From contig NZ_OY782759.1 of NCBI RefSeq assembly GCF_963678195.1, positions 2,542,001 through 2,606,000 of the forward strand: a stretch of 64,000 nucleotides of DNA. Reading direction: 5' to 3'. The position numbers were made by a program, and so were the translations under genes. The notes below the pieces were generated by a model. That model was not told the origin of the DNA. It made no database searches and saw only the letters and a program-made list of their open reading frames with translations. This DNA comes from an uncultured Hyphomonas sp. (GTDB lineage Bacteria > Pseudomonadota > Alphaproteobacteria > Caulobacterales > Hyphomonadaceae). Shown here in pieces: positions 1-64,000 of this stretch (within the stretch, counting starts at the first letter, position 1; each line of letters starts with the position of its first letter).

Positions 1-405
1 CGCCGCAACCCGATGGATTGCTGCTGGTCGGGCTACAAGCAACTCTTCGCCGAGGGCCAGGAATTCACCTACAGCCTGGAAGATATCGGCCATTACTACC
101 GCGCCTATGTCGACCTGATGGAACACTGGGACTCTGTCCTGCCGCCGGAGCGCATATTGCGGGTCCAGCATGAAGACGTTCTGGATGACCTTGAAGGCCA
201 GGTGCACAGGCTGCTCGATTATTGCGGCCTGCCCTTTGATGAGCGGTGTGTGAACTTCCACCGGACGGAACGCGCCGTCAGGACGGCCAGCTCTGAACAG
301 GTCCGACGCCCGATCAACAAGGCAGGACTTGAACAATGGCGCCCATATGAGGCACATCTTGGCCCTCTGAAATCTGCGCTGGGCCCGGGTCTCGCGCCCC
401 TTTAG
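1..405 (+). CDS. Sulfotransferase family protein, C-terminal fragment (cut by window edge)
   Basis: The reading frame is open from the first base (Arg-Arg-Asn-Pro-Met-Asp), so the start lies outside the window. The visible 134 residues match the C-terminal part of PAPS-dependent sulfotransferases of the Sulfotransfer_3 type, often found behind TPR repeats. Evidence is the 'RRNPMDCCWSGYKQLF' segment, which resembles the RDPLDTCLSCYFQLF region of that family, followed by a helix with 'YRAYVDLMEHWDSVLP', then 'ILRVQHEDVLDDLEGQV' and 'LLDYCGLPFDERCVNFHRTER'. These enzymes transfer a sulfuryl group from PAPS to an alcohol or amine acceptor. The acceptor cannot be told, and the PAPS-binding P-loop is not in view. 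Confidence 0.8.
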   Translation, partial: RRNPMDCCWSGYKQLFAEGQEFTYSLEDIGHYYRAYVDLMEHWDSVLPPERILRVQHEDVLDDLEGQVHRLLDYCGLPFDERCVNFHRTERAVRTASSEQVRRPINKAGLEQWRPYEAHLGPLKSALGPGLAPL

Positions 406-416
406 GTTCAAGACCA

Positions 417-899
417 TTGAACACACGATCTGAAGACGCGCTGATCGCCCTGCGTAGAATCCAGCGGATGACGGAGCTGGCATCCAAGCGCCTCGCCCGG
501 ACGGCGGGATTGACGCCTTCACAGCTGAGCGTGCTGCGCATCCTCACGGAATTTCCCGAAGTGTCGGCGGGCTATCTTGCCCAGGCCACGCAATTGAAAC
601 ACGCCACCATCACAAGCCTGATCGACAAGCTCGAAGCACGCGGCCTCATCTCACGCCGCAGGAGCGATGAAGACAAACGCCGCGTCTGGTTGCGTCTCCT
701 GCCGGCAGGCAAGGCAGCCCTGGCGGATGCACCCGACCCGTTGCACCAGATATTCTCTGAACGCTTCAATGCCCTGCCGGACTGGCAACAGGCCATGCTG
801 ATTGCCTCACTGGAGCAAGTGACCAATTTGCTGGATGCAGAAAATCTGGACGCAGCGCCGGTTCTCCATGTCGGCGAACTCGACAAGGAACCCCTATAG
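417..899 (+). CDS. MarR family transcriptional regulator
   Basis: A 160-residue winged-helix regulator. The recognition core is visible at about residues 32-90: 'TPSQLSVLRILTEFP', 'SAGYLAQATQLKHATITSLIDKLEARGLISRRRSDEDKRR'. The last part contains the Asp-Glu-Asp-Lys-Arg-Arg wing turn typical of MarR proteins. Length is normal for the family, which usually acts as a dimeric repressor responding to small phenolics or other ligands. The start drawn here is TTG, eleven bases after the sulfotransferase stop. An ATG at 468 (MTELASKRL) is an alternative and would give a 143-residue protein. The target genes and ligand are unknown; closeness to the sulfotransferase may mean co-transcription. Confidence 0.85.
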   Translation: MNTRSEDALIALRRIQRMTELASKRLARTAGLTPSQLSVLRILTEFPEVSAGYLAQATQLKHATITSLIDKLEARGLISRRRSDEDKRRVWLRLLPAGKAALADAPDPLHQIFSERFNALPDWQQAMLIASLEQVTNLLDAENLDAAPVLHVGELDKEPL

Positions 900-900
900 G

Positions 901-1127
901 CCCTAGCAGATGGACCAGGGCGACCGCGTCCCGGAAGGAGCTGTACTGCGCCGGACGGGTCTCCCGTCCCCATGACGCTGCCCGCGACTTGCCTTTTGGC
1001 AAGGCGCAGCCGGTTATTCCGGAGACCTGACCGCCCTCAAACCTAACTATTCAAGCTGCCGGACTTGACGCGGCCGCCGGGATGCCAAGTCTGCGGATTG
1101 AACCGTCCGGGAGACACTGGCGTTAAG
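901..1127 (+). promoter_or_regulatory. Structured leader upstream of the purine permease
   Basis: The 227-base gap contains two strong stem-loops. One is a perfect 7-bp stem at 953-969 (GGACGGG, loop TCT, CCCGTCC). The other is a perfect 6-bp stem at 988-1003 (CTTGCC, loop TTTT, GGCAAG), which can be extended by an outer GCTGC/GCAGC pairing. Neither is followed by a T-run, so a simple terminator for the MarR gene is unlikely. Placement before a purine permease fits a riboswitch-like leader, but I cannot match it to a known purine or xanthine motif by eye. Confidence 0.3.
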
Positions 1128-2426
1128 ATGCTGAACAAGCTTTTCGATCTCGATGCCCGTGGGACGACGGCCCGAACGGAAATCGTAGCAGGCATCACGA
1201 CCTTTCTGGCGATGTCCTACATCATCTTCGTGAACCCCGACATTCTGACGAATGCCGGCATGGACAAGGGCGCCGTGTTCGTAGCGACCTGTCTGTCTGC
1301 CGCAATCGGCTCCGCCATCATGGGGCTTTATGCAAACTACCCGATCGCCATTGCGCCGGGCATGGGGCTGAACGCCTATTTCACCTATGGCGTGGTGATC
1401 GGCATGGGCCTGACCTGGCAAGTCGCGCTGGCGGCTGTGTTCATGTCAGGCATCATCTTTGTCGCACTCAGCTTACTGCCGATCCGCGAATGGATCATCA
1501 ACGCCATTCCTATGGAATTGAAGATGGCAATCTCCGCCGGCATCGGGCTGTTCCTGATCATCATCGGACTGAGCGGTGTTGGCATAATCGTATCCCACCC
1601 GGCGACAATCGTCAGCCTCGGCGATCTGGGTCAGACACCTGCGCTTCTGGCGATCATGTGCTTCTTCCTCATCGGAATATTAGAGGCACGGAAGGTGCCC
1701 GGAGGCATTCTGATCAGCATTCTGGTGACGACGATTGCGGGCGTTCTGATCGGCGCAGCACCTCCGCCGGGACTGGTCTCCCTGCCCCCCTCCATTGCGC
1801 CAACGCTGTTTGCACTCGACTGGTCTCAGGCGCTGGAAGTGGGTATCGCGGTAGTCGTGATCTCCTTTCTCTTTGTGGACATGTTCGACACGGCAGGCAC
1901 GCTTGTCTCTGTCGCGCACAAGGCGGGCCTGCTGGACGAGAAAGGGCACGTCATCAACCTTCGCAAAGCCTTGATAGCGGACAGTACGGCGACTGTGGCA
2001 GGCGCAGCGCTGGGGACCTCCTCTGCGACCAGCTACATTGAGAGCATTGCGGGCGTGAAAGCCGGTGGCCGGACGGGGCTGACCGCTTTGACGGTCGCAG
2101 GCCTGTTTTGCCTTGCCCTGTTTTTCGCGCCGCTGGCCAGCGCGGTGCAGCCCTACGCCACCATGCCTGCGCTTGTATATGTCGGATGCCTCATGACTGG
2201 CGGCCTGACACATGTGAACTGGTCAGAGCCGACATCGTTCATGCCCGCTGTCATCACAGCCGTCGCCATGCCGCTCACCTATTCCATCGCAAACGGCATC
2301 GGTCTCGGCATCATTGTCTATGTCGTTCTGAAAGCAGGCGCGGGCCGATGGAAAGAGATCAGCCCCGGTGCGCTCGTCCTGGCCGCCGCCTTCCTGGCCA
2401 AGTTCATCTTTCTCCACTCCGTCTGA
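1128..2426 (+). CDS. NCS2 family purine permease (AzgA type: hypoxanthine/guanine/adenine)
   Basis: A 432-residue polytopic inner-membrane transporter that takes up purine bases by proton symport. It begins 'MLNKLFDLDARGTTARTEIV', followed by 'AGITTFLAMSYIIFVNPDIL', the signature N-terminus of the AzgA/PbuG branch. Other hallmarks are 'GMGLNAYFTYGVV' in the third helix and 'FLFVDMFDTAGTLVSVAHKAG' near residue 255, a conserved substrate-site stretch, then 'GTSSATSYIESIAGVKAGGRTGLTAL'. I chose the ATG at 1128 because it matches the family start; an upstream in-frame ATG at 1065 would add 21 atypical residues. The next gene, an exported nucleosidase-like protein, starts 18 bases after the stop, suggesting an operon for purine salvage. 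Confidence 0.93.
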   Translation: MLNKLFDLDARGTTARTEIVAGITTFLAMSYIIFVNPDILTNAGMDKGAVFVATCLSAAIGSAIMGLYANYPIAIAPGMGLNAYFTYGVVIGMGLTWQVALAAVFMSGIIFVALSLLPIREWIINAIPMELKMAISAGIGLFLIIIGLSGVGIIVSHPATIVSLGDLGQTPALLAIMCFFLIGILEARKVPGGILISILVTTIAGVLIGAAPPPGLVSLPPSIAPTLFALDWSQALEVGIAVVVISFLFVDMFDTAGTLVSVAHKAGLLDEKGHVINLRKALIADSTATVAGAALGTSSATSYIESIAGVKAGGRTGLTALTVAGLFCLALFFAPLASAVQPYATMPALVYVGCLMTGGLTHVNWSEPTSFMPAVITAVAMPLTYSIANGIGLGIIVYVVLKAGAGRWKEISPGALVLAAAFLAKFIFLHSV

Positions 2427-2444
2427 TCAGAAAGGCGGCATCCC

Positions 2445-3443
2445 ATGTTGCGCTCTTTTTACGGCAAGCTTGCTTCAGTTCTGATACTCGTGACCGTCAG
2501 CCTCGCGGGGGCCTGCGCGACGCCGCCATCCCTGACAACTTCCGAACCGGCAGCGACCGCCGTCCGGATCTCTCCGGATGCACGTGAACGGATCGCTATC
2601 GCCACAGCTTATAGTCCGGAATTCCGGGTGCTCCTGCCCTCACTTGAACAGGCTGAGGAACATAGGATTCAAGGCGTTTCCTATTGGACCGGAGAGTTGG
2701 AGGGTCAACCGGTCGTCTTGTTCAAAACCGGGGTGAGCATCGTCAATGCCACCATGAACACCCAGCGGCTGGTGGACGAATTCAACATCACGCACATCGT
2801 GGTCAGCGGCGTTGCCGGAAGCATCGATCCTGACCTCTCCATTGGCGACGTGATCGTGCCGGAACGCTGGGCTAAATATGATGAAGCGACATATCTGAGG
2901 GAAATCGGACCGGGCGTCTTCAAAGCCCCATTCCCCGGCGTCGCACCCATGGCACCCCCATTTGGCTTTATGGGCACACGCGGCGTACGCATCGCCACCC
3001 CCGAAGACGCGGCACCGGAACCGCGTCTGTGGTTCAGCGCAGACCCCGGCCTGTTAAGGATCGCCGCCGCGGCATCTTCGGCAGCACAGCTCACGCGCTG
3101 TGATGGGCAAAGCCTGTGTCTTCCGTCCGCGCCTGTCATCCGGATAGGCGGCGCAGGCCTTTCAGGTTCCGTCTTCATGGACAACAGAACCTACAGGGAC
3201 TACCTGCACGAGACGTTTGAGGCGCAGGTCGTTGAAATGGAAACCGCCGCCATTGCCATGGTCGCCTATGCCAATGGTATTCCCTTCATCGCCTTCCGCA
3301 GCGTTTCAGACCTCGCCGGTGGCGGAGAGGCCAGCCAGAACGAAATACGCGCCTTCGAACATCTCGCCGCGCAAAACTCAGCAGCATTGGTGTCCGCATT
3401 CCTGCGTCAGCTTGCCAGCCCTATAAGTCCCGCAAACAATTAG
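2445..3443 (+). CDS. Exported purine nucleosidase/phosphorylase-like lipoprotein (PNP_UDP_1 family)
   Basis: A 332-residue protein with an N-terminal signal ending in a lipobox (Leu-Ala-Gly-Ala-Cys, about residues 20-24), so probably anchored to a membrane facing the periplasm. The mature part has the nucleoside phosphorylase/MTA-SAH nucleosidase fold: 'RERIAIATAYSPEFRVLL', 'VVLFKTGVSIVNATMNTQRL' and 'THIVVSGVAGSIDPDLSIGD'. The last has the GxAG turn, then D-V-I-V-P. Near the C-terminus are 'VVEMETAAIAMVAYANGIPF', with the ribose-binding Met-Glu-Thr-Ala, and 'RSVSDLAGG', with the catalytic Asp of the family. This suggests cleavage of a nucleoside to a free base. Coupling to the purine permease directly upstream fits export-side base release followed by uptake. 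The exact substrate is not visible. Confidence 0.8.
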   Translation: MLRSFYGKLASVLILVTVSLAGACATPPSLTTSEPAATAVRISPDARERIAIATAYSPEFRVLLPSLEQAEEHRIQGVSYWTGELEGQPVVLFKTGVSIVNATMNTQRLVDEFNITHIVVSGVAGSIDPDLSIGDVIVPERWAKYDEATYLREIGPGVFKAPFPGVAPMAPPFGFMGTRGVRIATPEDAAPEPRLWFSADPGLLRIAAAASSAAQLTRCDGQSLCLPSAPVIRIGGAGLSGSVFMDNRTYRDYLHETFEAQVVEMETAAIAMVAYANGIPFIAFRSVSDLAGGGEASQNEIRAFEHLAAQNSAALVSAFLRQLASPISPANN

Positions 3444-3512
3444 GACTTCCGGCGTCCGCTCGTCGGAATGGCCGCGCCGCAAAGGCAGAGAAGCGAATTT
3501 TCCTCACAGGCC

Positions 3513-4310
3513 TCAGGAATAGTGCGGCTTCCGCTTTTCGAAAAAGGCCGCAACTCCCTCGGCGAAATTCGGATCGTTGGCCGTGAGCATCTGGTTCCGG
3601 TCCTCAATTGCCATCGCGGCTTCCAGGCCGGACACATCGACCGCGATATTCAGCCCGTCTTTTGTCAGGCGCAGGCCAAGCGGTGTCGCATGCAGCATGT
3701 CCTCGGCAAAAGCCTCCGCCTCCTTGCGCAATTCACTGCCATGCACCACCCGATTTGCCAGACCGATCTCCATGGCGCGCTGCGCGGAGATAAATCGCCC
3801 GGTCAGCATGTACTCGCTCGCAAGAGACATCCCGACCATACGAGGGAGGAAGTAGGACACGCCCATGTCGCAGGATGAAAGACCGATCCGGATGAAGGCG
3901 GCATTCATCCGCGCATCTTCTGCGAGGATGCGGATATCCGATGCCAGCGCAAGCGCAAAACCGCCGCCGCTGGCCGCGCCCTGCACAAGGCTGATAATCG
4001 GCTGCGGGCATCTCCGCATCGCAACATAAATCTCGGCTATGGACCGCTGGTTATCCAGGCCCTGCTCGATACTTCTCTCCCCCTGGTTACCTGAAGGCTC
4101 CTTGAGGTCCAACCCTGCGCAGAATGCCCGCCCGGCGCCTTCCAGAATGACCACACGAACGGACCTGTCGAAATACAGCGACTGGAACACCTCCCTGAGT
4201 TCTGAAACCAGTTGAGGATTCAACGCGTTCAGCCGGTCCGGACGGTTCATCCTGATTGTCAGGACCTCACCAGCCTGCTCAAGAACCAGAGCTTGATAGT
4301 CAGATTTCAT
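3513..4310 (-). CDS. Enoyl-CoA hydratase/isomerase family protein
   Basis: A 265-residue crotonase-fold protein. The CoA-binding/oxyanion signatures are present: 'RMNRPDRLNALNPQLVSELR' near residue 20, 'GAGRAFCAGLDLKEP' near residue 60, and 'SLVQGAASGGGFALALASDI' near residue 110. These are followed by 'GLSSCDMGVSYFLPRMVG', where one catalytic acid of hydratases (Glu in GLxPE/GCxPD) would sit, here occupied by Ser-Cys-Asp. It could therefore be a hydratase or another crotonase reaction. The ATG at 4310 is preceded by an AAGG-type ribosome site. It is divergent from the FadH-like gene, separated by about 270 bases, consistent with shared control of acyl-CoA breakdown. Confidence 0.88.
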   Translation of the reverse strand: MKSDYQALVLEQAGEVLTIRMNRPDRLNALNPQLVSELREVFQSLYFDRSVRVVILEGAGRAFCAGLDLKEPSGNQGERSIEQGLDNQRSIAEIYVAMRRCPQPIISLVQGAASGGGFALALASDIRILAEDARMNAAFIRIGLSSCDMGVSYFLPRMVGMSLASEYMLTGRFISAQRAMEIGLANRVVHGSELRKEAEAFAEDMLHATPLGLRLTKDGLNIAVDVSGLEAAMAIEDRNQMLTANDPNFAEGVAAFFEKRKPHYS

Positions 4311-4576
4311 GGTCTTTCACCTTCGCATTTCCTTCCTGCGATAGTGAAATGACCCGCCCGGCCCAAGCAAGACCTGCCCTAACGGAATGACCCTCCGTAG
4401 GCCTACTATTCCAATGAAAAGCTGCCCCGGAAGCATTCCCCGACGGCAAGGTCCACCAGTTATTTCGGATCCCGAAAAAGCACTCTAAAAAGCTTGTGAT
4501 TTGGGACAGATACCTCGTAACTTCGCGTCTGCCCCGACCTGTCGAAAGACAGGGCCCACTGCACGAACAAGAGACG

Positions 4577-6624
4577 ATGAGCCTGATGACCAGCACGACG
4601 ACCAAATACCCGAACCTTTTTCCCCGCTCCGGATCGGCTCCGTGACGGTCAAGAACCGGGCGATCATGGGGTCGATGCATACCGGGCTGGAAGAGCAGGA
4701 AGACGGGCATATCCGTATGGCGGAATTCTTCGCTGAACGCGCCCGCGGCGGTGTCGGCCTGATCATAACCGGAGGCATCTCGCCGAATGAAGAAGGCGGG
4801 TTGGGGGCCAAGCTCTCCAACGCCGAAGAAGTCGCCCGGCACCGCGTCATCACCGATGCGGTTCATGCAGTAGATCCGGACGTGCGCATCTGCATGCAGA
4901 TCCTGCATGCCGGACCGATCGCACCGCATGACAAATGCGTCGCCCCCTCTCCCGTCAGGTCGCGTATCTCCCGGTTTGTTCCCAACGAACTGGACGAAGC
5001 GGGGATCGAGAAGCAGATCGCGGACTTCGCCAATTGCACAAAGTGCGCCCAGGAGGCCGGCTATGACGGGGTCGAGATTATCGGCTCTGCCGGCTACCTG
5101 CTCTCGACCTTCCTGGTCGAGAAGACCAATCTCCGCACAGACCGTTGGGGAGGCTCCTTCGAGAACCGCATGCGGTTCCCGCTGGAGATTGTCCGCCGTT
5201 GCCGGGCAGCGGTTGGCGATGACTTCATCATCATCTTCCGCATCGCCGCCATGGACATGCTTCAGGGCGGCATGTCGTGGGAGGAAGTCGTGCAACTCGC
5301 CCACGAGTTGGAGAAGGCCGGCGTTTCGGTCATCTCGACCCACTTCACCTGGCACGAATCCGCCGTGCCCACGATTGCCACAATGGTCCCGCGCGCAGCC
5401 TTCACCAGCGTGACCGGGCGTCTGAAAAAGCAGGTCTCCGTTCCGGTCATCACGAGCAACCGGATCAATATGCCGGATGTGGCAGAAGCCGTGCTGGAGC
5501 GCGGAGACGCAGACCTGGTCTCAATGGCCCGCCCGATGCTCGCCGACTCCCAGTTCATGAACAAGGCGGCCGAAGGCCGCGAGGATGAAATCAATACCTG
5601 CATCGCCTGTAACCAGGCCTGCCTGGATCATACTTTCGGCGGCAATCAGGAAGTAAGCTGTCTGGTAAACCCGCGCGCGTGCCATGAGACACAGCTTGCC
5701 TACAAACCCACGAACGCCCCGAAACGCATCGCCGTTGTCGGAGCCGGCCCGGCCGGACTAGCCTATTCTACAATCGCCGCCGAACGCGGACACAAAGTGG
5801 ACCTGTTCGATCAGTCCCCTGAGATCGGCGGCCAGTTCAATCTGGCCAAGAGAATTCCGGGAAAAGAGGAATTTTTCGAAACGCTTCGCTACTTCAAGCG
5901 CCAGATCGAAGTGACCGGCGTGAATGCCAAACTCGGAAAACGGGTAGATGCGGATTTTCTCAAATCCGGCGCATATGATGAAATTGTTCTGGCAACCGGC
6001 ATCGCCCCACGCACTCCCGGGATCAAGGGCATCGATCACCCGAGCGTGGTTGGCTACATCGACGCCATTCTGGGCAACAAACCGATCGGCAAACGCGTCG
6101 CCATTATCGGCGCCGGCGGTATTGGGTTCGATGTGGCAGAACTGATCACGCATGTGGGCAAGTCATCTGCGCTCGACATCGATAAATTTGCCAAGGAGTG
6201 GGGCATCGATTTCGAGAACCATCCCCGCGGCGGCGTCACCGGCGTTGAGCCGGTTATCGAAGAATCTCCCCGGGAAGTCTGGCTCCTGCAGCGTAAGAAC
6301 ACTGCGGTCGGCAAAGGACTGGGAAAGACAACAGGATGGACCCACCGCCTGACGCTTAACCGGAAAGGCGTAAAAATGATTCCAGGCGTTACTTATGAAA
6401 GTATCGATGACGCCGGACTCCATTGCCTGGTCGATGGCGCCCCGATGACTCTGGAGGTGGACACGATCATCCTTTGCGCCGGCCAGGAACCTCTACGGGA
6501 CGTGTACGACGCTTTTGAAGGTTCCGCAGAGAATGTGTCTCTCGTTGGCGGCGCTTACGAAGCTGCCGAGCTCGACGCCAAGCGCGCCATCAATCAGGCG
6601 GCGAGACTGGCTGCACAGGTCTGA
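4577..6624 (+). CDS. 2,4-dienoyl-CoA reductase-like FMN/4Fe-4S/FAD oxidoreductase (FadH type), apparent frameshift near start
   Basis: A three-part flavoprotein of about 682 residues. First comes an Old-Yellow-Enzyme TIM barrel (about residues 10-335) with 'IGSAGYLLSTFLVEKTN' (active-site Tyr) and 'HFTWHESAVPTIATMVPRAA' (active-site His). A 4Fe-4S loop follows, 'CIACNQACLDHTFGG' and a later Cys. Then comes an FAD/NAD(P) domain starting 'RIAVVGAGPAGLAYSTIAAE'. Such enzymes reduce 2,4-dienoyl-CoA or related enones with NADPH. The natural start ATG at 4577 encodes MSLMTSTTTKYPNLF in one frame, then the frame changes at the T5-C4 run 4617-4625 and continues as SPLRIGSVTVKNRAIMG. Adding one base there gives a perfect family N-terminus. 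Without it, translation would need the in-frame GTG at 4642 or an upstream start with non-homologous residues. Confidence 0.85.
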
Positions 6625-6865
6625 CGGGCCTGACTGCCCGGCATTAAAGGCCATGCTCTCTGTACGGCTTTCCCGGGCGCGATGGTTTTGCGGCTGAGCA
6701 GCCTCCAAGCACTGGCATCATTTTTTGGGTGAAACCAATCGCGCCAGTTTGTGCCCTGCCCGGCCAATTCACCTCGTGAAGGGTTGAGCCCAGCCCAAAA
6801 CGCCCTAAGGGAGTAGCAGGTGACCAACCGGGCTGAGTGGGCCAGCGCATGCGGAATTGGGGAAC

Positions 6866-7882
6866 ATGACATACGTCCTTGCGATGTTTGTGAAGAAAAT
6901 GATCGACCAGGCGCCCGCGTCGCTGGATCGATCAGCTCTGTTCGCAAGTACGGGCATCACGGAGGCCGAAGCCGCAAACCCGGCTACAATGGTGCGCGAC
7001 ACCGCTTACTATACTCTACTTGAAACCATTGCGGCTGCAGAAGCCCCTGACATCGGCTTCCACCTGCGAACGTCCGCCGCCATGAGTTGCGCGGACTTTG
7101 GCGCAGTCGGACTTGCCTGGAAGTCTGCGCCGACCCTGCGCCGTTCTTTCCGGCGCATGGACCGCTATGTGCGGGCCTTCAATACGACCGCCACTTTCCG
7201 GCTCGTCGAGCAAGACGGGATCTGCATGTGGACCCACCAGCGTACGGAACCCAAACGGCTGGGCATGTATCTCTCAACCGAGGGAACGCTGGGCACCTAT
7301 GTCGCGATGTGCCGCGAAACGACCTTTCCGGAAAACAAGCCACAAGCCGTCCAGTTTCGACACGCCGAACCTGCCGGGTCCCGGGCCGCCCTGGAGGCCT
7401 ATTTCCGGTGCCCCGTCTCCTTTGGCGCAGACATTGATGCAATCATCCTGCCCGAAGAGCGACTGGACCGTCCGAATGCCATCGGAGATGAAAGCATCTG
7501 GCGGTTCCTGACATCCCATATCGAAGAAACGCTTGCAGAAGAACCGGCCGAAGACGCACTCGACCGCCGGGTCATTCTTCAGATCGCGAACATGCTGAGC
7601 GAAGGTATCCCCACCCTCGCCGACATCGCCTCATCCCTTGGAATGAGCGCGAGGACCCTGCAGCGCCGCCTTTCTGAACAGGGATATACATTTCAGGCGC
7701 TCGTCGATGAGGCCCGCCGGCAGATGGCGGAAAAATTCCTCGCTGATACGCGCTACTCCATCGCCGAAGTGGCCTTCCTGACCGGCTTTTCAGAACAAAG
7801 CGCTTTTACACGCGCTTTCAAACGCTGGGCCGGTCAAACGCCGGGCTCCTTTCGCGATGGAACACAGGAGCGCAGGATCTGA
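6866..7882 (+). CDS. AraC family transcriptional regulator
   Basis: A 338-residue regulator with the two-part layout of the OruR/ArgR-like AraC branch. The N-terminal ligand-binding region (about residues 20-200) includes 'SCADFGAVGLAWKSAPTLRRSF', typical of the arabinose-binding-like domain. The C-terminal double helix-turn-helix (about 235-330) includes 'IASSLGMSARTLQRRLSEQG' and 'YSIAEVAFLTGFSEQSAFTR', then 'AFKRWAGQTPGSFR'. The ATG at 6866 was chosen over a TTG at 6857. It lies between the FadH-like gene and a convergent SDR, so it probably controls one or more of these catabolic genes. The inducer cannot be read from sequence. Confidence 0.9.
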   Translation: MTYVLAMFVKKMIDQAPASLDRSALFASTGITEAEAANPATMVRDTAYYTLLETIAAAEAPDIGFHLRTSAAMSCADFGAVGLAWKSAPTLRRSFRRMDRYVRAFNTTATFRLVEQDGICMWTHQRTEPKRLGMYLSTEGTLGTYVAMCRETTFPENKPQAVQFRHAEPAGSRAALEAYFRCPVSFGADIDAIILPEERLDRPNAIGDESIWRFLTSHIEETLAEEPAEDALDRRVILQIANMLSEGIPTLADIASSLGMSARTLQRRLSEQGYTFQALVDEARRQMAEKFLADTRYSIAEVAFLTGFSEQSAFTRAFKRWAGQTPGSFRDGTQERRI

Positions 7883-7889
7883 GCCCTGC

Positions 7890-8732
7890 TCAGAGGACAT
7901 AGTGATCGCCTGATGCCCTTACCGTGATATCGCCGATGGACACACCTTTCGGCTGATTGATCGAGTATATGATCTGATCGGCGATGAATTCAGGGTCCAG
8001 CACAACATAATTCATCTGCTCGGGATCAACATTGGATGCGTCCAGGGCTCCTTCCTGGTACTGTCCGATAAGCTCCACAAATTCCCCGGCATTCTGGCCA
8101 ACGATGCCTATGACGGCAGCAGGATTGACGACACCGGCGCCAAGCCCAGTCCCGGGCACACCAGTCGGCTTCACGATCGTCACCTTGATCTTGCCCCGCG
8201 CCTCGATCCTCAGCGATTCCGATAGGAAGTTCACAGCGGATTTGGTCGCGCCATAGACTGCTGCGCCATACGTAGGAAAATTGCCATAGATCGACGAGAC
8301 GTTGATGACGTGCCCTTCTCCTTGCGCCATCATCTGGTCGAAAACAGACACGATGCCGTTGAGCACGCCCTTGAAGTTGATGTCGATACAGCGGTTCCAT
8401 TTTTCAAGCGCCGCCTGATGGTCAGCATAGAGAGCGAGCGGCATGATACCGGCATTGTTGAGCATGACATCGATCCGCCCATAGGCGCTGGTTGCGGCGC
8501 GGGCCAAGGCGTTCATCTGCTCGATGCTGGTGACGTCTGCAGGAACTGCCTGCGCGGTCCCGCCTGCAGTGCAGATTTCCGCAACGCTTTTTTCCAGCGC
8601 TGCTTCGTCAATATCTGCACAGGTGACCTTGGCACCGAGAGCGGCAGCCTTGGCGCTGACCAGTTGGCCGAATCCACCAGCCGCGCCCGTGACGATAATC
8701 GATTTGCCTTCGACGTAATTCTTCTTGTCCAT
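7890..8732 (-). CDS. SDR family NAD(P)-dependent oxidoreductase
   Basis: A 280-residue classical short-chain dehydrogenase. The Rossmann glycine motif is 'IIVTGAAGGFGQLVSAKAAA', followed by 'ADIDEAALEKSV' (the Asp suggests NAD preference), 'NNAGIMPLALYADH', the catalytic Ser in 'VINVSSIYGNFPTYGAAVYG' and the Tyr-x-x-x-Lys in 'YGATKSAVNF'. Length is normal. The ATG at 8732 is preceded by a strong AGGAGG site eight bases upstream. A longer version from 8774 would add 14 residues and lacks that support. It is convergent with the AraC gene and divergent from the molybdenum hydroxylase operon. The substrate is unknown; such proteins next to AraC regulators and acyl-CoA genes often oxidise hydroxy-lipids or steroids (inference). 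Confidence 0.92.
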   Translation of the reverse strand: MDKKNYVEGKSIIVTGAAGGFGQLVSAKAAALGAKVTCADIDEAALEKSVAEICTAGGTAQAVPADVTSIEQMNALARAATSAYGRIDVMLNNAGIMPLALYADHQAALEKWNRCIDINFKGVLNGIVSVFDQMMAQGEGHVINVSSIYGNFPTYGAAVYGATKSAVNFLSESLRIEARGKIKVTIVKPTGVPGTGLGAGVVNPAAVIGIVGQNAGEFVELIGQYQEGALDASNVDPEQMNYVVLDPEFIADQIIYSINQPKGVSIGDITVRASGDHYVL

Positions 8733-8976
8733 GTGTCCCTCCTGCTGAGCCAACGCCGATTTGCGATCGGTCACGAGGTCATATCAATTCACCATCCCAG
8801 GCCGCAGACCAAGAGGTGCCCTCGCGGCACAAGCCGCGTAACTTCCGTTCAGGAACGGAGACCTGAGCGCTCGCGCCCCCCAATATTAAAAATTTTGGGC
8901 CGCCGGGGAGTGCAATACCGAAACGATTGGCATAGTCTTCTCCCAAGGGAACAGTGTCAGGAAGTCGGAGCAAGAA

Positions 8977-9432
8977 ATGGCTACTCTCAAGATCAACGGA
9001 CAAGTGATGACGGTTGACGTTGACGAGTCGACCCCTTTGCTCTGGGTCCTGCGGGAACAACTTGGCCTGACCGGGACCAAATATGGCTGCGGAATCGCTG
9101 AGTGCGGCGCCTGCACCATCCATATCGATGGTCAGGCCGTCCGGTCCTGCGTCTATCCCGTGGGCGCGCTCGCCGGCGATGAGGAGATCACAACGATCGA
9201 GGGGCTTTCCGAAGACGGAAGCCACCCGGTCCAGCAAGCCTGGGTCGAACTTGATGTGCCGCAATGCGGCTATTGCCAGCCAGGCATGATCATGGCCGCT
9301 GCAGGCCTGCTGAATGAAAACCCGGACGCAACCGACGAAGACATCGACGCCACCATCACCAATATCTGCCGGTGCGGGACCTTCACACGCGTCCGCAAGG
9401 GCATTCATCTGGCCAAAACCAAGAAAGCCTGA
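8977..9432 (+). CDS. Molybdenum hydroxylase small subunit, two [2Fe-2S] clusters (IorA type)
   Basis: A 151-residue iron-sulfur subunit of the xanthine oxidase family. The plant-ferredoxin cluster is C38, C43, C46 and C58 ('[21 protein letters not shown]' region). The second cluster is C97/C100 ('[10 protein letters not shown]') and C131/C133 ('[13 protein letters not shown]'). It passes electrons from the molybdenum site of the large subunit, encoded immediately downstream, to an external acceptor. There is no FAD subunit, as in isoquinoline 1-oxidoreductase, so a cytochrome c acceptor is likely; a cytochrome c is the third gene. It has no signal peptide and would be co-exported with the Tat-bearing large subunit. 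It is the first gene of the block running to 21924; the Shine-Dalgarno-like stretch ahead of it is weak (AGCAAG). Confidence 0.93.
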
Positions 9433-9446
9433 GGAGGGAACGGTCC

Positions 9447-11633
9447 ATGACGTCTATAACAGGCATCTCCCGCCGCGGATTTATCGTCGGCACCGGCGCC
9501 ACCGGCCTGACAATTGGCATTCTTTCAGCTTGCGCACCGGGCGATAAGGACACGCTGGCGGACGCTGGCCCGCCACCACCGGAAGTGAATGCATGGGTCC
9601 ATATCGGCACCGACGATGTGGTCACAATCCGTATCGCCCGCTCGGAAATGGGTCAGGGCACGCTGACCGGCCTGGCGCAGCTGGTCGCCGAAGAGCTCGA
9701 ATGCGATTGGGACTATGTGAAGACCGAATATCCGACACCGGGTGAGAATCTCGCGCGTGACCGGGTGTGGGGCGACTTCCTGACGGGTGGCAGCCGGGGG
9801 ATCCGCACCAGCCAGGACTATGTACGCGAAGGCGGCGCCGCTGCCCGCATGATGCTCATTCAGGCGGCCGCCAACCGCTGGGGCGTGCCCGTCGAAGAAT
9901 GCTCCGCCGCCAAGAGCATCATCACCCACGATCCGACCGGCAAGACCTTGCGATTCGGCGAAGTCGTAACAGACGCAGCAGAACTGCCCGCACCGGAAAC
10001 TGTCCCGCTGAAGGATCCTTCCGAATGGGAGCTGATCGGCAAGCCGGTGAAGCGGCTGGATACGGTCGACAAAGTCACCGGGAAACAGCTCTACACCACT
10101 GACATGAAGATGGACGGCATGCTGAACGCGGCCGTCAAAGCGGCGCCGAAACGCGGCGGAACGCTGAAATCATTCGATGCAGAGGCTGTCAGCTCCATGC
10201 CCGGGGTGAAAGCGGTGGTGAAGGTCGATGACACCGCCGTCGCCGTAGTGGCCGACTATTGGTGGCAGGCAAAGACGGCGCTCGATGCGCTGCCTATCGA
10301 ATGGGAAGCCGGCGAAGGCTCCGACTTCTCAAGCTCCGCCTTCGAGGCGGACCTGATTGAGGGGCTAACGGCCAGCGAAGCCTTTGTGGGCAACAAGGTG
10401 GGCGATGTCGATGCAGCCTTTGACGGGGCTGCTCAGGTCATTGAAGCCCGCTACAACGCGCCCCATCAGAACCATGCCTGCATGGAACCCATGAACGCCA
10501 TCGCGCTCTGGACCGAAGACAAGTGCGAGGTCTGGTGCCCGACGCAGAATGGCGAAGCCGCACTGGCCGCCACTTCGGAAGCGGCAGACCTGCCGATCCA
10601 GCAATGCGAAGTCTATAAACAGCTTCTGGGCGGTGGTTTTGGGCGCAAAGGTGCCACGGATTACATCTCGCAAACCGTCAAAATCGCAAAGCAGATGCCG
10701 GGGACTCCGATCAAATTGCTCTGGTCCCGTGAAGAAGACATGGAACAAGGCTTCTACCATCCGACCACCAAGGCCCGTTGTCAGGGCGCGCTGGATGCGG
10801 ACGGCAATCTCCTTGGCCTGAAAATCCGGATCTCCGGCCAGTCCATCCTGGCGGGCATCATGCCTCAGGCTCTGGTGGACGGCATGGACATCGTCGTGTT
10901 CCAGGGGCTGCTGCCCTCCGGCATCGACCCTCGCGTCGAAGACCAGACGATGAAGTACACTTTCCCGTCGATTCTGGTGGACCATGCGATGCGCAACCCA
11001 CCTGTCCGGCCGGGTTTCTGGCGCGGTGTGAACGCCAACCAGAATGCCATCTATCTGGAATGCTTCATGGACGAGCTTGCCCACGCCGCAGGCCGCGATC
11101 CGTTGGAGTTCAGGCTTGCGCACCTCAAGGACAGCCCGAAAATGGCGGCCGTCCTGCAGGCGGTGGCTGACAAGTCCGGATGGGGCGCCGATGACGGATT
11201 GTCCCGCGGGCTCTGTGGCTTCTACTCCTTCGGCAGCTATACCGCGGCCTGTGCAGAAGTGACCGTCGACGATGACGGCGTCCTGAAGATGCACCGCATC
11301 GTCGCGGCGACCGACCCCGGCTATGCCGTGAACCCGCAGCAGATCGAAGCACAGGTCTTCGGCTCGTTCGTCTACGGTCTTTCAGCAATGCTGCACGAGG
11401 AAATCACCTTCGAAGACGGCGAGACGCAGCAGAAGAATTTCAACACCTACAATTCGATGCGGATCGCCGAAATGCCAGACGTTGAAACCCTGGTCATGCC
11501 GTCGGGCGGATTCTGGGGCGGTGTGGGCGAACCCACAATCGCCGCCGCACCGCCAGCCGTGCTGAACGCAATCTTCGCTGCGACCGGAAAGCGGATCCGG
11601 CAATTGCCCATCAAGGACCAGGCGCTGAGATAG
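9447..11633 (+). CDS. Tat-exported molybdopterin-binding large subunit of a xanthine dehydrogenase-family enzyme (IorB type)
   Basis: A 728-residue catalytic subunit that holds the molybdenum cofactor. The start at 9447 follows a GAGGAGG site and gives a Tat signal, 'SRRGFIVGTGATGLTIG', ending in a lipobox-like SAC. Diagnostic motifs are 'RIARSEMGQGTLTGLAQLVA', 'LLGGGFGRKGATDYISQTV' (cofactor-binding GGGFGRK) and, near the end, 'GGFWGGVGEPTIAAAPPAVL'. The Glu there (about residue 695) is the invariant base of molybdenum hydroxylases. These enzymes hydroxylate aldehydes or N-heterocycles with water-derived oxygen. The substrate here is unknown. Fused position with Sox genes and a complete cofactor pathway is unusual and suggests a periplasmic role in sulfur-linked oxidation. 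Confidence 0.92.
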   Translation: MTSITGISRRGFIVGTGATGLTIGILSACAPGDKDTLADAGPPPPEVNAWVHIGTDDVVTIRIARSEMGQGTLTGLAQLVAEELECDWDYVKTEYPTPGENLARDRVWGDFLTGGSRGIRTSQDYVREGGAAARMMLIQAAANRWGVPVEECSAAKSIITHDPTGKTLRFGEVVTDAAELPAPETVPLKDPSEWELIGKPVKRLDTVDKVTGKQLYTTDMKMDGMLNAAVKAAPKRGGTLKSFDAEAVSSMPGVKAVVKVDDTAVAVVADYWWQAKTALDALPIEWEAGEGSDFSSSAFEADLIEGLTASEAFVGNKVGDVDAAFDGAAQVIEARYNAPHQNHACMEPMNAIALWTEDKCEVWCPTQNGEAALAATSEAADLPIQQCEVYKQLLGGGFGRKGATDYISQTVKIAKQMPGTPIKLLWSREEDMEQGFYHPTTKARCQGALDADGNLLGLKIRISGQSILAGIMPQALVDGMDIVVFQGLLPSGIDPRVEDQTMKYTFPSILVDHAMRNPPVRPGFWRGVNANQNAIYLECFMDELAHAAGRDPLEFRLAHLKDSPKMAAVLQAVADKSGWGADDGLSRGLCGFYSFGSYTAACAEVTVDDDGVLKMHRIVAATDPGYAVNPQQIEAQVFGSFVYGLSAMLHEEITFEDGETQQKNFNTYNSMRIAEMPDVETLVMPSGGFWGGVGEPTIAAAPPAVLNAIFAATGKRIRQLPIKDQALR

Positions 11634-11635
11634 AA

Positions 11636-11980
11636 ATGGTCAAGCCGTCAGGAAAGCTGACCGCCTTCGCTTTGCTCACGCTTCTTGTCTGCGCCTGTGA
11701 GTCGGCGCCGGCCGGAACGCAGACTGAAGACGCCTCCCGCGAGGCTGCCGATCTCGGCGCGCCTGCCATCCTAGCGCTCTCCTGCTCCGGCTGTCACGGG
11801 CCGGACGGCGGTGCGATTGCCAGTCTCGACGGACGGACGTCCGACCAAATCCGCCTGTCCCTGCTCCGGTACAAGAACGACAACAACGGCGGCAGCGTCA
11901 TGCACCGCATGATGCGCGGCTATAGCGAAGCAGATATCGACGCCATCAGCATCTATCTTGCGGAAACGGTTGCGGAATGA
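11636..11980 (+). CDS. Class I cytochrome c lipoprotein, FccA-like
   Basis: A 114-residue cytochrome with an N-terminal lipoprotein-type signal (Cys21) and one haem site, C50-S-G-C-H54. The likely axial Met is Met89 in 'GGSVMHRMMRGYSEADIDAI'. The pattern 'IASLDGRTSDQIRLSLLRYK' then 'MxRMMRGYS' and an acidic C-terminal helix resembles the cytochrome subunit of flavocytochrome c sulfide dehydrogenase and SoxE. It starts 3 bases after the hydroxylase large subunit and overlaps the flavoprotein gene by 4 bases. It could take electrons from either the molybdenum enzyme or the flavoprotein, or both. Confidence 0.85.
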   Translation: MVKPSGKLTAFALLTLLVCACESAPAGTQTEDASREAADLGAPAILALSCSGCHGPDGGAIASLDGRTSDQIRLSLLRYKNDNNGGSVMHRMMRGYSEADIDAISIYLAETVAE

Positions 11981-13254
11981 CGGACGCTTTCCTGAACAGG
12001 CGCGATCTCCTGCTGTCGCTCTCCGGACTGACAGCCCTTGCGGCGTTGCCCTTTCCGGCCGCAGCACAAGTCCGCGCCCGCCTTGTGATTGTCGGAGGCG
12101 GCTTCGGCGGTGCCACGGCGGCCCGCTTCCTGAAGCGCACCATGCCGGCCGCATCGGTGACACTGATAGGACCGAACACGGATTACTATGCCTGCCCCTT
12201 CAGCAATCTGGTAATCGCTGGCCTGCGTGACCTTTCAGAGCAACGCTTCGGCTATGACACGCTGAAAGCCGAAGGTATCGACGTCGTTCCGGATATGGCC
12301 GTCGATGTAGACCCCGTCGCTCGGACAGTTTCCGTGAAATCCGGGGACACTTTCTCCTACGACAAACTCATCCTGTCGCCGGGAATCGATTTCCGCTGGG
12401 GCGCGATTGAAGGCTATGACCAGGCCGCTGCCGAACTGATGCCGCACGCCTGGAAGGCCGGTCCTCAGACCGTGTTGCTTCGCAAACAGCTTGAAGCCAT
12501 GGAAGATGGCGGCCTTGTTGTCATCTCTGTCCCGCCTGCCCCTTTCCGCTGCCCGCCGGGCCCTTATGAGCGCGCCAGCCTGATTGCCAACTATCTGAAG
12601 GCCCACAAGCCGAACTCCAGGCTTCTCATTCTGGACGCACAGGACAAGTTTTCGAAGCAACCCTTGTTCGAACAGGCCTGGGCTGATCTTTACCCGGACA
12701 TCATTGAGCGATACGGCGCAGATGAATTCGGCCGCGTCGTTTCGGTCGCGCCCACATCCGGCATTCTGTCGACAGAGTTCGAAGATGTCCGCGCCGATGT
12801 CGCCAACGTCATTCCACCCCAGCAAGCTGGCGCAATCGCCCACAAGGCCGGCGTCGCTGACAGGACGGGCTGGTGCCCGATCGATCCCTTGTCGTTCAGC
12901 TCGACGCTGCAGCCTGACATTCACGTCATCGGCGACGCGACGATTGCCTCGCCCATGCCGAAGTCTGCCTTCTCGGCCAATCTACAGGCCAAGCTGTGCG
13001 CCTTGCAGATTGCGGCAATCCTCTCAGGCCGGACACCTGAACCGACAACCCTGACCAATACCTGCTATTCCTACCTTTCCGGCGACACCGCCGTTTCCAT
13101 CACCGGTGTCTACACAAATGCGGATGGCGCGCTGCAATCGGTAGCCGGATCCGGAGGCCTCAGCCCGTTGATGGCTGACGACATTGTCAGGCGGAATGAA
13201 GCACTGCAGGCCAGAACCTGGTTCCACACGATTACAGGGCAGACCTTTGGATGA
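11977..13254 (+). CDS. Flavocytochrome c sulfide dehydrogenase-like flavoprotein (FccB/SoxF type)
   Basis: A 425-residue exported FAD protein. The Tat-like signal is 'NRRDLLLSLSGLTALAAL'. The FAD-binding dinucleotide fold is 'ARLVIVGGGFGGATAARFLK'. Cys73 in 'DYYACPFSNLVIAG' sits where FccB links FAD covalently. Cys192 ('FRCPPGPYERA') and Cys300 ('TGWCPIDP') correspond to the redox-active cysteine pair of the sulfide dehydrogenase. 'CYSYLSGDTAVSITGVY' lies in the conserved C-terminal region. It probably oxidises sulfide or a persulfide and hands electrons to the cytochrome encoded by the 4-base-overlapping gene upstream. It also overlaps soxX by 4 bases, so translation is coupled. Confidence 0.88.
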   Translation: MTDAFLNRRDLLLSLSGLTALAALPFPAAAQVRARLVIVGGGFGGATAARFLKRTMPAASVTLIGPNTDYYACPFSNLVIAGLRDLSEQRFGYDTLKAEGIDVVPDMAVDVDPVARTVSVKSGDTFSYDKLILSPGIDFRWGAIEGYDQAAAELMPHAWKAGPQTVLLRKQLEAMEDGGLVVISVPPAPFRCPPGPYERASLIANYLKAHKPNSRLLILDAQDKFSKQPLFEQAWADLYPDIIERYGADEFGRVVSVAPTSGILSTEFEDVRADVANVIPPQQAGAIAHKAGVADRTGWCPIDPLSFSSTLQPDIHVIGDATIASPMPKSAFSANLQAKLCALQIAAILSGRTPEPTTLTNTCYSYLSGDTAVSITGVYTNADGALQSVAGSGGLSPLMADDIVRRNEALQARTWFHTITGQTFG

Positions 13255-13706
13255 GACCGGCCGCTGCAGCCGCCTTGCTGTGCCTCCTTGTCCCGTCTGC
13301 CTGCAGCCAGGCTTCGAGCGACCGGCTGGCCAGTCCGGTCACGATTGTCGGAGACGCCGTTCCTGCCCCCCTTGAAGGCCGTCAGGGTGACGCACAGCGC
13401 GGGCAGCAGGTCTTCACATCGCGGGACAGCGGGCATTGTCTGCTTTGCCACCAGCTGGCCAGCCTCGAGGCAGAGTTTCAGGGCAATGTCGGGCCGCCCC
13501 TGACCGGTATCGGCGCCCGGCTGGACGCCGGCCAGATCCGCTACCGCATCATTGACGCCCAAACCATTTGGCCGGACACTGTGATGCCATCCTATTATCG
13601 GACAGACGGGCTCCGCCAGGTCGGCGAAGCGTACAGGGGCGCCCCGGCGCTCAGCGCGCAGGAGATTGAAGACCTGGTCGCTTTTTTGGAAACGCAGACA
13701 GACTGA
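13251..13706 (+). CDS. soxX: Sulfur oxidation cytochrome SoxX
   Basis: A 151-residue monohaem cytochrome c with a signal peptide. The haem site is C63-L-L-C-H67. The SoxX hallmark 'GNVGPPLTGIGARLDAGQIR' follows, then 'VMPSYYRTDGLRQV', with Met112 as likely axial ligand. In the Sox pathway SoxX pairs with SoxA to join thiosulfate or another sulfur donor to the carrier SoxY by forming a cysteine S-thiosulfonate. Start and stop overlap the neighbours by 4 and 1 bases. Its partner soxA lies three genes downstream, after soxY and soxZ. Confidence 0.93.
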   Translation: MRPAAAAALLCLLVPSACSQASSDRLASPVTIVGDAVPAPLEGRQGDAQRGQQVFTSRDSGHCLLCHQLASLEAEFQGNVGPPLTGIGARLDAGQIRYRIIDAQTIWPDTVMPSYYRTDGLRQVGEAYRGAPALSAQEIEDLVAFLETQTD

Positions 13707-14185
13707 TGCAGACAGGCAATGAGAAACAGACAAGGCGGTTCCTGACACGCCGCGATGTGCTTGCATCGACCGCTGCGAGCGCCGTTGCGGCTTTCCTTGC
13801 CCCAGCCGCCTTCGCGACGCCGGAAGATGCGGATCAGGCCATCCGCGAGCTTTTCGGCGACCGCCCCATCAATGAAGGCCGGGTTACCGTCACCCTTCCG
13901 CCGATTGCAGAGAACGGCAATTCGGTGCCGGTGGGGGTCACCGTCACCAGCCCCATGAGCGAAGACGATTATGTGAAGCAGATCGTCATCCTGTCTCCGC
14001 GAAATCCCATCGCAACCATCGCCCGGTTTCAGTTAGGTCCGCACGCCGGCCGCGCCGACATCTCTACCCGCGTGCGAATGGCGGGGACCCAGACCCTGCG
14101 GGTCGTTGCCGAGATGAGCGATGGCACGCTGTGGTCAGGGACAGGCAGCACCTATGTCACGCTCGCAGCGTGCATCATCGGCTGA
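13706..14185 (+). CDS. soxY: Sulfur carrier subunit SoxY with a variant C-terminal arm
   Basis: A 159-residue protein with a Tat signal ('TRRDVLASTAASAVAAFL') and the SoxY fold: 'EGRVTVTLPPIAENGNSVPV', 'VKQIVILSPRNPIATIARFQ' and 'ISTRVRMAGTQTLRVVAEMS'. SoxY carries sulfur intermediates on a cysteine at the end of a flexible C-terminal arm. Here the protein ends Leu-Ala-Ala-Cys-Ile-Ile-Gly, with one Cys (156) four residues from the end. The classic arm is Gly-Gly-Cys-Gly-Gly with Cys third from the end. The carrier cysteine is therefore kept but the arm is bulkier and one residue longer. soxZ follows 16 bases downstream. Confidence 0.92.
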   Translation: MQTGNEKQTRRFLTRRDVLASTAASAVAAFLAPAAFATPEDADQAIRELFGDRPINEGRVTVTLPPIAENGNSVPVGVTVTSPMSEDDYVKQIVILSPRNPIATIARFQLGPHAGRADISTRVRMAGTQTLRVVAEMSDGTLWSGTGSTYVTLAACIIG

Positions 14186-14201
14186 GGGAGGCTGCGCAGA
14201 C

Positions 14202-14516
14202 ATGATCCGCATATCCGCACCCGACACGGCCACCGCCGGCGAAATCATCGAACTGAAGGCGATGATCCAGCACCCGATGGAAACGGGCTACCGCCGCGAC
14301 TCCAAGGGCGAAACCATCCCGCGGAACATTATCAAGCAGTTCCGCTGCACTTATGACGGCAATATTATCTTTGAAGGCGAGTTCTTTCCCGGCATCGCAG
14401 CCAACCCTTTCCTCACCTTCCACGCCCGCGCGACCCGCACGGCCATGATCGAATTCAGCTGGACAGACCAGCATGGCGAGCGCTGGAGCGAAGAACGGCT
14501 GTTGACGGTGTCATGA
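14202..14516 (+). CDS. soxZ: Sulfur carrier partner SoxZ
   Basis: A 104-residue beta-sandwich protein that dimerises with SoxY in the periplasm. Characteristic text is 'ELKAMIQHPMETGYRRDSKG', 'IPRNIIKQFRCTYDGNIIFE' and 'GIAANPFLTFHARATRTAMI'. It has no signal peptide, as expected, because SoxZ is co-exported with Tat-targeted SoxY. The ATG at 14202 is preceded by GGGAGG; a longer reading from 14121 would overlap soxY out of frame and is rejected. It overlaps soxA by 4 bases. Confidence 0.95.
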   Translation: MIRISAPDTATAGEIIELKAMIQHPMETGYRRDSKGETIPRNIIKQFRCTYDGNIIFEGEFFPGIAANPFLTFHARATRTAMIEFSWTDQHGERWSEERLLTVS

Positions 14517-15301
14517 GGCAGCTTTGCCTTCTCGCGTTTTTCCTTGCGGCCTGTAGCGGACAGAAGGCGGAATACGCTCCGCAGAGCCAGCTCACGCCGG
14601 AGACCATCCAATCCGGCTACGCCTTCCTCCAGCCGGAGACCCAGGCCTTGCAGGATGACGATTTCGCCAATCCCGGTTTCCTGTGGGTGGACAAGGGCGA
14701 GACCTTGTTCAACCAAATCCCGGAGACCGGCGCGCCTGCCTGTGCTTCCTGCCATGCAACTGACAGTCGCCCGCTCTCAGGCGTCGCGGCGCACTATCCG
14801 GCGGTGGATGAGGAAACAGGGAAACTGATGAACATCGAAGCACGCATCAATGTCTGCCGCGATCGTTATCAGAACCTTGCCCCGCTCGACTATGAAAGCG
14901 ATGCGCTTCTGGGGCTGACCGCCTATGTCGCAAGTCTCGCGCGAGGCGTGCCCATATCCGTGAACATCGATGGTCCGGCCAAAGATTATTACGAGGCAGG
15001 TGAAGACTATTTCTTCCTTCGCAAGGGGCAGTTCAACCTCGCCTGCAGCCAATGCCACAATGACAATTGGGGAAAGAAGCTGCGCGGCGACACAATCAGC
15101 CAGGGCCATGGCAACGCCTTTCCAGCCTACCGCATGGAATGGCAGACCTTCGGCTCGCTTCACCGCCGCTTGCGCGATTGCGATTCCGGCATCCGTGCTG
15201 AGCCACTGGACTATGGATCCGAGACCTATACAGCTGTGGAACTCTACCTCGCAAAACGGGCGGGGGGGCTAGCCATGGAATCCCCGGGACTCAGACGGTG
15301 A
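14513..15301 (+). CDS. soxA: Dihaem sulfur oxidation cytochrome SoxA
   Basis: A 262-residue exported cytochrome with a lipoprotein-like signal ('CLLAFFLAACSG'). Two haem sites are present, C77-A-S-C-H81 and C178-S-Q-C-H182, placing it in the dihaem SoxA group. Cys223 in 'HRRLRDCDSGIRAEP' is the conserved cysteine that becomes the persulfidated haem ligand at the SoxAX active site. 'NIEARINVCRDRYQ' is another family mark. With SoxX it forms the enzyme that loads sulfur on SoxYZ. The C-terminus overlaps the GTG start of the ModE-like gene by 4 bases. Confidence 0.94.
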   Translation: MRQLCLLAFFLAACSGQKAEYAPQSQLTPETIQSGYAFLQPETQALQDDDFANPGFLWVDKGETLFNQIPETGAPACASCHATDSRPLSGVAAHYPAVDEETGKLMNIEARINVCRDRYQNLAPLDYESDALLGLTAYVASLARGVPISVNIDGPAKDYYEAGEDYFFLRKGQFNLACSQCHNDNWGKKLRGDTISQGHGNAFPAYRMEWQTFGSLHRRLRDCDSGIRAEPLDYGSETYTAVELYLAKRAGGLAMESPGLRR

Positions 15302-15666
15302 CAGCGAAGAACAAACCCGGCCTCAGCATCCGGATAGACCTGCCCGGCGGCGGGCGCTTCGGCCCGGGCAAGGCCGCCCTGCTCGACGCGATTGCGGAAC
15401 TCGGTTCTCTCAACAAAGCCGCCAGTCAGCTGGGCATGTCTTATCCGAGGGCGCGCAAACTGGTCGAGGAAATGAACCGGGACTTCCAAACGCCTCTCGT
15501 TCTTTCCAGCCAGGGCGGCGCGGACGGCGGCGGCTCCCGGCTATCCGATGCAGGCCAGGAGTTGCGGGATCTGTACCACCAGCTGTGCAACCGGTCGCTC
15601 GCACACAATGAAACGCTACTCGCGCGGATCGGCCAGGGAACAAATCGGAGACCAGTGCCGAAATAG
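15298..15666 (+). CDS. ModE-like winged-helix DNA-binding protein without a molybdate domain
   Basis: A 122-residue protein resembling only the N-terminal DNA-binding half of ModE: 'FGPGKAALLDAIAELGSLNK', 'AASQLGMSYPRARKLVEEMN', then 'SRLSDAGQELRDLYHQL'. In ModE this domain binds operators of molybdenum genes, while separate C-terminal domains bind molybdate. Those domains are missing. The start is a GTG overlapping the soxA stop. Just downstream, 15677-15695 holds the palindromic stretch ATTATAAACGACCATTTATAAT, a possible self-operator. It probably controls this molybdenum/Sox block; how it senses molybdenum, if it does, is unknown. Confidence 0.82.
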   Translation: MTAKNKPGLSIRIDLPGGGRFGPGKAALLDAIAELGSLNKAASQLGMSYPRARKLVEEMNRDFQTPLVLSSQGGADGGGSRLSDAGQELRDLYHQLCNRSLAHNETLLARIGQGTNRRPVPK

Positions 15667-15674
15667 GGCTGTCG

Positions 15675-15696
15675 CATTATAAACGACCATTTATAA
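15675..15696. promoter_or_regulatory. AT-rich palindrome, possible operator
   Basis: Inverted repeat ATTATAAA (arm 15675-15682) and TTTATAAT (arm 15689-15696) separated by six bases. It sits in the only non-coding gap of any size within this part of the block (15667-15695). It lies between the ModE-like gene and the XdhC-MocA gene, and its last bases reach the latter's start. It stands out in this GC-rich DNA. Its position suggests an operator or an internal promoter for the cofactor genes. Assignment to a particular regulator is inference. Confidence 0.4.
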
Positions 15697-17207
15697 TGCC
15701 TGATATGGCCGGATCCGCTCCCCTCTATGCTGAACATCCGCAGGATGTGCTTGGCCAGTGGCTTGCCTGGCGGCAAGCAGGGCCTGTTGCGCTTGTCGTG
15801 GTCGCCGCGACAGAAGGCGGCAGCGTCCGCTCGCCGGGCGCATTGATGGCCGTGTCGGCATCGGGCCAGAAGTGCGGCTATATTTCCGGCGGTTGCGTGG
15901 ACGCAGATGTCGCCCTGCAGGCCCGGCAATCCATCGAAGAGGGCAAGCCCCGGTCGCTCCGCTATGGCACCGGGTCGCCGTTCATCGACATGCCCCTGCC
16001 CTGCGGCGGCGCGATCGACATCATGATCCTGCCGGATGCGGATGCTACAGAAATTCAACGCTGCCACGACGCCTTGTCTGCGCGCCAGCGGGTTTATCTC
16101 TCTCTGCCCGGTCTGGACGCACCCTTCTGCTACACACCAAAGCTCCGCATCCGGATCGCCGGGCGCGGTGCGGATGCCCTCGCTCTGGCACGTCTCGTCC
16201 GGGCCAGCGGCTATGGTCTTTCGCTTCAATTGCGCGATGGGGAAGACGTCGACGAGGCACGGCGGGACGGGTTCATGGATGCCGTCGCCTTGCAATCGCC
16301 GGACAGTCTGCCGGACCTCTCAGATGATCCCTGGACGGCCTTCATCCTGATGTTCCACGATCCGGACTGGGAGGTAGCCCTGCTGAAACAGGCGCTCGCC
16401 GGGAAAGCGTTCTATGTCGGCGCAGTCGGCAGCCGCCGGACACAGGAGCGCCGGCGGGCACGCCTCGCCGAGGAAGGTCTCCCCACCACCAGCATAGACC
16501 GTGTTCGAGGCCCCATCGGGCTGATCCCCTCCATGAGGGACGCGTCCATGCTCGCCGTCTCCGCACTTGCCGAAATCATAGCGGCCTACAAGGAGACACA
16601 GCACAATCCGTTCGCGGAAACCGCGGTTCTCCTCCTCGCCGCGGGGCAATCTGCGCGCTTCTCCAGCGGAGACAAGCTTCAGGCTGACCTGGGCGGACGG
16701 CCCATTCTTGGCCATGCTGCAAGCCTGCTTCAGAACACGCCGGCCGCAGCGCGGATTGCGGTCATCGGGCCCGGTCAGGAAGGCCGCGGGCGCCTGCTGA
16801 AGACCAAAGACTGGCAGATCGTGGAGAACCCGGACAGCGCAGCCGGGCAATCGACCAGTCTGAAGGCCGGTATCGCCGCCATCCGCGAAATGCCGGGAAT
16901 CGAGCGGGTCCTCATCCTTCTGGCCGACATGCCTTTTGTCTCCGAGGCGCATCTCCTTGCATTGAGCAGCGCCATGGCGCCTGAAACAAATGCCGTCATG
17001 TCAAGCATGGGAGACGTCCTGTGTCCGCCGGCAATGTTCTCGGCCCGCACATTTGATCAGTTATCGAACGTCAGCGGCGACGCAGGCGCGAAAAAGGTTT
17101 TCAACGCGCTGGACAACACAGAAAGGGTATCCATTCCCGATAGCGAAGCCATCGATATCGACACGATTGAAGACCTGGCCCGCGCCGCCAGCACCCAGCC
17201 CGCATAG
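15696..17207 (+). CDS. XdhC/CoxI maturation factor fused to MocA/MobA-like nucleotidyltransferase
   Basis: A 503-residue fusion of two cofactor-handling proteins. Residues 1-110 are the XdhC_CoxI domain ('EGGSVRSPGALMAVSASG', 'YISGGCVDADVALQ'). Residues 145-280 are the XdhC C-terminal Rossmann part ('FYVGAVGSRRTQERRRARLA'). Residues 305-495 are a MobA-like NTP transferase ('VLLLAAGQSARFSSGDKLQA', 'LILLADMPFVSEAHLL'). XdhC proteins receive and mature the molybdenum cofactor for xanthine-oxidase-family enzymes. MocA adds CMP to form molybdopterin cytosine dinucleotide. This fits the IorAB-type enzyme upstream rather than a sulfite-oxidase-type SoxC. Confidence 0.9.
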   Translation: MPDMAGSAPLYAEHPQDVLGQWLAWRQAGPVALVVVAATEGGSVRSPGALMAVSASGQKCGYISGGCVDADVALQARQSIEEGKPRSLRYGTGSPFIDMPLPCGGAIDIMILPDADATEIQRCHDALSARQRVYLSLPGLDAPFCYTPKLRIRIAGRGADALALARLVRASGYGLSLQLRDGEDVDEARRDGFMDAVALQSPDSLPDLSDDPWTAFILMFHDPDWEVALLKQALAGKAFYVGAVGSRRTQERRRARLAEEGLPTTSIDRVRGPIGLIPSMRDASMLAVSALAEIIAAYKETQHNPFAETAVLLLAAGQSARFSSGDKLQADLGGRPILGHAASLLQNTPAAARIAVIGPGQEGRGRLLKTKDWQIVENPDSAAGQSTSLKAGIAAIREMPGIERVLILLADMPFVSEAHLLALSSAMAPETNAVMSSMGDVLCPPAMFSARTFDQLSNVSGDAGAKKVFNALDNTERVSIPDSEAIDIDTIEDLARAASTQPA

Positions 17208-17218
17208 GAAGGTATATT

Positions 17219-17980
17219 TTGGTCTACCTTCTTCCCCTCATCTTCTTCGTGACAGCGGCCCTCTACGCCAGCGTCGGGTTCGGCGGCGGCTCAACCTATA
17301 ATGCCGTCCTGATCCTTTCCGGTGCGGACTTCCGGATCGTTCCGTTGATCGCATTGGCGTGCAACATCCTTGTCGTCTCCGGCAACACGATCCGGTACGC
17401 GATGACAGGCAATCTCGACTGGCGGGCCCTTCTGCCTGCGCTCGCCCTATCCGTTCCGCTCGCCTGGCTTGGCGGACGCGTGCCGGTCAGTGAGTTTGTA
17501 TTTTCCGCCCTGCTTGGGATCACACTCCTTCTGACCGGCCTGTCGATGCTGTTCCAGCGCCGCTGGAAACGCCCGGCGGATGCGCCTGTCGCTTCGCGTG
17601 CGCTCGTCCTGATGCCGGTGGGCGCGGCGACGGGTTTCCTGGCCGGTCTCGTCGGGATTGGCGGCGGCATCTTTCTCGCACCGGTTCTCTACTGGATCCG
17701 GTGGAGCCATGAGAAAGCCATTGCCGCGGCGTGCAGCCTGTTTATCCTGCTGAACTCCATGTCTGGCCTCGCCGGGCAGGCCGCCAAGCACAGCAGCGTC
17801 GGAACGCTGCAGCTGGCCAAACCTTACCTGCCGCTTCTTCCCGCGGTGCTGATCGGGGGCTGGCTCGGCAACCGCTTTGGTGTTCTGAAAATGCAGCCTG
17901 ATCATCTTCGTCAGGGAACAGCCATTCTTATTCTGATCGTGGCAATCCGGCTGCTTTATAAAGTGTGGAGGACGACCTAG
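17219..17980 (+). CDS. TauE/SafE family exporter (sulfite or organosulfonate type)
   Basis: A 253-residue membrane protein with about eight hydrophobic helices. It starts 'MVYLLPLIFFVTAALYASVG' and has the paired TauE signature 'GFGGGSTYNAVLILSG' and 'GLVGIGGGIFLAPVLYW'. Members export sulfite, sulfoacetate or related anions, or move other small substrates. The start is TTG at 17219, six bases after GGAAGG. Its place between Sox/molybdenum genes and cofactor genes suggests it carries a sulfur product such as sulfite across the inner membrane (inference). Confidence 0.88.
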   Translation: MVYLLPLIFFVTAALYASVGFGGGSTYNAVLILSGADFRIVPLIALACNILVVSGNTIRYAMTGNLDWRALLPALALSVPLAWLGGRVPVSEFVFSALLGITLLLTGLSMLFQRRWKRPADAPVASRALVLMPVGAATGFLAGLVGIGGGIFLAPVLYWIRWSHEKAIAAACSLFILLNSMSGLAGQAAKHSSVGTLQLAKPYLPLLPAVLIGGWLGNRFGVLKMQPDHLRQGTAILILIVAIRLLYKVWRTT

Positions 17981-17984
17981 CCCA

Positions 17985-19004
17985 ATGACATCGCCCTCCC
18001 CGCCCCCGTTGCTCGACAAGTTTGGCCGACAGGTCACCTATCTCCGGCTATCGGTCACAGACCGGTGCGATCTGCGCTGCAAATACTGCATGGCCGAAGC
18101 CATGACATTCCTTCCGAAAAAAGAGCTTCTGACGCTCGAAGAACTGGAATTCGTGACACAGGCATTCATCCGCCGCGGAGTCCGCAAGGTCCGGATCACA
18201 GGCGGAGAACCGCTTGTCCGGAAAGGCATCATGACTCTCTTCAGCCAGCTCGGCGCACAGCTCGGGCAAGGCCTTGAAGAGTTGACCCTGACGACCAATG
18301 CGACCCACCTCTCACAATATGCAGGCGATCTCGCCCGGGCCGGTGTGCACAAGGTGAATGTCTCCCTCGATACGCTGGATCCGGCGCGCTTTGTCGATAT
18401 CACGCGCCGAGACCAACTGGGTCAGGTTCTGGATGGCATCGCTGCGGCCAAAGCGGCAGGCCTGAAAGTGAAGATCAATACGGTCGCGCTCAAACACCAG
18501 AACATGGATGAAATCCCGGACATCATCGCCTGGGCCCATGGCGAAGGGCACGATATCTCCCTGATCGAAGTCATGCCGCTTGGCGACACCGGAGAAGACC
18601 GGTTCGACCAGTATGTTCCGCTCGATATGATCCAGCAGCAGCTTGAGCAGCGCTGGACCCTGAAACAGGAAACGGAGCGGGATCCGCTGGCCGGCCCGTC
18701 GCGCTATTTCCGCATCCGGGAAACCGGCGGCCGGGTTGGATTTATCACGCCACTGACGAACAATTTCTGCGCCGGATGCAACCGGGTCCGCGTCACCTGC
18801 ACCGGGCGAATCTACATGTGCCTCGGTCAGAACGATCATATCGACCTGCGCGCACCACTTCGGGAATCTGACAATCCGGCAAGAGCCCTGGACGAGGCAC
18901 TGGACACAGCATTGTTTGCCAAACCGGAAAAGCACGACTTCTCAATCCGCTCCCCTGGCGAGGCGCCGACCCTGCCGCGGCACATGTCTGTGACAGGAGG
19001 TTAG
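17985..19004 (+). CDS. moaA: GTP 3',8-cyclase MoaA
   Basis: A 339-residue radical SAM enzyme, first step of molybdenum cofactor synthesis (GTP to 3',8-cyclo-H2GTP). The SAM cluster is C28-x3-C32-x2-C35 ('TDRCDLRCKYCMAEAM'). 'VRITGGEPLVRKG' is the SAM-binding GGEP motif. The second, GTP-binding 4Fe-4S cluster is formed by 'FCAGCNRVRVTCTGRIYMC'. The protein ends in the Gly-Gly needed for activity ('MSVTGG'). It is followed by moaD after two bases. Confidence 0.97.
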   Translation: MTSPSPPPLLDKFGRQVTYLRLSVTDRCDLRCKYCMAEAMTFLPKKELLTLEELEFVTQAFIRRGVRKVRITGGEPLVRKGIMTLFSQLGAQLGQGLEELTLTTNATHLSQYAGDLARAGVHKVNVSLDTLDPARFVDITRRDQLGQVLDGIAAAKAAGLKVKINTVALKHQNMDEIPDIIAWAHGEGHDISLIEVMPLGDTGEDRFDQYVPLDMIQQQLEQRWTLKQETERDPLAGPSRYFRIRETGGRVGFITPLTNNFCAGCNRVRVTCTGRIYMCLGQNDHIDLRAPLRESDNPARALDEALDTALFAKPEKHDFSIRSPGEAPTLPRHMSVTGG

Positions 19005-19006
19005 CG

Positions 19007-19255
19007 ATGGCGCGCATCCTCTATTTCGGAAAACTATCCAGCATTTACGGAGAGCTGTCGGAGACAGCAGAGCTTCCCGCCTCCGTCTCCGACACCACGG
19101 CGCTCCGTTCCTGGATCGACCAGACCCGGGGATTTGACGGCGCGCTTTTGCACCCGAGCGTCCGGATCGCGGTAAACAATGAGATAGTCGACGATCCCTC
19201 GCCGGTATCTGATGCGGACGAAATCGCCTTCATGCCCCCGGTCGGAGGTGGCTGA
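19007..19255 (+). CDS. moaD: Molybdopterin synthase sulfur carrier subunit MoaD
   Basis: An 82-residue ubiquitin-like protein: 'ARILYFGKLSSIYGELSETA' at the start, 'VRIAVNNEIVDDPSPVSDAD', then 'EIAFMPPVGGG' with the terminal Gly-Gly. In the active form the last Gly carries a thiocarboxylate that supplies the dithiolene sulfurs. It pairs with MoaE encoded two bases downstream. Confidence 0.95.
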   Translation: MARILYFGKLSSIYGELSETAELPASVSDTTALRSWIDQTRGFDGALLHPSVRIAVNNEIVDDPSPVSDADEIAFMPPVGGG

Positions 19256-19257
19256 AC

Positions 19258-19719
19258 ATGATCCGGGTGACAGACCAGCCCTTCCGGATTTCCGATGCCG
19301 CCGCTGAATTTGAAGCGCAAGCGGCTGGTGCCGGCGCGATCGTCACCTTTTCCGGCCTCGTCCGCCCTCAGGCGGAAGGCGAAGAGGTCAGCACCCTCCA
19401 CCTGCAGGCCTATTCCCCCATGACGGAGAACGGCATCCGCAAAGCCGTCACCCGGGCGCAGGACAAGTGGCCGCTGACGGCCGTTCAGATCATACATCGG
19501 ATCGGCGACATGTCGCCCGGCGACGCAATTGTCTTTGTGGCCACCGCCTCCGCCCATCGCCGCGCGGCGTTTGAGGCAGCCGATTTCCTGATGGACTATC
19601 TGAAGACCGACGCAGTTTTCTGGAAGAAAGAAGTCACGCCATCGGGCGCGCACTGGATTGAACCGCGTGCGGAAGACTACCGCGACCGGGAAAGATGGAA
19701 TGAAGAAAAAGGAAGCTGA
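19258..19719 (+). CDS. moaE: Molybdopterin synthase catalytic subunit MoaE
   Basis: A 153-residue enzyme subunit that converts cyclic pyranopterin monophosphate to molybdopterin using MoaD thiocarboxylate. Family motifs: 'GAIVTFSGLVRPQAEGEEVS', 'LQAYSPMTENGIRKAV', 'IHRIGDMSPGDAIVFVATAS', 'HRRAAFEAADFLMDYLKTDA' and 'FWKKEVTPSGAHWIEP'. The last two segments hold the catalytic lysines. Position directly after moaD is standard. Confidence 0.96.
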   Translation: MIRVTDQPFRISDAAAEFEAQAAGAGAIVTFSGLVRPQAEGEEVSTLHLQAYSPMTENGIRKAVTRAQDKWPLTAVQIIHRIGDMSPGDAIVFVATASAHRRAAFEAADFLMDYLKTDAVFWKKEVTPSGAHWIEPRAEDYRDRERWNEEKGS

Positions 19720-19724
19720 CCCTC

Positions 19725-20261
19725 ATGCATGGCATCAATGAAAGCCTCGAATTCAAGCCGGTGCGGATTGCTGTCCTCGTCGTCAGCGACACCCGCACGC
19801 TCGACACCGATACATCAGGCGCCACCCTGGTGCAGCGGCTTGAAGCGGCCGGCCACGTTCTGGCAGACCGGAAAATCCTGCCGGACGACAAAGCCACGAT
19901 CCGGGCGCAGGTCTCCGCCTGGATCGCCGATCCGGAAGTCGACGTCGTGATCTCCAGCGGCGGCACAGGGCTGACTGGCCGGGATGTGACACCGGAAGCC
20001 ATCACGCCGCTGTTCGACAAGACGATCGAAGGCTTTTCCGTGATCTTCCATCAGGTCAGTTTCCAGAGCGTTGGCCTGTCGACGCTCCAGTCCCGCGCCG
20101 TTGCGGGGCTCGCTTCCGGTACATTCATCTTCTGCCTGCCCGGCTCCACCGGCGCGGTGAAGGATGGCTGGGACAAGGTCATCTCCTACCAGCTCGACAG
20201 CCGCCACAAGCCCTGCAATCTGGTGGAGCTGATGCCGCGCCTCATGGAGCATGAAGCATGA
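19725..20261 (+). CDS. moaB: Molybdenum cofactor biosynthesis protein MoaB
   Basis: A 178-residue MogA/MoaB-fold protein that binds molybdopterin and is thought to adenylylate it before metal insertion. Visible marks are '[20 protein letters not shown]', '[20 protein letters not shown]' and '[20 protein letters not shown]'. It overlaps moaC by 4 bases. No mogA is present in the window, so MoaB likely takes that step here. Confidence 0.93.
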
Positions 20262-20737
20262 GCGAGCTCACCCATATTGGCCCCGACGGGCATGCCCGGA
20301 TGGTCGACATCGGGGCCAAGCAGGTGACCGAGCGGGTGGCCGTTGCCCGTGGGCGGATCACCATGTCTGCCGCCACAAGGTCGCTGGCCCTGAACCGCGA
20401 GACAAAGAAAGGCGATCCGATCGCCATCGCCGAACTCGCCGGCATCATGGCCGCCAAGAAGACGGCAGACCTGATCCCGCTTTGCCATCCCTTGCCGCTG
20501 ACGAATGTCGAAGTCAGGATCGGCGCTGCAGAGCCGGACGCGCTTGAAGCCACGGCGACCGTCCGCACCACCGGGAAGACCGGCGTGGAGATGGAGGCCC
20601 TCACGGCGGTCTCGGCGGCCTGTCTCACGCTCTACGACATGCTGAAGGCCGTGGACAAAGCCATGGTCATTTCCGGCATCGAACTCCTCAGCAAAACCGG
20701 CGGCAAGTCCGGCGATTATCACAAGGCCAGCGAATGA
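20258..20737 (+). CDS. moaC: Cyclic pyranopterin monophosphate synthase MoaC
   Basis: A 159-residue enzyme completing the conversion of the MoaA product into cyclic pyranopterin monophosphate. Motifs: '[20 protein letters not shown]', '[20 protein letters not shown]', and '[20 protein letters not shown]' then '[10 protein letters not shown]', holding the active-site Glu-Met-Glu and Lys. It overlaps both neighbours by 4 bases. Confidence 0.96.
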
Positions 20738-21924
20738 GCAGCCTCATCAGTGTTGACGATGCCCTCCGGGCGCTTGCCCCGCATGCCCTGGATGCGGGCG
20801 AGGAGACGATTGGCACAGGCGAAGCGCTGGGCCGCATACTGTCGCGCGATGTCCTGGCCGGAACCACAGCTCCGCCAGCGGATGTTTCTGCGATGGACGG
20901 TTATGCCGTCCGCCTGGCCGACACGACAGAAGCTGGCAGCCAGCTGCATGTGACCGGCGAGATCCCTGCGGGCACATTGCCGGCCCATGCGATCGGCCCC
21001 GGCGAAGCGATGCGCATTTTCACCGGCGCGCCATTGCCGGAGGGCGCAGATCACATCCTTATCCAGGAAGAGGCAGACCGCTCGGGCGACGAGATCCGGG
21101 TGACGGTCCCGCAAACGGCGCACCAGCATATCCGCAAGGCCGGGCGGGATTTTTCGGCGGACGACAGTCTCGTTTCGGCCGGCACCTGTCTCACCCCGGC
21201 GGACCTTGGCCTGGCCGCTGCGGGCAACAATGCCACCGTGACGGTGCGCCGCCGGCCCATCGTCGCCATCCTCCCCGGCGGAGATGAATTGCTGCCGCCC
21301 GGCAGTGCGCTTTCTCCGGGCAAGATCATCGACTCCAATTCCACAGCGCTTGCCGCGCTGGTGCGCAGCTGGGGCGGAGAGGCGCTCACGCCCGGCATTG
21401 CCGGGGATTCCGTGGCCGCCATCCGGGCGGTGGTCGATGCCGTAAAAGACGCAGATCTGATCCTGCCGGTGGGCGGCGCCTCTGTCGGCGACTATGACTA
21501 TATGAAAGCCGCCTTTGCCGAGGCCGGTGCGGAGATCCTGTTTTCCGGCATTGCCGTTCGCCCCGGAAAGCCGACCTGGTTTGCCCGGCTGGGCCAGCAA
21601 CGCGTTCTGGGCCTTCCCGGAAACCCCGCGTCCGCTTTTGTTTGCGCGCAACTATTCCTCCGAGCTCTGATGGTGAAGACGGCTGGTCCGGCAAACGTCT
21701 TCAAAGCGGCACTCGAAACCGGCCTGCCAAAGGCGGGGTTCCGGGAGACTTATCTACGTGCCGTCTCCCGGCCGCAGGATGGCCAGACGAAGGTCGCACC
21801 GCTTGCCGATCAGGACAGTTCGCTTTTACGTCCCTTGCAGACAGCGAACTGTCTGATCCGGCGCATGCCGAACGCCCCGGCCTGCGAGGCGGGTGCGCCG
21901 GTGGAATGCGTGAAACTGGATTGA
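20734..21924 (+). CDS. moeA: Molybdopterin molybdotransferase MoeA
   Basis: A 396-residue enzyme that inserts molybdate into adenylylated molybdopterin. Motifs: '[17 protein letters not shown]', '[20 protein letters not shown]', '[14 protein letters not shown]', '[20 protein letters not shown]' and '[16 protein letters not shown]'. It is the last gene of the rightward block begun by the hydroxylase small subunit at 8977. With MoaA, D, E, B, C and MocA the block encodes nearly the whole cofactor route; no moeB, mobA or molybdate transporter is in view. Confidence 0.95.
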
Positions 21925-21987
21925 GCCAGCACGTCCGCCCGGACACGCGTATCGCGTTCCGGCAAAAACCCTGATTGTACCGCAGGT

Positions 21988-22587
21988 TCAGCTCGTGTCC
22001 TCAACGGGCCAGTCGCGCAGGGCTTGGGTCAGTTGCACGGTGAGCCCGCCCGAGACGATGCCGAGCGCGGCCGGCATGGCGTGGGTTCTAGGTATCGGCG
22101 TGACGTACGGCCGGGCTTCGCCTTCGGCTTTCCAGCGCTGGATCGTGCGGGCGAGGCATTTCGCGCGGCGCCTGGCGTGTTTCAGCGTGTCGAGCATCGC
22201 TTCCCAGCGGGCGATGAGCGGGGCAGCGGGCACGGGCCCGCGTGTCGGCACCGTAATCGGCCCGCGCAGGAAATCCGGCGCTTCGCCCGCAGGCACAGGC
22301 AGCACGGAAAAGAACGCCTTGCGCGCTTTCGGTTCGCCTTCGCTCTTTTCAAAATAATTGCTGCCCGTGCGGGTCTTCACCGGCGCCAGTTCCACCTGCA
22401 GGGCCATCAGGAAGATCAGACGGCGGAGCAGTACGGCGAGCCGTTTCAGCTCTGCCGAGACGCGGCGCTTCAGGGATTGCGAGATCAGTTCCGGCTGCTT
22501 GAACAGATCCGCATTCACGCCCGCTTCCGCCACGGCGCGGGCAATCGTCTTAAAAGCGTGCGTGATGAAATCGGTGAGGTCTGTCAT
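21988..22587 (-). CDS. Hypothetical protein
   Basis: A 199-residue protein I do not recognise. It begins with a predicted helical region ('TDLTDFITHAFKTIARAVAE'), then a Lys/Arg-rich helix with leucines ('LKRLAVLLRRLIFLMALQVE') and a low-complexity Pro/Arg stretch. A second basic helix follows, 'LKHARRRAKCLARTIQRW'. There is no signal peptide or enzyme motif. Convergent with moeA. Codon use resembles its neighbours, so it is probably a genuine lineage-specific gene. Confidence 0.6.
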   Translation of the reverse strand: MTDLTDFITHAFKTIARAVAEAGVNADLFKQPELISQSLKRRVSAELKRLAVLLRRLIFLMALQVELAPVKTRTGSNYFEKSEGEPKARKAFFSVLPVPAGEAPDFLRGPITVPTRGPVPAAPLIARWEAMLDTLKHARRRAKCLARTIQRWKAEGEARPYVTPIPRTHAMPAALGIVSGGLTVQLTQALRDWPVEDTS

Positions 22588-22632
22588 GGCGGAGAGTGTG
22601 ACATGGGCGCCTCTCCGGTTGGATAGGATGCG

Positions 22633-22792
22633 CCCTCACCTCCCACCGCCTGCGGCGGCGGGCCCCTCCTCTCCCGCAGGCGGGAGAGGGGTTTTCTTTC
22701 GTCACCGCAACAGAGTCGAGGCGGCGCCGGGTTCGCCCCTCTCCCTCCGGGAGAGGAGGGACCCGAGCCCGCAAGGGCGTGGGAGGTGAGGG
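22633..22792. repeat. Intergenic long inverted repeat
   Basis: A 160-base element with perfect 13-bp ends: CCCTCACCTCCCA at 22633-22645 and its reverse complement at 22780-22792. Inside are more paired blocks such as CCTCTCCCGCAGGCGGGAGAGG (near 22667) and CCTCTCCCTCCGGGAGAGG (near 22738), each a palindrome. It holds no gene. The look is that of a dispersed palindromic intergenic element of alphaproteobacterial genomes; number of genomic copies cannot be known from here. Confidence 0.8.
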
Positions 22793-22853
22793 ATTGGTGT
22801 GGACTTATCCGCGAAGCCTCCAGTCATGACGAGAGGCGGACCAGAGCTGACCA

Positions 22854-22917
22854 GATCATGACTATGCATGACCTGTCATGACGATACCGGACTATGCCGG
22901 ACTATAGCATATCAGCG
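22854..22917. repeat. Dispersed 64-base intergenic repeat, copy A
   Basis: This segment aligns without gaps to 61057-61120 with 50 of 64 bases identical. It is built from repeated CATGAC and GGACTATG units (GTCATGAC is itself palindromic). It sits between the inverted repeat at 22633-22792 and the 3' end of the aminotransferase gene. Extra TCATGAC units occur just upstream at about 22823. Confidence 0.7.
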
Positions 22918-22925
22918 CTCCGGCC

Positions 22926-24224
22926 TCAGGTTTCCGCCAGAAGTGACCGCAGCGCCCGCACAAGCTGAAAACACTGGTCCGGCGTATTGTAGAGCGTCGG
23001 CGTCACGCGCACACAGGCGCCCTTGCTGACGCCATCACGGTGCACGGTGAAGATACCATGCTTGTCCACCAATGCCTTCACGATGGCCTTGTTGTCATCG
23101 ACGGTGGTTTTGCCCCTGAACCGGAAGGACGTAATCCCCGCATGCAGGCGCGGGTCTGATGGCGTGAGGATTTCGATCCGGTCGTCGCCGCGCATTTCTT
23201 CGGCCCAGAGGTCCCGCAGGTAAGCCACGCGGGCGGCCTTGTGCGCCGGGCCGACGAGCTCATGGAAATCGAGCGCATCCTTCAGTGTCAGGAAGGTCGC
23301 GAAATTCGTGGTGCCCGTATGGATGCGATGATAGATGGTGCCGACGCCTTCCGGGCGTTCGGAGATGTCCGGAGAGATATCCGCCAGCCGGTCCTTGCGG
23401 ATATAGATGAGGCCCGCGCCGATTGGGGCCCCGATCCATTTGTGCAGATTGAAGCCGACAAAATCCGCGCCAAGGTCCTCCATCCGGAAATCCGTCTGGC
23501 CCCAGGAATGGGCCGCATCGACGATACAGTCGACATCGAAGCCGCGCGCCATCTCGACAATCTCGCGTACGGGGATCATCAGGCCGGTGCGATGGCTGAT
23601 ATGGGTCAGCAGCAGGAGGCGAACTTTCGGGTTCGCCGTGAGGGCCTGCCGGTAGGTCTCGATCAGTTCGTCATGGGTGACGGGCTCCGGGATCGTGATG
23701 CGGACGACCGAGGCGCCTTCCCGTTCGGCTTTCGTGTCCATCGCAGTCTGGATGGAGTCATAGTCGAGATCGGCATACATGACCGCGTCGCCGGGCGTCA
23801 GGCGGTTGTAGCCGCCGACCAGTGCCTGCAGGGATTCGGTGGCATTGCGGGTGAAGACGATCTCATCCGGCCCCGCGCCGAGGAATGCCGCGATGCGCGC
23901 ATGGATGGGCTGGATTTCGGCGTAATAGTCGCGCCGGGCATACCAGGAATTGTTGCGGTTCACCTTTTCGGTGTTCCGGATGAAGGCCTCCATGACCGGC
24001 TTTGCCATCAGGCCCCAATAGCCATTCTCGAAATTCACGACGTCCGGCGTGACATCATACTGCGCCACAATCGGGCGCCAGAAGGCTTCATCTTTCGCGA
24101 TGTCTTGCACCGGCCGCTCCTCTGTTCCTGCGGGCACCGGCGCGGCGGTGCAGGCAGTCTGTGTTGTTGCCGACGCTGCCGCGACCGCAGCGCCCTTCAT
24201 GACCAGTCGTCTGGTAAAGTCCAT
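22926..24224 (-). CDS. Exported class V aminotransferase (isopenicillin N epimerase-like PLP enzyme)
   Basis: A 432-residue PLP enzyme of the class V/cysteine desulfurase fold with a Tat signal at its N-terminus ('FTRRLVMKGAAVAAASATTQ'). Catalytic-region text: 'EIVFTRNATESLQALVGGYN', 'VDCIVDAAHSWGQTDFRMED' (Asp pairing with the pyridine nitrogen) and 'GADFVGFNLHKWIGAPIGAG', with the PLP-binding Lys. Such proteins can be epimerases, lyases or desulfurases; the reaction is not readable from sequence. Export by Tat fits folding around PLP in the cytoplasm first. It is monocistronic and faces the TolC operon's end. Confidence 0.85.
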   Translation of the reverse strand: MDFTRRLVMKGAAVAAASATTQTACTAAPVPAGTEERPVQDIAKDEAFWRPIVAQYDVTPDVVNFENGYWGLMAKPVMEAFIRNTEKVNRNNSWYARRDYYAEIQPIHARIAAFLGAGPDEIVFTRNATESLQALVGGYNRLTPGDAVMYADLDYDSIQTAMDTKAEREGASVVRITIPEPVTHDELIETYRQALTANPKVRLLLLTHISHRTGLMIPVREIVEMARGFDVDCIVDAAHSWGQTDFRMEDLGADFVGFNLHKWIGAPIGAGLIYIRKDRLADISPDISERPEGVGTIYHRIHTGTTNFATFLTLKDALDFHELVGPAHKAARVAYLRDLWAEEMRGDDRIEILTPSDPRLHAGITSFRFRGKTTVDDNKAIVKALVDKHGIFTVHRDGVSKGACVRVTPTLYNTPDQCFQLVRALRSLLAET

Positions 24225-24288
24225 CTATCGCCCCGGGATCTGAAACGGCCTTCCGGCTCACCTTTAGAGGCATTGGCGCCATGCGTAA

Positions 24289-24321
24289 GCCCCCGCTCAC
24301 CGCAAAAGCGGCGGCGGGGGC
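24289..24321 (-). terminator. Hairpin downstream of the tolC-like gene, possible terminator
   Basis: GCCCCCGC (24289-24296) pairs perfectly with GCGGGGGC (24314-24321), and the loop holds a nested CGC-AAAA-GCG stem. It starts 33 bases beyond the stop of the leftward outer-membrane-factor gene. There is no clear T-run on the minus strand, so termination is plausible but not certain. Confidence 0.4.
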
Positions 24322-24353
24322 GAGACGCCTGAAAATCGGTCAGCCGGGGCAGA

Positions 24354-25640
24354 TCAGGGCAGCGTAGCGAGCTGTTGTTCCAGTTCCGAGGACAGGGACA
24401 GGAGGCGCGCTTCGGCGATCTGCAGCTGGGTTGCCGCACGATAGCGGGCAATCTGCGAGTCGCGGAATTCATTCTCCGCATCCAGAGCATCGACCAGCGT
24501 ACGGATGCCGGCCTGCTGCTCTTTCTGGGCCCCTTCGGCTGCAAGCTCTGCGGCCTTCTCGGCCCGCTCGGCTGCTGCCAGCGACAGGCGGCGGGCTTCG
24601 ATGTCGCCCCAGAGACCGGCCACAGCTTCGTGCAGCTGCAGCTCTGCCGCGCGGACATTGGCGGTTGCGGCACTGCGCCCGGCAATCGCTTCGCGCTTTG
24701 ACGCGTTGCGCAGGCCGCCGGTCAGCAGCGGGACTTCGACGCGCACAAAGGCGCCGACATCGCTGATCTGGTCCTCGAAGAAGAAGTAGACGTCTTCCCC
24801 GGTCGTGGCGCGGGCCCGCAGCGAGACTTTCGGACCGAATTTGCCTTTGGCCTCGGTCACCTTGTGCCCGGCGGAGATTTCAGCGGCGCGGGCGGCGGCA
24901 AGGTCAGGATTCCGGGACATGACACGCGACAGGGCGGCCTGCATGTCCCCGCCGACGATTTCACCGAGGGCGGGCGGTTCCTGGGTGACGGCATGGTCAA
25001 CGCCGGTCAGGCGGGCAAGGCGTGCCCAGGCCCCGGACAGCGCTGCGCGGGCGGCTTCCCGCTCAGCCTGTGCGGAGGCCAGGCGTGCTTCGGTGAGGGC
25101 GATGTCGGTGCGGGTCACCTGGCCCTGATCGAAGCGGGCCTGCGTCTCGTCGAGGCGGATGCGGAAGGTTGCAACCCGGGCTTCGGCGACTTCGACCGTC
25201 CGCTCGGCCAGCCAGGCATTGGCATAGGCTTCGAACGTGTCGAGGATCAGTCTCTCGCGCGCGCCGAGCAGCTGGTAGCCGGCCGCTTCGCGCTGGGCCC
25301 TGGCCGCGTCGACGGCGGCGCCGAGGGCACCGGACTGGAACACGGTCCATTCGGCCTGAAGGCCAGCCGAGCGTGGCACCTGGGAGAGGCGGTCCTGCGT
25401 GAAGTCCGTCTCCACCGCGCCGACCTCTGCCTGAAATCCGGCCTGGAGACCGCGGCCTGCGCGGGCAGCGTCGACCCCGGCGCGGCTGCGTTCAACGCCA
25501 GCTTCGGCCTGCTCCAGCGACGGGTCATGACCCAGGGCCTGTTGCACGGCATCGCGCAGCGAGATCGGCTGAGCCAGCGCAACCGGTGCGGCGAGCGCCA
25601 GCAGGCTGACGGAGAGCCGGCGGACAAATGTCATGCTCAT
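24354..25640 (-). CDS. TolC family outer membrane efflux protein
   Basis: A 428-residue outer-membrane factor with a cleavable signal ('RRLSVSLLALAAPVALAQ') and two OEP repeats rich in Ala/Glu/Arg coiled-coil helices ('AQREAAGYQLLGARERLILD', 'LALTEARLASAQAEREAARA'-like stretches). It forms the exit duct of tripartite pumps. It is the last gene of the leftward sulfide-response operon and overlaps the YgaP-like gene by 4 bases. The matching adaptor and RND permease are in the divergent rightward operon. Confidence 0.92.
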   Translation of the reverse strand: MSMTFVRRLSVSLLALAAPVALAQPISLRDAVQQALGHDPSLEQAEAGVERSRAGVDAARAGRGLQAGFQAEVGAVETDFTQDRLSQVPRSAGLQAEWTVFQSGALGAAVDAARAQREAAGYQLLGARERLILDTFEAYANAWLAERTVEVAEARVATFRIRLDETQARFDQGQVTRTDIALTEARLASAQAEREAARAALSGAWARLARLTGVDHAVTQEPPALGEIVGGDMQAALSRVMSRNPDLAAARAAEISAGHKVTEAKGKFGPKVSLRARATTGEDVYFFFEDQISDVGAFVRVEVPLLTGGLRNASKREAIAGRSAATANVRAAELQLHEAVAGLWGDIEARRLSLAAAERAEKAAELAAEGAQKEQQAGIRTLVDALDAENEFRDSQIARYRAATQLQIAEARLLSLSSELEQQLATLP

Positions 25641-25840
25641 TTGAACGCGTTACCCGGCTTCAGGCCAAGCGCCTTGAAAATCAGCGCGGCCGGGCAGAAG
25701 CCCGTGAACGCCGCCTGGAACATGTTCAGCCCGGCAAACGCCGTCAGCAGGAACCAGTAAGGCGATACGAAATAGCCAAGCGCCAGGCTCAGCGAAACAA
25801 CGACGCCAGCGAAAGCAAAAACAGCACGATCGACATTCAT
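25637..25840 (-). CDS. YgaP-like (DUF2892) inner-membrane protein
   Basis: A 67-residue protein with two membrane helices ('VFAFAGVVVSLSLALGYFV', 'WFLLTAFAGLNMFQAAFTGF') and the family ending 'FCPAALIFKALGLKPG'. In Escherichia coli the same domain is fused to a rhodanese in YgaP. Here a rhodanese is encoded separately in the divergent operon. It likely binds or passes sulfane sulfur or thiocyanate at the membrane (inference from the family). The ATG at 25840 follows AGAGGA; an earlier start at 25870 is less supported. Confidence 0.88.
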   Translation of the reverse strand: MNVDRAVFAFAGVVVSLSLALGYFVSPYWFLLTAFAGLNMFQAAFTGFCPAALIFKALGLKPGNAFK

Positions 25841-25890
25841 CTTGAACATCCTCTGAGTTGCATCAGGCACTCAGCCTGAATGGGTTGGGA

Positions 25891-26349
25891 TCAGGCGGTC
25901 AGCCTGAAGGTTGACTGGATCCACCGGGCGAGGCCTTCGCCCGTCTGGGCGCCTGCCTGGTTGGCGATGAGGCTTCCATCCTCCCAGGCCAGCAGGGTCG
26001 GGATGCCCCGGATACCGAGCTTGCCGGCAGCCTCCTGGTTCTTGTCGGAATTCAGCTTGAAGAAACGGACCTGATCAGCAAAGCGCGTGGCGGCGGCTTC
26101 ATAAGCGGGGGCCATCATCCGGCACGGGCCGCACCAGGGCGCCCAGACGTCCAGCACGAAGGCACCGGTGTCGCGGGCGATGAGGCGTTCCAGCATGGCG
26201 CCGTCAATGTCCACCGGTGTCTGCGTGGCCAGAGGCTGGCTGCACTTGCCGCATTTGCCTGCGGAGAGCGGCTTGCCGGCCGCGACGCGATTGGGCGCGC
26301 CGCAACTGGTACAGATGGCAATGCGGTCTTTGACGGTTGTGTCCACCAT
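25891..26349 (-). CDS. trxC: Thioredoxin 2 (TrxC)
   Basis: A 152-residue thioredoxin with an N-terminal zinc-binding region (C13-x2-C16 and C33-x2-C36) and the redox centre W72-C-G-P-C76 in 'DVWAPWCGPCRMMAPAYEAA'. The cis-Pro loop 'IRGIPTLLAWEDGSLI' is present. It reduces disulfides or persulfides in the cytoplasm. It lies 18 bases after the SQR gene, so it likely removes persulfides made during sulfide oxidation. Confidence 0.95.
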   Translation of the reverse strand: MVDTTVKDRIAICTSCGAPNRVAAGKPLSAGKCGKCSQPLATQTPVDIDGAMLERLIARDTGAFVLDVWAPWCGPCRMMAPAYEAAATRFADQVRFFKLNSDKNQEAAGKLGIRGIPTLLAWEDGSLIANQAGAQTGEGLARWIQSTFRLTA

Positions 26350-26367
26350 GACGGACTCCTCTGCGGA

Positions 26368-27639
26368 TTACTTCAGCTTGTAGGTTTTCAGCAGGTTGAG
26401 GGCCGCATTCTCGTAGAAGGTTTCCGAGCGGCCGGCCTTGATCTTGCCAAGGAAGTATTTCTCGAACCCGACCTTTGCGGTGTGCACCCAGCCGCCGGAG
26501 ACGGACCAGTTCACATTGCGCGGCGGGATCTGCGGCTGGGCAACAAAGGCCACACCGCCGTCACCGAAGTCGGCAATGCAGATGGCGTTCCAGCTCGCTT
26601 CGTGGGTCGGTTCCTTCCCGCGCAGGATCTGGCCGAGATTCTCTGCGATCGCTGTGACCATGGATTCGATCATGAAGCCCGTCTTCGGCACGCCCACCGG
26701 CACCGGCGTCTTGCCGACCGGAGGAATGGCGATGCAAACGCCAAGGCCCAGGACTTCCGGGTATTTCGGATTGCGCTGGTGCTTGTCGGTGATGACGAAG
26801 CCACGCGGATTGACGAGGCCGTCGATGTCCCGCACCGCCGGCACGCCGCGGAACGGCGGCAGCATCATCGAATACTTCATCGGAAGCTCGTGGATCTCCT
26901 TGGTGGAGCCGTCCTCGTTGACTTCCTCGACAATCATCTTGTCGGCTTCGACCTTCTGGACCTTTGCGTTGCAGATCCACTTGATGTGCCGCTCGCGCAT
27001 TTCGCTTTCGAGCAGGCCCTTGGTGTCGCCCACCCCGTCGAGGCCCAGATGGCCGATATAGGGTTCGGAGGTCACAAAGGTCATCGGCACCTGGTCGCGG
27101 ATCTTCCGCTTGCGCAGTTCCGTCTCGATGATCATCGCGGTTTCATAGGCCGGGCCGTAACAGGAGGCGCCCTGAACCGCGCCCACAATGACGGGCCCCG
27201 GATCTTTGCAGAATTCTTCGAATGCCTTGTAACCGGCTTCGGCATGATCGATGTGGCAGACAGATTGCGTGAACCCGCCATCCGGACCAAGGCCTTCGAT
27301 TTCGTCGAACGCCAGTTCCGGGCCGGTCGCGATGACAAGATAGTCGTAGTCAACGAAGGAGCCGTCCGCCATGCGCAGGCGCTTGTTTTCCGGCTCGACT
27401 TTCTCTGCGGCGCCGACGACCAGTTGCACGCGGCGCTTTTTCATCGGCTTTTCAAGGTCGACGATAATGTCTTCACGGTCTCGCCAGCCGACCAGAACCC
27501 AGGGGTTCGAAGGCACGAACTGGTAGAAGTCCGTCTCGTTGACGGCGATCACTTCATCCTGCCGCCGCACAGTCTTGCGAATCTCATAAGCGGCGATGAC
27601 GCCGCCCAGTCCTGCACCCAACACTACAATCTTTGCCAT
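26368..27639 (-). CDS. sqr: Sulfide:quinone oxidoreductase
   Basis: A 423-residue FAD enzyme that oxidises sulfide to sulfane sulfur and reduces quinone at the membrane. The FAD fold is 'KIVVLGAGLGGVIAAYEIRK'. Three cysteines, C128, C160 ('GAVQGASCYGPAYE') and C354 ('ASWNAICIADFGDGG'), lie almost exactly where the three redox cysteines of the Acidithiobacillus ferrooxidans enzyme sit (128, 160, 356). 'LGLGVCIAIPPVGKTPVP' and 'VPKTGFMIESMVTAIAENL' are typical of SQR. It is first in the leftward operon. Confidence 0.92.
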   Translation of the reverse strand: MAKIVVLGAGLGGVIAAYEIRKTVRRQDEVIAVNETDFYQFVPSNPWVLVGWRDREDIIVDLEKPMKKRRVQLVVGAAEKVEPENKRLRMADGSFVDYDYLVIATGPELAFDEIEGLGPDGGFTQSVCHIDHAEAGYKAFEEFCKDPGPVIVGAVQGASCYGPAYETAMIIETELRKRKIRDQVPMTFVTSEPYIGHLGLDGVGDTKGLLESEMRERHIKWICNAKVQKVEADKMIVEEVNEDGSTKEIHELPMKYSMMLPPFRGVPAVRDIDGLVNPRGFVITDKHQRNPKYPEVLGLGVCIAIPPVGKTPVPVGVPKTGFMIESMVTAIAENLGQILRGKEPTHEASWNAICIADFGDGGVAFVAQPQIPPRNVNWSVSGGWVHTAKVGFEKYFLGKIKAGRSETFYENAALNLLKTYKLK

Positions 27640-27797
27640 GGCCCTACTCCCTGTGGGATTAATTCTTTGTATGCGTTATCTCTTATATTCGTGTTTTATA
27701 AAATGCGCATTATGTCGCATGTTTAATCTGCCCGCGCGACTGTATTCCGGATGAAAAGAACAGGCGTGCGCGCATGCGCAAAGAAAAGGAGTCCTCT
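27640..27797. promoter_or_regulatory. Divergent promoter/operator region of the sulfide-response locus
   Basis: A 158-base AT-rich gap between the divergent SQR and rhodanese genes. It contains the perfect palindrome TTTTATAAAA (27694-27703) and an overlapping inverted repeat ATGCG-N8-CGCAT (27703-27720), plus another ATGCG at 27671. Such elements fit binding by the dimeric ArsR-type repressor encoded at the end of the rightward operon. Exact promoter boxes cannot be assigned with confidence. Confidence 0.5.
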
Positions 27798-28157
27798 ATG
27801 GCTGATCCCCGCGACCTTTCCCCTGCAACCGTTTGCGATAGCCTCAAGGCCAATGAGATCATGCTCGTGGATGTGCGGGAGCCGAACGAATTTGCGTTCG
27901 AGCGTATTCACGGCGCGCTGCTCCACCCGCTCTCGACCTTCGAACCGAAAGCCATCCCGACCGACCCCGGCCGCAAGATCGTGTTTCATTGCGGCTCCGG
28001 CAAACGCTCACGCGCTGCGCTTGATGCCTTCATGGCCGCGACAGGCGCCGACGCCGCCCATATGGCTGGCGGAATCATGAAGTGGAAGGCCGATGGGCTT
28101 CCCTGCGTCCAGATCAATCCCGCAACCGGCAAGGTGGAAGACCATGGCCGTTACTAG
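27798..28157 (+). CDS. Single-domain rhodanese (sulfurtransferase)
   Basis: A 119-residue rhodanese with the active-site loop 'IVFHCGSGKRSRAAL' (catalytic Cys65) and the family motif 'IMLVDVREPNEFAFERIHGA'. It would move sulfane sulfur from SQR-derived persulfide to an acceptor such as glutathione or cyanide. The ATG at 27798 follows AAAAGGA. The end overlaps the adaptor gene by 14 bases, so the two are translated together. Confidence 0.93.
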   Translation: MADPRDLSPATVCDSLKANEIMLVDVREPNEFAFERIHGALLHPLSTFEPKAIPTDPGRKIVFHCGSGKRSRAALDAFMAATGADAAHMAGGIMKWKADGLPCVQINPATGKVEDHGRY

Positions 28158-29127
28158 AACGCTCTTTCTCAGTGCGGCCTTTGCCGCCCTCTCCCTTCCG
28201 GTGTCCGCCCAGGTCATGACCGTCGAGGAATCGGTGGTGATGGATTACCGTCCGGCCGTCGCACGGATCGAGGCGGCGGACTCTGCCACCGCCCGTTCAC
28301 GGCTGCAGGGCGTCATCTCCCGCCTGTCCATCGATGAAGGCGATGTCGTGGACGCCGGCGAGCTGGTGGCCGTTGTAACGGACGCCACCATCGCACCCAG
28401 CATCTCTGCGCTCGCCTCCCGTATCCAGGGCCTGCAGGCACAGATCCGACAGGCCGAGGAAGACCTGACCCGGAATGAGGCTCTGTTTGAACAAGGCTTC
28501 TTCCCCAAGGCGCGCCTTGATGAACAGCGCACAAATCTGGACGTCCTGAAACGAAACCTCTCTTCAGCGCAGTCTGAACGCAACGCGCTCGGCGCCCGGC
28601 AAGCCGAAGGCCGCATTCTTGCGCCCGCCAATGCCAAGGTCACCGGTGTGAATGTGGTCGAAGGCTCGGTCGTTTCGCCTGGCGAAGTGATCGCGACCTT
28701 TGCCACCGTAAACGGCGTGGTGCGTCTCTCCCTGCCGGAACGGCACGCGGCCCAGATCAGTGAAGGTGAGACCTTCGCCCTGCGCCTGCCGACCCGCGGC
28801 GACGACGTGCGCACCGCGACCATCGTCAAAGTCTATCCCGAACTGCGCAACGGCGAACTGATTGCCGACGCCACCGTGCCCGGCGGGCTGGATGCCCTGG
28901 TCGGCGAACGGGTCGATGTGCTGGCCCCGGTCGGTGAACGCCGCGCCATCCTCGTGCCGAAGGACTATGTCTCGACCCGCTATGGCGTGGACTTCGTCCG
29001 TGTGCAGGTGGGTGACCGGTTCGTCGATGCGCCAATCGCGCTCGCCGCGCCGCTGGCTGACACCGAAGGCAAATATGAAGTGCTCACCGGTCTGAAGCCC
29101 GGGGACAAAATCGAAAAGCCGGAGTAA
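28144..29127 (+). CDS. RND efflux periplasmic adaptor (membrane fusion protein)
   Basis: A 327-residue adaptor with a signal peptide ('TLFLSAAFAALSLPVSAQ'). It has half-lipoyl and coiled-coil parts ('GVISRLSIDEGDVVDAGELV', 'SRIQGLQAQIRQAEEDLTRN') and a C-terminal beta domain. It links the RND permease encoded 6 bases downstream to an outer-membrane duct, most likely the TolC-type protein of the divergent operon. Confidence 0.92.
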   Translation: MAVTRTLFLSAAFAALSLPVSAQVMTVEESVVMDYRPAVARIEAADSATARSRLQGVISRLSIDEGDVVDAGELVAVVTDATIAPSISALASRIQGLQAQIRQAEEDLTRNEALFEQGFFPKARLDEQRTNLDVLKRNLSSAQSERNALGARQAEGRILAPANAKVTGVNVVEGSVVSPGEVIATFATVNGVVRLSLPERHAAQISEGETFALRLPTRGDDVRTATIVKVYPELRNGELIADATVPGGLDALVGERVDVLAPVGERRAILVPKDYVSTRYGVDFVRVQVGDRFVDAPIALAAPLADTEGKYEVLTGLKPGDKIEKPE

Positions 29128-29133
29128 CCGCGC

Positions 29134-32100
29134 ATGAAACCGGACGTCTCGGGTTCCATCACACGGTCGACCATCCGGTCGCCGCTGACACCGCTCTTCC
29201 TGCTGACGGCGCTCGCGGTCGGCCTTGTTGCATTGCTCTCCATCCCGCGGGAGGAAGAGCCGCAGATTTCCGTTCCCATGGTCGACATGATCGTGCAGGC
29301 GCCGGGCCTGAAAGCGCCGGACGTGGTGGAACAGGTCACCGAACCCCTGGAAAACATCATCAAGGCCATTCCGGACGTCGAACACGTCTACTCGCAGAGC
29401 CGCGATGACGGCGCGATGGTCACGGCCCGTTTCAATGTCGGCACCGATGCCGATGACGCGATCCTCCGCGTGCATGAAAAGATCCGCGCGAACATGGACC
29501 GGATCCCGCCGGATGTGCCCATGCCGCTGGTCGTGGGCCGGGGGATCAATGACGTCTCCATCGTCACGCTGACCCTGTCGCCGGAGGAATGGACCGGGGA
29601 CGTCTGGACAGACACCACGCTGCGCATGCTCGCAGAAGAGCTGCAGTCCGAACTCATCAAGATCGACGATGTCGGCCTGACCACGATCATCGGCGGCCGC
29701 CCGCTGGAATTGCGCGTGGAGCCGGACATTCAGGCGATGGCCGCCTATGGCGTGCCGCTGCAGACGCTGGTCCAGTCCGTCGGACAAGCCGCAGCCGCAA
29801 TGCCGGTCGGCTCTGCCCGCCAGGATGGCGACACGTTGCTGGTTCAGGCAGGCGACCGGATTGATGCGGTCGGCGAACTGGAGCGTCTTGAGATCCCGGG
29901 CGCCGATGGCCGCACGGTTTACCTCTCCGATGTCGCCACGATCCGCGTGGCCGGCGCGGAAAGCGACTCCCGCGTCTGGACGCTCGACCGCCGCGCAGAT
30001 GGCGAAGGCTTTGCCGCGCGTCCGGCTGTAACCCTCTCCCTCGCCAAGCGCCCCGGCGCCAATGCCGTGAACGTGGCCGAAGCCATCCTGCACCGGGTCG
30101 ACCTTCTGAAAGGCGGCCTGATCCCGGAAGGCGTGCGCGTCGAGGTCACCCGCGACTATGGCGAGACGGCGAACCACAAGGCCAATGAACTCCTGTTCCA
30201 CCTCGGCCTCGCCACCATTTCCATCGTGATCCTGATCGCCTTTGCGATTGGCTGGCGCGAAGCGCTGGTGACCCTCATCGTGATCCCGACCACCATCCTG
30301 CTGACGCTCTTTGCGTCGCTGATGATGGGCTACACGATCAACCGCGTGTCCCTGTTCGCCCTGATCTTCTCCATCGGTATCCTCGTGGACGATGCCATCG
30401 TCATCATTGAGAATATCGCCCGCCACTGGGCCATGAAGGACGGACGTTCCCGCGTGGCTGGCGCCATTGATGCGGTTTCCGAAGTCGGCAACCCGACGAT
30501 CATCGCCACGCTGACCGTGATCGCGGCCCTCCTGCCGATGATGTTCGTGTCCGGATTGATGGGGCCTTACATGGCGCCGATCCCGGCGAATGCTTCGGCC
30601 GCCATGCTGTTCTCATTCTTCGTCGCCGTCGGGGTCGCGCCATGGCTGATGATGAAGATTGCCGGCAAGGCCCCGCTGCATGGCCACGGCGCCAGCGGCG
30701 AGGAAGACCATCCCGAAGGCGCCGAAGCGACCCGTCTCGCCGCCTTCTATACGAAGGTCGCCAGCCCGATCATCTCCTCACGCAGGAATTCGTGGATCTT
30801 CCTGATCGCCGTCGGCATTGCCACGCTCGCCTCGCTCAGCCTGTTCTATTTCAAGGTCGTGCCGGTGAAGCTGCTGCCGTTCGACAACAAGTCGGAAATC
30901 CAGGTCGTGGTCGACCTGCCGGAAGGCGCCTCGGTCGAGGATACGGAACGCGCCCTCTTCGCACTCGCCGATGCGATCCGCGACGTCGATGAAGTCGAGA
31001 CCATTCAGGCCTATGCCGGGACAGCCGCGCCCTTCAACTTCAACGGCCTCGTGCGCCATTACTTCCTGCGCGCTGCGCCGGAACTCGGCGACCTGCAGGT
31101 GAACCTCTCCGAGAAGTCCCACCGCAAGCGGGCGAGCCATCCGATCGCGCTCGACATCCGTGAGCGCCTGCTCGCCTTGCCCATGCCGGAAGGCACCAGC
31201 GTGAAAGTGGTCGAGGTTCCGCCCGGCCCGCCAGTGCTCTCCACGCTGCTGGCCGAGATCTACGGTCCGACGCCGGAAGCCCGCCGCGAGACGGCCGCTA
31301 TCGTCGAGCAATTCTTCAATGACACCGACTTTATCGTCGACGTCGACAATTCCATCGGCGATCCGGCCCCGCGCCTGACCGTCTCGGTGGATGAACCCCG
31401 CGCCGCAGATTATGGCGTCCAGCAACAGGATATTCTCGATACGATTGCCCTCACCTTTGCGGGCCAGACGGTTGGCGTCAGCCCCCGCAGCGAAGGCCGT
31501 GATCCGCTCGACATCCGCATCCGCCTGCCGAAGTCGGAACGCAACTGGTCCCAGGAGATCGCCACCATTCCGGTGCCGGCCCGCCTCGCTGGCCCGAACG
31601 CGCCGCCCGTCGAACTGGGCGCGCTGGTCGATGTCTCGGAGGAATTCGGTTCCCCGGTCATCTTCCGCCGCGATGGCTATTTCGCCGACATGGTGATGGG
31701 CGAACTGGCCGGCCGGTTCGAAGCACCGATCTACGGCATGTTCGAAATTCAGGACAAAGTGAAAGCGTTCGACTGGGCCGCTGCTGGCCTCACCGCGCCA
31801 GCTGTGCGCATGTATGGCCAGCCGGCGGACGATACCCAGCCGACCCTGCTCTGGGACGGCGAATGGGAGATCACCTATGTCACCTTCCGCGACATGGGCG
31901 CAGCCTTCGCGGTGGCCCTGCTGGCGATCTATATCCTCGTCGTCGGGCAGTTCGGGACGTTCCGCGTGCCCCTGATCATCCTGACGCCGGTGCCGCTGAC
32001 GCTGATCGGCATCATGATCGGCCACTGGCTGTTCGGGGCGCCGTTCACGGCGACGTCGATGATCGGCTTCATCGCGCTTGCCGGGATTATCGTGCGCAAC

Positions 32101-32427
32101 TCGATCCTGCTGGTGGACTTCATCCGCCATCTCGAAGACGGCAAGACACCGCTGAAGGAAGTGCTGCTGCACGCTGGCGCCATCCGCTTCAAGCCGATCC
32201 TGCTGACCGCCCTGGCGGCCATGATCGGGGCAGCGGTGATCCTGACGGACCCGATTTTCCAGGGTCTGGCCATCTCACTGCTGTTCGGACTGGCCTCTTC
32301 GACAGCGCTGACCGTATTGGTGATTCCCGCGATCTACGTCGCTCTGCGCGGCCCCGACTGGCTGCCCGAGAAAAGAGGCACGGAATCTGCTGACACAGCA
32401 GGAACCGTTAAGGAGGTACACAGCTGA
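29134..32427 (+). CDS. RND efflux transporter permease
   Basis: A 1097-residue inner-membrane pump with the usual twelve-helix, two-repeat plan. Proton-relay residues are present: 'GILVDDAIVIIENIARHWAM' in TM4 (Asp-Asp). TM10 reads 'GIIVRNSILLVDFIRHLEDG', with Arg where HAE1 pumps such as AcrB have Lys. Large periplasmic loops follow TM1 and TM7. It belongs to the AcrB-like superfamily; its substrate is unknown, but operon context with rhodanese and a sulfide-type repressor points to a sulfur-linked toxicant. It overlaps the repressor gene by one base. Confidence 0.93.
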   Translation: MKPDVSGSITRSTIRSPLTPLFLLTALAVGLVALLSIPREEEPQISVPMVDMIVQAPGLKAPDVVEQVTEPLENIIKAIPDVEHVYSQSRDDGAMVTARFNVGTDADDAILRVHEKIRANMDRIPPDVPMPLVVGRGINDVSIVTLTLSPEEWTGDVWTDTTLRMLAEELQSELIKIDDVGLTTIIGGRPLELRVEPDIQAMAAYGVPLQTLVQSVGQAAAAMPVGSARQDGDTLLVQAGDRIDAVGELERLEIPGADGRTVYLSDVATIRVAGAESDSRVWTLDRRADGEGFAARPAVTLSLAKRPGANAVNVAEAILHRVDLLKGGLIPEGVRVEVTRDYGETANHKANELLFHLGLATISIVILIAFAIGWREALVTLIVIPTTILLTLFASLMMGYTINRVSLFALIFSIGILVDDAIVIIENIARHWAMKDGRSRVAGAIDAVSEVGNPTIIATLTVIAALLPMMFVSGLMGPYMAPIPANASAAMLFSFFVAVGVAPWLMMKIAGKAPLHGHGASGEEDHPEGAEATRLAAFYTKVASPIISSRRNSWIFLIAVGIATLASLSLFYFKVVPVKLLPFDNKSEIQVVVDLPEGASVEDTERALFALADAIRDVDEVETIQAYAGTAAPFNFNGLVRHYFLRAAPELGDLQVNLSEKSHRKRASHPIALDIRERLLALPMPEGTSVKVVEVPPGPPVLSTLLAEIYGPTPEARRETAAIVEQFFNDTDFIVDVDNSIGDPAPRLTVSVDEPRAADYGVQQQDILDTIALTFAGQTVGVSPRSEGRDPLDIRIRLPKSERNWSQEIATIPVPARLAGPNAPPVELGALVDVSEEFGSPVIFRRDGYFADMVMGELAGRFEAPIYGMFEIQDKVKAFDWAAAGLTAPAVRMYGQPADDTQPTLLWDGEWEITYVTFRDMGAAFAVALLAIYILVVGQFGTFRVPLIILTPVPLTLIGIMIGHWLFGAPFTATSMIGFIALAGIIVRNSILLVDFIRHLEDGKTPLKEVLLHAGAIRFKPILLTALAAMIGAAVILTDPIFQGLAISLLFGLASSTALTVLVIPAIYVALRGPDWLPEKRGTESADTAGTVKEVHS

Positions 32428-32747
32428 TGGCCGCAAGAAAGATAGCCGCCAACGACGCCTATGAGGTGGTTTCGGACAGCATTCATGAGGCATCCGAAGT
32501 CATGAAGGCGATGTCGAGCGAGACCCGCCTGAAGATCCTTTGTGCGCTCAGCGAGGGGGGCGAGTTGCCGGTTGGCGAGCTCGCCAACCTGACCGAACAG
32601 TCGCACTCGGCGGTCTCCCAGCACCTTGCAAAGCTGCGCGCCGCAAATCTGGTCGAATCGCGCCGGGATGCACAGACGATCTACTATCGCTGCAGCGGCG
32701 GCGTCGGCCGCGCGCTGATCAACACGCTCTGCGATTATTACCGGTAA
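32427..32747 (+). CDS. ArsR family repressor, SqrR/BigR-like persulfide sensor candidate
   Basis: A 106-residue winged-helix repressor: 'SSETRLKILCALSEGGELPV', 'GELANLTEQSHSAVSQHLAK', 'LRAANLVESRRDAQTIYYRC'. Cys39 (in ILC) and Cys102 (in INTLCDYYR) lie in the helices that carry the two sensing cysteines of SqrR and BigR; a third, Cys89, is also present. Those proteins form a di- to tetrasulfide bridge and leave DNA when sulfane sulfur rises. No metal-site set is obvious. It likely controls both arms of this divergent sulfide locus. Confidence 0.85.
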   Translation: MAARKIAANDAYEVVSDSIHEASEVMKAMSSETRLKILCALSEGGELPVGELANLTEQSHSAVSQHLAKLRAANLVESRRDAQTIYYRCSGGVGRALINTLCDYYR

Positions 32748-32759
32748 AAACGCTGGCCC

Positions 32760-34160
32760 TTACCAGCCGCCGCCAATCGCCTTCACATAGGCAATCTGAG
32801 CTGTGGCATAGGTCAGCTGTGCCTCGGCAAAAGCGGACTCGCTGCTCGCCAGTCCGGCCTCCACGGTGAGCAGGTCTGAGAGATCGATCGCGCCATCAAG
32901 ATACTCGCCCCGACTGATCTCTGCGGCCGACTGCGCCGCCGTCAGGGCTTCTTTGGCCAGGTCGAGGGCCGCTTTGCCATTGTTGACGCCGACCAGCGCA
33001 TTTTCGACATCAAGCAGTGCCTGCAGGAGGGTTTGCTTGTACGAAACAAGCGCCGCACGCTCGGCCCCCTTCGCCTGATCAATCGCCGCATTCAGTTGGC
33101 CGAAATCAAGGATCTTCCAACTAAGTGACGGGCCAATCGAGAATCCGACGAACCGGCCCTCCAGCAGGTCTGAAAGGCTCCGCACCTGGCCCTGCGCTCC
33201 CGGCCCGGGCTCTGTCAGACTCGCATTGAGCGTGATCTGAGGAAAATACTGCGCTCGGGCGGTGGCCGTGTTCGCTTCGCTTGCCTCAAGCTGGTTTTGC
33301 GCCGCAATGATGTCAGGACGGCGGGACAAGAGATCCTCCGGGGTGCCTGCCGCAGGAAGGTCTGCAAATAGCACAATGGGCTTTTGCTCAGTAAGCTCGG
33401 CATTGACGTCCCCCGGCGGCAAACCCGCAAGCACCGCAAGCTGGTTTTTTGTGTTCGCCAATTGGGTCTGAAGCCCAGGCAGCGGTGCCTCAACCGCCGC
33501 AAGCTGGCTGTTGGCACGTGCCATGTCGAGCTTGCTGGCTGCTCCGTATTCAAGCCGGGCGCCGACGATATCGCGGATCTTTTGTTGTGCCTTGATCTGC
33601 CGCTGCTGAATGGCGACCCTGTCCTGCAAGGACCGCACGGAATCATAGGTCTGGGCGATCTGCGCTGCCAGCGAAACGCGTGTCGCGAAATAGTTCGCTT
33701 CCGCTGCGCGCAGACCCGCCTGTTTTGATTTCCGCGCCAGGAGGCCGCCCCCGAAAAGCGGGATCTCCCAGCTTGAATCAAAGCTCGCCGAATAAGTGGG
33801 GGCAGAAGCGCTCGTTGACCCAACGCGCAGGGCTGAACTGCTCAGAACAGCCGACGGCAAAAGATCTGCTGTCGCCTGACCGAGACCTGCACGTGCCTGC
33901 GCGATCTGCGCTTCAGCTGCCTGAAGTGACAGACCGCGTTTCATGGCGATGGCCATGATTTTATCCAGGTCTTCATCTTTCAGGGCGAGCCACCAGTCGG
34001 ATTGCCGGGCAGCACTGTCCGTCGGCACCTCTGTGATCGATGTCGAATAAGCTGCCGGTGTTTCGATCGGCATCGGATCCGGCAAGGGCCGGACCGCACA
34101 GGCCGAGAGAGACCAGATGGCAATGGCCGAACATGCCGCACACCGCGTAATAGACGTCAT
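32760..34160 (-). CDS. NodT/OprM family outer membrane efflux lipoprotein
   Basis: A 466-residue outer-membrane factor with a lipoprotein signal ('CSAIAIWSLSACAVRPLPDP', lipid Cys21) and two OEP domains ('GLSLQAAEAQIAQARAGLGQ', 'NAALDQAKGAERAALVSYKQ'-like coiled coils). It belongs with the RND permease and adaptor directly upstream on the same strand (4-base overlap). Its 3' end is 12 bases from the stop of the convergent ArsR gene. Confidence 0.93.
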   Translation of the reverse strand: MTSITRCAACSAIAIWSLSACAVRPLPDPMPIETPAAYSTSITEVPTDSAARQSDWWLALKDEDLDKIMAIAMKRGLSLQAAEAQIAQARAGLGQATADLLPSAVLSSSALRVGSTSASAPTYSASFDSSWEIPLFGGGLLARKSKQAGLRAAEANYFATRVSLAAQIAQTYDSVRSLQDRVAIQQRQIKAQQKIRDIVGARLEYGAASKLDMARANSQLAAVEAPLPGLQTQLANTKNQLAVLAGLPPGDVNAELTEQKPIVLFADLPAAGTPEDLLSRRPDIIAAQNQLEASEANTATARAQYFPQITLNASLTEPGPGAQGQVRSLSDLLEGRFVGFSIGPSLSWKILDFGQLNAAIDQAKGAERAALVSYKQTLLQALLDVENALVGVNNGKAALDLAKEALTAAQSAAEISRGEYLDGAIDLSDLLTVEAGLASSESAFAEAQLTYATAQIAYVKAIGGGW

Positions 34161-37100
34161 GACAGAGCCTCATCTGTTGGACCAGGGGGCGGCGTTCTGG
34201 CCTGAGCCGTCAGATTACCGAGGGCGCCCCGTACCCTGACGGCGAGATCATCCATCACCGAGTAGACGCTCGGCACAATGATCAGGGACAAGAGAGTCGA
34301 TACGATCAGCCCGCCAATCACCGCAACTGCCATGGGAGAGCGGAACTCGCCGCCCGTGCCGAGGGCAAAGGCGCTCGGCAGCATGCCCGCAACCATCGCA
34401 ATCGTCGTCATCACGATCGGACGTGCCCGCTTGCGTCCTGCATCGACAATGGCTTCGTGGCGGGCCAGGCCCTGCCCGCGCGCGAGGATGACGAAGTCGA
34501 CCAGCATGATCGCATTCTTGGTGACAATGCCCATCAGCATGAGAATCCCGATCACGACCGGCATGCTGACCGCATCATCTGTCAGGAAGAGCGCAGCGAC
34601 GACCCCAATGATTGCCAGCGGCAGAGACAGGAGGATGGTGAACGGTTGCAGGAAGCTCGAAAACAGGAGCACCAGAACGGCATAGACAAGAAGCAGGCCG
34701 ATGGTCATGGCAAACGCAAACCCGGAGAAAACCTCCGTCATGTCTTCTGCATCTCCCCCCGGAACAAGCTGGAGGCCGGACGGCAGATTTTTGACAGCAT
34801 CAAGCGACATAATACCGGCCGTCGCCTGGCCCAGCGCGGCCTTCCCGGCCAGGTCGGCTTCGATGGCAATCTGCCGGCGCCGGTCATACCGGGTGATGGC
34901 CACCGGACCATTGCCATAAGAAAAGCTCGCAACCGCACTGAGCGGGACGGCCTTTCCGCTGGCTGTCTGGACCTGCAAATTGGACAGGGTGGCAAGATCA
35001 GACCGCGCGCTGATGGGCAGGGCGACCAGGATCGGAACAAGACGGTCACCTGCATTTAACTTCGGCAAAGCGGCTTCGACATCTCCCTGTGTCGCAACCC
35101 TGATGGTATTCGCGATGGCCTTGGCCGTTACACCCAGATCGGCCGCAACCGGAAGCGGGGTAACGCGCAGTTCGGGCGATACAAGGGCCGCAGACGACGT
35201 CGGATTAGCGATGACAGGCAAGCCCTTCATCCCGGCAATAATCGCGTTGGCCGCTTTCTGCAGGGCGGCATCATCATCGCCGGTAAGATTATAGGACACT
35301 GCGCGTCCTCCAAACCCTGATGTCAGCGTGATCCGCGCATCCGGGACACTGGCGAGATCACGCATGAACGCTTGCTCGATCTCTGCCTGCGAACGGGAGC
35401 GCCTGGATTTAGGCGTCATGTTCGCCGTGAGGACCGCCTTGCGGATATCACCTGCCTGCTGCACGCCGCCGCTGATGAAGACCGAGACGATCTCGGGCTG
35501 CTGCGCAATCACGGCCGCAACCTTGTCCGCAACACGCTGTGTTTCGGCGAGTTCGGTACCTGGCGGAAGTTCAAGATTGACGACACTCCGCGCCTCATCC
35601 TCAGTCGGGATGAACCCTGTGGGCAGTTTGCCAATAGCAAACAGAGCCGCGCCGAACATCAGAAACGCTGCCAGTATGGTCAGTAGCCTGTGGCGCAGGG
35701 TTATGCGCACCAAGTGCCCATAGGTGGAAAGGAGCCAGCCTTCACGTTCTGGTTCAGCAGGACGGGAGCGCAGGAAGTAGGCCGCCAGGATGGGCGTGAT
35801 CAATCTTGCCACAAGCAGTGATGCAAATACGGCCGCAGCGACTGTCAGTCCAAACTGCTTGAAAAACTGCCCTGAAATACCGCCCATGAAACTCACCGGC
35901 ACGAAGACAGCAATGATGGTGAGACTGATCGCGATAACCGCCAGACCAATCTCCTGAGTTGCTTCCATGGCGGCGTCCCATGCCGACCGGCCCTGGCGAA
36001 TATGGCGGACGATATTTTCAATCTCGACAATCGCGTCATCGACCAGAATGCCCGTCACCAGCGTCACCGCAAGAAGGGAAATCGAGTTCAGCGAAAAGCC
36101 CATGATATATATGATCGCGAAGGCAGGAATGATCGACAGCGGCAAGGCGATCCCTGCAATGATTGTGGCGCGCCAGTCTCTCAGGAAAAGAAAAACCACC
36201 AGAACAGCCAGGATCGCGCCTTCATAAAGCGAGGACATGCTGTCGCGGTAATTTCCCTCCGTGTGCGTCACGGACGTGTCAACAAGCTCCACTTTGAGGC
36301 CTGGATAGTCGGACTGCAGCGTCTGGATGGCATTCGCGACCTGTTTGGCCACGTCGACATCGCTGGCGCCGCTCGCGCGCTTGATTGCTACGGCGACAAC
36401 AGCGCGTCCGCCAAGCCGGGCAAAGGATTTAAGTTCGGCATGCCCATCCGACACCTGTGCAAGCTGGTCGAGGCGCATCAACCGTCCGCCAGGCAGGCTG
36501 ATGGATGTTGCGGCAAGGTCCGCAAGGGATTTGGCATCGCCCAGCGTCCGGATCGTCTCCCGCTCTGCACCAAGATCAGCGATGCCGCCTGTCGCGTCCG
36601 TATTTGTCTGTGCAAGCTGCTGGCTTATGGCCTCTGCAGTCAGTCCCAGCCCCGCCAGACGGACAGGGTCCAGGTCGACACGAATTTCACGGTCGACCCC
36701 GCCAACACGCGAAACCGCACCGACCCCCGGCAGGCCTTGCAGGCGCTGGGCGACCGTCGTGTCGATGAAATAGGATAATTCTTCGACCGTCATGTCCGGC
36801 GCGCTGAGCGTATAGGTAAGGATCGGGGATCCGATCACATCAACGCGCGAAACAACAGGCGCCTGAATGGATCCCGGCAGGTTGGGACGGACCTGGTCGA
36901 CCTTGTCCTTCACATCGTTGACGGCGCGGTAGACATCGGTCCCGAATTCAAATTCCAGGACTGTAGATGAAACGGACTCACTGACAGTTGAGGTAATATG
37001 CTTGAGACCCGAGACCCCCGCCACGGCGTCCTCGACAGGCTTTGTCACTTGCGTCTCAAGTTCGCTCGGCGCGGCGCCGGGTTCAGTGATCGTTATGCTC

Positions 37101-37240
37101 ACGACCGGCATATCCACATTCGGCAATTGTGTGATGGGAAGCTTGCCGAAGCTGATCAAGCCCATCAGCACCATAAAGGCAAAAAGCAGGATCGGCGGGA
37201 TGGGGTTACGGATCGCCCAGCCGGAAATGTTGAAATTCAT
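34157..37240 (-). CDS. HAE1 family RND multidrug efflux permease
   Basis: A 1027-residue AcrB-type proton-driven pump. It begins 'ISGWAIRNPIPPILLFAFMV', has the TM4 proton-relay 'GILVDDAIVEIENIVRHIRQ' and the TM10 Lys in 'LMGIVTKNAIMLVDFVILAR', and 'MTTIAMVAGMLPSAFALGTG' near the end. Length fits the family. It is the middle gene of a complete adaptor-permease-duct operon, overlapping both neighbours by 4 bases. Substrates are likely hydrophobic drugs or toxins, unspecified. Confidence 0.95.
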   Translation of the reverse strand: MNFNISGWAIRNPIPPILLFAFMVLMGLISFGKLPITQLPNVDMPVVSITITEPGAAPSELETQVTKPVEDAVAGVSGLKHITSTVSESVSSTVLEFEFGTDVYRAVNDVKDKVDQVRPNLPGSIQAPVVSRVDVIGSPILTYTLSAPDMTVEELSYFIDTTVAQRLQGLPGVGAVSRVGGVDREIRVDLDPVRLAGLGLTAEAISQQLAQTNTDATGGIADLGAERETIRTLGDAKSLADLAATSISLPGGRLMRLDQLAQVSDGHAELKSFARLGGRAVVAVAIKRASGASDVDVAKQVANAIQTLQSDYPGLKVELVDTSVTHTEGNYRDSMSSLYEGAILAVLVVFLFLRDWRATIIAGIALPLSIIPAFAIIYIMGFSLNSISLLAVTLVTGILVDDAIVEIENIVRHIRQGRSAWDAAMEATQEIGLAVIAISLTIIAVFVPVSFMGGISGQFFKQFGLTVAAAVFASLLVARLITPILAAYFLRSRPAEPEREGWLLSTYGHLVRITLRHRLLTILAAFLMFGAALFAIGKLPTGFIPTEDEARSVVNLELPPGTELAETQRVADKVAAVIAQQPEIVSVFISGGVQQAGDIRKAVLTANMTPKSRRSRSQAEIEQAFMRDLASVPDARITLTSGFGGRAVSYNLTGDDDAALQKAANAIIAGMKGLPVIANPTSSAALVSPELRVTPLPVAADLGVTAKAIANTIRVATQGDVEAALPKLNAGDRLVPILVALPISARSDLATLSNLQVQTASGKAVPLSAVASFSYGNGPVAITRYDRRRQIAIEADLAGKAALGQATAGIMSLDAVKNLPSGLQLVPGGDAEDMTEVFSGFAFAMTIGLLLVYAVLVLLFSSFLQPFTILLSLPLAIIGVVAALFLTDDAVSMPVVIGILMLMGIVTKNAIMLVDFVILARGQGLARHEAIVDAGRKRARPIVMTTIAMVAGMLPSAFALGTGGEFRSPMAVAVIGGLIVSTLLSLIIVPSVYSVMDDLAVRVRGALGNLTAQARTPPPGPTDEALS

Positions 37241-38439
37241 TTCGGGGCATCCTGCTTCGGCGGATCGATCGATACCGGCGTAACAGGATCACCATCGGCG
37301 ACAAAGCCGCCCGCCTTGGCGATCACGACATCACCTTTTGAGAGCCCCTTGAGGATGCCGATATAATTGCCATCCGACGGACCGGTGGTCACAGATTTTG
37401 AGACGACCTTCCCATCGACGACTGCTTTTACGATGGATCCGGTTTGAGTATGCGCCACCGCACGAAACGGCACCGATGGAAGAGACTGGCGTGAGACTTC
37501 CACACTGCCCTGAACATAGGCCCCGACGATCAGGCGCGGGTCCACAGGAAAGGCAAGCCGCACATGGCCAAGGCCAGTTGATGTGTCGATTTCACTGCCG
37601 ACAAGGCGGACCTTGCCCGAAATCTCAGACCCATCGGGCAGGACAATCGATGCCGGCTGGCCAGCTCGCATGCGCTGTAGCTGATAGGCGGGTGAAACAG
37701 CGTCGAGTTCTATCATGCCGTCCCGGCTGATGCTGAAAAGTGGCGTCCCGCTCATTGCGGCTGGCTGACCTACGACAGCCCCCCGCTGATAGATGGTGCC
37801 CGCTTCCGGTGCCCGCAAAGAAGTCTGATCAAGGACGGTTGCCGATTGCTGATACTGGGCCGACGCTTCCTTGACGGCCGCATCCGCCGATACCGTCGCC
37901 TCGCGCGCAGCCTCAAGGGCGTCGGCGGCTGAATCATGATTGGCCTGCTGCTGATCTACCACCAACTGGGAGACAGCGCCGCGCGCCAAAAGCGCCTTGT
38001 TGCGTGCGAGTTCTTTCTCTGCCTCGTCAAATGCTGTTTGAGCTTTCGCGAGTTGGGCACTGGCTTCGGCGGCGGCGGCGCGCCTCTGGTCAAGGGCGGC
38101 GTTTGCCTGAAGGACCTGCTCCCCCAGTGTACTACGTGTCAGCGTGGCAAGCACCTGCCCCTTGCTGACCTTGTCTCCTGTCTCTGCCTTGATGCTCGCG
38201 ACACGCAGGCCCTGCGTGTCCGGCACCACCTCAACCGGATCGCGCGCAACCAGCTCGCCCGAAACCGGCAGGACTTCAACAATCTCCCTGACCGCCACAC
38301 TGGTCGTCGAGACCGCAGGCGGTTGCGGCGCCGTCGTAATTTTTGCCGAAGATGGATGATTGAGTGCGATGGCAATGATGGTGGCGCCGATGACGCCAGC
38401 CGTGCCCAGCGCAAGAAACCTGGAGGAGAGTCGCTGCAT
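37237..38439 (-). CDS. RND efflux periplasmic adaptor subunit
   Basis: A 400-residue membrane fusion protein with an N-terminal anchor ('LALGTAGVIGATIIAIAL'). The split lipoyl domain is 'RVASIKAETGDKVSKGQVLA' and later 'LRAPEAGTIYQRGAVVGQPA', around a long alpha-hairpin (about residues 105-210). Barrel and membrane-proximal domains follow. It is the first gene of the leftward pump operon; the 170-base gap to the divergent MATE gene should hold both promoters. Confidence 0.92.
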   Translation of the reverse strand: MQRLSSRFLALGTAGVIGATIIAIALNHPSSAKITTAPQPPAVSTTSVAVREIVEVLPVSGELVARDPVEVVPDTQGLRVASIKAETGDKVSKGQVLATLTRSTLGEQVLQANAALDQRRAAAAEASAQLAKAQTAFDEAEKELARNKALLARGAVSQLVVDQQQANHDSAADALEAAREATVSADAAVKEASAQYQQSATVLDQTSLRAPEAGTIYQRGAVVGQPAAMSGTPLFSISRDGMIELDAVSPAYQLQRMRAGQPASIVLPDGSEISGKVRLVGSEIDTSTGLGHVRLAFPVDPRLIVGAYVQGSVEVSRQSLPSVPFRAVAHTQTGSIVKAVVDGKVVSKSVTTGPSDGNYIGILKGLSKGDVVIAKAGGFVADGDPVTPVSIDPPKQDAPK

Positions 38440-38608
38440 TCCGCCCTGACCTGATTGAGCCCCGTATCAAGTCTGGACAATGCCGCAGGGGCAGTCCATT
38501 TGCAATTGTAAGCCCTGCTGATTTCGGAAGGCCCCGCTAGTGCTTTGCCGGCGGGTTTTAGCGAAGAGGCCATGCCGCCTCGATTGATCAGGAAAGCCAT
38601 CGACTCTT

Positions 38609-40081
38609 ATGCCTGAGTCCGAATCTCATGCTCGCACCCACCGCGGCGCAGACCTGACACACGGCCCTATTCTGCCAGCGCTGGTTCTGTTCGCCGTGCC
38701 AACCCTCATCTCATCGGTCCTGCAATCGCTGAACGGGTCGATCAATGCGATATGGATCGGCCGCTTTCTGGGTGAGGCCGGACTGACGGCGACTTCCAAC
38801 TCAAACCTGGTCATGTTCCTTCTGCTGGGGACCGTATTTGGCTTTGGCATGTCCGCGACCATACTTGTCGGCCAATCGATCGGCAGAGGGAATGTCGACG
38901 ATGCGCGCCGGGCAGTCGGTGTGACAGCCTTCTGGTTCGCACTGGTCTCCATCCTCGTGGCAATTTTGGGTTATATCTTCACCCCTGAGATGCTCAGCCT
39001 GATGGACACGCCCGCTGCTGCTGCCAGCCTGGCGACTTCTTATCTCCGCGTGATTTTCCTGGCGATCCCGGGCATGTTCTTTCTCAACTTCCTGATGATG
39101 GCGCTGCGGGGATCCGGCGACTCGGTCACACCGATGATTTTCATGGGCATCGCAGCGCTGATGGATGTCGGGCTCAATCCCATTCTCATCCTCGGGCTTG
39201 GCCCTGCCCCACGCCTTGGCATTGCCGGCTCGGCCACAGCCACGCTGATTGCACAGTATACGGGTCTCGGCCTTATGCTCGTCTACATCTACTGGAAGGA
39301 CCTTTCCATCCGCCTGCGCGGCGCCGAGTGGAAATATGTGAGACCAGCAAAGGCGCTTTCAGCCAGTATTCTGGTAAAGGGCCTGCCAATGGGACTGCAG
39401 ATGCTGGTCGTGTCGGGATCGGCCATTTTGATGATCAGCTTCGTCAACAGGTATGGCATCACGACATCCGCAGCCTACGGCGTTTCGGCCCAGCTCTGGA
39501 ACTATATCCAGATGCCGGCCATGGCCCTCGGCGCAGCAACCTCCGCCATGGCGGCCCAGAACATCGGAGCCGGGAACTGGAAGAGAGTCGACGCGATTAC
39601 CCGGTCAGGAATTATTGCCAATGTGGCGATGACGGGCGCGCTGGTCGGTCTGGTTTATTTTGCAGACCGCGCCGCGCTCAGCCTGTTCCTCGGCAATCAA
39701 ACCGCAACCATCGACATCGCACAGCACATCAATGCGGTGGTCAGTTGGGGGTTCGTGATGTTTGGCGTCATGATGGTGATATTTGGTACGGTTCGCGCAA
39801 CCGGCGCCGTTATCCCGCCTTTGATCATCGTCACACTGTCTCTGGTCGGTGTCCGCGTCGGCATCACCGCCTTCCTCGAGCCGACCCTGGGACAGGAAGC
39901 GATCTGGTGGTCCTACCCAATCAGTTCAGCGGTCTCCATGGTGCTGGCAATCGGCTATTACCGGTTCGGCAAATGGCGCGAGGCAACCATGTTGGCAGGG
40001 CCTCAACCGGCCCGCACCTCTCAACCCGAAGCCGAACATGCTTCCAGCCCGTCAAAACCCAGCTGGATTGGTGTTGACTGA
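38609..40081 (+). CDS. MATE family efflux transporter
   Basis: A 490-residue membrane protein of twelve helices: 'ILPALVLFAVPTLISSVLQS' at TM1, 'GNVDDARRAVGVTAFWFALV', 'FLNFLMMALRGSGDSVTPMI' and 'GVSAQLWNYIQMPAMALGAA', then 'AMAAQNIGAGNWKRVDAITR', the repeat of the first-half motif. It exports cationic drugs in exchange for Na+ or H+. Slightly longer than usual because of a polar C-terminal tail. Divergent from the RND pump operon. Confidence 0.93.
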   Translation: MPESESHARTHRGADLTHGPILPALVLFAVPTLISSVLQSLNGSINAIWIGRFLGEAGLTATSNSNLVMFLLLGTVFGFGMSATILVGQSIGRGNVDDARRAVGVTAFWFALVSILVAILGYIFTPEMLSLMDTPAAAASLATSYLRVIFLAIPGMFFLNFLMMALRGSGDSVTPMIFMGIAALMDVGLNPILILGLGPAPRLGIAGSATATLIAQYTGLGLMLVYIYWKDLSIRLRGAEWKYVRPAKALSASILVKGLPMGLQMLVVSGSAILMISFVNRYGITTSAAYGVSAQLWNYIQMPAMALGAATSAMAAQNIGAGNWKRVDAITRSGIIANVAMTGALVGLVYFADRAALSLFLGNQTATIDIAQHINAVVSWGFVMFGVMMVIFGTVRATGAVIPPLIIVTLSLVGVRVGITAFLEPTLGQEAIWWSYPISSAVSMVLAIGYYRFGKWREATMLAGPQPARTSQPEAEHASSPSKPSWIGVD

Positions 40082-40314
40082 CACAGAAAAATCCTGCCCC
40101 GCCTCGGCCCGGGAAGAATAGAACACACTCGGGATCAAAGCGCCAAAAAGCGCCATCAGACTGACAAACAGAATCGACATCGCGTGATGCGTGTTCACAT
40201 GCGACGTTGCGCTGCGATCAATCCGGAAGGAAGAGTGACCAATACAGATACTAACCCGGTCAACACCAAAGCGATTTGGACAAACCCGATCAAAAAGCTC
40301 TGTTCTGCCGTCAT
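40082..40314 (-). pseudogene. Decayed N-terminal fragment of a small membrane protein
   Basis: Read leftward from an ATG at 40314, the frame gives MTAEQSFLIGFVQIALVLTG and then a second hydrophobic stretch ending 'LPSGLIAAQRRM', and meets a stop at 40197. From 40199 a different frame continues with 'NTHHAMSILFVSLMALFGAL', another clean membrane helix, and stops shortly after, inside the end of the MATE gene. Two convincing helices in two frames suggest one gene broken by a frameshift and truncated by the neighbour. I do not recognise the family. The rest of the gap (40315-40414) shows nothing. Confidence 0.4.
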
Positions 40315-40414
40315 TGCGCCACGCGCCAGCTGAACCATAACGCAGCGCGCGAGCAGCGGACCGAAGACTTCCGTTTTCTATTCTTTAGGTTACCGGAAGT
40401 CCATTTCGAGAAAA

Positions 40415-40491
40415 TGGCGCGAGTGACGGGGCTCGAACCCGCGACCTCCGGCGTGACAGGCCGGCACTCTAACCAGCTGAGCTACACCCGC
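40415..40491 (-). tRNA. tRNA-Asp (GTC)
   Basis: A full cloverleaf folds on the minus strand. The acceptor is GCGGGTG paired with CACTCGC, then discriminator G and an encoded CCA. The D-arm has GCTC-AGCTGGTTA-GAGT. The anticodon arm is CCGGC-CTGTCAC-GCCGG with anticodon GTC. The T-arm is GCGGG-TTCGAGC-CCCGT. Length is 77 bases including CCA. Confidence 0.97.
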
Positions 40492-40654
40492 GCATTTTCC
40501 GGGCCGCGTTGCGGCGAGCCGCCTCTTTATGCGCGGGCGAAGATGGGGTCAAGCGGGGAACTTCATGCGGAATCAGCTATTTCGTTTTTTCAACAGCCAT
40601 TCCTCCGACATAATGCCCATGTAGTATGTCGACACAGACTCCAAGGCGACCAAA

Positions 40655-43201
40655 ATGAAGCGCATTTTACTGATACTGGCCGGTATTTTCGGCCTCCTCC
40701 TCGTTGCAGCCCTGACCGTTCCGTTTTTCGTGCCGAAATCGGTCTACAAGACGCAGATCGAAAAGGCCGCGACGGGCGCTCTCAATCGCGATGTCGTCCT
40801 GACGGGCGATGTCAGCGTTTCAGTCTTCCCGCGAATCTCCGCCAGCGTGGGCGGCGTGACGGTGGCCAACCCGGATGGCTTCTCAGCCCCGAACATGATC
40901 GAAGCGGGTGAACTGCGCGGCTCGGTGAAATGGATGCCGTTGCTGTCCCGCCGGGTGGAAGTGCAGGAGCTTTCCTTCGTCGATGCGAACGTCCAGCTGG
41001 AGAAGCTCGCGGACGGGCGGACAAACTGGGACTTCGGCTCAGGCGAAGCGGAACACCCCGCCCCTGCCGGCGACGGCGGCGGAGTCAGCGCAAGTATCGC
41101 AAAGGCCAGCCTGAAGAACGCCTCCCTCACCTATAGCGACCGGGAGGCAGGCACCGAATACGCCCTGACGGACCTGAACCTCGACGCGTCCATGCAGGGG
41201 GTCGACAAGCCACTGAAAGCCCGGGCCGACGGGATCTTCCAGGACCAGGCATTCGACATCGACCTGGCTGTCGACACTCCGGAGCTGCTGCAAAGCGGCC
41301 AACCGGCAAAGATCGACGCGACGTTTGATTCGAAACTGGCCAAGGGCAAGTTCGGCGGATCCGTCACCCTCGGCGATACCCCGGCGCTTGATGGCACGTT
41401 CAGCCTGAACGCGCCTGATCTGGCAGCCGTCGCCGATTTCGCCTCGCTGGACCTCCCTGTGAACCTCGCCCCGCTCGGCGCAGGCGACATGTCCGGCACC
41501 GTCTCCGGCCCCTTCGACGCGCTGTTGATCAGGTTCGACGGGCTCGACCTGAAAAGCGATCTGCTGGATCTCGGCTTCACGGGCTCGGTCGAGCTGAAGG
41601 AGACCCCGGTCGTGGAGGGCCAGCTTCAGGCGGCCGCCTCCAACACCGGCGAATTGCTCAAGCAAATGGGCATCGAAGTTCCCGCGGAAGACACGCTTGA
41701 AAAAGTGAACATCGCCGGCAAGGTCAGCGGACCGACCGATGCGCTCTCCCTGACCGGCCTCGACATCAAGCACAGCGGCGCCCTGCTGAACGCCTCCTAC
41801 AAGGGACAGGCGTCTCTGGCGGGTGACGGCAGCCTCAAGGGCACAATCGATGCTTCGAGCAATGAACTGCGCGCCCTGCTGAAGGCTGCAGATGTGGAGC
41901 TGCCGGACGGCGACACGATGAAGACCTTCTCCACTGCCGGAGACATTTCCGGTTCGTTCAAGAAGCTCTCCATCTCCAATCTGAACTTCGCGCTCGATGA
42001 CATCCGCGCCACCGGTACGGCCGGGCTGAACCTTGGCGGGGCAAAGCCGCTGCTGACAGGCGATCTCGACATGGGCGAGCTGGACCTGTCGCCTTTCCTC
42101 GCCGCGGAGGACCAGGAGAAAAAGCCGCAGCAGCCGATGCAGGGCTGGAGCAAGGAACCGCTGGACCTGGCCGGTCTCAACGCCGTGGATGCAAACCTGA
42201 AGATCAAGACGACCACCCTGACGCTCGGCAATGTCGTGCTGAAGGATGCGCGCCTGGACGTGGTTCTGAAGAACGGCAAGCTGAAAGCCGACCTGCCCGC
42301 CTTCAACGCATTCGGCGGCAGCTGGGGCGGCAAGATGAGCCTCGACGCTTCTGCGGCCAAACCTGCCCTGTCGCTCGACATGACGGGTGACAGCGTCGGC
42401 GTTTCGTCCCTGCTGGGTACGCTGGCGGGATTCGACAAGCTGACCGGCACTGGTTCATTCGCGGTTTCGGCGACCTCCACCGGCACTTCGATCGACGAGA
42501 TCATGAAAGGGCTGAACGGGGAGCTCAGCACGAAACTGAATGACGGTGCGATCAAGGGCCTGAACGTGGCCCAGCTGGTCCGCAGCAAGGACTCCCTGCT
42601 GCAGGCTGTGACGTCAGGCAAGTTGCAGAACCTCGACTTTGCCTCCGCCCTGTCTCCGGAAGCCCAGACGGACTTCTCCAGCTTCGACACCGTCCTGTCG
42701 GTGAAGAACGGTGTTGCGACTGTCGATCTGATGAAACTCCTCAGCCCTGTGCTTGGCATCGACGGGACGGGCAACATCAATCTCGGCGGACAGACGCTTG
42801 ACCTGCGCCTCGCGACCAGCATCGACAAGAAGGGTCAGGGCTCCGGCAGTGTCGTTCAGCTCAATGGCATTCCTGTGCCGATCCGCCTGTCTGGCAGCTG
42901 GAGCAAGCCGAAAGTGACCCCGGACCTGTCGGGCGTCACCAATCAGCTGAAGCAGGACCTGACCGGCCAGCTTCTGGAAAGCATCACCGGCAAGTCCGGC
43001 AGCAGTGGCGGAGCCAATCCGCTGGCGGATATTCTCGGCACGTCTGGCAGCACCAAATCCGACACGTCTTCTGCAGACGACGCGGGCGACACCGCCGCGG
43101 AGGAACAATCCCCGGAAGACCTGGCGGAGCAAGCCGCCCGGGAGGCCATTGGCGGCCTGCTGTTCGGCAAGAAGAAGACCGAGGACAAGCCGGACGAATA
43201 G
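40655..43201 (+). CDS. AsmA family protein
   Basis: An 848-residue envelope protein with one N-terminal membrane helix ('ILLILAGIFGLLLVAALTVP') and a long periplasmic region. The AsmA N-terminal signature is 'TGALNRDVVLTGDVSVSVFP' then 'GGVTVANPDGFSAPNMIEAG', and the C-terminal AsmA domain (about residues 480-760) includes 'GSWGGKMSLDASAAKPALSL'. AsmA-like proteins are thought to bridge or carry phospholipids between inner and outer membranes. The tail (about 770-848) is Ser/Gly/Asp/Glu-rich and likely disordered. It is monocistronic. Confidence 0.9.
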   Translation: MKRILLILAGIFGLLLVAALTVPFFVPKSVYKTQIEKAATGALNRDVVLTGDVSVSVFPRISASVGGVTVANPDGFSAPNMIEAGELRGSVKWMPLLSRRVEVQELSFVDANVQLEKLADGRTNWDFGSGEAEHPAPAGDGGGVSASIAKASLKNASLTYSDREAGTEYALTDLNLDASMQGVDKPLKARADGIFQDQAFDIDLAVDTPELLQSGQPAKIDATFDSKLAKGKFGGSVTLGDTPALDGTFSLNAPDLAAVADFASLDLPVNLAPLGAGDMSGTVSGPFDALLIRFDGLDLKSDLLDLGFTGSVELKETPVVEGQLQAAASNTGELLKQMGIEVPAEDTLEKVNIAGKVSGPTDALSLTGLDIKHSGALLNASYKGQASLAGDGSLKGTIDASSNELRALLKAADVELPDGDTMKTFSTAGDISGSFKKLSISNLNFALDDIRATGTAGLNLGGAKPLLTGDLDMGELDLSPFLAAEDQEKKPQQPMQGWSKEPLDLAGLNAVDANLKIKTTTLTLGNVVLKDARLDVVLKNGKLKADLPAFNAFGGSWGGKMSLDASAAKPALSLDMTGDSVGVSSLLGTLAGFDKLTGTGSFAVSATSTGTSIDEIMKGLNGELSTKLNDGAIKGLNVAQLVRSKDSLLQAVTSGKLQNLDFASALSPEAQTDFSSFDTVLSVKNGVATVDLMKLLSPVLGIDGTGNINLGGQTLDLRLATSIDKKGQGSGSVVQLNGIPVPIRLSGSWSKPKVTPDLSGVTNQLKQDLTGQLLESITGKSGSSGGANPLADILGTSGSTKSDTSSADDAGDTAAEEQSPEDLAEQAAREAIGGLLFGKKKTEDKPDE

Positions 43202-43218
43202 CCCGGCAGGCCTGAAAC

Positions 43219-45576
43219 TCAGGACACTTTGGCCGCCCGGTCCGCCGCGTCGTCGGGCTCCACAAGGCGGAGCTTCGGACGGGGCGCCTGTGCGGTGTCT
43301 TCTGCGCCGGTCTCTTTCAGTTCGACAAGATGCCTCAGCTTGTCGAGCGGCTGAGCCCGGCTGATGAAGAAGCCCTGCAGATTGTTGCAGCCATTCTCCC
43401 TCAGGAAATCGGACTGGTAGCCGGTCTCCACGCCCTCAGCGGTACAGCTCATGCCGAGCGACCGCGCGAGGTCCAGCGTGGCAATTGCAATCGCGCGATT
43501 GTCGGCGCGGCTTTCGAGGTCAGACACGAAGCTCTTGTCGATCTTGATCTTGTCGAACGGGAAGCTGCGCAGATAGCTCAGCGAGGAGAAGCCCGTGCCG
43601 AAGTCGTCAAGCGCAATCCGTACACCAATCTTCTTGATCTGATGCAGACGCTGGAGCGTAAACTCGGTATCCGACATCAGCACGCTTTCGGTAATCTCCA
43701 GTTCCAGCCGTTCCGGCGCGATATTGTTCGCCGCGATCGCCTGCATGATCGTCGGCACCAGGCTCTGGGAATGGATCTGTAGCGGTGAGATATTCACCGA
43801 GATGCCGATATGGTCCGGCAGGCGCCGGGCCTCGGCCATCGCCGCCCTGATCACCCAGTCACCGATCCGCGTAATCAGGCCGATGTCTTCGGCGTGCTCG
43901 ATGAATTCCCCCGGATAGACCAGGCCACGCGTCGGGTGTTCCCAGCGCAGCAGGGTCTCGAACCCCGACACGTCCAGCGTTTCGGCATCCACGACCGGCT
44001 GGAAGAAGACCCGCAATTCCTTATTGTCGAGCGCGCGGTAGAGGTCCGTCTCGATCTGCTGGCGCGCGCGGGCTTTTTCATCCAGCTCATCGGTGAACAT
44101 GCACCAGTTGCCCTTGCCCAGCTTCTTGGCCTGATAAAGGGCAAGGTCGGCATGTTTCAGCATGACGCGCGCGTCGGAGGTGAAGGAATCGAACAGGCGC
44201 ACGCCGACAGAGGCCGAGCAATTCGCGGTCGAGCCCCAGATGTCATAAGGCTCCGACATCCGCTCCACCAGATCGTCGAGGAAGTCTTCAAGCCGCTCCC
44301 AGTCCGGCCGCTCGACGATCAGGGCGAACTCATCCCCGCTGATACGGGAGACAATATCGTCATCCCGGCAAATGCCGGTCAGCCGCCCGGAAACCTGCCG
44401 CAGCAATTCATCGCCCGCCGGATGACCCAGCGTGTCGTTGACCCATTTGAAATTGTCGAGATCCATCCAGACCAGTGCCCGGCTGGCTTTGGGCGGCAGT
44501 GGCATACGCACTGCTTTTTCGAGGTGCTCCTGCATCGTGATCCGGTTCGGCAGGCCGGTCAGACCGTCATAGTGTGCCATGTAGGCAATGCGGTCTTCGA
44601 TCTCTTTCGACTGGGTGATGTCGGTCGCCACGCCGCGAAAGCCGCGGAACTTCCCGCTCTCGAAGATCGGCTTGCCGGTGACAGACCACCAGCACTCATG
44701 CCCCAGCTCCGGGGTCTTGACCTGAAGGGCCAGGTCCCGGAAGGCCTGGCGGCGCAACAGGCTGGTTTTAAGAATGTGATGAACGTCATCTTCCACGAAC
44801 ATGTCCAGCAAGGGCTCGCCCTTGCGCATCACGCCGTCAGCACCTTTCAGGCCTTCAAACACGAGCGGAATGTCCTGCAGCCGGCCTTCGGCATTTGTCT
44901 GCCAGAGCCAGTCGGATGTGCTTTCCTCAAAGTCGCGCAGCAATAACCCGATCAGCTGGGATTGTTCGGTGACCGCACACTCGCTGAGGTGCTGTTCGAC
45001 GAATTGCTTGTAGGACCAGCTGACCGCGAGGATGAGCGCGCAGACATACGCCAGCGAAAGCAGGGAAATGAACTGATAGGTCTGGTCGTTGAGCAGCTGC
45101 ATGGCCGCGACCACGCCCGCCCCGACCGGCAGCAGGAAGGAAATCGCTGCAGCGGGCGTCCGCGCCATCAGGAAGGTCCCCGCGAACATCATGCCGGCGA
45201 CGATCACACCCAGGATCATCTGCTCCTGAGGCGCCGCCGCATTCATGACGATGAAAGGAACAATCCCCCAAAGAATGCCATTCAGCAGCGAGCCCCGGGT
45301 AAAATTGTCCAGCGCGGTCTGGGACCGCTGGTCGAGCGGGTCCATGTCTCGCGGATTGAAGAACTGGGTCCCGACCGACACCATGCTCGAGACGAGGATC
45401 GCCGCGCCCCAGACATAGAGCAAATCGCTTGCCGCTGTGCCATGGAAACAGATGACGACGATGCAGGCATTCATGAGGTTCGCAAGGATCATGACGAACG
45501 TGATCCGGCGCACCATGTCCAACTGTCTGGCCCGCAGGCTGGCTGAATGCTTATCAGGTACAGCAGCGCGCTTCAT
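43219..45576 (-). CDS. Membrane-bound GGDEF-EAL cyclic-di-GMP protein with PAS domain
   Basis: About 785 residues. Several hydrophobic helices occur at about residues 20-185, followed by a PAS segment. A diguanylate cyclase-type domain has its motif as 'RISGDEFALIVE' (SGDEF). A phosphodiesterase domain has 'FETLLRWEHP' (ETL in place of EAL), 'LELEITESVL', 'ALDDFGTGFSSLSYLRSFPF', 'KIDKSFV' and 'AEGVET'. The metal- and base-binding residues of EAL appear kept, so phosphodiesterase activity is likely; cyclase activity is possible. It would tune cyclic-di-GMP, affecting attachment or motility. The start is uncertain: 45723 would add 49 residues. Confidence 0.88.
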   Translation of the reverse strand: MKRAAVPDKHSASLRARQLDMVRRITFVMILANLMNACIVVICFHGTAASDLLYVWGAAILVSSMVSVGTQFFNPRDMDPLDQRSQTALDNFTRGSLLNGILWGIVPFIVMNAAAPQEQMILGVIVAGMMFAGTFLMARTPAAAISFLLPVGAGVVAAMQLLNDQTYQFISLLSLAYVCALILAVSWSYKQFVEQHLSECAVTEQSQLIGLLLRDFEESTSDWLWQTNAEGRLQDIPLVFEGLKGADGVMRKGEPLLDMFVEDDVHHILKTSLLRRQAFRDLALQVKTPELGHECWWSVTGKPIFESGKFRGFRGVATDITQSKEIEDRIAYMAHYDGLTGLPNRITMQEHLEKAVRMPLPPKASRALVWMDLDNFKWVNDTLGHPAGDELLRQVSGRLTGICRDDDIVSRISGDEFALIVERPDWERLEDFLDDLVERMSEPYDIWGSTANCSASVGVRLFDSFTSDARVMLKHADLALYQAKKLGKGNWCMFTDELDEKARARQQIETDLYRALDNKELRVFFQPVVDAETLDVSGFETLLRWEHPTRGLVYPGEFIEHAEDIGLITRIGDWVIRAAMAEARRLPDHIGISVNISPLQIHSQSLVPTIMQAIAANNIAPERLELEITESVLMSDTEFTLQRLHQIKKIGVRIALDDFGTGFSSLSYLRSFPFDKIKIDKSFVSDLESRADNRAIAIATLDLARSLGMSCTAEGVETGYQSDFLRENGCNNLQGFFISRAQPLDKLRHLVELKETGAEDTAQAPRPKLRLVEPDDAADRAAKVS

Positions 45577-45760
45577 GAATCCGGTCAATGTCTGATCCCC
45601 ATCACATTGCCCGGCACGCCGGGCAGCGCCCGTATTCCTCCTTCCCACCGGAAGAATCTCGGGACGAGGCGTTTTTACAAAATCCGGATGAACGGGGTGG
45701 AAGCCAGATCGATGAAATTTCATCTATCTGGTGGCCGGAAAGGCAGATCGCCCGTCCGGG

Positions 45761-46471
45761 TCAGCGCCAGTAAGGCTCTTCCAGAATATAATCGATTGCC
45801 TGCCCGCGTGCAGAAAACGACAGTTTCAGCCAGCGGCCGACATCGTCATACCAGAGCGTCACATCGATATCGGAATCGAGAAAAAACTTGTTCGCTTCGA
45901 CGGTTTCCCCGGCAATCGTCAGCGTTTCACGGCCAACCGGCTGGACGGAGACGTCAATCAGCTGCCCGTTTTCAGACGACAACAGGATATCCTGCTCCAT
46001 GCCGGCGATGTTCCAGTGGCTGGCCGGAATGGTGGTTGCGGGGACCTCGCCGCGATACGCGGTGCCATCGACTTCAATGATGCCGTCTTCCGCCTCGGCA
46101 GTGACCGAGCCTTTGTTGCCGTCCTTGTAGACTTCACCTTCGAGCTCCACCAGACGGCCGCCCTGCCAGCGTTCGGTCGCCTTCAGATCATACCGGTAAA
46201 GGGGGATCGGGCCGAAGCCGGCGCGCAGTTTCACGTCGGTATGTGCCTCGATCGTCCCGTCCGGCAGGACATCGAACCGAACCTCATGCGTGCCGAACGG
46301 CTTACCCTGACGGCGCACGTCGAAGCGGATGACGTCCCCGTCGTCCGGGGTCCAGACCAGCCCCGGGGCGCTGCCGGTCTGAGTTGGGGCATTGTCGGCG
46401 GTTGCCGGTCCTGACAGGGCCAGTCCCAGCACGGTCAAAAGAACGGAAAAGCGAAAGGAGAGTGTCTGCAT
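45761..46471 (-). CDS. Exported hypothetical protein (DUF6134-like)
   Basis: A 236-residue protein with a signal peptide ('RFSVLLTVLGLALSGPATA'). The mature part is mostly predicted beta strand: 'DDGDVIRFDVRRQGKPFGTH', 'RYDLKATERWQGGRLVELEG', 'TLWYDDVGRWLKLSFSARGQ'. It resembles a family of periplasmic proteins of unknown function seen in alphaproteobacteria. A similar fold class includes lipid-binding barrels, but function cannot be stated. It stands alone between the GGDEF-EAL gene and cysK. Confidence 0.75.
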   Translation of the reverse strand: MQTLSFRFSVLLTVLGLALSGPATADNAPTQTGSAPGLVWTPDDGDVIRFDVRRQGKPFGTHEVRFDVLPDGTIEAHTDVKLRAGFGPIPLYRYDLKATERWQGGRLVELEGEVYKDGNKGSVTAEAEDGIIEVDGTAYRGEVPATTIPASHWNIAGMEQDILLSSENGQLIDVSVQPVGRETLTIAGETVEANKFFLDSDIDVTLWYDDVGRWLKLSFSARGQAIDYILEEPYWR

Positions 46472-46597
46472 ACCGTGTTTACGCAACAGGACAGGTGATG
46501 GATCAGTTTAGGGGAAGCCCATGCAGGGACGGTTGTCCTGCGGCGCAGGGCACCCTAGCTTCGCGGTTTACCCGGAAACCGCCCTGGAACCGCCCTC

Positions 46598-47602
46598 ATG
46601 CAAACCTACCGATCCGTCATCGACCTCATTGGAAACACACCGCTTCTCCGCCTGAACAAGGTTTCGGACGAGACCGGTTGCGAAATCCTCGGCAAATGTG
46701 AATTCCTGAACCCCGGCCAGTCGGTAAAAGACCGACCGGCCCTCGGCATTGTGCGCGATGCGGAAGCAGCGGGAGACCTGAAACCCGGCGGCACCATCGT
46801 GGAAGGCACTGCAGGCAATACCGGCATTGGCCTCGCACTGGTTGGCGCTGCGCTCGGTTACCGCGTCGTCATCGTGATGCCGCGCACGCAGAGCCAGGAA
46901 AAGAAAGACGCGATCCGCCTGCTCGGCGCTGAGCTGATTGAAGTGGACGCCGTGCCTTACGCCAATCCGAACAACTACCAGCACTATTCCCGCCGGCTTG
47001 CGGAAGACCTCGCCAGGAGCGAGCCCAACGGCGCGATCTGGGCCAACCAGTTCGACAATGTCTCGAACCGCAAGGCGCACTACAACACGACCGGACAGGA
47101 GATCTGGAGCCAGACAGACGGCAAGCTCGACGCCTTTATCTGCGCGGTCGGCTCAGGCGGGACGCTCGGCGGTGTTTCCCTGGCGCTCAAGGAGAAGCGG
47201 GAATCGGTCCAGATCGGACTCGCCGATCCGGGGGGCGCAGCGATGTACGAGTACTTCACCAATGGCGAACTGAAGTCGGAAGGCACCTCCATCACCGAAG
47301 GCATCGGTCAGGGCCGGATCACGGCAAATCTTGAAAACATCGTGGTCGACCGCGCCTATCGTTGCTCCGACGAAGAGGCCCTGAATGTGCTGTTCGACCT
47401 GGTCCAGCATGAGGGCCTGTGCCTCGGTGGCTCATCTGGCATCAACATCGCCGGCGCAGTAAAAATGGCGAAGGACCTTGGCCCCGGCCACACGATTGTT
47501 ACGATACTCTGCGACTACGGCAATCGCTATCAGTCGAAACTATTCAATCCGGAATTCCTGCGGTCGAAAGATTTGCCGGTTCCGCCATGGATCAAAGGGT
47601 AA
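46598..47602 (+). CDS. cysK: Cysteine synthase A
   Basis: A 334-residue fold-type II PLP enzyme joining O-acetylserine and sulfide to make cysteine. Motifs: 'IGNTPLLRLNKVSDETGCEI', 'NPGQSVKDRPALGIVRDAEA' (PLP Lys), 'VEGTAGNTGIGLALVGAALG' and 'CAVGSGGTLGGVSLALKEKR', then 'CLGGSSGINIAGAVKMAKDL'. The C-terminal 'SKLFNPEFLRSKDLPVPPW' is typical of the long alphaproteobacterial form. It is first in a four-gene rightward run (cysK, sseA, lyase, SLC13). Confidence 0.94.
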   Translation: MQTYRSVIDLIGNTPLLRLNKVSDETGCEILGKCEFLNPGQSVKDRPALGIVRDAEAAGDLKPGGTIVEGTAGNTGIGLALVGAALGYRVVIVMPRTQSQEKKDAIRLLGAELIEVDAVPYANPNNYQHYSRRLAEDLARSEPNGAIWANQFDNVSNRKAHYNTTGQEIWSQTDGKLDAFICAVGSGGTLGGVSLALKEKRESVQIGLADPGGAAMYEYFTNGELKSEGTSITEGIGQGRITANLENIVVDRAYRCSDEEALNVLFDLVQHEGLCLGGSSGINIAGAVKMAKDLGPGHTIVTILCDYGNRYQSKLFNPEFLRSKDLPVPPWIKG

Positions 47603-47605
47603 GGC

Positions 47606-48451
47606 ATGGAAACGGGCGATCCCCTCGTCACAGCAGACTGGTTGAAACAGAACATCTCGGCACCCGACATTCGCATAGTCGATGCCACCTGGTTCGCCCC
47701 TTTCATGAACCCGGAAAAGTCCGGCCGGGAGGCCTGGGCCGAGGCGCATATTCCCGGCGCGGTCTATTTCGACATCGATGCCATCAAGGCGGGTGGAACA
47801 GACCTGCCTCACATGTTGCCCGACCCGATCATGTTCTCGTCCCGTGTCCGCAAGCTGGGCATTGGCGACGGCAACCGGGTGGTCGTCTATGACAACAATA
47901 ATTACTGCGCCGCCGCCCGTGTCTGGTGGATGCTGCGCGTGATGGGCCACAATGATGTGAAAGTGCTCGATGGCGGGCTCGCCGCATGGAACGCTGAAGG
48001 CGGAGATCTGGAAGACATGCCGCCCGTCGCCGTGGAGCGCCACTTTACCGCCCGAGTCCGCAGCGACCTCGTAAAGGACTCCGCGCAAGTCACGGCAGCC
48101 TCCGGAAACCGTTCGCATACAATCGTGGACGCCCGCGCCGCCGGCCGCTTCACCGGCGAGGCGCCGGAGCCGCGCGAAGGCCTCGCCTCCGGTCATATCC
48201 CCGGCAGCTTCAACGCGCCGTCCGCCGATCTGATCAATGCCGATGGCTCTCTGAAATCTGCCAGCGAGCTGAAGACCCTGCTGCCCGAACACAATGCGCC
48301 TGTCATCACGACCTGCGGGTCGGGTGTGACGGCGGCCATCCTCGCGCTCGGTTATGCCCGGCTCGGCAACTGGGACGTCGCGGTCTATGATGGCTCATGG
48401 ACCGAATGGGCGTCTGACCCTTCCCGTCCCGTCGCGACAGGCGCGGCATGA
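47606..48451 (+). CDS. sseA: 3-mercaptopyruvate sulfurtransferase
   Basis: A 281-residue two-domain rhodanese. The inactive N-terminal domain is 'IRIVDATWFAPFMNPEKSG' with 'AHIPGAVYFDIDAIKAGGTD'. The active C-terminal domain is 'RSHTIVDARAAGRFTGEAPE' and 'PVITTCGSGVTAAILALGYA'; the Cys-Gly-Ser-Gly-Val-Thr loop marks mercaptopyruvate rather than thiosulfate preference. It transfers sulfur from mercaptopyruvate to thiol acceptors or cyanide. It starts 3 bases after cysK and overlaps the next gene by 4. Confidence 0.94.
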   Translation: METGDPLVTADWLKQNISAPDIRIVDATWFAPFMNPEKSGREAWAEAHIPGAVYFDIDAIKAGGTDLPHMLPDPIMFSSRVRKLGIGDGNRVVVYDNNNYCAAARVWWMLRVMGHNDVKVLDGGLAAWNAEGGDLEDMPPVAVERHFTARVRSDLVKDSAQVTAASGNRSHTIVDARAAGRFTGEAPEPREGLASGHIPGSFNAPSADLINADGSLKSASELKTLLPEHNAPVITTCGSGVTAAILALGYARLGNWDVAVYDGSWTEWASDPSRPVATGAA

Positions 48452-49605
48452 AACGGCCTGAAACGCGGATTATTCACACGCGCGGCGCGCGGCTCGGCAC
48501 CGTTACGGTGAACCCGCCGGTGGAGCGTGCCTCCACGGTCCTCTTCAAAACGGAAAAGGCCCTCTACGATTCCAAACCGGGCTATGGCCGGATGGGCCTG
48601 TCGGTGCACCGGGAACTGGAAGCTGCGCTCAGCGAACTGGAAGGCGGCAGCCATGTACGTCTGGCGTCCAACGGGCTTCAGGCCTGTGCGCTGGCCATCG
48701 CATCCTGCATCGAGACCGGCGGGCACATCCTGATCCCCGACAGCGCCTATGGTCCGACAGCACGCTTCTGCGAACGCCGCCTGAAATATATGGGCGTCTC
48801 GGCCACCCGCTACGACCCGCGTATCGGGGCTGGGATCGCGGACCTGATCCGCCCGGAAACGCAGGCGATCTTCATGGAGTCGCCGGGCTCCCTCACCTTC
48901 GAAATTTCCGACATCCCGGCGATCACAGCCGTGGCCCGCGAACACGGCGTCACCACGATTGCCGACAACACCTGGGGCGCGGGGTACTTCCACAAGCCAC
49001 TGGCCCTTGGCGCCGACATCGTCGTCCAGGCGATGACGAAATATATCGTTGGCCATGCAGACGGCTTCGGCGGCGCCGTCATCACGTCTGACGAGCGGCT
49101 CTACAATCGTATCGGCATGGCGTCGGAGGATTTCGGCATCAGCCTCGCACCGGATGATGCCTATCTCTGCCTGCGCGGCATGCGGACCCTGCACACGCGC
49201 CTCCGGGCACATGAAGCCGCCGCGCTGGACCTGGCAGCCTGGCTGGCTGAGCGCTCGGAAGTGTCCGAAGTGCTGCACCCGGCCCTGCCCTCCAACCCGG
49301 ATCACGCCCTCTGGAAGCGCGACTTTACCGGCTCCAGCGGCCTGTTCGGTGTTGTCCTGAATGCCATTCCGGAAGGCGGGATGGACCGTTTTCTGGGCGC
49401 TTTGCACTTGTTTGGCATGGGTTTTTCATGGGGCGGCTATGAAAGCCTGCTGATTCCGTGTGACCACCAGCTGACCCGTTCCAAGGACAGCTGGACCGCA
49501 TCCCGCGCAGGTCCGCTGCTTCGTATCCATGTCGGCCTGGAGGCCGTCTCAGACCTCAAGGCAGAGCTCGACTCCGCCTTCGCCGCCCTGAAAGGCCCTG
49601 CATGA
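48448..49605 (+). CDS. metC: Cystathionine beta-lyase
   Basis: A 385-residue member of the Cys/Met-metabolism PLP family. Motifs: 'PGYGRMGLSVHRELEAALSE', 'VTTIADNTWGAGYFHKPLAL', the PLP Lys in 'VVQAMTKYIVGHADGFGGAV', and 'RIHVGLEAVSDLKAELDSAF'. The 'YGRMGLSVHRELE' region and C-terminal 'FSWGGYESLLIP' fit cystathionine beta-lyases, which split cystathionine to homocysteine, pyruvate and ammonia. Overlaps in the operon suggest it works with CysK and SseA in sulfur amino acid turnover. Confidence 0.9.
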   Translation: MKRPETRIIHTRGARLGTVTVNPPVERASTVLFKTEKALYDSKPGYGRMGLSVHRELEAALSELEGGSHVRLASNGLQACALAIASCIETGGHILIPDSAYGPTARFCERRLKYMGVSATRYDPRIGAGIADLIRPETQAIFMESPGSLTFEISDIPAITAVAREHGVTTIADNTWGAGYFHKPLALGADIVVQAMTKYIVGHADGFGGAVITSDERLYNRIGMASEDFGISLAPDDAYLCLRGMRTLHTRLRAHEAAALDLAAWLAERSEVSEVLHPALPSNPDHALWKRDFTGSSGLFGVVLNAIPEGGMDRFLGALHLFGMGFSWGGYESLLIPCDHQLTRSKDSWTASRAGPLLRIHVGLEAVSDLKAELDSAFAALKGPA

Positions 49606-51086
49606 CGCTCTCGCACCGGACGATCGGCCTCATCCTCGGGATTGTTCTTCCGGCGCTTATGCTTCTCGCAGGCCCGCCCGCTGGCCTGTCCTGGCCTGCC
49701 TGGCTGACCGGTTGCCTGCTTGTCCTGATGGCGACCTGGTGGGCGACCGAAGCGATCCCGATTCCGGCGACGTCCCTGCTGCCGCTGATCGTGCTGCCAT
49801 TTGGTGCGGCGATCATCGGCCATGGCGAACATGCTGACGCCATAGGTGTGGCCGCCCTGTCTCCACGTTCCATCAGCAGCAGCTACATGGATCCGATTGT
49901 CCTCCTGCTGCTTGGCGGGTTCATCATCGCGCTGGGGGTTGAGCGCTGGCACCTGCACAAGCGTATCGCCCTCAACATCGTCGACCGCGTCGGCACCTCC
50001 CCCAAGGCCCTGATCTTCGGTTTCATGCTGGCAACAGCGGTCCTCTCCATGTGGATCTCCAACACGGCGACGTCGCTGATGATGGTGCCCATCGCCATAT
50101 CGGCGGCTGCCGCGTTGCAGGACAAGGAAGGCAAGTTCACCACCGCCATCCTGCTCGGCGTCTGCTATTCCGCTTCCATTGGCGGCGTGGCGACACCCAT
50201 CGGAACGCCGACCAACCTGATTGCGCTGAAATGGCTGCAGGAAGAGACGGGCGAAGGCATTGGCTTCGGCCAGTGGATGTCGTTTGGCATCCCGACTGCC
50301 ACGCTCCTGATTCCAGCCGCCTGGTGGGCCGTGACCCGCGGCCTGCCAAAATACCAGCACGGGGAGTCGATGGCGGCCTCGGTGCACCACGACCTGCTTG
50401 AGCTCGGCCCGATCAAGACACCAGAGCAGCGCATCGCCATCGTGTTTGGCATCATCGCATCGATGTGGGTGCTGCGCCTGCCGGTCACCAAGCTGCTGAC
50501 CTCCATGGGTTACCCTCTGCTGGAAGCCTATGGCGGACAGACCGACATGATGATCGCCCTGTTCGGCGCCGTGCTCGTCTTCCTCGTGCCCGCAGGCGGG
50601 GAGGAACGCCGCGCCCTGATGACCTGGGAGGAAGCGGTCAAACTTCCCTGGGGCGTCATCGTCCTCTTCGGCGGCGGCATCTCGCTCGGCAAGGCGATGC
50701 ACGCCACCGGCCTGTCCGACTGGATCGGCACGCAGATGCAGATGCTGAGCATCTTCCCGCCAATACTGATCGTGGGCATCATGGTCCTGCTAGTCATCTT
50801 CCTCACCGAAGTGACATCGAACGTGGCGACCATGACGACCCTGTCGCCGATCATCGGATCGCTCGCCATCGCCGTGGGCGCCGCGCCGCAATCCCTGTTT
50901 GCGCCGGCCGCCGTGGCCGCGAGCTGTGCCTTCATGTTGCCGGTGGCAACGGCCCCCAATGCCGTGATCTATGCGACCGGCAAAGTGCCGATCAGCCAAA
51001 TGATCAAGCAGGGTTTCCGCATCAACCTGATGGGCGTCGTGATCATCACGATTGTCGGCTTCTGGATCGCGCCAGCGGTGCTCTAG
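49602..51086 (+). CDS. SLC13/DASS family sodium:anion symporter
   Basis: A 494-residue membrane transporter. The conserved signature 'SNTATSLMMVPIAISAAAAL' lies near residue 150, followed by 'YSASIGGVATPIGTPTNLIA'. The second repeat is 'LTEVTSNVATMTTLSPIIGS' with 'CAFMLPVATAPNAVIYATGK'. The family takes up dicarboxylates or sulfate with sodium. Being the last gene of a cysteine-metabolism run makes sulfate a reasonable guess, but sequence alone does not decide. Its stop shares the CTAG with the stop of the convergent lipoprotein gene. Confidence 0.9.
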   Translation: MTLSHRTIGLILGIVLPALMLLAGPPAGLSWPAWLTGCLLVLMATWWATEAIPIPATSLLPLIVLPFGAAIIGHGEHADAIGVAALSPRSISSSYMDPIVLLLLGGFIIALGVERWHLHKRIALNIVDRVGTSPKALIFGFMLATAVLSMWISNTATSLMMVPIAISAAAALQDKEGKFTTAILLGVCYSASIGGVATPIGTPTNLIALKWLQEETGEGIGFGQWMSFGIPTATLLIPAAWWAVTRGLPKYQHGESMAASVHHDLLELGPIKTPEQRIAIVFGIIASMWVLRLPVTKLLTSMGYPLLEAYGGQTDMMIALFGAVLVFLVPAGGEERRALMTWEEAVKLPWGVIVLFGGGISLGKAMHATGLSDWIGTQMQMLSIFPPILIVGIMVLLVIFLTEVTSNVATMTTLSPIIGSLAIAVGAAPQSLFAPAAVAASCAFMLPVATAPNAVIYATGKVPISQMIKQGFRINLMGVVIITIVGFWIAPAVL

Positions 51087-51472
51087 TCGTGATGTCCGCG
51101 CCGTGACGGGAGTTCATCCAGTGACGGTTCGCGCAGCCAGCAATCGCAGGCGCCATCATACTGATAGGCTTCGCCATAGTCATTGACCCGGACAGGAGGC
51201 GTAACCGGCACATAGGCAACCGGCGCGACATCATAGGCGTCCGCATAGCGGTCCGCGAAGCCATCTCCCGTGTCGTCGCACACCAAATCACCGTCGACAT
51301 TGTAGTCGCAACCAAAGCTCGGCACGGCGGTCAGTGTGACGGCCATTTCGTCAGATGCCTGCGCCATTGCATCGGCAAACATCGCCATGTCTTCGCTGGT
51401 GCACCCCGCCAGGACAATCAGCCCCGCCCCGGCGATGGCCGCACCGGCCAATTTCAGCCGCCTTGCGTGCAT
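51083..51472 (-). CDS. Small lipoprotein with EF-hand-like acidic repeats
   Basis: A 129-residue protein with a lipoprotein signal ('LAGAAIAGAGLIVLAGCTSE'). The mature part has a stretch 'DYNVDGDLVCDDTGDGFADR' that resembles Ca2+-binding DxDxDG loops, then a Tyr/Pro-rich tail. I do not recognise a family. The ATG at 51472 follows GGAAGGGGA. The last bases overlap the convergent SLC13 gene. Confidence 0.7.
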   Translation of the reverse strand: MHARRLKLAGAAIAGAGLIVLAGCTSEDMAMFADAMAQASDEMAVTLTAVPSFGCDYNVDGDLVCDDTGDGFADRYADAYDVAPVAYVPVTPPVRVNDYGEAYQYDGACDCWLREPSLDELPSRRGHHD

Positions 51473-51545
51473 CTTGTCCCCTTCCAGCCAATTCGCTTGT
51501 AATAACAACGCATTGTAATTGAACGAGGGATGAACAGCCACGCGA

Positions 51546-52568
<1,023 letters not shown>

Positions 52569-52607
52569 CTGTCTCTCCCTTTTGGGAGAGGCTAGAGCCT
52601 TGCGGCG

Positions 52608-53036
52608 TCAGCGCAAGACTTCCCGGCGCGACAACCACCGGGCATAGAGCGCCAGCAGCGCGATGATCACGAGAATGACGAGCGACGCTATCATCTGGCC
52701 CTCCATGGTCGGCGCATCCTTGTCAGTCAGGCTCCGGCCCATGCTGATCAGCGCGGCCAGAAAGGATGCCGCGAACAGCGGATAGGCGAATTTCCGGCGC
52801 AACAACAAAGCAATGCTGCCCAAAAGGCTGCCGAACACGCCGATGGCCCAGATCGCCCAGACCCAGACCGGCATATCCATCCAATACTCGCGAAGTTCCC
52901 GCGGATACGGCTCCAGATAAGCGGCATTGTTGGTGGCCGTCATGGTGAAGTCGAAACAGCCGAACCCATTCCACAGAAGGCTAAGTCCGCCGACGACCCA
53001 CAAATGCCACGGCGTCTTGATGTTCAGTTCGCTCAT
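52608..53036 (-). CDS. Hypothetical four-helix membrane protein
   Basis: A 142-residue protein with four hydrophobic helices: 'LWVVGGLSLLWNGFGCFDF', 'VWVWAIWAIGVFGSLLGSIA', 'FAYPLFAASFLAALISMG' and 'SLVILVIIALLALYARW'. Similar small proteins are common in alphaproteobacteria and have no firm function. It lies 39 bases upstream of, and in the same direction as, the MDR reductase. Confidence 0.8.
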   Translation of the reverse strand: MSELNIKTPWHLWVVGGLSLLWNGFGCFDFTMTATNNAAYLEPYPRELREYWMDMPVWVWAIWAIGVFGSLLGSIALLLRRKFAYPLFAASFLAALISMGRSLTDKDAPTMEGQMIASLVILVIIALLALYARWLSRREVLR

Positions 53037-53176
53037 AAATTGCCCTCCCCGGCACGTTTTCCGGAAAGTTTACCCTAGGGAATGTAATCCACAAGCAGAA
53101 TCGTTCTCCGGTTTTCCGGCGGGTGACGCGCCCCGCTCTGGCGGCTAAACCATGGCCCAGAAAAGGATTCCCGCCC

Positions 53177-55966
53177 ATGGCCACTGCCCCCGTCACCAAG
53201 GACAGCCACCTCTATCTGGTCGATGCCAGCGCCTACATCTTCCGGGCGTTCCATGCCCTGCCGCCGCTGACGCGCGCATCGGATGACCTGCCGATCGGTG
53301 CGGTCAGCGGGTTCTGCAACATGTTGTTCAAGCTGCTGGAAGATCTGAAAGGCGATGACCGCCCGACCCATTTTGCCTGCATCTTTGACGCTTCGTCCCA
53401 CACATTCCGGAACGATCTGTACGACCAGTACAAGGCGAACCGCGACGAGCCGCCCGAAGAGTTACGCCCGCAATTCCCGCTCGTGCGCAGGGCTGCCGAA
53501 GCCTTCGCCGCCCACGCCATCGAGATGGAAGGCTTCGAAGCCGACGACCTGATTGCCACCTATGCCCGCCAGGCCGAGGCCAAGGGCGCGCGCGTCACAA
53601 TCGTCTCATCCGACAAGGATCTGATGCAGCTGGTCACTGACAAGATCGTCATGCTCGACACGATGAAGAACAAGACGATGGGCCGGGACGAAGTGTTCGA
53701 GAAATTCGGCGTCGGCCCGGAGAAAGTCGTGGACGTCCAGTCGCTGGCCGGTGACAGCGTCGACAACGTCCCCGGCGCCCCCGGCATCGGCGTGAAGACG
53801 GCCGCGACGCTGCTGGGCGAATATGGCGATCTCGACACGCTGCTGGCGCGCGCCGAGGAAATCAAACAGCCCAAGCGCCGCGAAACGCTGATCAATTTCG
53901 CCGACCAGATCCGTCTCTCCCGCGATCTCGTGACTCTCAAGGACGACGTCCCGCTGGAGATCTCTCTGGAAGACCTCGCCGTCCAGGACCCCGAACCGGA
54001 CACCCTGCTCGGTTTCCTGGAGGAGATGGAATTCAAGACCATCACCCGCCGCGTGCGCGAAATGATGGAGAAGGAAGGCGCGCTGGAGGCTGCTCCGCCT
54101 GCGGAAGACCCGATCGACCGAACGAAGTATGCCTGCGTGCGTGACTTCAAGGAGCTCGAAGACTGGATCGCCCGGGCAAAGAAACAGGGCTACGTCGCCG
54201 TCGATACCGAGACCGACAGTCTCGACTCCGTCACGGCAAATCTTGTCGGTGTATCGCTGGCGCTCGCCCCGAACGAAGCCTGCTACATCCCGCTCGCCCA
54301 CGTCGATCCGAACGATAGTGGCGATGGCGACATGTTCGGCGCCGACCCGCCGCGGCAAGTGCGGATGAAGGATGCCATCAAGGCCCTGAAGCCGCTGCTG
54401 GAGGATGATGCGGTCCTCAAGATCGGCCAGAACATCAAGTATGATCTGAACATCTTCGCCCAGCACGGTATCCAGGTTGCGCCGGTCGATGACACTATGC
54501 TGCTCTCCTATGTGCTGAATGCCGGCAAGCATGGGCACGGCATGGACCTGTTGTCGGAGAAATATCTCGGCCACACGCCGCTCTCCTTCAAGGATGTCGC
54601 CGGTTCCGGGAAATCGCAGGTCACCTTTGACCGGGTCGCGCTGGACAAGGCGACCGAATACGCCGCCGAGGATGCCGACGTCACTTTGCGCCTGTGGCAG
54701 ACCTTCAAACCTCTTCTGCACACGGAGAAAGTCACCACCGTCTATGAGACGGAGGAGCGCCCGCTGGTGCCCGTGCTTGCCGCGATGGAGCGCGAAGGCA
54801 TCAAGGTGGACAGGGACAAGCTCTCGCGCCTGTCGTCCGACTTCTCCCAGCGCATGGCCGCGCTGGAGGCTGAAGCCTACGAGCAGGCCGGCGAGGAATT
54901 CAAGATTTCGAGCCCCAAACAGCTGGGTGAGATCCTGTTCGACAAGATGGGCATCGAAGGCGGCAAGAAGACCAAGACCGGCGCCTGGGTGACGGATGCC
55001 GATGTGCTGGAGGGTCTCGCAGCCGAAGGCCACGAACTGCCCCGCACGATTGTCGACTGGCGGACATTGTCGAAGTTGCGCTCGACCTATACCGAAGCGC
55101 TGCAGGCCGCGATCAACAAGGAGACCGGCCGCGTTCATACCAGCTTCTCCATGGCGGTCGCCCAGACCGGGCGCCTCTCGTCCTCGGATCCGAACCTGCA
55201 GAACATCCCGGTGCGGACAGAGGAAGGCCGCAAGATCCGTGAAGCGTTCATCGCGGATGAAGGCAATGTGCTGGTCAGCGCGGACTACAGCCAGATCGAA
55301 CTGCGCGTGCTGGCCCATATGGCCGACATCGACGCGCTGAAATCTGCCTTCAGGGAAGGCCTCGACATTCACGCGATGACAGCGAGTGAAATGTTCGGCG
55401 TGCCCATCGAGGGCATGGACCCGATGGTGCGCCGTCAGGCCAAGGCGATCAATTTCGGTATCATCTACGGCATTTCCGGTTTCGGCCTCGCGCGCCAGCT
55501 CGGCATCCCGCAGTCGGAAGCAGCGGACTATATCAAGACATACTTCAAGCGCTTCCCCGGGATCCGCGCCTATATGGACGAGACAAAAGCCTTCGCGAAA
55601 GAGCATGGCTTTGTGCAGACCGCCTTCGGCCGGAAAGTGCACCTCGCCGGGATCAAGTCGAAGGGGCCGCAGAAGGCTTTCGCGGAGCGCCAAGCCATCA
55701 ATGCGCCCATTCAGGGTTCTGCCGCCGACATCATCAAACGCGCCATGATCCGCATGCCGGAGGCCCTGGCGAAAGCGAAGCTGAAGGCCCGGATGCTGCT
55801 TCAGGTGCACGACGAACTCGTCTTCGAATGTCCCGAAGGCGAAGCGGAAAAGCTGATTCAGGTGGCAAAAGAGACCATGCAGTCGGCTGCCGGCCCCGCC
55901 ATGGACCTGTCAGTCCCGCTGGAAGTTGACGCCCGCGCGGCCTCCAACTGGGCGGATGCCCACTAG
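53177..55966 (+). CDS. polA: DNA polymerase I
   Basis: A 929-residue polymerase with all three domains. The 5'-3' exonuclease (about 1-290) has 'LYLVDASAYIFRAFHALPPL' and 'SLAGDSVDNVPGAPGIGVKT'. The 3'-5' exonuclease (about 330-520) keeps the Asp-x-Glu in 'YVAVDTETDSLDS', so proofreading is likely active. The polymerase (about 550-929) has 'VSADYSQIELRVLAHMADID', 'RRQAKAINFGIIYGISGFGL' and 'LQVHDELVFE'. It acts in Okazaki fragment processing and repair. The ATG at 53177 was chosen because the family begins there. Confidence 0.97.
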   Translation: MATAPVTKDSHLYLVDASAYIFRAFHALPPLTRASDDLPIGAVSGFCNMLFKLLEDLKGDDRPTHFACIFDASSHTFRNDLYDQYKANRDEPPEELRPQFPLVRRAAEAFAAHAIEMEGFEADDLIATYARQAEAKGARVTIVSSDKDLMQLVTDKIVMLDTMKNKTMGRDEVFEKFGVGPEKVVDVQSLAGDSVDNVPGAPGIGVKTAATLLGEYGDLDTLLARAEEIKQPKRRETLINFADQIRLSRDLVTLKDDVPLEISLEDLAVQDPEPDTLLGFLEEMEFKTITRRVREMMEKEGALEAAPPAEDPIDRTKYACVRDFKELEDWIARAKKQGYVAVDTETDSLDSVTANLVGVSLALAPNEACYIPLAHVDPNDSGDGDMFGADPPRQVRMKDAIKALKPLLEDDAVLKIGQNIKYDLNIFAQHGIQVAPVDDTMLLSYVLNAGKHGHGMDLLSEKYLGHTPLSFKDVAGSGKSQVTFDRVALDKATEYAAEDADVTLRLWQTFKPLLHTEKVTTVYETEERPLVPVLAAMEREGIKVDRDKLSRLSSDFSQRMAALEAEAYEQAGEEFKISSPKQLGEILFDKMGIEGGKKTKTGAWVTDADVLEGLAAEGHELPRTIVDWRTLSKLRSTYTEALQAAINKETGRVHTSFSMAVAQTGRLSSSDPNLQNIPVRTEEGRKIREAFIADEGNVLVSADYSQIELRVLAHMADIDALKSAFREGLDIHAMTASEMFGVPIEGMDPMVRRQAKAINFGIIYGISGFGLARQLGIPQSEAADYIKTYFKRFPGIRAYMDETKAFAKEHGFVQTAFGRKVHLAGIKSKGPQKAFAERQAINAPIQGSAADIIKRAMIRMPEALAKAKLKARMLLQVHDELVFECPEGEAEKLIQVAKETMQSAAGPAMDLSVPLEVDARAASNWADAH

Positions 55967-56117
55967 CTTGCCCATTGGGCTGTCTGCTTCTTCGGCGCCG
56001 GTGCTGCGCGGGAAGGCATACAAATTTGCAATGTTGCCAGACGCAGTTGTCACATTTGCGCAAGCGATTCGGCCTGCTAGCTATGCGGAATTGCGAAACG
56101 CAGACCGAGGCAGGCTT

Positions 56118-57164
56118 ATGCCCTTTTCTACCGCCGTCGCCAGCTGTCCCTTCAAAATCGGCCACACGCCCCTGACCGCCTACCAGGTCAAGGTTGGCAA
56201 TCTCACGCATGAATTGCTGGTGAAGGAAGAGCGTTGCAACGAATTCGGCTCCGTCAAGGACCGCGTGGCCTGGTACATCCTGTCGAAGACGATCGAGAAG
56301 ATGGGCCCGGTCAAATCCGTGGTCGATGCCTCCTCCGGCAATTACGGCAACGCGCTCGCCTGCATCTGCCAGCGTCTGGGCATCGGCGCGACCATTGTGT
56401 CGTCGGCTTCGATCAGCGCCCATAATGCCGCCCAGATCAAAGCAGCCGGCGCCCGCCTCGTGATCGCAGAGCCGAACCCTGGCGAAACCTCCAACGCGGC
56501 CCGCATGCGCCTCGCTGGTGAGATCGCCGCGCAGGATGGCTCTGTCTTCCTCGACCAGTATTCCAACCCGCTGAACCCGGCCTCCCACCAGAACTGGACT
56601 GCGCCGGAACTGTTCGCCGATGGCCCGTTCGATGCGGTGTTCATGACCTCTTCGTCCGGCGGCACATCGCGCGGCTTCGCCGACTATCTGGAGGCCCATC
56701 CCGGCCCGACCCAGCTCTGCCTGGTCGAGCCGGAAAGCTCCTGCGCCTTCCTCGACAGCCCATCGGGCTGCACCGACAAGCTGAAAATCCCCGCCTTCGG
56801 CAGCCAGCGGCGCTCCTCTTTTGCCGGGATGAAGCCCGATCCGGGCATGATCCGCATGGATGAGGCCGACACGCTTGCCGCCTTCACCCTGCTGCACGAG
56901 CACCAGCTCTCCAAGGTTGGCCTGTCCAGCACCGGCGTCATCCTCGGCGCGCTCGACTGGCTGGCCCGGCAGGACACGCCGGCCCGTGTGGCCTGTGTCT
57001 GCGCTGATGGCGATGAGCGCTATCTGGACGAGATCCAGTCCCGCTACATTCCTTCGGTCGGCCAGACGGCTTATGAGGCGGCCCTCCAGCGCCTCGCGCC
57101 TGCGATGGCCGGCATTCAGTGCCTGGGCCCGGTCAACGCCGACGCAAAAGCCGCCGCGCACTAG
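56118..57164 (+). CDS. Cysteine synthase-fold PLP enzyme of unassigned reaction
   Basis: A 348-residue fold-type II PLP protein. The PLP lysine is in 'ERCNEFGSVKDRVAWYILSK', the substrate loop in 'DASSGNYGNALACICQRLGI', and the phosphate loop in 'MTSSSGGTSRGFADYLEAHP'. It resembles cysteine synthase-like and SbnA-like enzymes rather than threonine deaminase, but the substrate is not clear. The ATG at 56118 follows GAGGCAGG; an earlier reading from 55926 would overlap polA out of frame. Confidence 0.8.
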   Translation: MPFSTAVASCPFKIGHTPLTAYQVKVGNLTHELLVKEERCNEFGSVKDRVAWYILSKTIEKMGPVKSVVDASSGNYGNALACICQRLGIGATIVSSASISAHNAAQIKAAGARLVIAEPNPGETSNAARMRLAGEIAAQDGSVFLDQYSNPLNPASHQNWTAPELFADGPFDAVFMTSSSGGTSRGFADYLEAHPGPTQLCLVEPESSCAFLDSPSGCTDKLKIPAFGSQRRSSFAGMKPDPGMIRMDEADTLAAFTLLHEHQLSKVGLSSTGVILGALDWLARQDTPARVACVCADGDERYLDEIQSRYIPSVGQTAYEAALQRLAPAMAGIQCLGPVNADAKAAAH

Positions 57165-57277
57165 CGCCGCCGCCTCGCCCGGCAACAGATGGGGGCTGGC
57201 CGTTCCCCCTTCGTCATGATTGATAATCGCCCGCCCGGCAGGTAATCCCCTGCCGAACACCGTAAAAGAGGCACAAA

Positions 57278-59122
57278 GTGGCAATACTCTACCGTTCCCG
57301 CACGTCGACCCACGGCCGCAACATGGCCGGCGCCCGCGGCCTGTGGCGCGCAACAGGCATGAAAGACAGCGATTTCGGCAAGCCGATTATCGCGGTGGTG
57401 AACTCCTTTACCCAATTCGTGCCCGGCCACGTGCACCTGAAAGACCTCGGCCAGCTGGTCGCCAGCGAGATCGTTGCGGCGGGCGGCGTTGCCAAGGAAT
57501 TCAACACGATCGCGGTCGATGACGGCATCGCGATGGGCCATGACGGCATGCTGTATTCCCTGCCGAGCCGCGAAGTGATCGCTGACAGTGTCGAGTACAT
57601 GGTCAATGCCCACTGCGCCGACGCGATGGTCTGCATCTCCAATTGCGACAAGATCACCCCCGGCATGATGATGGCGGCGCTGCGCCTAGACATCCCGGTC
57701 GTCTTCATCTCCGGCGGCCCGATGGAGGCCGGCAAGGTCAACATCGACGGCGAGCTGAAAGCGGTCGACCTGATCGATGCCATGATCGAAGCGGCAAACC
57801 CGGAACGCACCGACGCCGAAGTGCTGGCCTATGAAGAAGCCGCCTGCCCGACCTGCGGCTCGTGCAGCGGCATGTTCACGGCGAACTCGATGAACTGCCT
57901 CGCCGAAGCCATGGGCCTCGGCCTGCCGGGCAATGGCTCGACGCTCGCCACCCATGCTGACCGAGAAGGCCTGTTCCGCCGCGCCGGTCAGCGCATCGTG
58001 GAACTGGCTAAGGCCTATTACGAGGGCGGCGACAAATCCGTCTCCGCGCGCGGTATCGCCACCAAGGCAGCGTTCGAGAACGCCATGACGCTGGACATCG
58101 CCATGGGCGGCTCCACCAACACGATCCTCCATCTGCTGGCCATTGCCCGCGAAGGCGAGGTGGACTTCACGCTGGACGACATCGACCGGCTGAGCCGCTC
58201 GACGCCGTGCCTCTGCAAGGTCGCCCCGGCGGTTGCCAACGTCCATATGGAAGACGTTCACCGCGCCGGCGGCATCTTCGGTATCCTCGGAGAGCTGGAC
58301 CGCGCCGGGAAGCTCGACACGTCCGTGCGCACCATCCACTCCGACACATTGGGCGAGGCGATCACCAAATGGGACATCACCGTCACCAATGATCCGGCGG
58401 CGCAGGAACTGTTCCTGGCCGCGCCAGGCGGCGTGCGGACGACCGAGGCCTTCAGCCAGTCGCGCCGCTACAAGGAACTCGACACCGACCGGGAGAAAGG
58501 CGTCATCCGCTCGGCGGATCACGCCTTTTCGCAGGATGGCGGCCTGGCCGTTCTGTTCGGCAACATTGCCGAGCAAGGCTGTGTGGTGAAAACCGCCGGC
58601 GTCGATGACAGTATCCTGAAATTCTCCGGCCCGGCCGTCGTCTGTGACAGCCAGGAAGACGCCTGCAAGCGCATACTGAACAAGGGCGTGAAAGCGGGCG
58701 ATGTCGTCATCATCCGCCATGAAGGCCCGCGCGGCGGCCCCGGCATGCAGGAAATGCTGTACCCGACCTCCTATCTGAAATCGATGAAGCTCGGCAAAGC
58801 CTGCGCCCTGATCACCGACGGGCGTTTCTCCGGCGGCACGTCCGGCCTTTCCATCGGCCATGTCAGCCCGGAAGCGGCCGAAGGCGGCCTGATCGGCCTG
58901 ATCGAGGAAGGCGACATCATCGAGATCGACATCCCGAACCGCACCATCCACGCCAAGCTGACGGACGAAGAAATCGCGTCCCGCCGCGCCGCGATGGAAG
59001 CCAAGGGCGACAAGGCCTGGAAACCAGCCGAAGACCGCCCCCGCAAGGTCAGCCGTGCCCTGAAGGTCTACGCGGCCCATGTAGGGAACGCGTCTCAGGG
59101 CGCGGTGCGTCTGGATCCGTAA
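57278..59122 (+). CDS. ilvD: Dihydroxy-acid dehydratase
   Basis: A 614-residue iron-sulfur enzyme converting 2,3-dihydroxy-isovalerate and -methylvalerate to the keto acids that precede valine and isoleucine. Cluster cysteines are seen in '[20 protein letters not shown]' and '[20 protein letters not shown]'. '[20 protein letters not shown]' is the C-terminal hallmark. The start is a GTG with AGAGG six bases upstream. The leader has two hairpins: GGGGG/CCCCC (57191-57209) and CGGCAGG/CCTGCCG (57236-57255). These may be terminator or leader structures; a short upstream peptide shows no run of branched-chain codons. Confidence 0.96.
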
Positions 59123-59162
59123 GCGTCAAAATAGACTATTCAATGAAGAGTAGAGCGTCCTA

Positions 59163-59184
59163 GCTCGTCCGCCCCACGACGAGC
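59163..59184. terminator. Hairpin after ilvD, possible terminator
   Basis: GCTCGTC at 59163-59169 pairs perfectly with GACGAGC at 59178-59184 across an 8-base loop, 40 bases after the ilvD stop. No T-run follows, so termination is only likely by position. Confidence 0.35.
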
Positions 59185-59271
59185 GCCCTCGACACCCCCT
59201 AAGATTGCCGGTTGTTTATATTTATAAGCGATGGCATCATCAAAAGAGAAGAGGGTCGGGGGGCAATACTG

Positions 59272-59814
59272 GTGAAGATTTTATGGGGTGCGCTAGGCAC
59301 GATAACTGGCGCTATGTCAGTTTCTTCGTTCTTATCTCAGTACAGCGACCTGTCGCTTGATGGATTCATTCTTGAATTAGTAGAATACTATCAAGGCCTG
59401 TCGTCTTTTACATTTGGCTTCATCCCGTCGCTTGTCAGCATTCACGTGCCGCAATGGCTTTGCGATGCATGGACATTGAGCTTCGTTCTCACGGCGGCAA
59501 CCTTCAGGATGATCCGTTATGATTACAGCTCGCGCGGAATCCTGGCATATTATCACCGTCCACCAATCCTGTTGTACATTGTACAATCCCTGACATTCAT
59601 CGGGGTTTTCAACGCACTTTTTTACTGCATTCCGATAGTAAAGCGTCATCCGATAAAACGTACAGACCCCAGAACAGAGCGGAAAGTCGAAGCCCCCTGC
59701 TACAGGCTTCTGGGATTTTATGTCCTGAAGGCTGATGTTTACTGGTATACCAGCCTCCTCTCTATAGCAGGCACCGTATGCCTGTTCTTTATATTATCTG
59801 CCTACGGACCCTGA
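59272..59814 (+). CDS. Hypothetical multi-spanning membrane protein in AT-richer DNA
   Basis: A 180-residue protein with about four hydrophobic segments: 'ILWGALGTITGAMSVSSFLS', 'SSFTFGFIPSLVSIHVPQWL', 'ILLYIVQSLTFIGVFNALFY' and 'SLLSIAGTVCLFFILSAYG'. No family is recognised. The GTG at 59272 follows a GGGGGG stretch; a TTG at 59212 would add 20 residues. Base use is clearly richer in A+T than the neighbours, and codons such as TTA, ATA and AGA are frequent, which suggests recent transfer. Confidence 0.55.
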   Translation: MKILWGALGTITGAMSVSSFLSQYSDLSLDGFILELVEYYQGLSSFTFGFIPSLVSIHVPQWLCDAWTLSFVLTAATFRMIRYDYSSRGILAYYHRPPILLYIVQSLTFIGVFNALFYCIPIVKRHPIKRTDPRTERKVEAPCYRLLGFYVLKADVYWYTSLLSIAGTVCLFFILSAYGP

Positions 59815-59875
59815 CGATACTTTCACCGAACGGGAAAACGCAACTCCTCACACCAATCAGATACGAGAGCCTCCA

Positions 59876-60382
59876 ATGCCCAACACTATCGACACCTACG
59901 TCACCGTCCAAACAGGTTCGACCAAAGATGAAGTTTTCGACACTATATGCGGCATTTTCAGAGATTCATTTGCCCGCCGTATAATCTTTGCAAACTATAT
60001 GGGGCCACGCATTGTTGGCGATGCAGAGTTGGCTCGCGGGGTCAGAATTGAAGCCTTCGTCCAGCATGAGAAGGGAGACCTATGGACCGAGGGCGAGATT
60101 GCCGGTTTCGGAAAAGATATCCAGGCAATCCGGTTTTTCTTTGATAGCACAGCCTACCACAAAGGTGGAGACATAACCCGGCCAACTGTTGAGAAAAACC
60201 GAAAGGCCGAGTTTATTTTCCTTTGCAAAGACGGAGCAAATGGGCTCTGCGACCTCGAAATCGGAGTCCATCTGGACAAGAAAATGTTCGGTGGCGCCAC
60301 TCCGCAGCAAATGATCCATGAAATTATCACATTTCTGAATTCCCAAGAAATTACAACGAGCGATCTACCGCGCTTTTTCTAA
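59876..60382 (+). CDS. Hypothetical protein in AT-richer DNA
   Basis: A 168-residue soluble protein, no signal peptide. It opens 'PNTIDTYVTVQTGSTKDEVF' and contains 'RGVRIEAFVQHEKGDLWTEG' and 'CDLEIGVHLDKKMFGGATPQ'. The alternating strand/helix look with a C-terminal helix ('MIHEIITFLNSQEITTSDL') could fit an immunity-like or small binding protein, but I recognise no family. It follows the membrane protein by 61 bases and shares its unusual base content. Confidence 0.55.
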   Translation: MPNTIDTYVTVQTGSTKDEVFDTICGIFRDSFARRIIFANYMGPRIVGDAELARGVRIEAFVQHEKGDLWTEGEIAGFGKDIQAIRFFFDSTAYHKGGDITRPTVEKNRKAEFIFLCKDGANGLCDLEIGVHLDKKMFGGATPQQMIHEIITFLNSQEITTSDLPRFF

Positions 60383-60489
60383 CCACGGCACAGACATCAT
60401 CCATTCAGAGACAACCTGCCAAAAGCAGAACTTACGACGCCCGTGAAGGCGCTTTGTGGGTGAGCTGAATTTTCAGATCAGGTCCGGCT

Positions 60490-60867
60490 TCAGGTTTCCG
60501 GCAGAGGCAGGTTCAGGATGCAGGTTCGCGCAATCCGGCGAACGGCAGGCGCAATCGCGACATCATGAGGCTCGGCACACAGTGCGGTGTAAGCGGGCAT
60601 GAAGAACCGCCCATCGCACGCAGCGGCGAGACGATCACTGGAATGCTCGCGTGGCTTCAGCCAGTCGCGGCCGGCCTTCTGCCCCGGTATCCAGTCGATG
60701 CTGACAAGGTAGACGCGAAGATTGTCCGTCACGCTCCAATGGTATTTCACGCCCCGCCCATAAGCGGCCCGGATCTGCGCGCGCAGCATCAGCACCTGGA
60801 CCCAGATCAGGGGCCAGAGGAAGGCAAGCTGCGGCGGAAAGCCCGGCGGAGGGTTAAAGAGTGACAT
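60490..60867 (-). CDS. Hypothetical protein with one membrane-like segment
   Basis: A 125-residue protein. It begins 'SLFNPPPGFPPQLAFLWPLI', then 'WVQVLMLRAQIRAAYGRGVK', a hydrophobic segment followed by a basic helix, then 'RVYLVSIDWIPGQKAGRDWL'. Composition matches the genome norm. Similar small proteins are widespread and uncharacterised in this bacterial group (impression only). Confidence 0.6.
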   Translation of the reverse strand: MSLFNPPPGFPPQLAFLWPLIWVQVLMLRAQIRAAYGRGVKYHWSVTDNLRVYLVSIDWIPGQKAGRDWLKPREHSSDRLAAACDGRFFMPAYTALCAEPHDVAIAPAVRRIARTCILNLPLPET

Positions 60868-60974
60868 GGCGAGCACTATACGTCAGGCCACGGAGGTGTC
60901 GGATAAGTTTGTTTTTGTGGCAATGATTGCGGCAGGATGGGCCGTGTCAGCTGGTGGATAAGCTCTCTCCACGT

Positions 60975-61012
60975 GTCATCCCGGATAAGCGCTACGCACT
61001 TTCCGGGATGAC
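60975..61012. repeat. Short palindromic intergenic repeat
   Basis: GTCATCCCGGA (60975-60985) and TCCGGGATGAC (61002-61012) are perfect 11-bp inverted arms around a short GC-rich loop. It lies in the 306-base gap between two leftward genes (60868-61173). This type of GTCATCCCGG palindrome is a common dispersed element in alphaproteobacterial genomes. Confidence 0.75.
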
Positions 61013-61056
61013 AGAGTCATGTGCGGGGATGATCTCTGCCGGACAAGAACCGTCTA

Positions 61057-61120
61057 CGCCATGACTTTGCATGATCAGCCATGACTATACCGGACTATGG
61101 GTGACTATGGCAGACCAGCG
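61057..61120. repeat. Dispersed 64-base intergenic repeat, copy B
   Basis: Matches copy A at 22854-22917 at 50 of 64 positions, including the shared core ATACCGGACTATG. As at copy A, a palindromic element lies a short way to its left and a leftward gene ends to its right. The remaining gap sequence (61121-61173) shows nothing recognisable. Confidence 0.7.
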
Positions 61121-61173
61121 TGGAGCTTCCGTCATACGCAGCGAGGCTGAAAACCTGCACATATCGTTTCGGA

Positions 61174-61833
61174 CTACAAAATCTCCGCAACGATCGGATA
61201 CGGCCCCAAACCGTCGACCATACCGCTTCCGGTCAGCATACCGCCGGGACCAAGCCGGAGATCAATTGCTACAGGATCACAGCACCCATAAGTGCCTTCA
61301 ATCCTGATCGAATCCGCTGTTGTCGTAATCTTGGCTTGATGGTCCTTGCCAAATTTGCCGTAACCGTTTTTGGTCATCCAATCTGTTGTCGTGTCCTCAA
61401 CAGACACTTTGTATTGTTTGAAGCTGAAAGATCCACCAAGCTCATTGTGCTGCTTTATTGTGCTGCGCCAACTGACATCAAGGGCTTCAACTTCATCGGG
61501 CCCTTCCTCCTTCGCAGCGGCAAGCGCCTTCTGGTACTCGACCGGCATGTCGAAAGGAAAGCTGAGCACCTCAGTCATCGCCAGCGCAGCGCGGAGTCCG
61601 AGCGCGCGGGCATCGGGATCATCGCTTTTCAGCGCTTCGCGCACGCAGAGACGCGCAACTGTCGCGCCCTGATTCACGACTGCATCCTCGACATAGGCAA
61701 GACGCAGCTCCGGATCATCCTGCGAGCAGTCCGCTTTCCATTGCTTCAGCGCAGCAGCGCGCTCCGCCGCGCCCTGAGCGAAAGCACACGGCGACAGCAT
61801 CAAAGCCGCAACAGCAAGTAATCCATACTTCAT
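61174..61833 (-). CDS. Exported hypothetical protein
   Basis: A 219-residue protein with a clean signal peptide ('GLLAVAALMLSPCAFAQG'). The mature N-terminal half is helical ('AERAAALKQWKADCSQDDPE', 'ALKSDDPDARALGLRAALAM'). The second half looks like beta strands ('FSFKQYKVSVEDTTTDWMTK', 'IRIEGTYGCCDPVAIDLRLG') with a Cys-Cys pair. No family recognised. The ATG follows GGGAGAA. It lies 39 bases after the caspase-like gene on the same strand and may be co-transcribed. Confidence 0.7.
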   Translation of the reverse strand: MKYGLLAVAALMLSPCAFAQGAAERAAALKQWKADCSQDDPELRLAYVEDAVVNQGATVARLCVREALKSDDPDARALGLRAALAMTEVLSFPFDMPVEYQKALAAAKEEGPDEVEALDVSWRSTIKQHNELGGSFSFKQYKVSVEDTTTDWMTKNGYGKFGKDHQAKITTTADSIRIEGTYGCCDPVAIDLRLGPGGMLTGSGMVDGLGPYPIVAEIL

Positions 61834-61872
61834 ATCAGTTCTCCCATGTGATTTCCTAAACGGTCGATCCGA

Positions 61873-63258
61873 TCATCTGACCAGCACCGGAATCGCAAAT
61901 CGGTTTATGTGTTTCAGAGCGTTGAAATCCACGCCTTCAGGCTCCAGCGCAGTATACCTGTCCAGGAGCACGGCCGACCCGAATGAATTCCGGGATAGCC
62001 CCGCCGAAACAAGCGCTTCTTCCAACGCGTCTGCACGCCCGGAACACAGCTCGACCGAGCGCTCTACCAGATCGCAACCGGCAATAATCCGTATACTGCC
62101 GGGGCCTCTCGCCATCCGGTGCGGCAAGGCGGTATTGGCCACATAAGCCTGTAGACGCGCCATGGATTGCGAACTTATTTCAGACGAGTCCTGGTCGAAG
62201 AAAACCGGCGGCCCGGTCTCTGCCGGCCCTTTAAAGGCGGACTGCACTTTCTCCGACCGCGCCAGGGCGCCGGTCAGCATTCCTGAATATGGCGCCTGCG
62301 CGATCAGCTTTTGTGCCGGCCTTTCCGCATCAGGCGCCGGCTTGTTCGCGGTCAACTGATCGATCCGGACCTCAACCAGAGACCGGCTGCGTGATTGCGG
62401 GAACGTGTCCAGAAAGGCCTGAAGCAGCGGAACCTCTTCTGTCTGAAACGCTGCCAGCAGCGCCTGGCCCTCAACGGCCGCCTCTGCAGGCTGTTTGCAT
62501 CCTGCGAAGCAATAATCCTGCTCTCCGCGCAACCCGCTTTCGATCCATGGCTGTTGCCGTTGTGAGGTCATTTTCTCTACGCGCGTCGCCACGCGCCGGA
62601 ACAGGCCCTCCGCCGGCAACCCCGGCTGAGGCAGGTATTGCGACAGTGCCAGAGAGAACGGGCTGTTTCCCTGCTGACCGTCCTCTGCAACCGTGCCGGG
62701 GGCAGTTGCATAGGCAATCAATGTCCCCCGAACCCTGGAACTTGGCGCCAGTCCGCCCCCTGCCGACCGGACAGCGGACGGCAAAGGATTGTTTCGGCAC
62801 GCGTCCAGAACAATGAAATTGGTCGCGTTCTTCGCCGCATCCAGATCGCGCATGAGCAATCCCAGATTGGGTGCCTGCCGCCACACGTCGGCTTCATTGT
62901 AAGCCTCTGCATCGACAGGAATAAGATAATTCAGCCCCTGTGACTGAATGCCATGTCCGGCGAAGTAAAAGAAACCTGTCGCGTCCGGGCCGGCCTCTGT
63001 CAGCCGTTCCCGCATGCGGCCGAACGCATCATTCATTTGCTCCAGCGTGGCATTCTCGAGAATCTCGACATCGAAGCCGAGACCATCAAGAGACGCCGCA
63101 ATGAGTCTGGCGTCGTTCTCAGGATTCTCCAGCTGCCAGCCGGGTGTCTGATATTTGCTGTTGCCAATCACGAGCGCCACTTTGGGCTCAGCAAAGGCTA
63201 TCAAAGGCAATGACAGGCCCGATATCAGGCCCAGCATCAGGAGTGTTAAAAATCTCAT
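61873..63258 (-). CDS. Exported caspase-like (peptidase C14) protein with OmpA-like C-terminus
   Basis: A 461-residue protein with a signal peptide ('LTLLMLGLISGLSLPLIAFA'). The caspase-like domain (about 25-250) keeps the catalytic His102 in 'GFFYFAGHGIQSQGLNYLIP' and Cys154 in 'NFIVLDACRNNPLPSAVRSA'. After a linker, the last 110 residues ('VFFDQDSSEISSQSMARLQA', 'ELCSGRADALEEALVSAGLS') resemble an OmpA/MotB-type peptidoglycan-binding fold. It likely acts as a cysteine peptidase in the periplasm; targets are unknown. The ATG at 63258 was chosen over a TTG one codon earlier. Confidence 0.85.
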   Translation of the reverse strand: MRFLTLLMLGLISGLSLPLIAFAEPKVALVIGNSKYQTPGWQLENPENDARLIAASLDGLGFDVEILENATLEQMNDAFGRMRERLTEAGPDATGFFYFAGHGIQSQGLNYLIPVDAEAYNEADVWRQAPNLGLLMRDLDAAKNATNFIVLDACRNNPLPSAVRSAGGGLAPSSRVRGTLIAYATAPGTVAEDGQQGNSPFSLALSQYLPQPGLPAEGLFRRVATRVEKMTSQRQQPWIESGLRGEQDYCFAGCKQPAEAAVEGQALLAAFQTEEVPLLQAFLDTFPQSRSRSLVEVRIDQLTANKPAPDAERPAQKLIAQAPYSGMLTGALARSEKVQSAFKGPAETGPPVFFDQDSSEISSQSMARLQAYVANTALPHRMARGPGSIRIIAGCDLVERSVELCSGRADALEEALVSAGLSRNSFGSAVLLDRYTALEPEGVDFNALKHINRFAIPVLVR

Positions 63259-63452
63259 CAAACCATCCCAAAGGTTGGTTAACCGACCAGATCAGTCAAC
63301 CGGAGGTATCTGGAAAATGCAAGCCGTGCCGAGTGCCTGCCGCCCGCACGCCCGCTTTTGCCGCAATTGACCTCCAAAGCGCCTTAATGTGAGCAAGCGC
63401 TCGCCCGGTTCACTGCGTTTCATTGCAAGTGTACCTAAGGGAGGCTATTTCC

Positions 63453-64000
63453 ATGACGCGAACCATGTTTCACTCCACAGCTGACCGGCCCCAGACAGGG
63501 CCGAAACTGGCGGACAAGGACCGGACTATGACAACTCTCGCGCTTGTGGACGATGACGAGAACATCGTCGCCTCTCTCAAGATGTTCTTCGAGGCGGAAG
63601 GCTACAATGTCCGCACCTATCATGATGGTGAGGCCGCCCTGCCCGCGCTGACCGAGAACCCGCCGGATATCGCCATCCTCGATGTGAAGATGCCGAAGAT
63701 GGACGGCATGGAACTGCTGCGCCGCCTGCGCCAGACCAGCGAACTGCCGGTGATCTTCCTGACATCGAAGGACGAAGAGATCGACGAGGTGATCGGCTTC
63801 AACATCGGCGCCGACGATTTCGTGCGCAAGCCGTGCTCCAACCGCCTGCTTGCAGAGCGGGTGAAAGCTGTGCTGCGCCGCGCCCGCGGTGGCCAGGCCG
63901 GCCCGGAGGAAGGTGACCACAAGCCGATCGTTCGCGGCAAGCTGACCCTGGACCCGAATCGCCACGCCTGTAACTGGGACGGCCATCCGGTGCGCCTGAC
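63453..64000 (+). CDS. chvI: Response regulator ChvI, OmpR/PhoB family (cut by window edge)
   Basis: The receiver domain is complete: '[20 protein letters not shown]', phospho-acceptor Asp in '[20 protein letters not shown]', Thr/Ser in '[15 protein letters not shown]', Lys in '[15 protein letters not shown]'. The start of the winged-helix domain follows before the sequence ends. The text closely matches ChvI of the ChvG-ChvI system, which answers acidity and envelope stress in alphaproteobacteria. A strong AAGGGAGG sits 8 bases before the ATG at 63453; the family's usual start is the ATG at 63528, which also has an AAGGA site. The sensor gene is presumably outside the window. Confidence 0.92.

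What the first reader, a model, noticed from the sequence alone, without database searches (positions are those of the whole stretch)
8977..21924. Molybdenum hydroxylase joined to a SoxXYZA module without SoxB or SoxCD
One unbroken rightward block encodes an IorAB-type exported molybdenum hydroxylase, an FccAB-like pair, SoxX, SoxY, SoxZ, SoxA, a ModE-like protein, an XdhC-MocA fusion, a TauE exporter and the Moa/MoeA cofactor enzymes. Overlaps of 1-4 bases link most genes from 11636 to 15301. Canonical Sox clusters need SoxB to release sulfate and usually SoxCD, a sulfite-oxidase-type molybdenum enzyme. Here neither is present, and the molybdenum enzyme is from a different family. I infer either that the hydroxylase acts on an organosulfur or heterocyclic substrate and passes sulfur to SoxYZ, or that it shares the cytochromes for electrons. 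A soxB elsewhere in the genome is not excluded.
Basis: partly seen in the sequence, partly recalled or inferred. Interest (0 to 1): 0.82.

Follow-up and report, generated by a model that had tools for sequence, protein, structure and literature searches.

The report
Sox carrier paired with molybdenum hydroxylase
A bacterium of the genus Hyphomonas carries an operon in which part of the sulfur-oxidising Sox machinery is paired with a molybdenum enzyme instead of its usual partners, and the same unit recurs in many other proteobacteria, which points to an undescribed oxidation pathway in the periplasm.

Summary
The block is real: IorA, IorB, an FccA-like cytochrome, FccB, SoxX, a SoxY paralogue, SoxZ, SoxA, ModE-N, XdhC-MocA, TauE and Moa/MoeA run rightward from 8977 to 21924. 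The genome (one 3.67-Mb contig) has no match to SoxB or to the sulfite-oxidase family that includes SoxC; IorB is the only molybdoenzyme I found in it. The link is conserved: 100 fetched loci hold IorB beside these Sox genes on one strand, none with SoxB in the locus. The SoxY is a paralogue whose carrier arm ends AACIIG, not GGCGG. In a class sample, 27 of 32 AC-arm loci lie beside IorB and 0 beside SoxB; 34 of 45 GGC-arm loci lie beside SoxB and 0 beside IorB. SoxA of SoxB loci and of IorB loci fall on opposite sides of one supported branch. The catalytic cysteines of SoxA and FccB are kept. Best reading: a dedicated periplasmic pathway in which SoxXA loads an organic sulfur compound onto the altered arm, IorAB oxidises its carbon part and FccAB, where present, clears sulfane sulfur. 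Substrate and direct IorB-SoxY contact are inferred. The SoxY subfamily is already named by NCBI; I found no description of the pathway.

The parts
8977..9432 (+). IorA-type small subunit, two [2Fe-2S] domains, no signal peptide seen
   Evidence: PF00111 and PF01799; xanthine/aldehyde-type small-subunit models
9447..11633 (+). IorB-type molybdopterin-binding large subunit, twin-arginine signal with LSAC (possible lipoprotein)
   Evidence: PF02738, PF20256; nearest solved sequence 8gy3, aldehyde dehydrogenase large subunit, E 1.6e-83; start read
11636..11980 (+). FccA-like monohaem cytochrome c (CSGCH)
   Evidence: PF00034, sequence
11977..13254 (+). FccB, flavocytochrome c sulfide dehydrogenase flavoprotein; Cys192 and Cys363 invariant
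   Evidence: PF21706, PF09242; both cysteines in 87 of 87 aligned rows
13251..13706 (+). SoxX cytochrome c
   Evidence: TIGR04485 73.5 bits, cut-off 61
13706..14185 (+). SoxY paralogue, arm LAACIIG, single Cys156
   Evidence: TIGR04487 166 bits, cut-off 172; TIGR04488 108 bits, cut-off 125
14202..14516 (+). SoxZ
   Evidence: TIGR04490 90.9 bits, cut-off 76; start codon
14513..15301 (+). SoxA dihaem cytochrome c (CASCH, CSQCH) with haem-ligand position Cys223
   Evidence: TIGR04484 220 bits, cut-off 110; alignment to SoxA 1h31 and 2c1d
15298..15666 (+). ModE-like DNA-binding domain only
   Evidence: TIGR00637 62 bits, cut-off 98.5
15696..17207 (+). XdhC-MocA fusion (Mo sulfuration and cytidylyl transfer for the hydroxylase, by family)
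   Evidence: PF02625, PF13478, PF12804
17219..17980 (+). TauE/SafE-type membrane exporter (TTG start, or GTG at 17249)
   Evidence: PF01925
17985..19004 (+). MoaA, the only one in the genome
   Evidence: PF06463, PF04055; single match in genome
19007..19255 (+). MoaD
   Evidence: PF02597
19258..19719 (+). MoaE
   Evidence: PF02391
19725..20261 (+). MoaB/MogA-type protein
   Evidence: PF00994
20258..20737 (+). MoaC
   Evidence: PF01967
20734..21924 (+). MoeA
   Evidence: PF03453, PF00994, PF03454

Best explanation
A dedicated periplasmic oxidation system. Shown here: IorAB, SoxX, an AC-arm SoxY, SoxZ and SoxA (often with FccAB) form one conserved gene unit that does not include SoxB and occurs in many genomes without SoxB; in this genome IorB is the only molybdoenzyme found and the operon holds the only MoaA. 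Inferred: SoxXA uses its cysteine-ligated haem to couple an organic sulfur compound (a thiol or thione) to Cys156 of the AACIIG arm as a disulfide; the arm, which no longer has the GGCGG form used with SoxB, presents this cargo to IorAB; IorAB hydroxylates the carbon part, giving a carbonyl or carboxyl product and leaving sulfane sulfur on SoxY; FccAB, where present, oxidises the sulfane or released sulfide. The three enzymes pass electrons to c-type cytochromes. The fused XdhC-MocA and the Moa/MoeA genes supply IorAB with its cofactor.
For: Arm type parallels partner: 27 of 32 AC-arm loci beside IorB and 0 of 32 beside SoxB; 0 of 45 GGC-arm loci beside IorB and 34 of 45 beside SoxB (Fisher p 5e-16 and 2e-12, not corrected for kinship). 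Of the five AC-arm loci without IorB, three genomes hold a 57-73% identical IorB elsewhere or at a contig end. In 100 loci with IorB the module genes are on one strand, 64 in the exact order IorA-IorB-FccB-SoxX-Y-Z-A. SoxB over cut-off in only 6 of 30 module genomes of the class sample and 0 of 9 Hyphomonas and Henriciella genomes. SoxA tree separates SoxB-linked rows (29) from the rest, support 96/96. Lineage-specific residues: SoxY A155 in 101 of 101 against G in 34 of 34, five of eight such SoxY positions in the last ten residues; all four in SoxA lie between its second haem and just past Cys223; IorB H438, N529, N531, W690, T697. SoxA haem-ligand Cys kept in 95 of 95, FccB cysteines in 87 of 87. 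No sulfite-oxidase family protein, no second MoCoBD_2 hydroxylase, PF00384 only NuoG, no MOSC.
Against: No substrate evidence. Members of this enzyme family normally attack sp2 carbon of aldehydes or N-heterocycles and the active site is deep (recalled), so action on a protein-bound cargo would be unusual. FccB is missing from 16 of 100 loci, 13 of them in the class sample. Closest IorB relatives L201 and L202 have no Sox genes nearby, so the enzyme type can work without the carrier. A 20-kb Methylobacterium locus (L133) has AC-arm SoxXYZA without IorB, not followed up. Two loci with arm GACS (L191, L193) have neither IorB nor SoxB nearby and no module-type IorB in the genome. Hyphomonadaceae lack the acidic residue after the arm Cys that 89 of 111 AC arms have. 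No structure of a complex was computed.
Confidence: 0.45

Rival explanations
1. Sequential pathway without contact: IorAB hydroxylates a free sulfur-containing heterocycle or aldehyde; the sulfur freed as sulfide, thiol or thiosulfate is then taken by FccAB and by SoxXA-SoxYZ. The arm changed because SoxB was no longer a partner.
For: IorB is closest among solved proteins to an aldehyde dehydrogenase large subunit, 8gy3; no other recurrent neighbour was found in 27 module loci, so the unit looks self-contained; FccB redox cysteines are intact.
Against: The new arm is as strongly kept as the old one (A155 in 101 of 101), which loss of SoxB alone would not explain. FccAB is absent from 16 of 100 loci.
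Confidence: 0.25
2. Shared electron acceptor only: IorAB oxidises a sulfur-free aldehyde or heterocycle and is grouped with SoxXA and FccAB because all reduce the same cytochrome c.
For: The redox enzymes in the unit are cytochrome c linked by family (recalled); L201 and L202 show IorAB without Sox.
Against: Does not explain the match of SoxY arm type to the presence of IorB, nor why SoxYZ, which carries no electrons, is kept in the unit; none of the 34 SoxB-linked SoxY loci of the class set carries IorB.
Confidence: 0.12
3. Maintenance or protection of the exported enzyme: SoxXYZA handles sulfur species around the Mo-sulfido centre (re-sulfuration or protection), as has been suggested for SoxYZ-like proteins beside PQQ alcohol dehydrogenases.
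For: A fused SoxYZ-like carrier sits beside PQQ dehydrogenases and maturation or protection roles are discussed for it (PMC12997753, section 15); the window SoxY and SoxZ also match that model, TIGR04557, weakly (77.7 and 49.4 bits, cut-off 140).
Against: XdhC, the usual sulfuration factor, is already in the operon; SoxXA and FccAB are oxidative catalysts with active-site cysteines kept, more than a protector needs.
Confidence: 0.1
4. Thiosulfate or sulfide oxidation by a shortened Sox system, with SoxB replaced by something unrecognised and IorAB incidental.
For: SoxX, SoxZ and SoxA pass the curated thiosulfate-pathway cut-offs.
Against: No SoxB match in the genome, IorB recurrent in the unit, arm unlike that of the 34 SoxB-linked SoxY compared (34 of 34 with G at the place of A155).
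Confidence: 0.08

Closest known systems
Sox thiosulfate-oxidation system (SoxXA, SoxYZ, SoxB, SoxCD)
   Same: SoxX, SoxZ and SoxA pass curated cut-offs; SoxA keeps both CxxCH motifs and the haem-ligand Cys
   Different: No SoxB and no SoxC-family protein in the genome; SoxY is a paralogue with another arm; IorAB in the unit
TIGR04487 SoxY-related AACIE arm protein (NCBIfam)
   Same: Full-length match, same arm class; NCBI uses this name for SoxY of the same gene order on a Methylobacterium plasmid, locus L243
   Different: Window protein scores 166, under the 172 cut-off, and ends AACIIG without the acidic residue; I could not read the family's description, and the name gives no function
Periplasmic IorAB / aldehyde dehydrogenase (8gy3) type molybdenum hydroxylases
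   Same: Domain plan, Tat signal, and E695 (GVGEP), Q367 and R526 conserved in both groups (roles of these residues recalled)
   Different: Module IorBs group apart from most IorBs without Sox and differ in loops at 438, 524-531 and 690-698
Flavocytochrome c sulfide dehydrogenase FccAB / SoxEF
   Same: PF21706 and PF09242 domains, both cysteines kept
   Different: FccB is part of the unit in 84 of 100 loci only
Quinoprotein dehydrogenase-associated SoxYZ-like carrier with SoxH
   Same: A SoxYZ-type carrier tied to a periplasmic alcohol or aldehyde oxidising enzyme (PMC12997753 section 15)
   Different: There SoxY and SoxZ are fused, the enzyme is a PQQ protein, and SoxH and a rhodanese protein are partners; TIGR04557 is far under cut-off here
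Incomplete SoxYZ plus flavocytochrome c in SAR324 (PMC4782131, passages)
   Same: FccB beside SoxYZ without other Sox subunits is reported there as a possible new mechanism
   Different: Isoquinoline 1-oxidoreductase is mentioned elsewhere in that paper; the passages seen do not link it to the Sox genes

Membership tests
Sox thiosulfate-oxidising system | SoxXA with cysteine-ligated active haem | tested here: met
   SoxA TIGR04484 and SoxX TIGR04485 over cut-off; Cys223 aligned to the Cys of SoxA 1h31/2c1d; 95 of 95 SoxA in IorB loci (90 by pattern, 5 by eye). By sequence only
Sox thiosulfate-oxidising system | SoxY with GGCGG carrier arm | tested here: not met
   Ends AACIIG; TIGR04488 108 bits, cut-off 125
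Sox thiosulfate-oxidising system | SoxB | tested here: not met
   No match in complete genome
Sox thiosulfate-oxidising system | SoxCD (only in some Sox systems) | tested here: not met
   No PF00174 match in genome
TIGR04487 SoxY-related AACIE arm protein | Score over curated cut-off | tested here: not met
   166.4 against 172; nearest family all the same, E 3.4e-49
TIGR04487 SoxY-related AACIE arm protein | AAC arm motif | tested here: met
   LAACIIG; the A-C pair is invariant in the 26-row alignment
Xanthine-oxidase-family molybdenum hydroxylase, IorAB type | Small subunit with two [2Fe-2S] domains plus Mo subunit, no FAD subunit, Tat signal on the large one | tested here: met
Xanthine-oxidase-family molybdenum hydroxylase, IorAB type | Isoquinoline or aldehyde oxidation | not testable with these tools
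   Needs an enzyme assay
Flavocytochrome c sulfide dehydrogenase | FccB domains and two redox cysteines | tested here: met
   87 of 87 rows; that these two are the redox pair is recalled
Quinoprotein-associated SoxYZ-like system | Fused SoxYZ over TIGR04557 cut-off | tested here: not met
   77.7 and 49.4 bits on separate proteins, cut-off 140

The most novel reading that the evidence does not exclude
IorAB is a carrier-dependent molybdenum hydroxylase: it acts on an organic group held as a disulfide on the AC-type SoxY arm, taking the place of SoxB and SoxCD in a second, old branch of the Sox system that oxidises organosulfur compounds in the periplasm of many heterotrophic proteobacteria.
Probability: 0.28. 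Interest if true: 0.88.

Novelty: new variant of a known kind. Interest (0 to 1): 0.7.

Why it matters
Sox genes are widely read as thiosulfate oxidation. A branch of SoxXYZA with its own carrier arm and a different partner enzyme means that soxXYZA without soxB may not be a broken thiosulfate pathway but another pathway, with an unknown substrate. In Hyphomonas the question is unusually clean: IorB is the only molybdoenzyme found, and the operon carries the only MoaA, so molybdenum need and this pathway can be tested together. If the arm-bound reading holds, it would be new chemistry for molybdenum hydroxylases and an organosulfur sink in marine and soil heterotrophs.

Tried and rejected
Recurrent extra neighbours that might give the substrate: clustering of neighbouring open frames in 27 module loci gave no family in four or more loci besides IorA, IorB, FccB, SoxX, SoxY, SoxZ and SoxA (overlapping frames were dropped, so small genes can be missed).

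SoxB in unnoticed form: none at E 0.001 in the genome. TsdA: the only SoxA/TsdA-type cytochrome in the genome is SoxA (none of the 14 control genomes rings for this model). Other molybdoenzymes; PF02738 alone and the tungsten aldehyde ferredoxin family were not searched.

Recent import: G+C of the block (0.62) is like that of the window (0.61). Promoter and terminator scan: no promoter-like site listed ahead of IorA on the + strand; not informative.

Literature: ten searches of the open PMC library showed no paper that, from listing or passages, describes IorAB with Sox; most subscription papers are not held, so this is weak evidence. Papers: PMC4782131, PMC2864759, PMC10708946, PMC4423706 and PMC12423496 seen as passages; PMC12997753 passages and section 15; the others as listings.

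Rows dropped or set by hand. Class table: 80 of the 82 places with 92 bits or more; left out were the window's own place and a 3-kb contig of G071 (arm PAC). IorB tree: near-duplicates L036, L046, L076, L087, L088, L092 and odd-numbered loci L121 to L153 left out; L218, L219, L221 skipped by the script; L102 and L124 were tagged 'mod' by mistake (hits of 76 and 37 bits on the other strand); L203 is a very long branch, probably a wrongly picked frame; quick method. SoxA tree: L036, L038, L046 left out, only 11 named loci admitted, L034, L048, L058 labelled IorB-linked by hand because their contigs end or IorAB lies elsewhere; the bootstrap had not settled. The 511 relatives may include true SoxY, so they are not a count of modules. 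Some records may occur in both locus sets.

Full report
What is there. IorB begins at ATG 9447, with a twin-arginine motif and LSAC, so it is probably exported and perhaps a lipoprotein. SoxX, SoxZ and SoxA pass NCBI's curated cut-offs; SoxY does not: it scores 108 bits to true SoxY (cut-off 125) and 166 to TIGR04487, 'SoxY-related AACIE arm protein' (cut-off 172). Its arm ends LAACIIG with a single cysteine, Cys156. SoxA has both CxxCH motifs and Cys223 at the place of the cysteine that ligates the active haem; a cysteine-based mechanism for this family is argued from TsdA in PMC4423706 (passages), which also notes that evidence on SoxXA itself is disputed.

Organism. The nearest named record is Hyphomonas jannaschiana VP2: 99% over SoxY and 97% over 711 columns of IorB. 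I infer the genus Hyphomonas.

The genome. It is one contig of 3,672,159 bases, completeness 100. It has no match to SoxB, none to PF00174, the family of SoxC and sulfite oxidases, none to MOSC, one SoxA/TsdA-type cytochrome (SoxA), one gene with MoCoBD_2 (IorB), one MoaA (in the operon) and one PF00384 hit, which is NuoG. So IorB is the only molybdoenzyme I found, and the Moco genes beside it probably serve it alone.

Conservation. In a sample of 385 genomes of the class, TIGR04487 gave 98 genomes with a match, 20 over cut-off; three other genomes of the window's own order have none. I read the surroundings of 80 of the 82 places with 92 bits or more. AC-type arms: 32, of which 27 have IorB within 9 kb and 0 have SoxB. 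GGC arms: 45, of which 34 have SoxB and 0 have IorB. Three read as 'other' by my pattern: L185 and L189 have IorB and a long tail after GAC; L067 is a SoxYZ fusion beside FccAB. Of the five AC-arm loci without IorB, three come from genomes with a module-like IorB elsewhere: G091 (73% identity, with IorA, another contig), G093 (65%, IorA-IorB-FccB on another contig) and G127 (57%); the other two, with arm GACS, have none. Of 80 loci from named genomes, 71 have IorB. Together these are 100 loci with IorB; the module genes are on one strand in all 100, 64 have the exact order IorA-IorB-FccB-SoxX-SoxY-SoxZ-SoxA, 84 have FccB and none has SoxB in the stretch. Record titles include alpha-, beta- and gammaproteobacteria; one copy is on a Methylobacterium plasmid, where NCBI uses the AACIE name.

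SoxB at genome level. It is over cut-off in 6 of 30 module genomes of the class sample (29 IorB-linked loci plus the window); in five of the six it lies in another locus beside a GGC-arm SoxY, and in the sixth, G361, it lies elsewhere beside a SoxY hit whose arm I did not read. It is over cut-off in 14 of 36 named genomes searched (two of 38 not held; one of the 36, L133, has no IorB in its locus), and in 0 of 9 Hyphomonas and Henriciella genomes. The module therefore does not depend on SoxB, but occurs together with a separate SoxB in Bradyrhizobium and some Methylobacterium.

Lineages. On a SoxA tree of 71 rows the 29 SoxB-linked rows are one side of a branch (96/96); the other side holds the 40 IorB-linked rows and two with neither. 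On an IorB tree of 105 rows, 74 of 76 module rows fall in one 78-row group (support 99) with two second copies and two IorBs without Sox genes, L201 and L202; the other two module rows are tagging errors. This reads as an old association, not a recent break of a thiosulfate operon.

Where the differences lie. Between IorB-linked and SoxB-linked SoxY, eight positions differ sharply and five are in the last ten residues; A155 is in 101 of 101 against G in 34 of 34. All four SoxA positions lie between residues 190 and 226, the domain of the second haem and Cys223; SoxX has five, SoxZ one. Of 111 AC arms, 89 have an acidic residue within three of the cysteine; the window does not. In IorB, residues shared by at least 90% of 74 module rows and at most 15% of 18 others include H438, N517, F524, N529, N531, W690 and T697, close in sequence to the conserved R526 and E695; L201 and L202 share some (N517, F524, W690) and not others (H438, N529, N531, T697). 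That these loops line the substrate pocket is recalled from the family, not computed.

How it most likely works. The conserved cysteines of SoxA (95 of 95) and FccB (87 of 87) suggest that thiol-disulfide coupling and sulfide or sulfane oxidation are kept. What is missing is hydrolysis by SoxB and sulfane oxidation by SoxCD. What is added is a carbon-hydroxylating enzyme. The simplest joint reading is that the cargo is an organic sulfur compound: SoxXA couples it to the arm, IorAB oxidises the carbon, FccAB clears the sulfur. Gene unity and a specialised arm are shown; cargo, order of steps and contact are inferred. Rivals are a sequential pathway without contact, shared cytochromes, maintenance of the Mo centre, and a shortened thiosulfate system.

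Known or new. The parts belong to known families, and NCBI has named the SoxY subfamily. In ten searches of the open library I found no paper on the IorAB-Sox unit. The nearest ideas in print that I saw are the SoxYZ-like carrier beside PQQ dehydrogenases (PMC12997753, section 15) and FccB with SoxYZ in SAR324 (PMC4782131, passages).

Noticed in passing
window 22926-24224 (-): Class-V PLP enzyme with a twin-arginine-like start, best NCBIfam match PvdN at 130 bits (cut-off 650); not found in the other fetched module loci.
   Followed up: partly
window 25891-27639 (-): SQR-like flavoprotein (89 bits to a type III SQR model, cut-off 525) next to a thioredoxin-2-like gene, a few kb from the sulfur operon.
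   Followed up: partly
window 24354-32427: Outer-membrane efflux protein (24354-25640, -), HlyD and RND pump genes (28093-32427, +) in the flank.
   Followed up: no
window 6857-7882 (+): AraC-type regulator, best match QhpR at 215 bits (cut-off 250), kept upstream of the module in the closest Hyphomonas loci (L051, L075-L077); possible regulator.
   Followed up: partly
L185 8870-16246 (-): Two IorAB pairs in tandem with a SoxY whose arm cysteine is followed by 36 more residues; L189 has a tail of 22.
   Followed up: partly
L191 and L193: SoxYZ with arm ending GACS (L191 also SoxXA), with neither SoxB nor IorB nearby: a possible third type.
   Followed up: partly
L133: Methylobacterium sp. WSM2598: AC-arm SoxXYZA in a 20-kb stretch without IorAB.
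   Followed up: no
L067 3455-4327 (-): SoxY-SoxZ fusion with GGC arm beside FccAB, no SoxB nearby.
   Followed up: no
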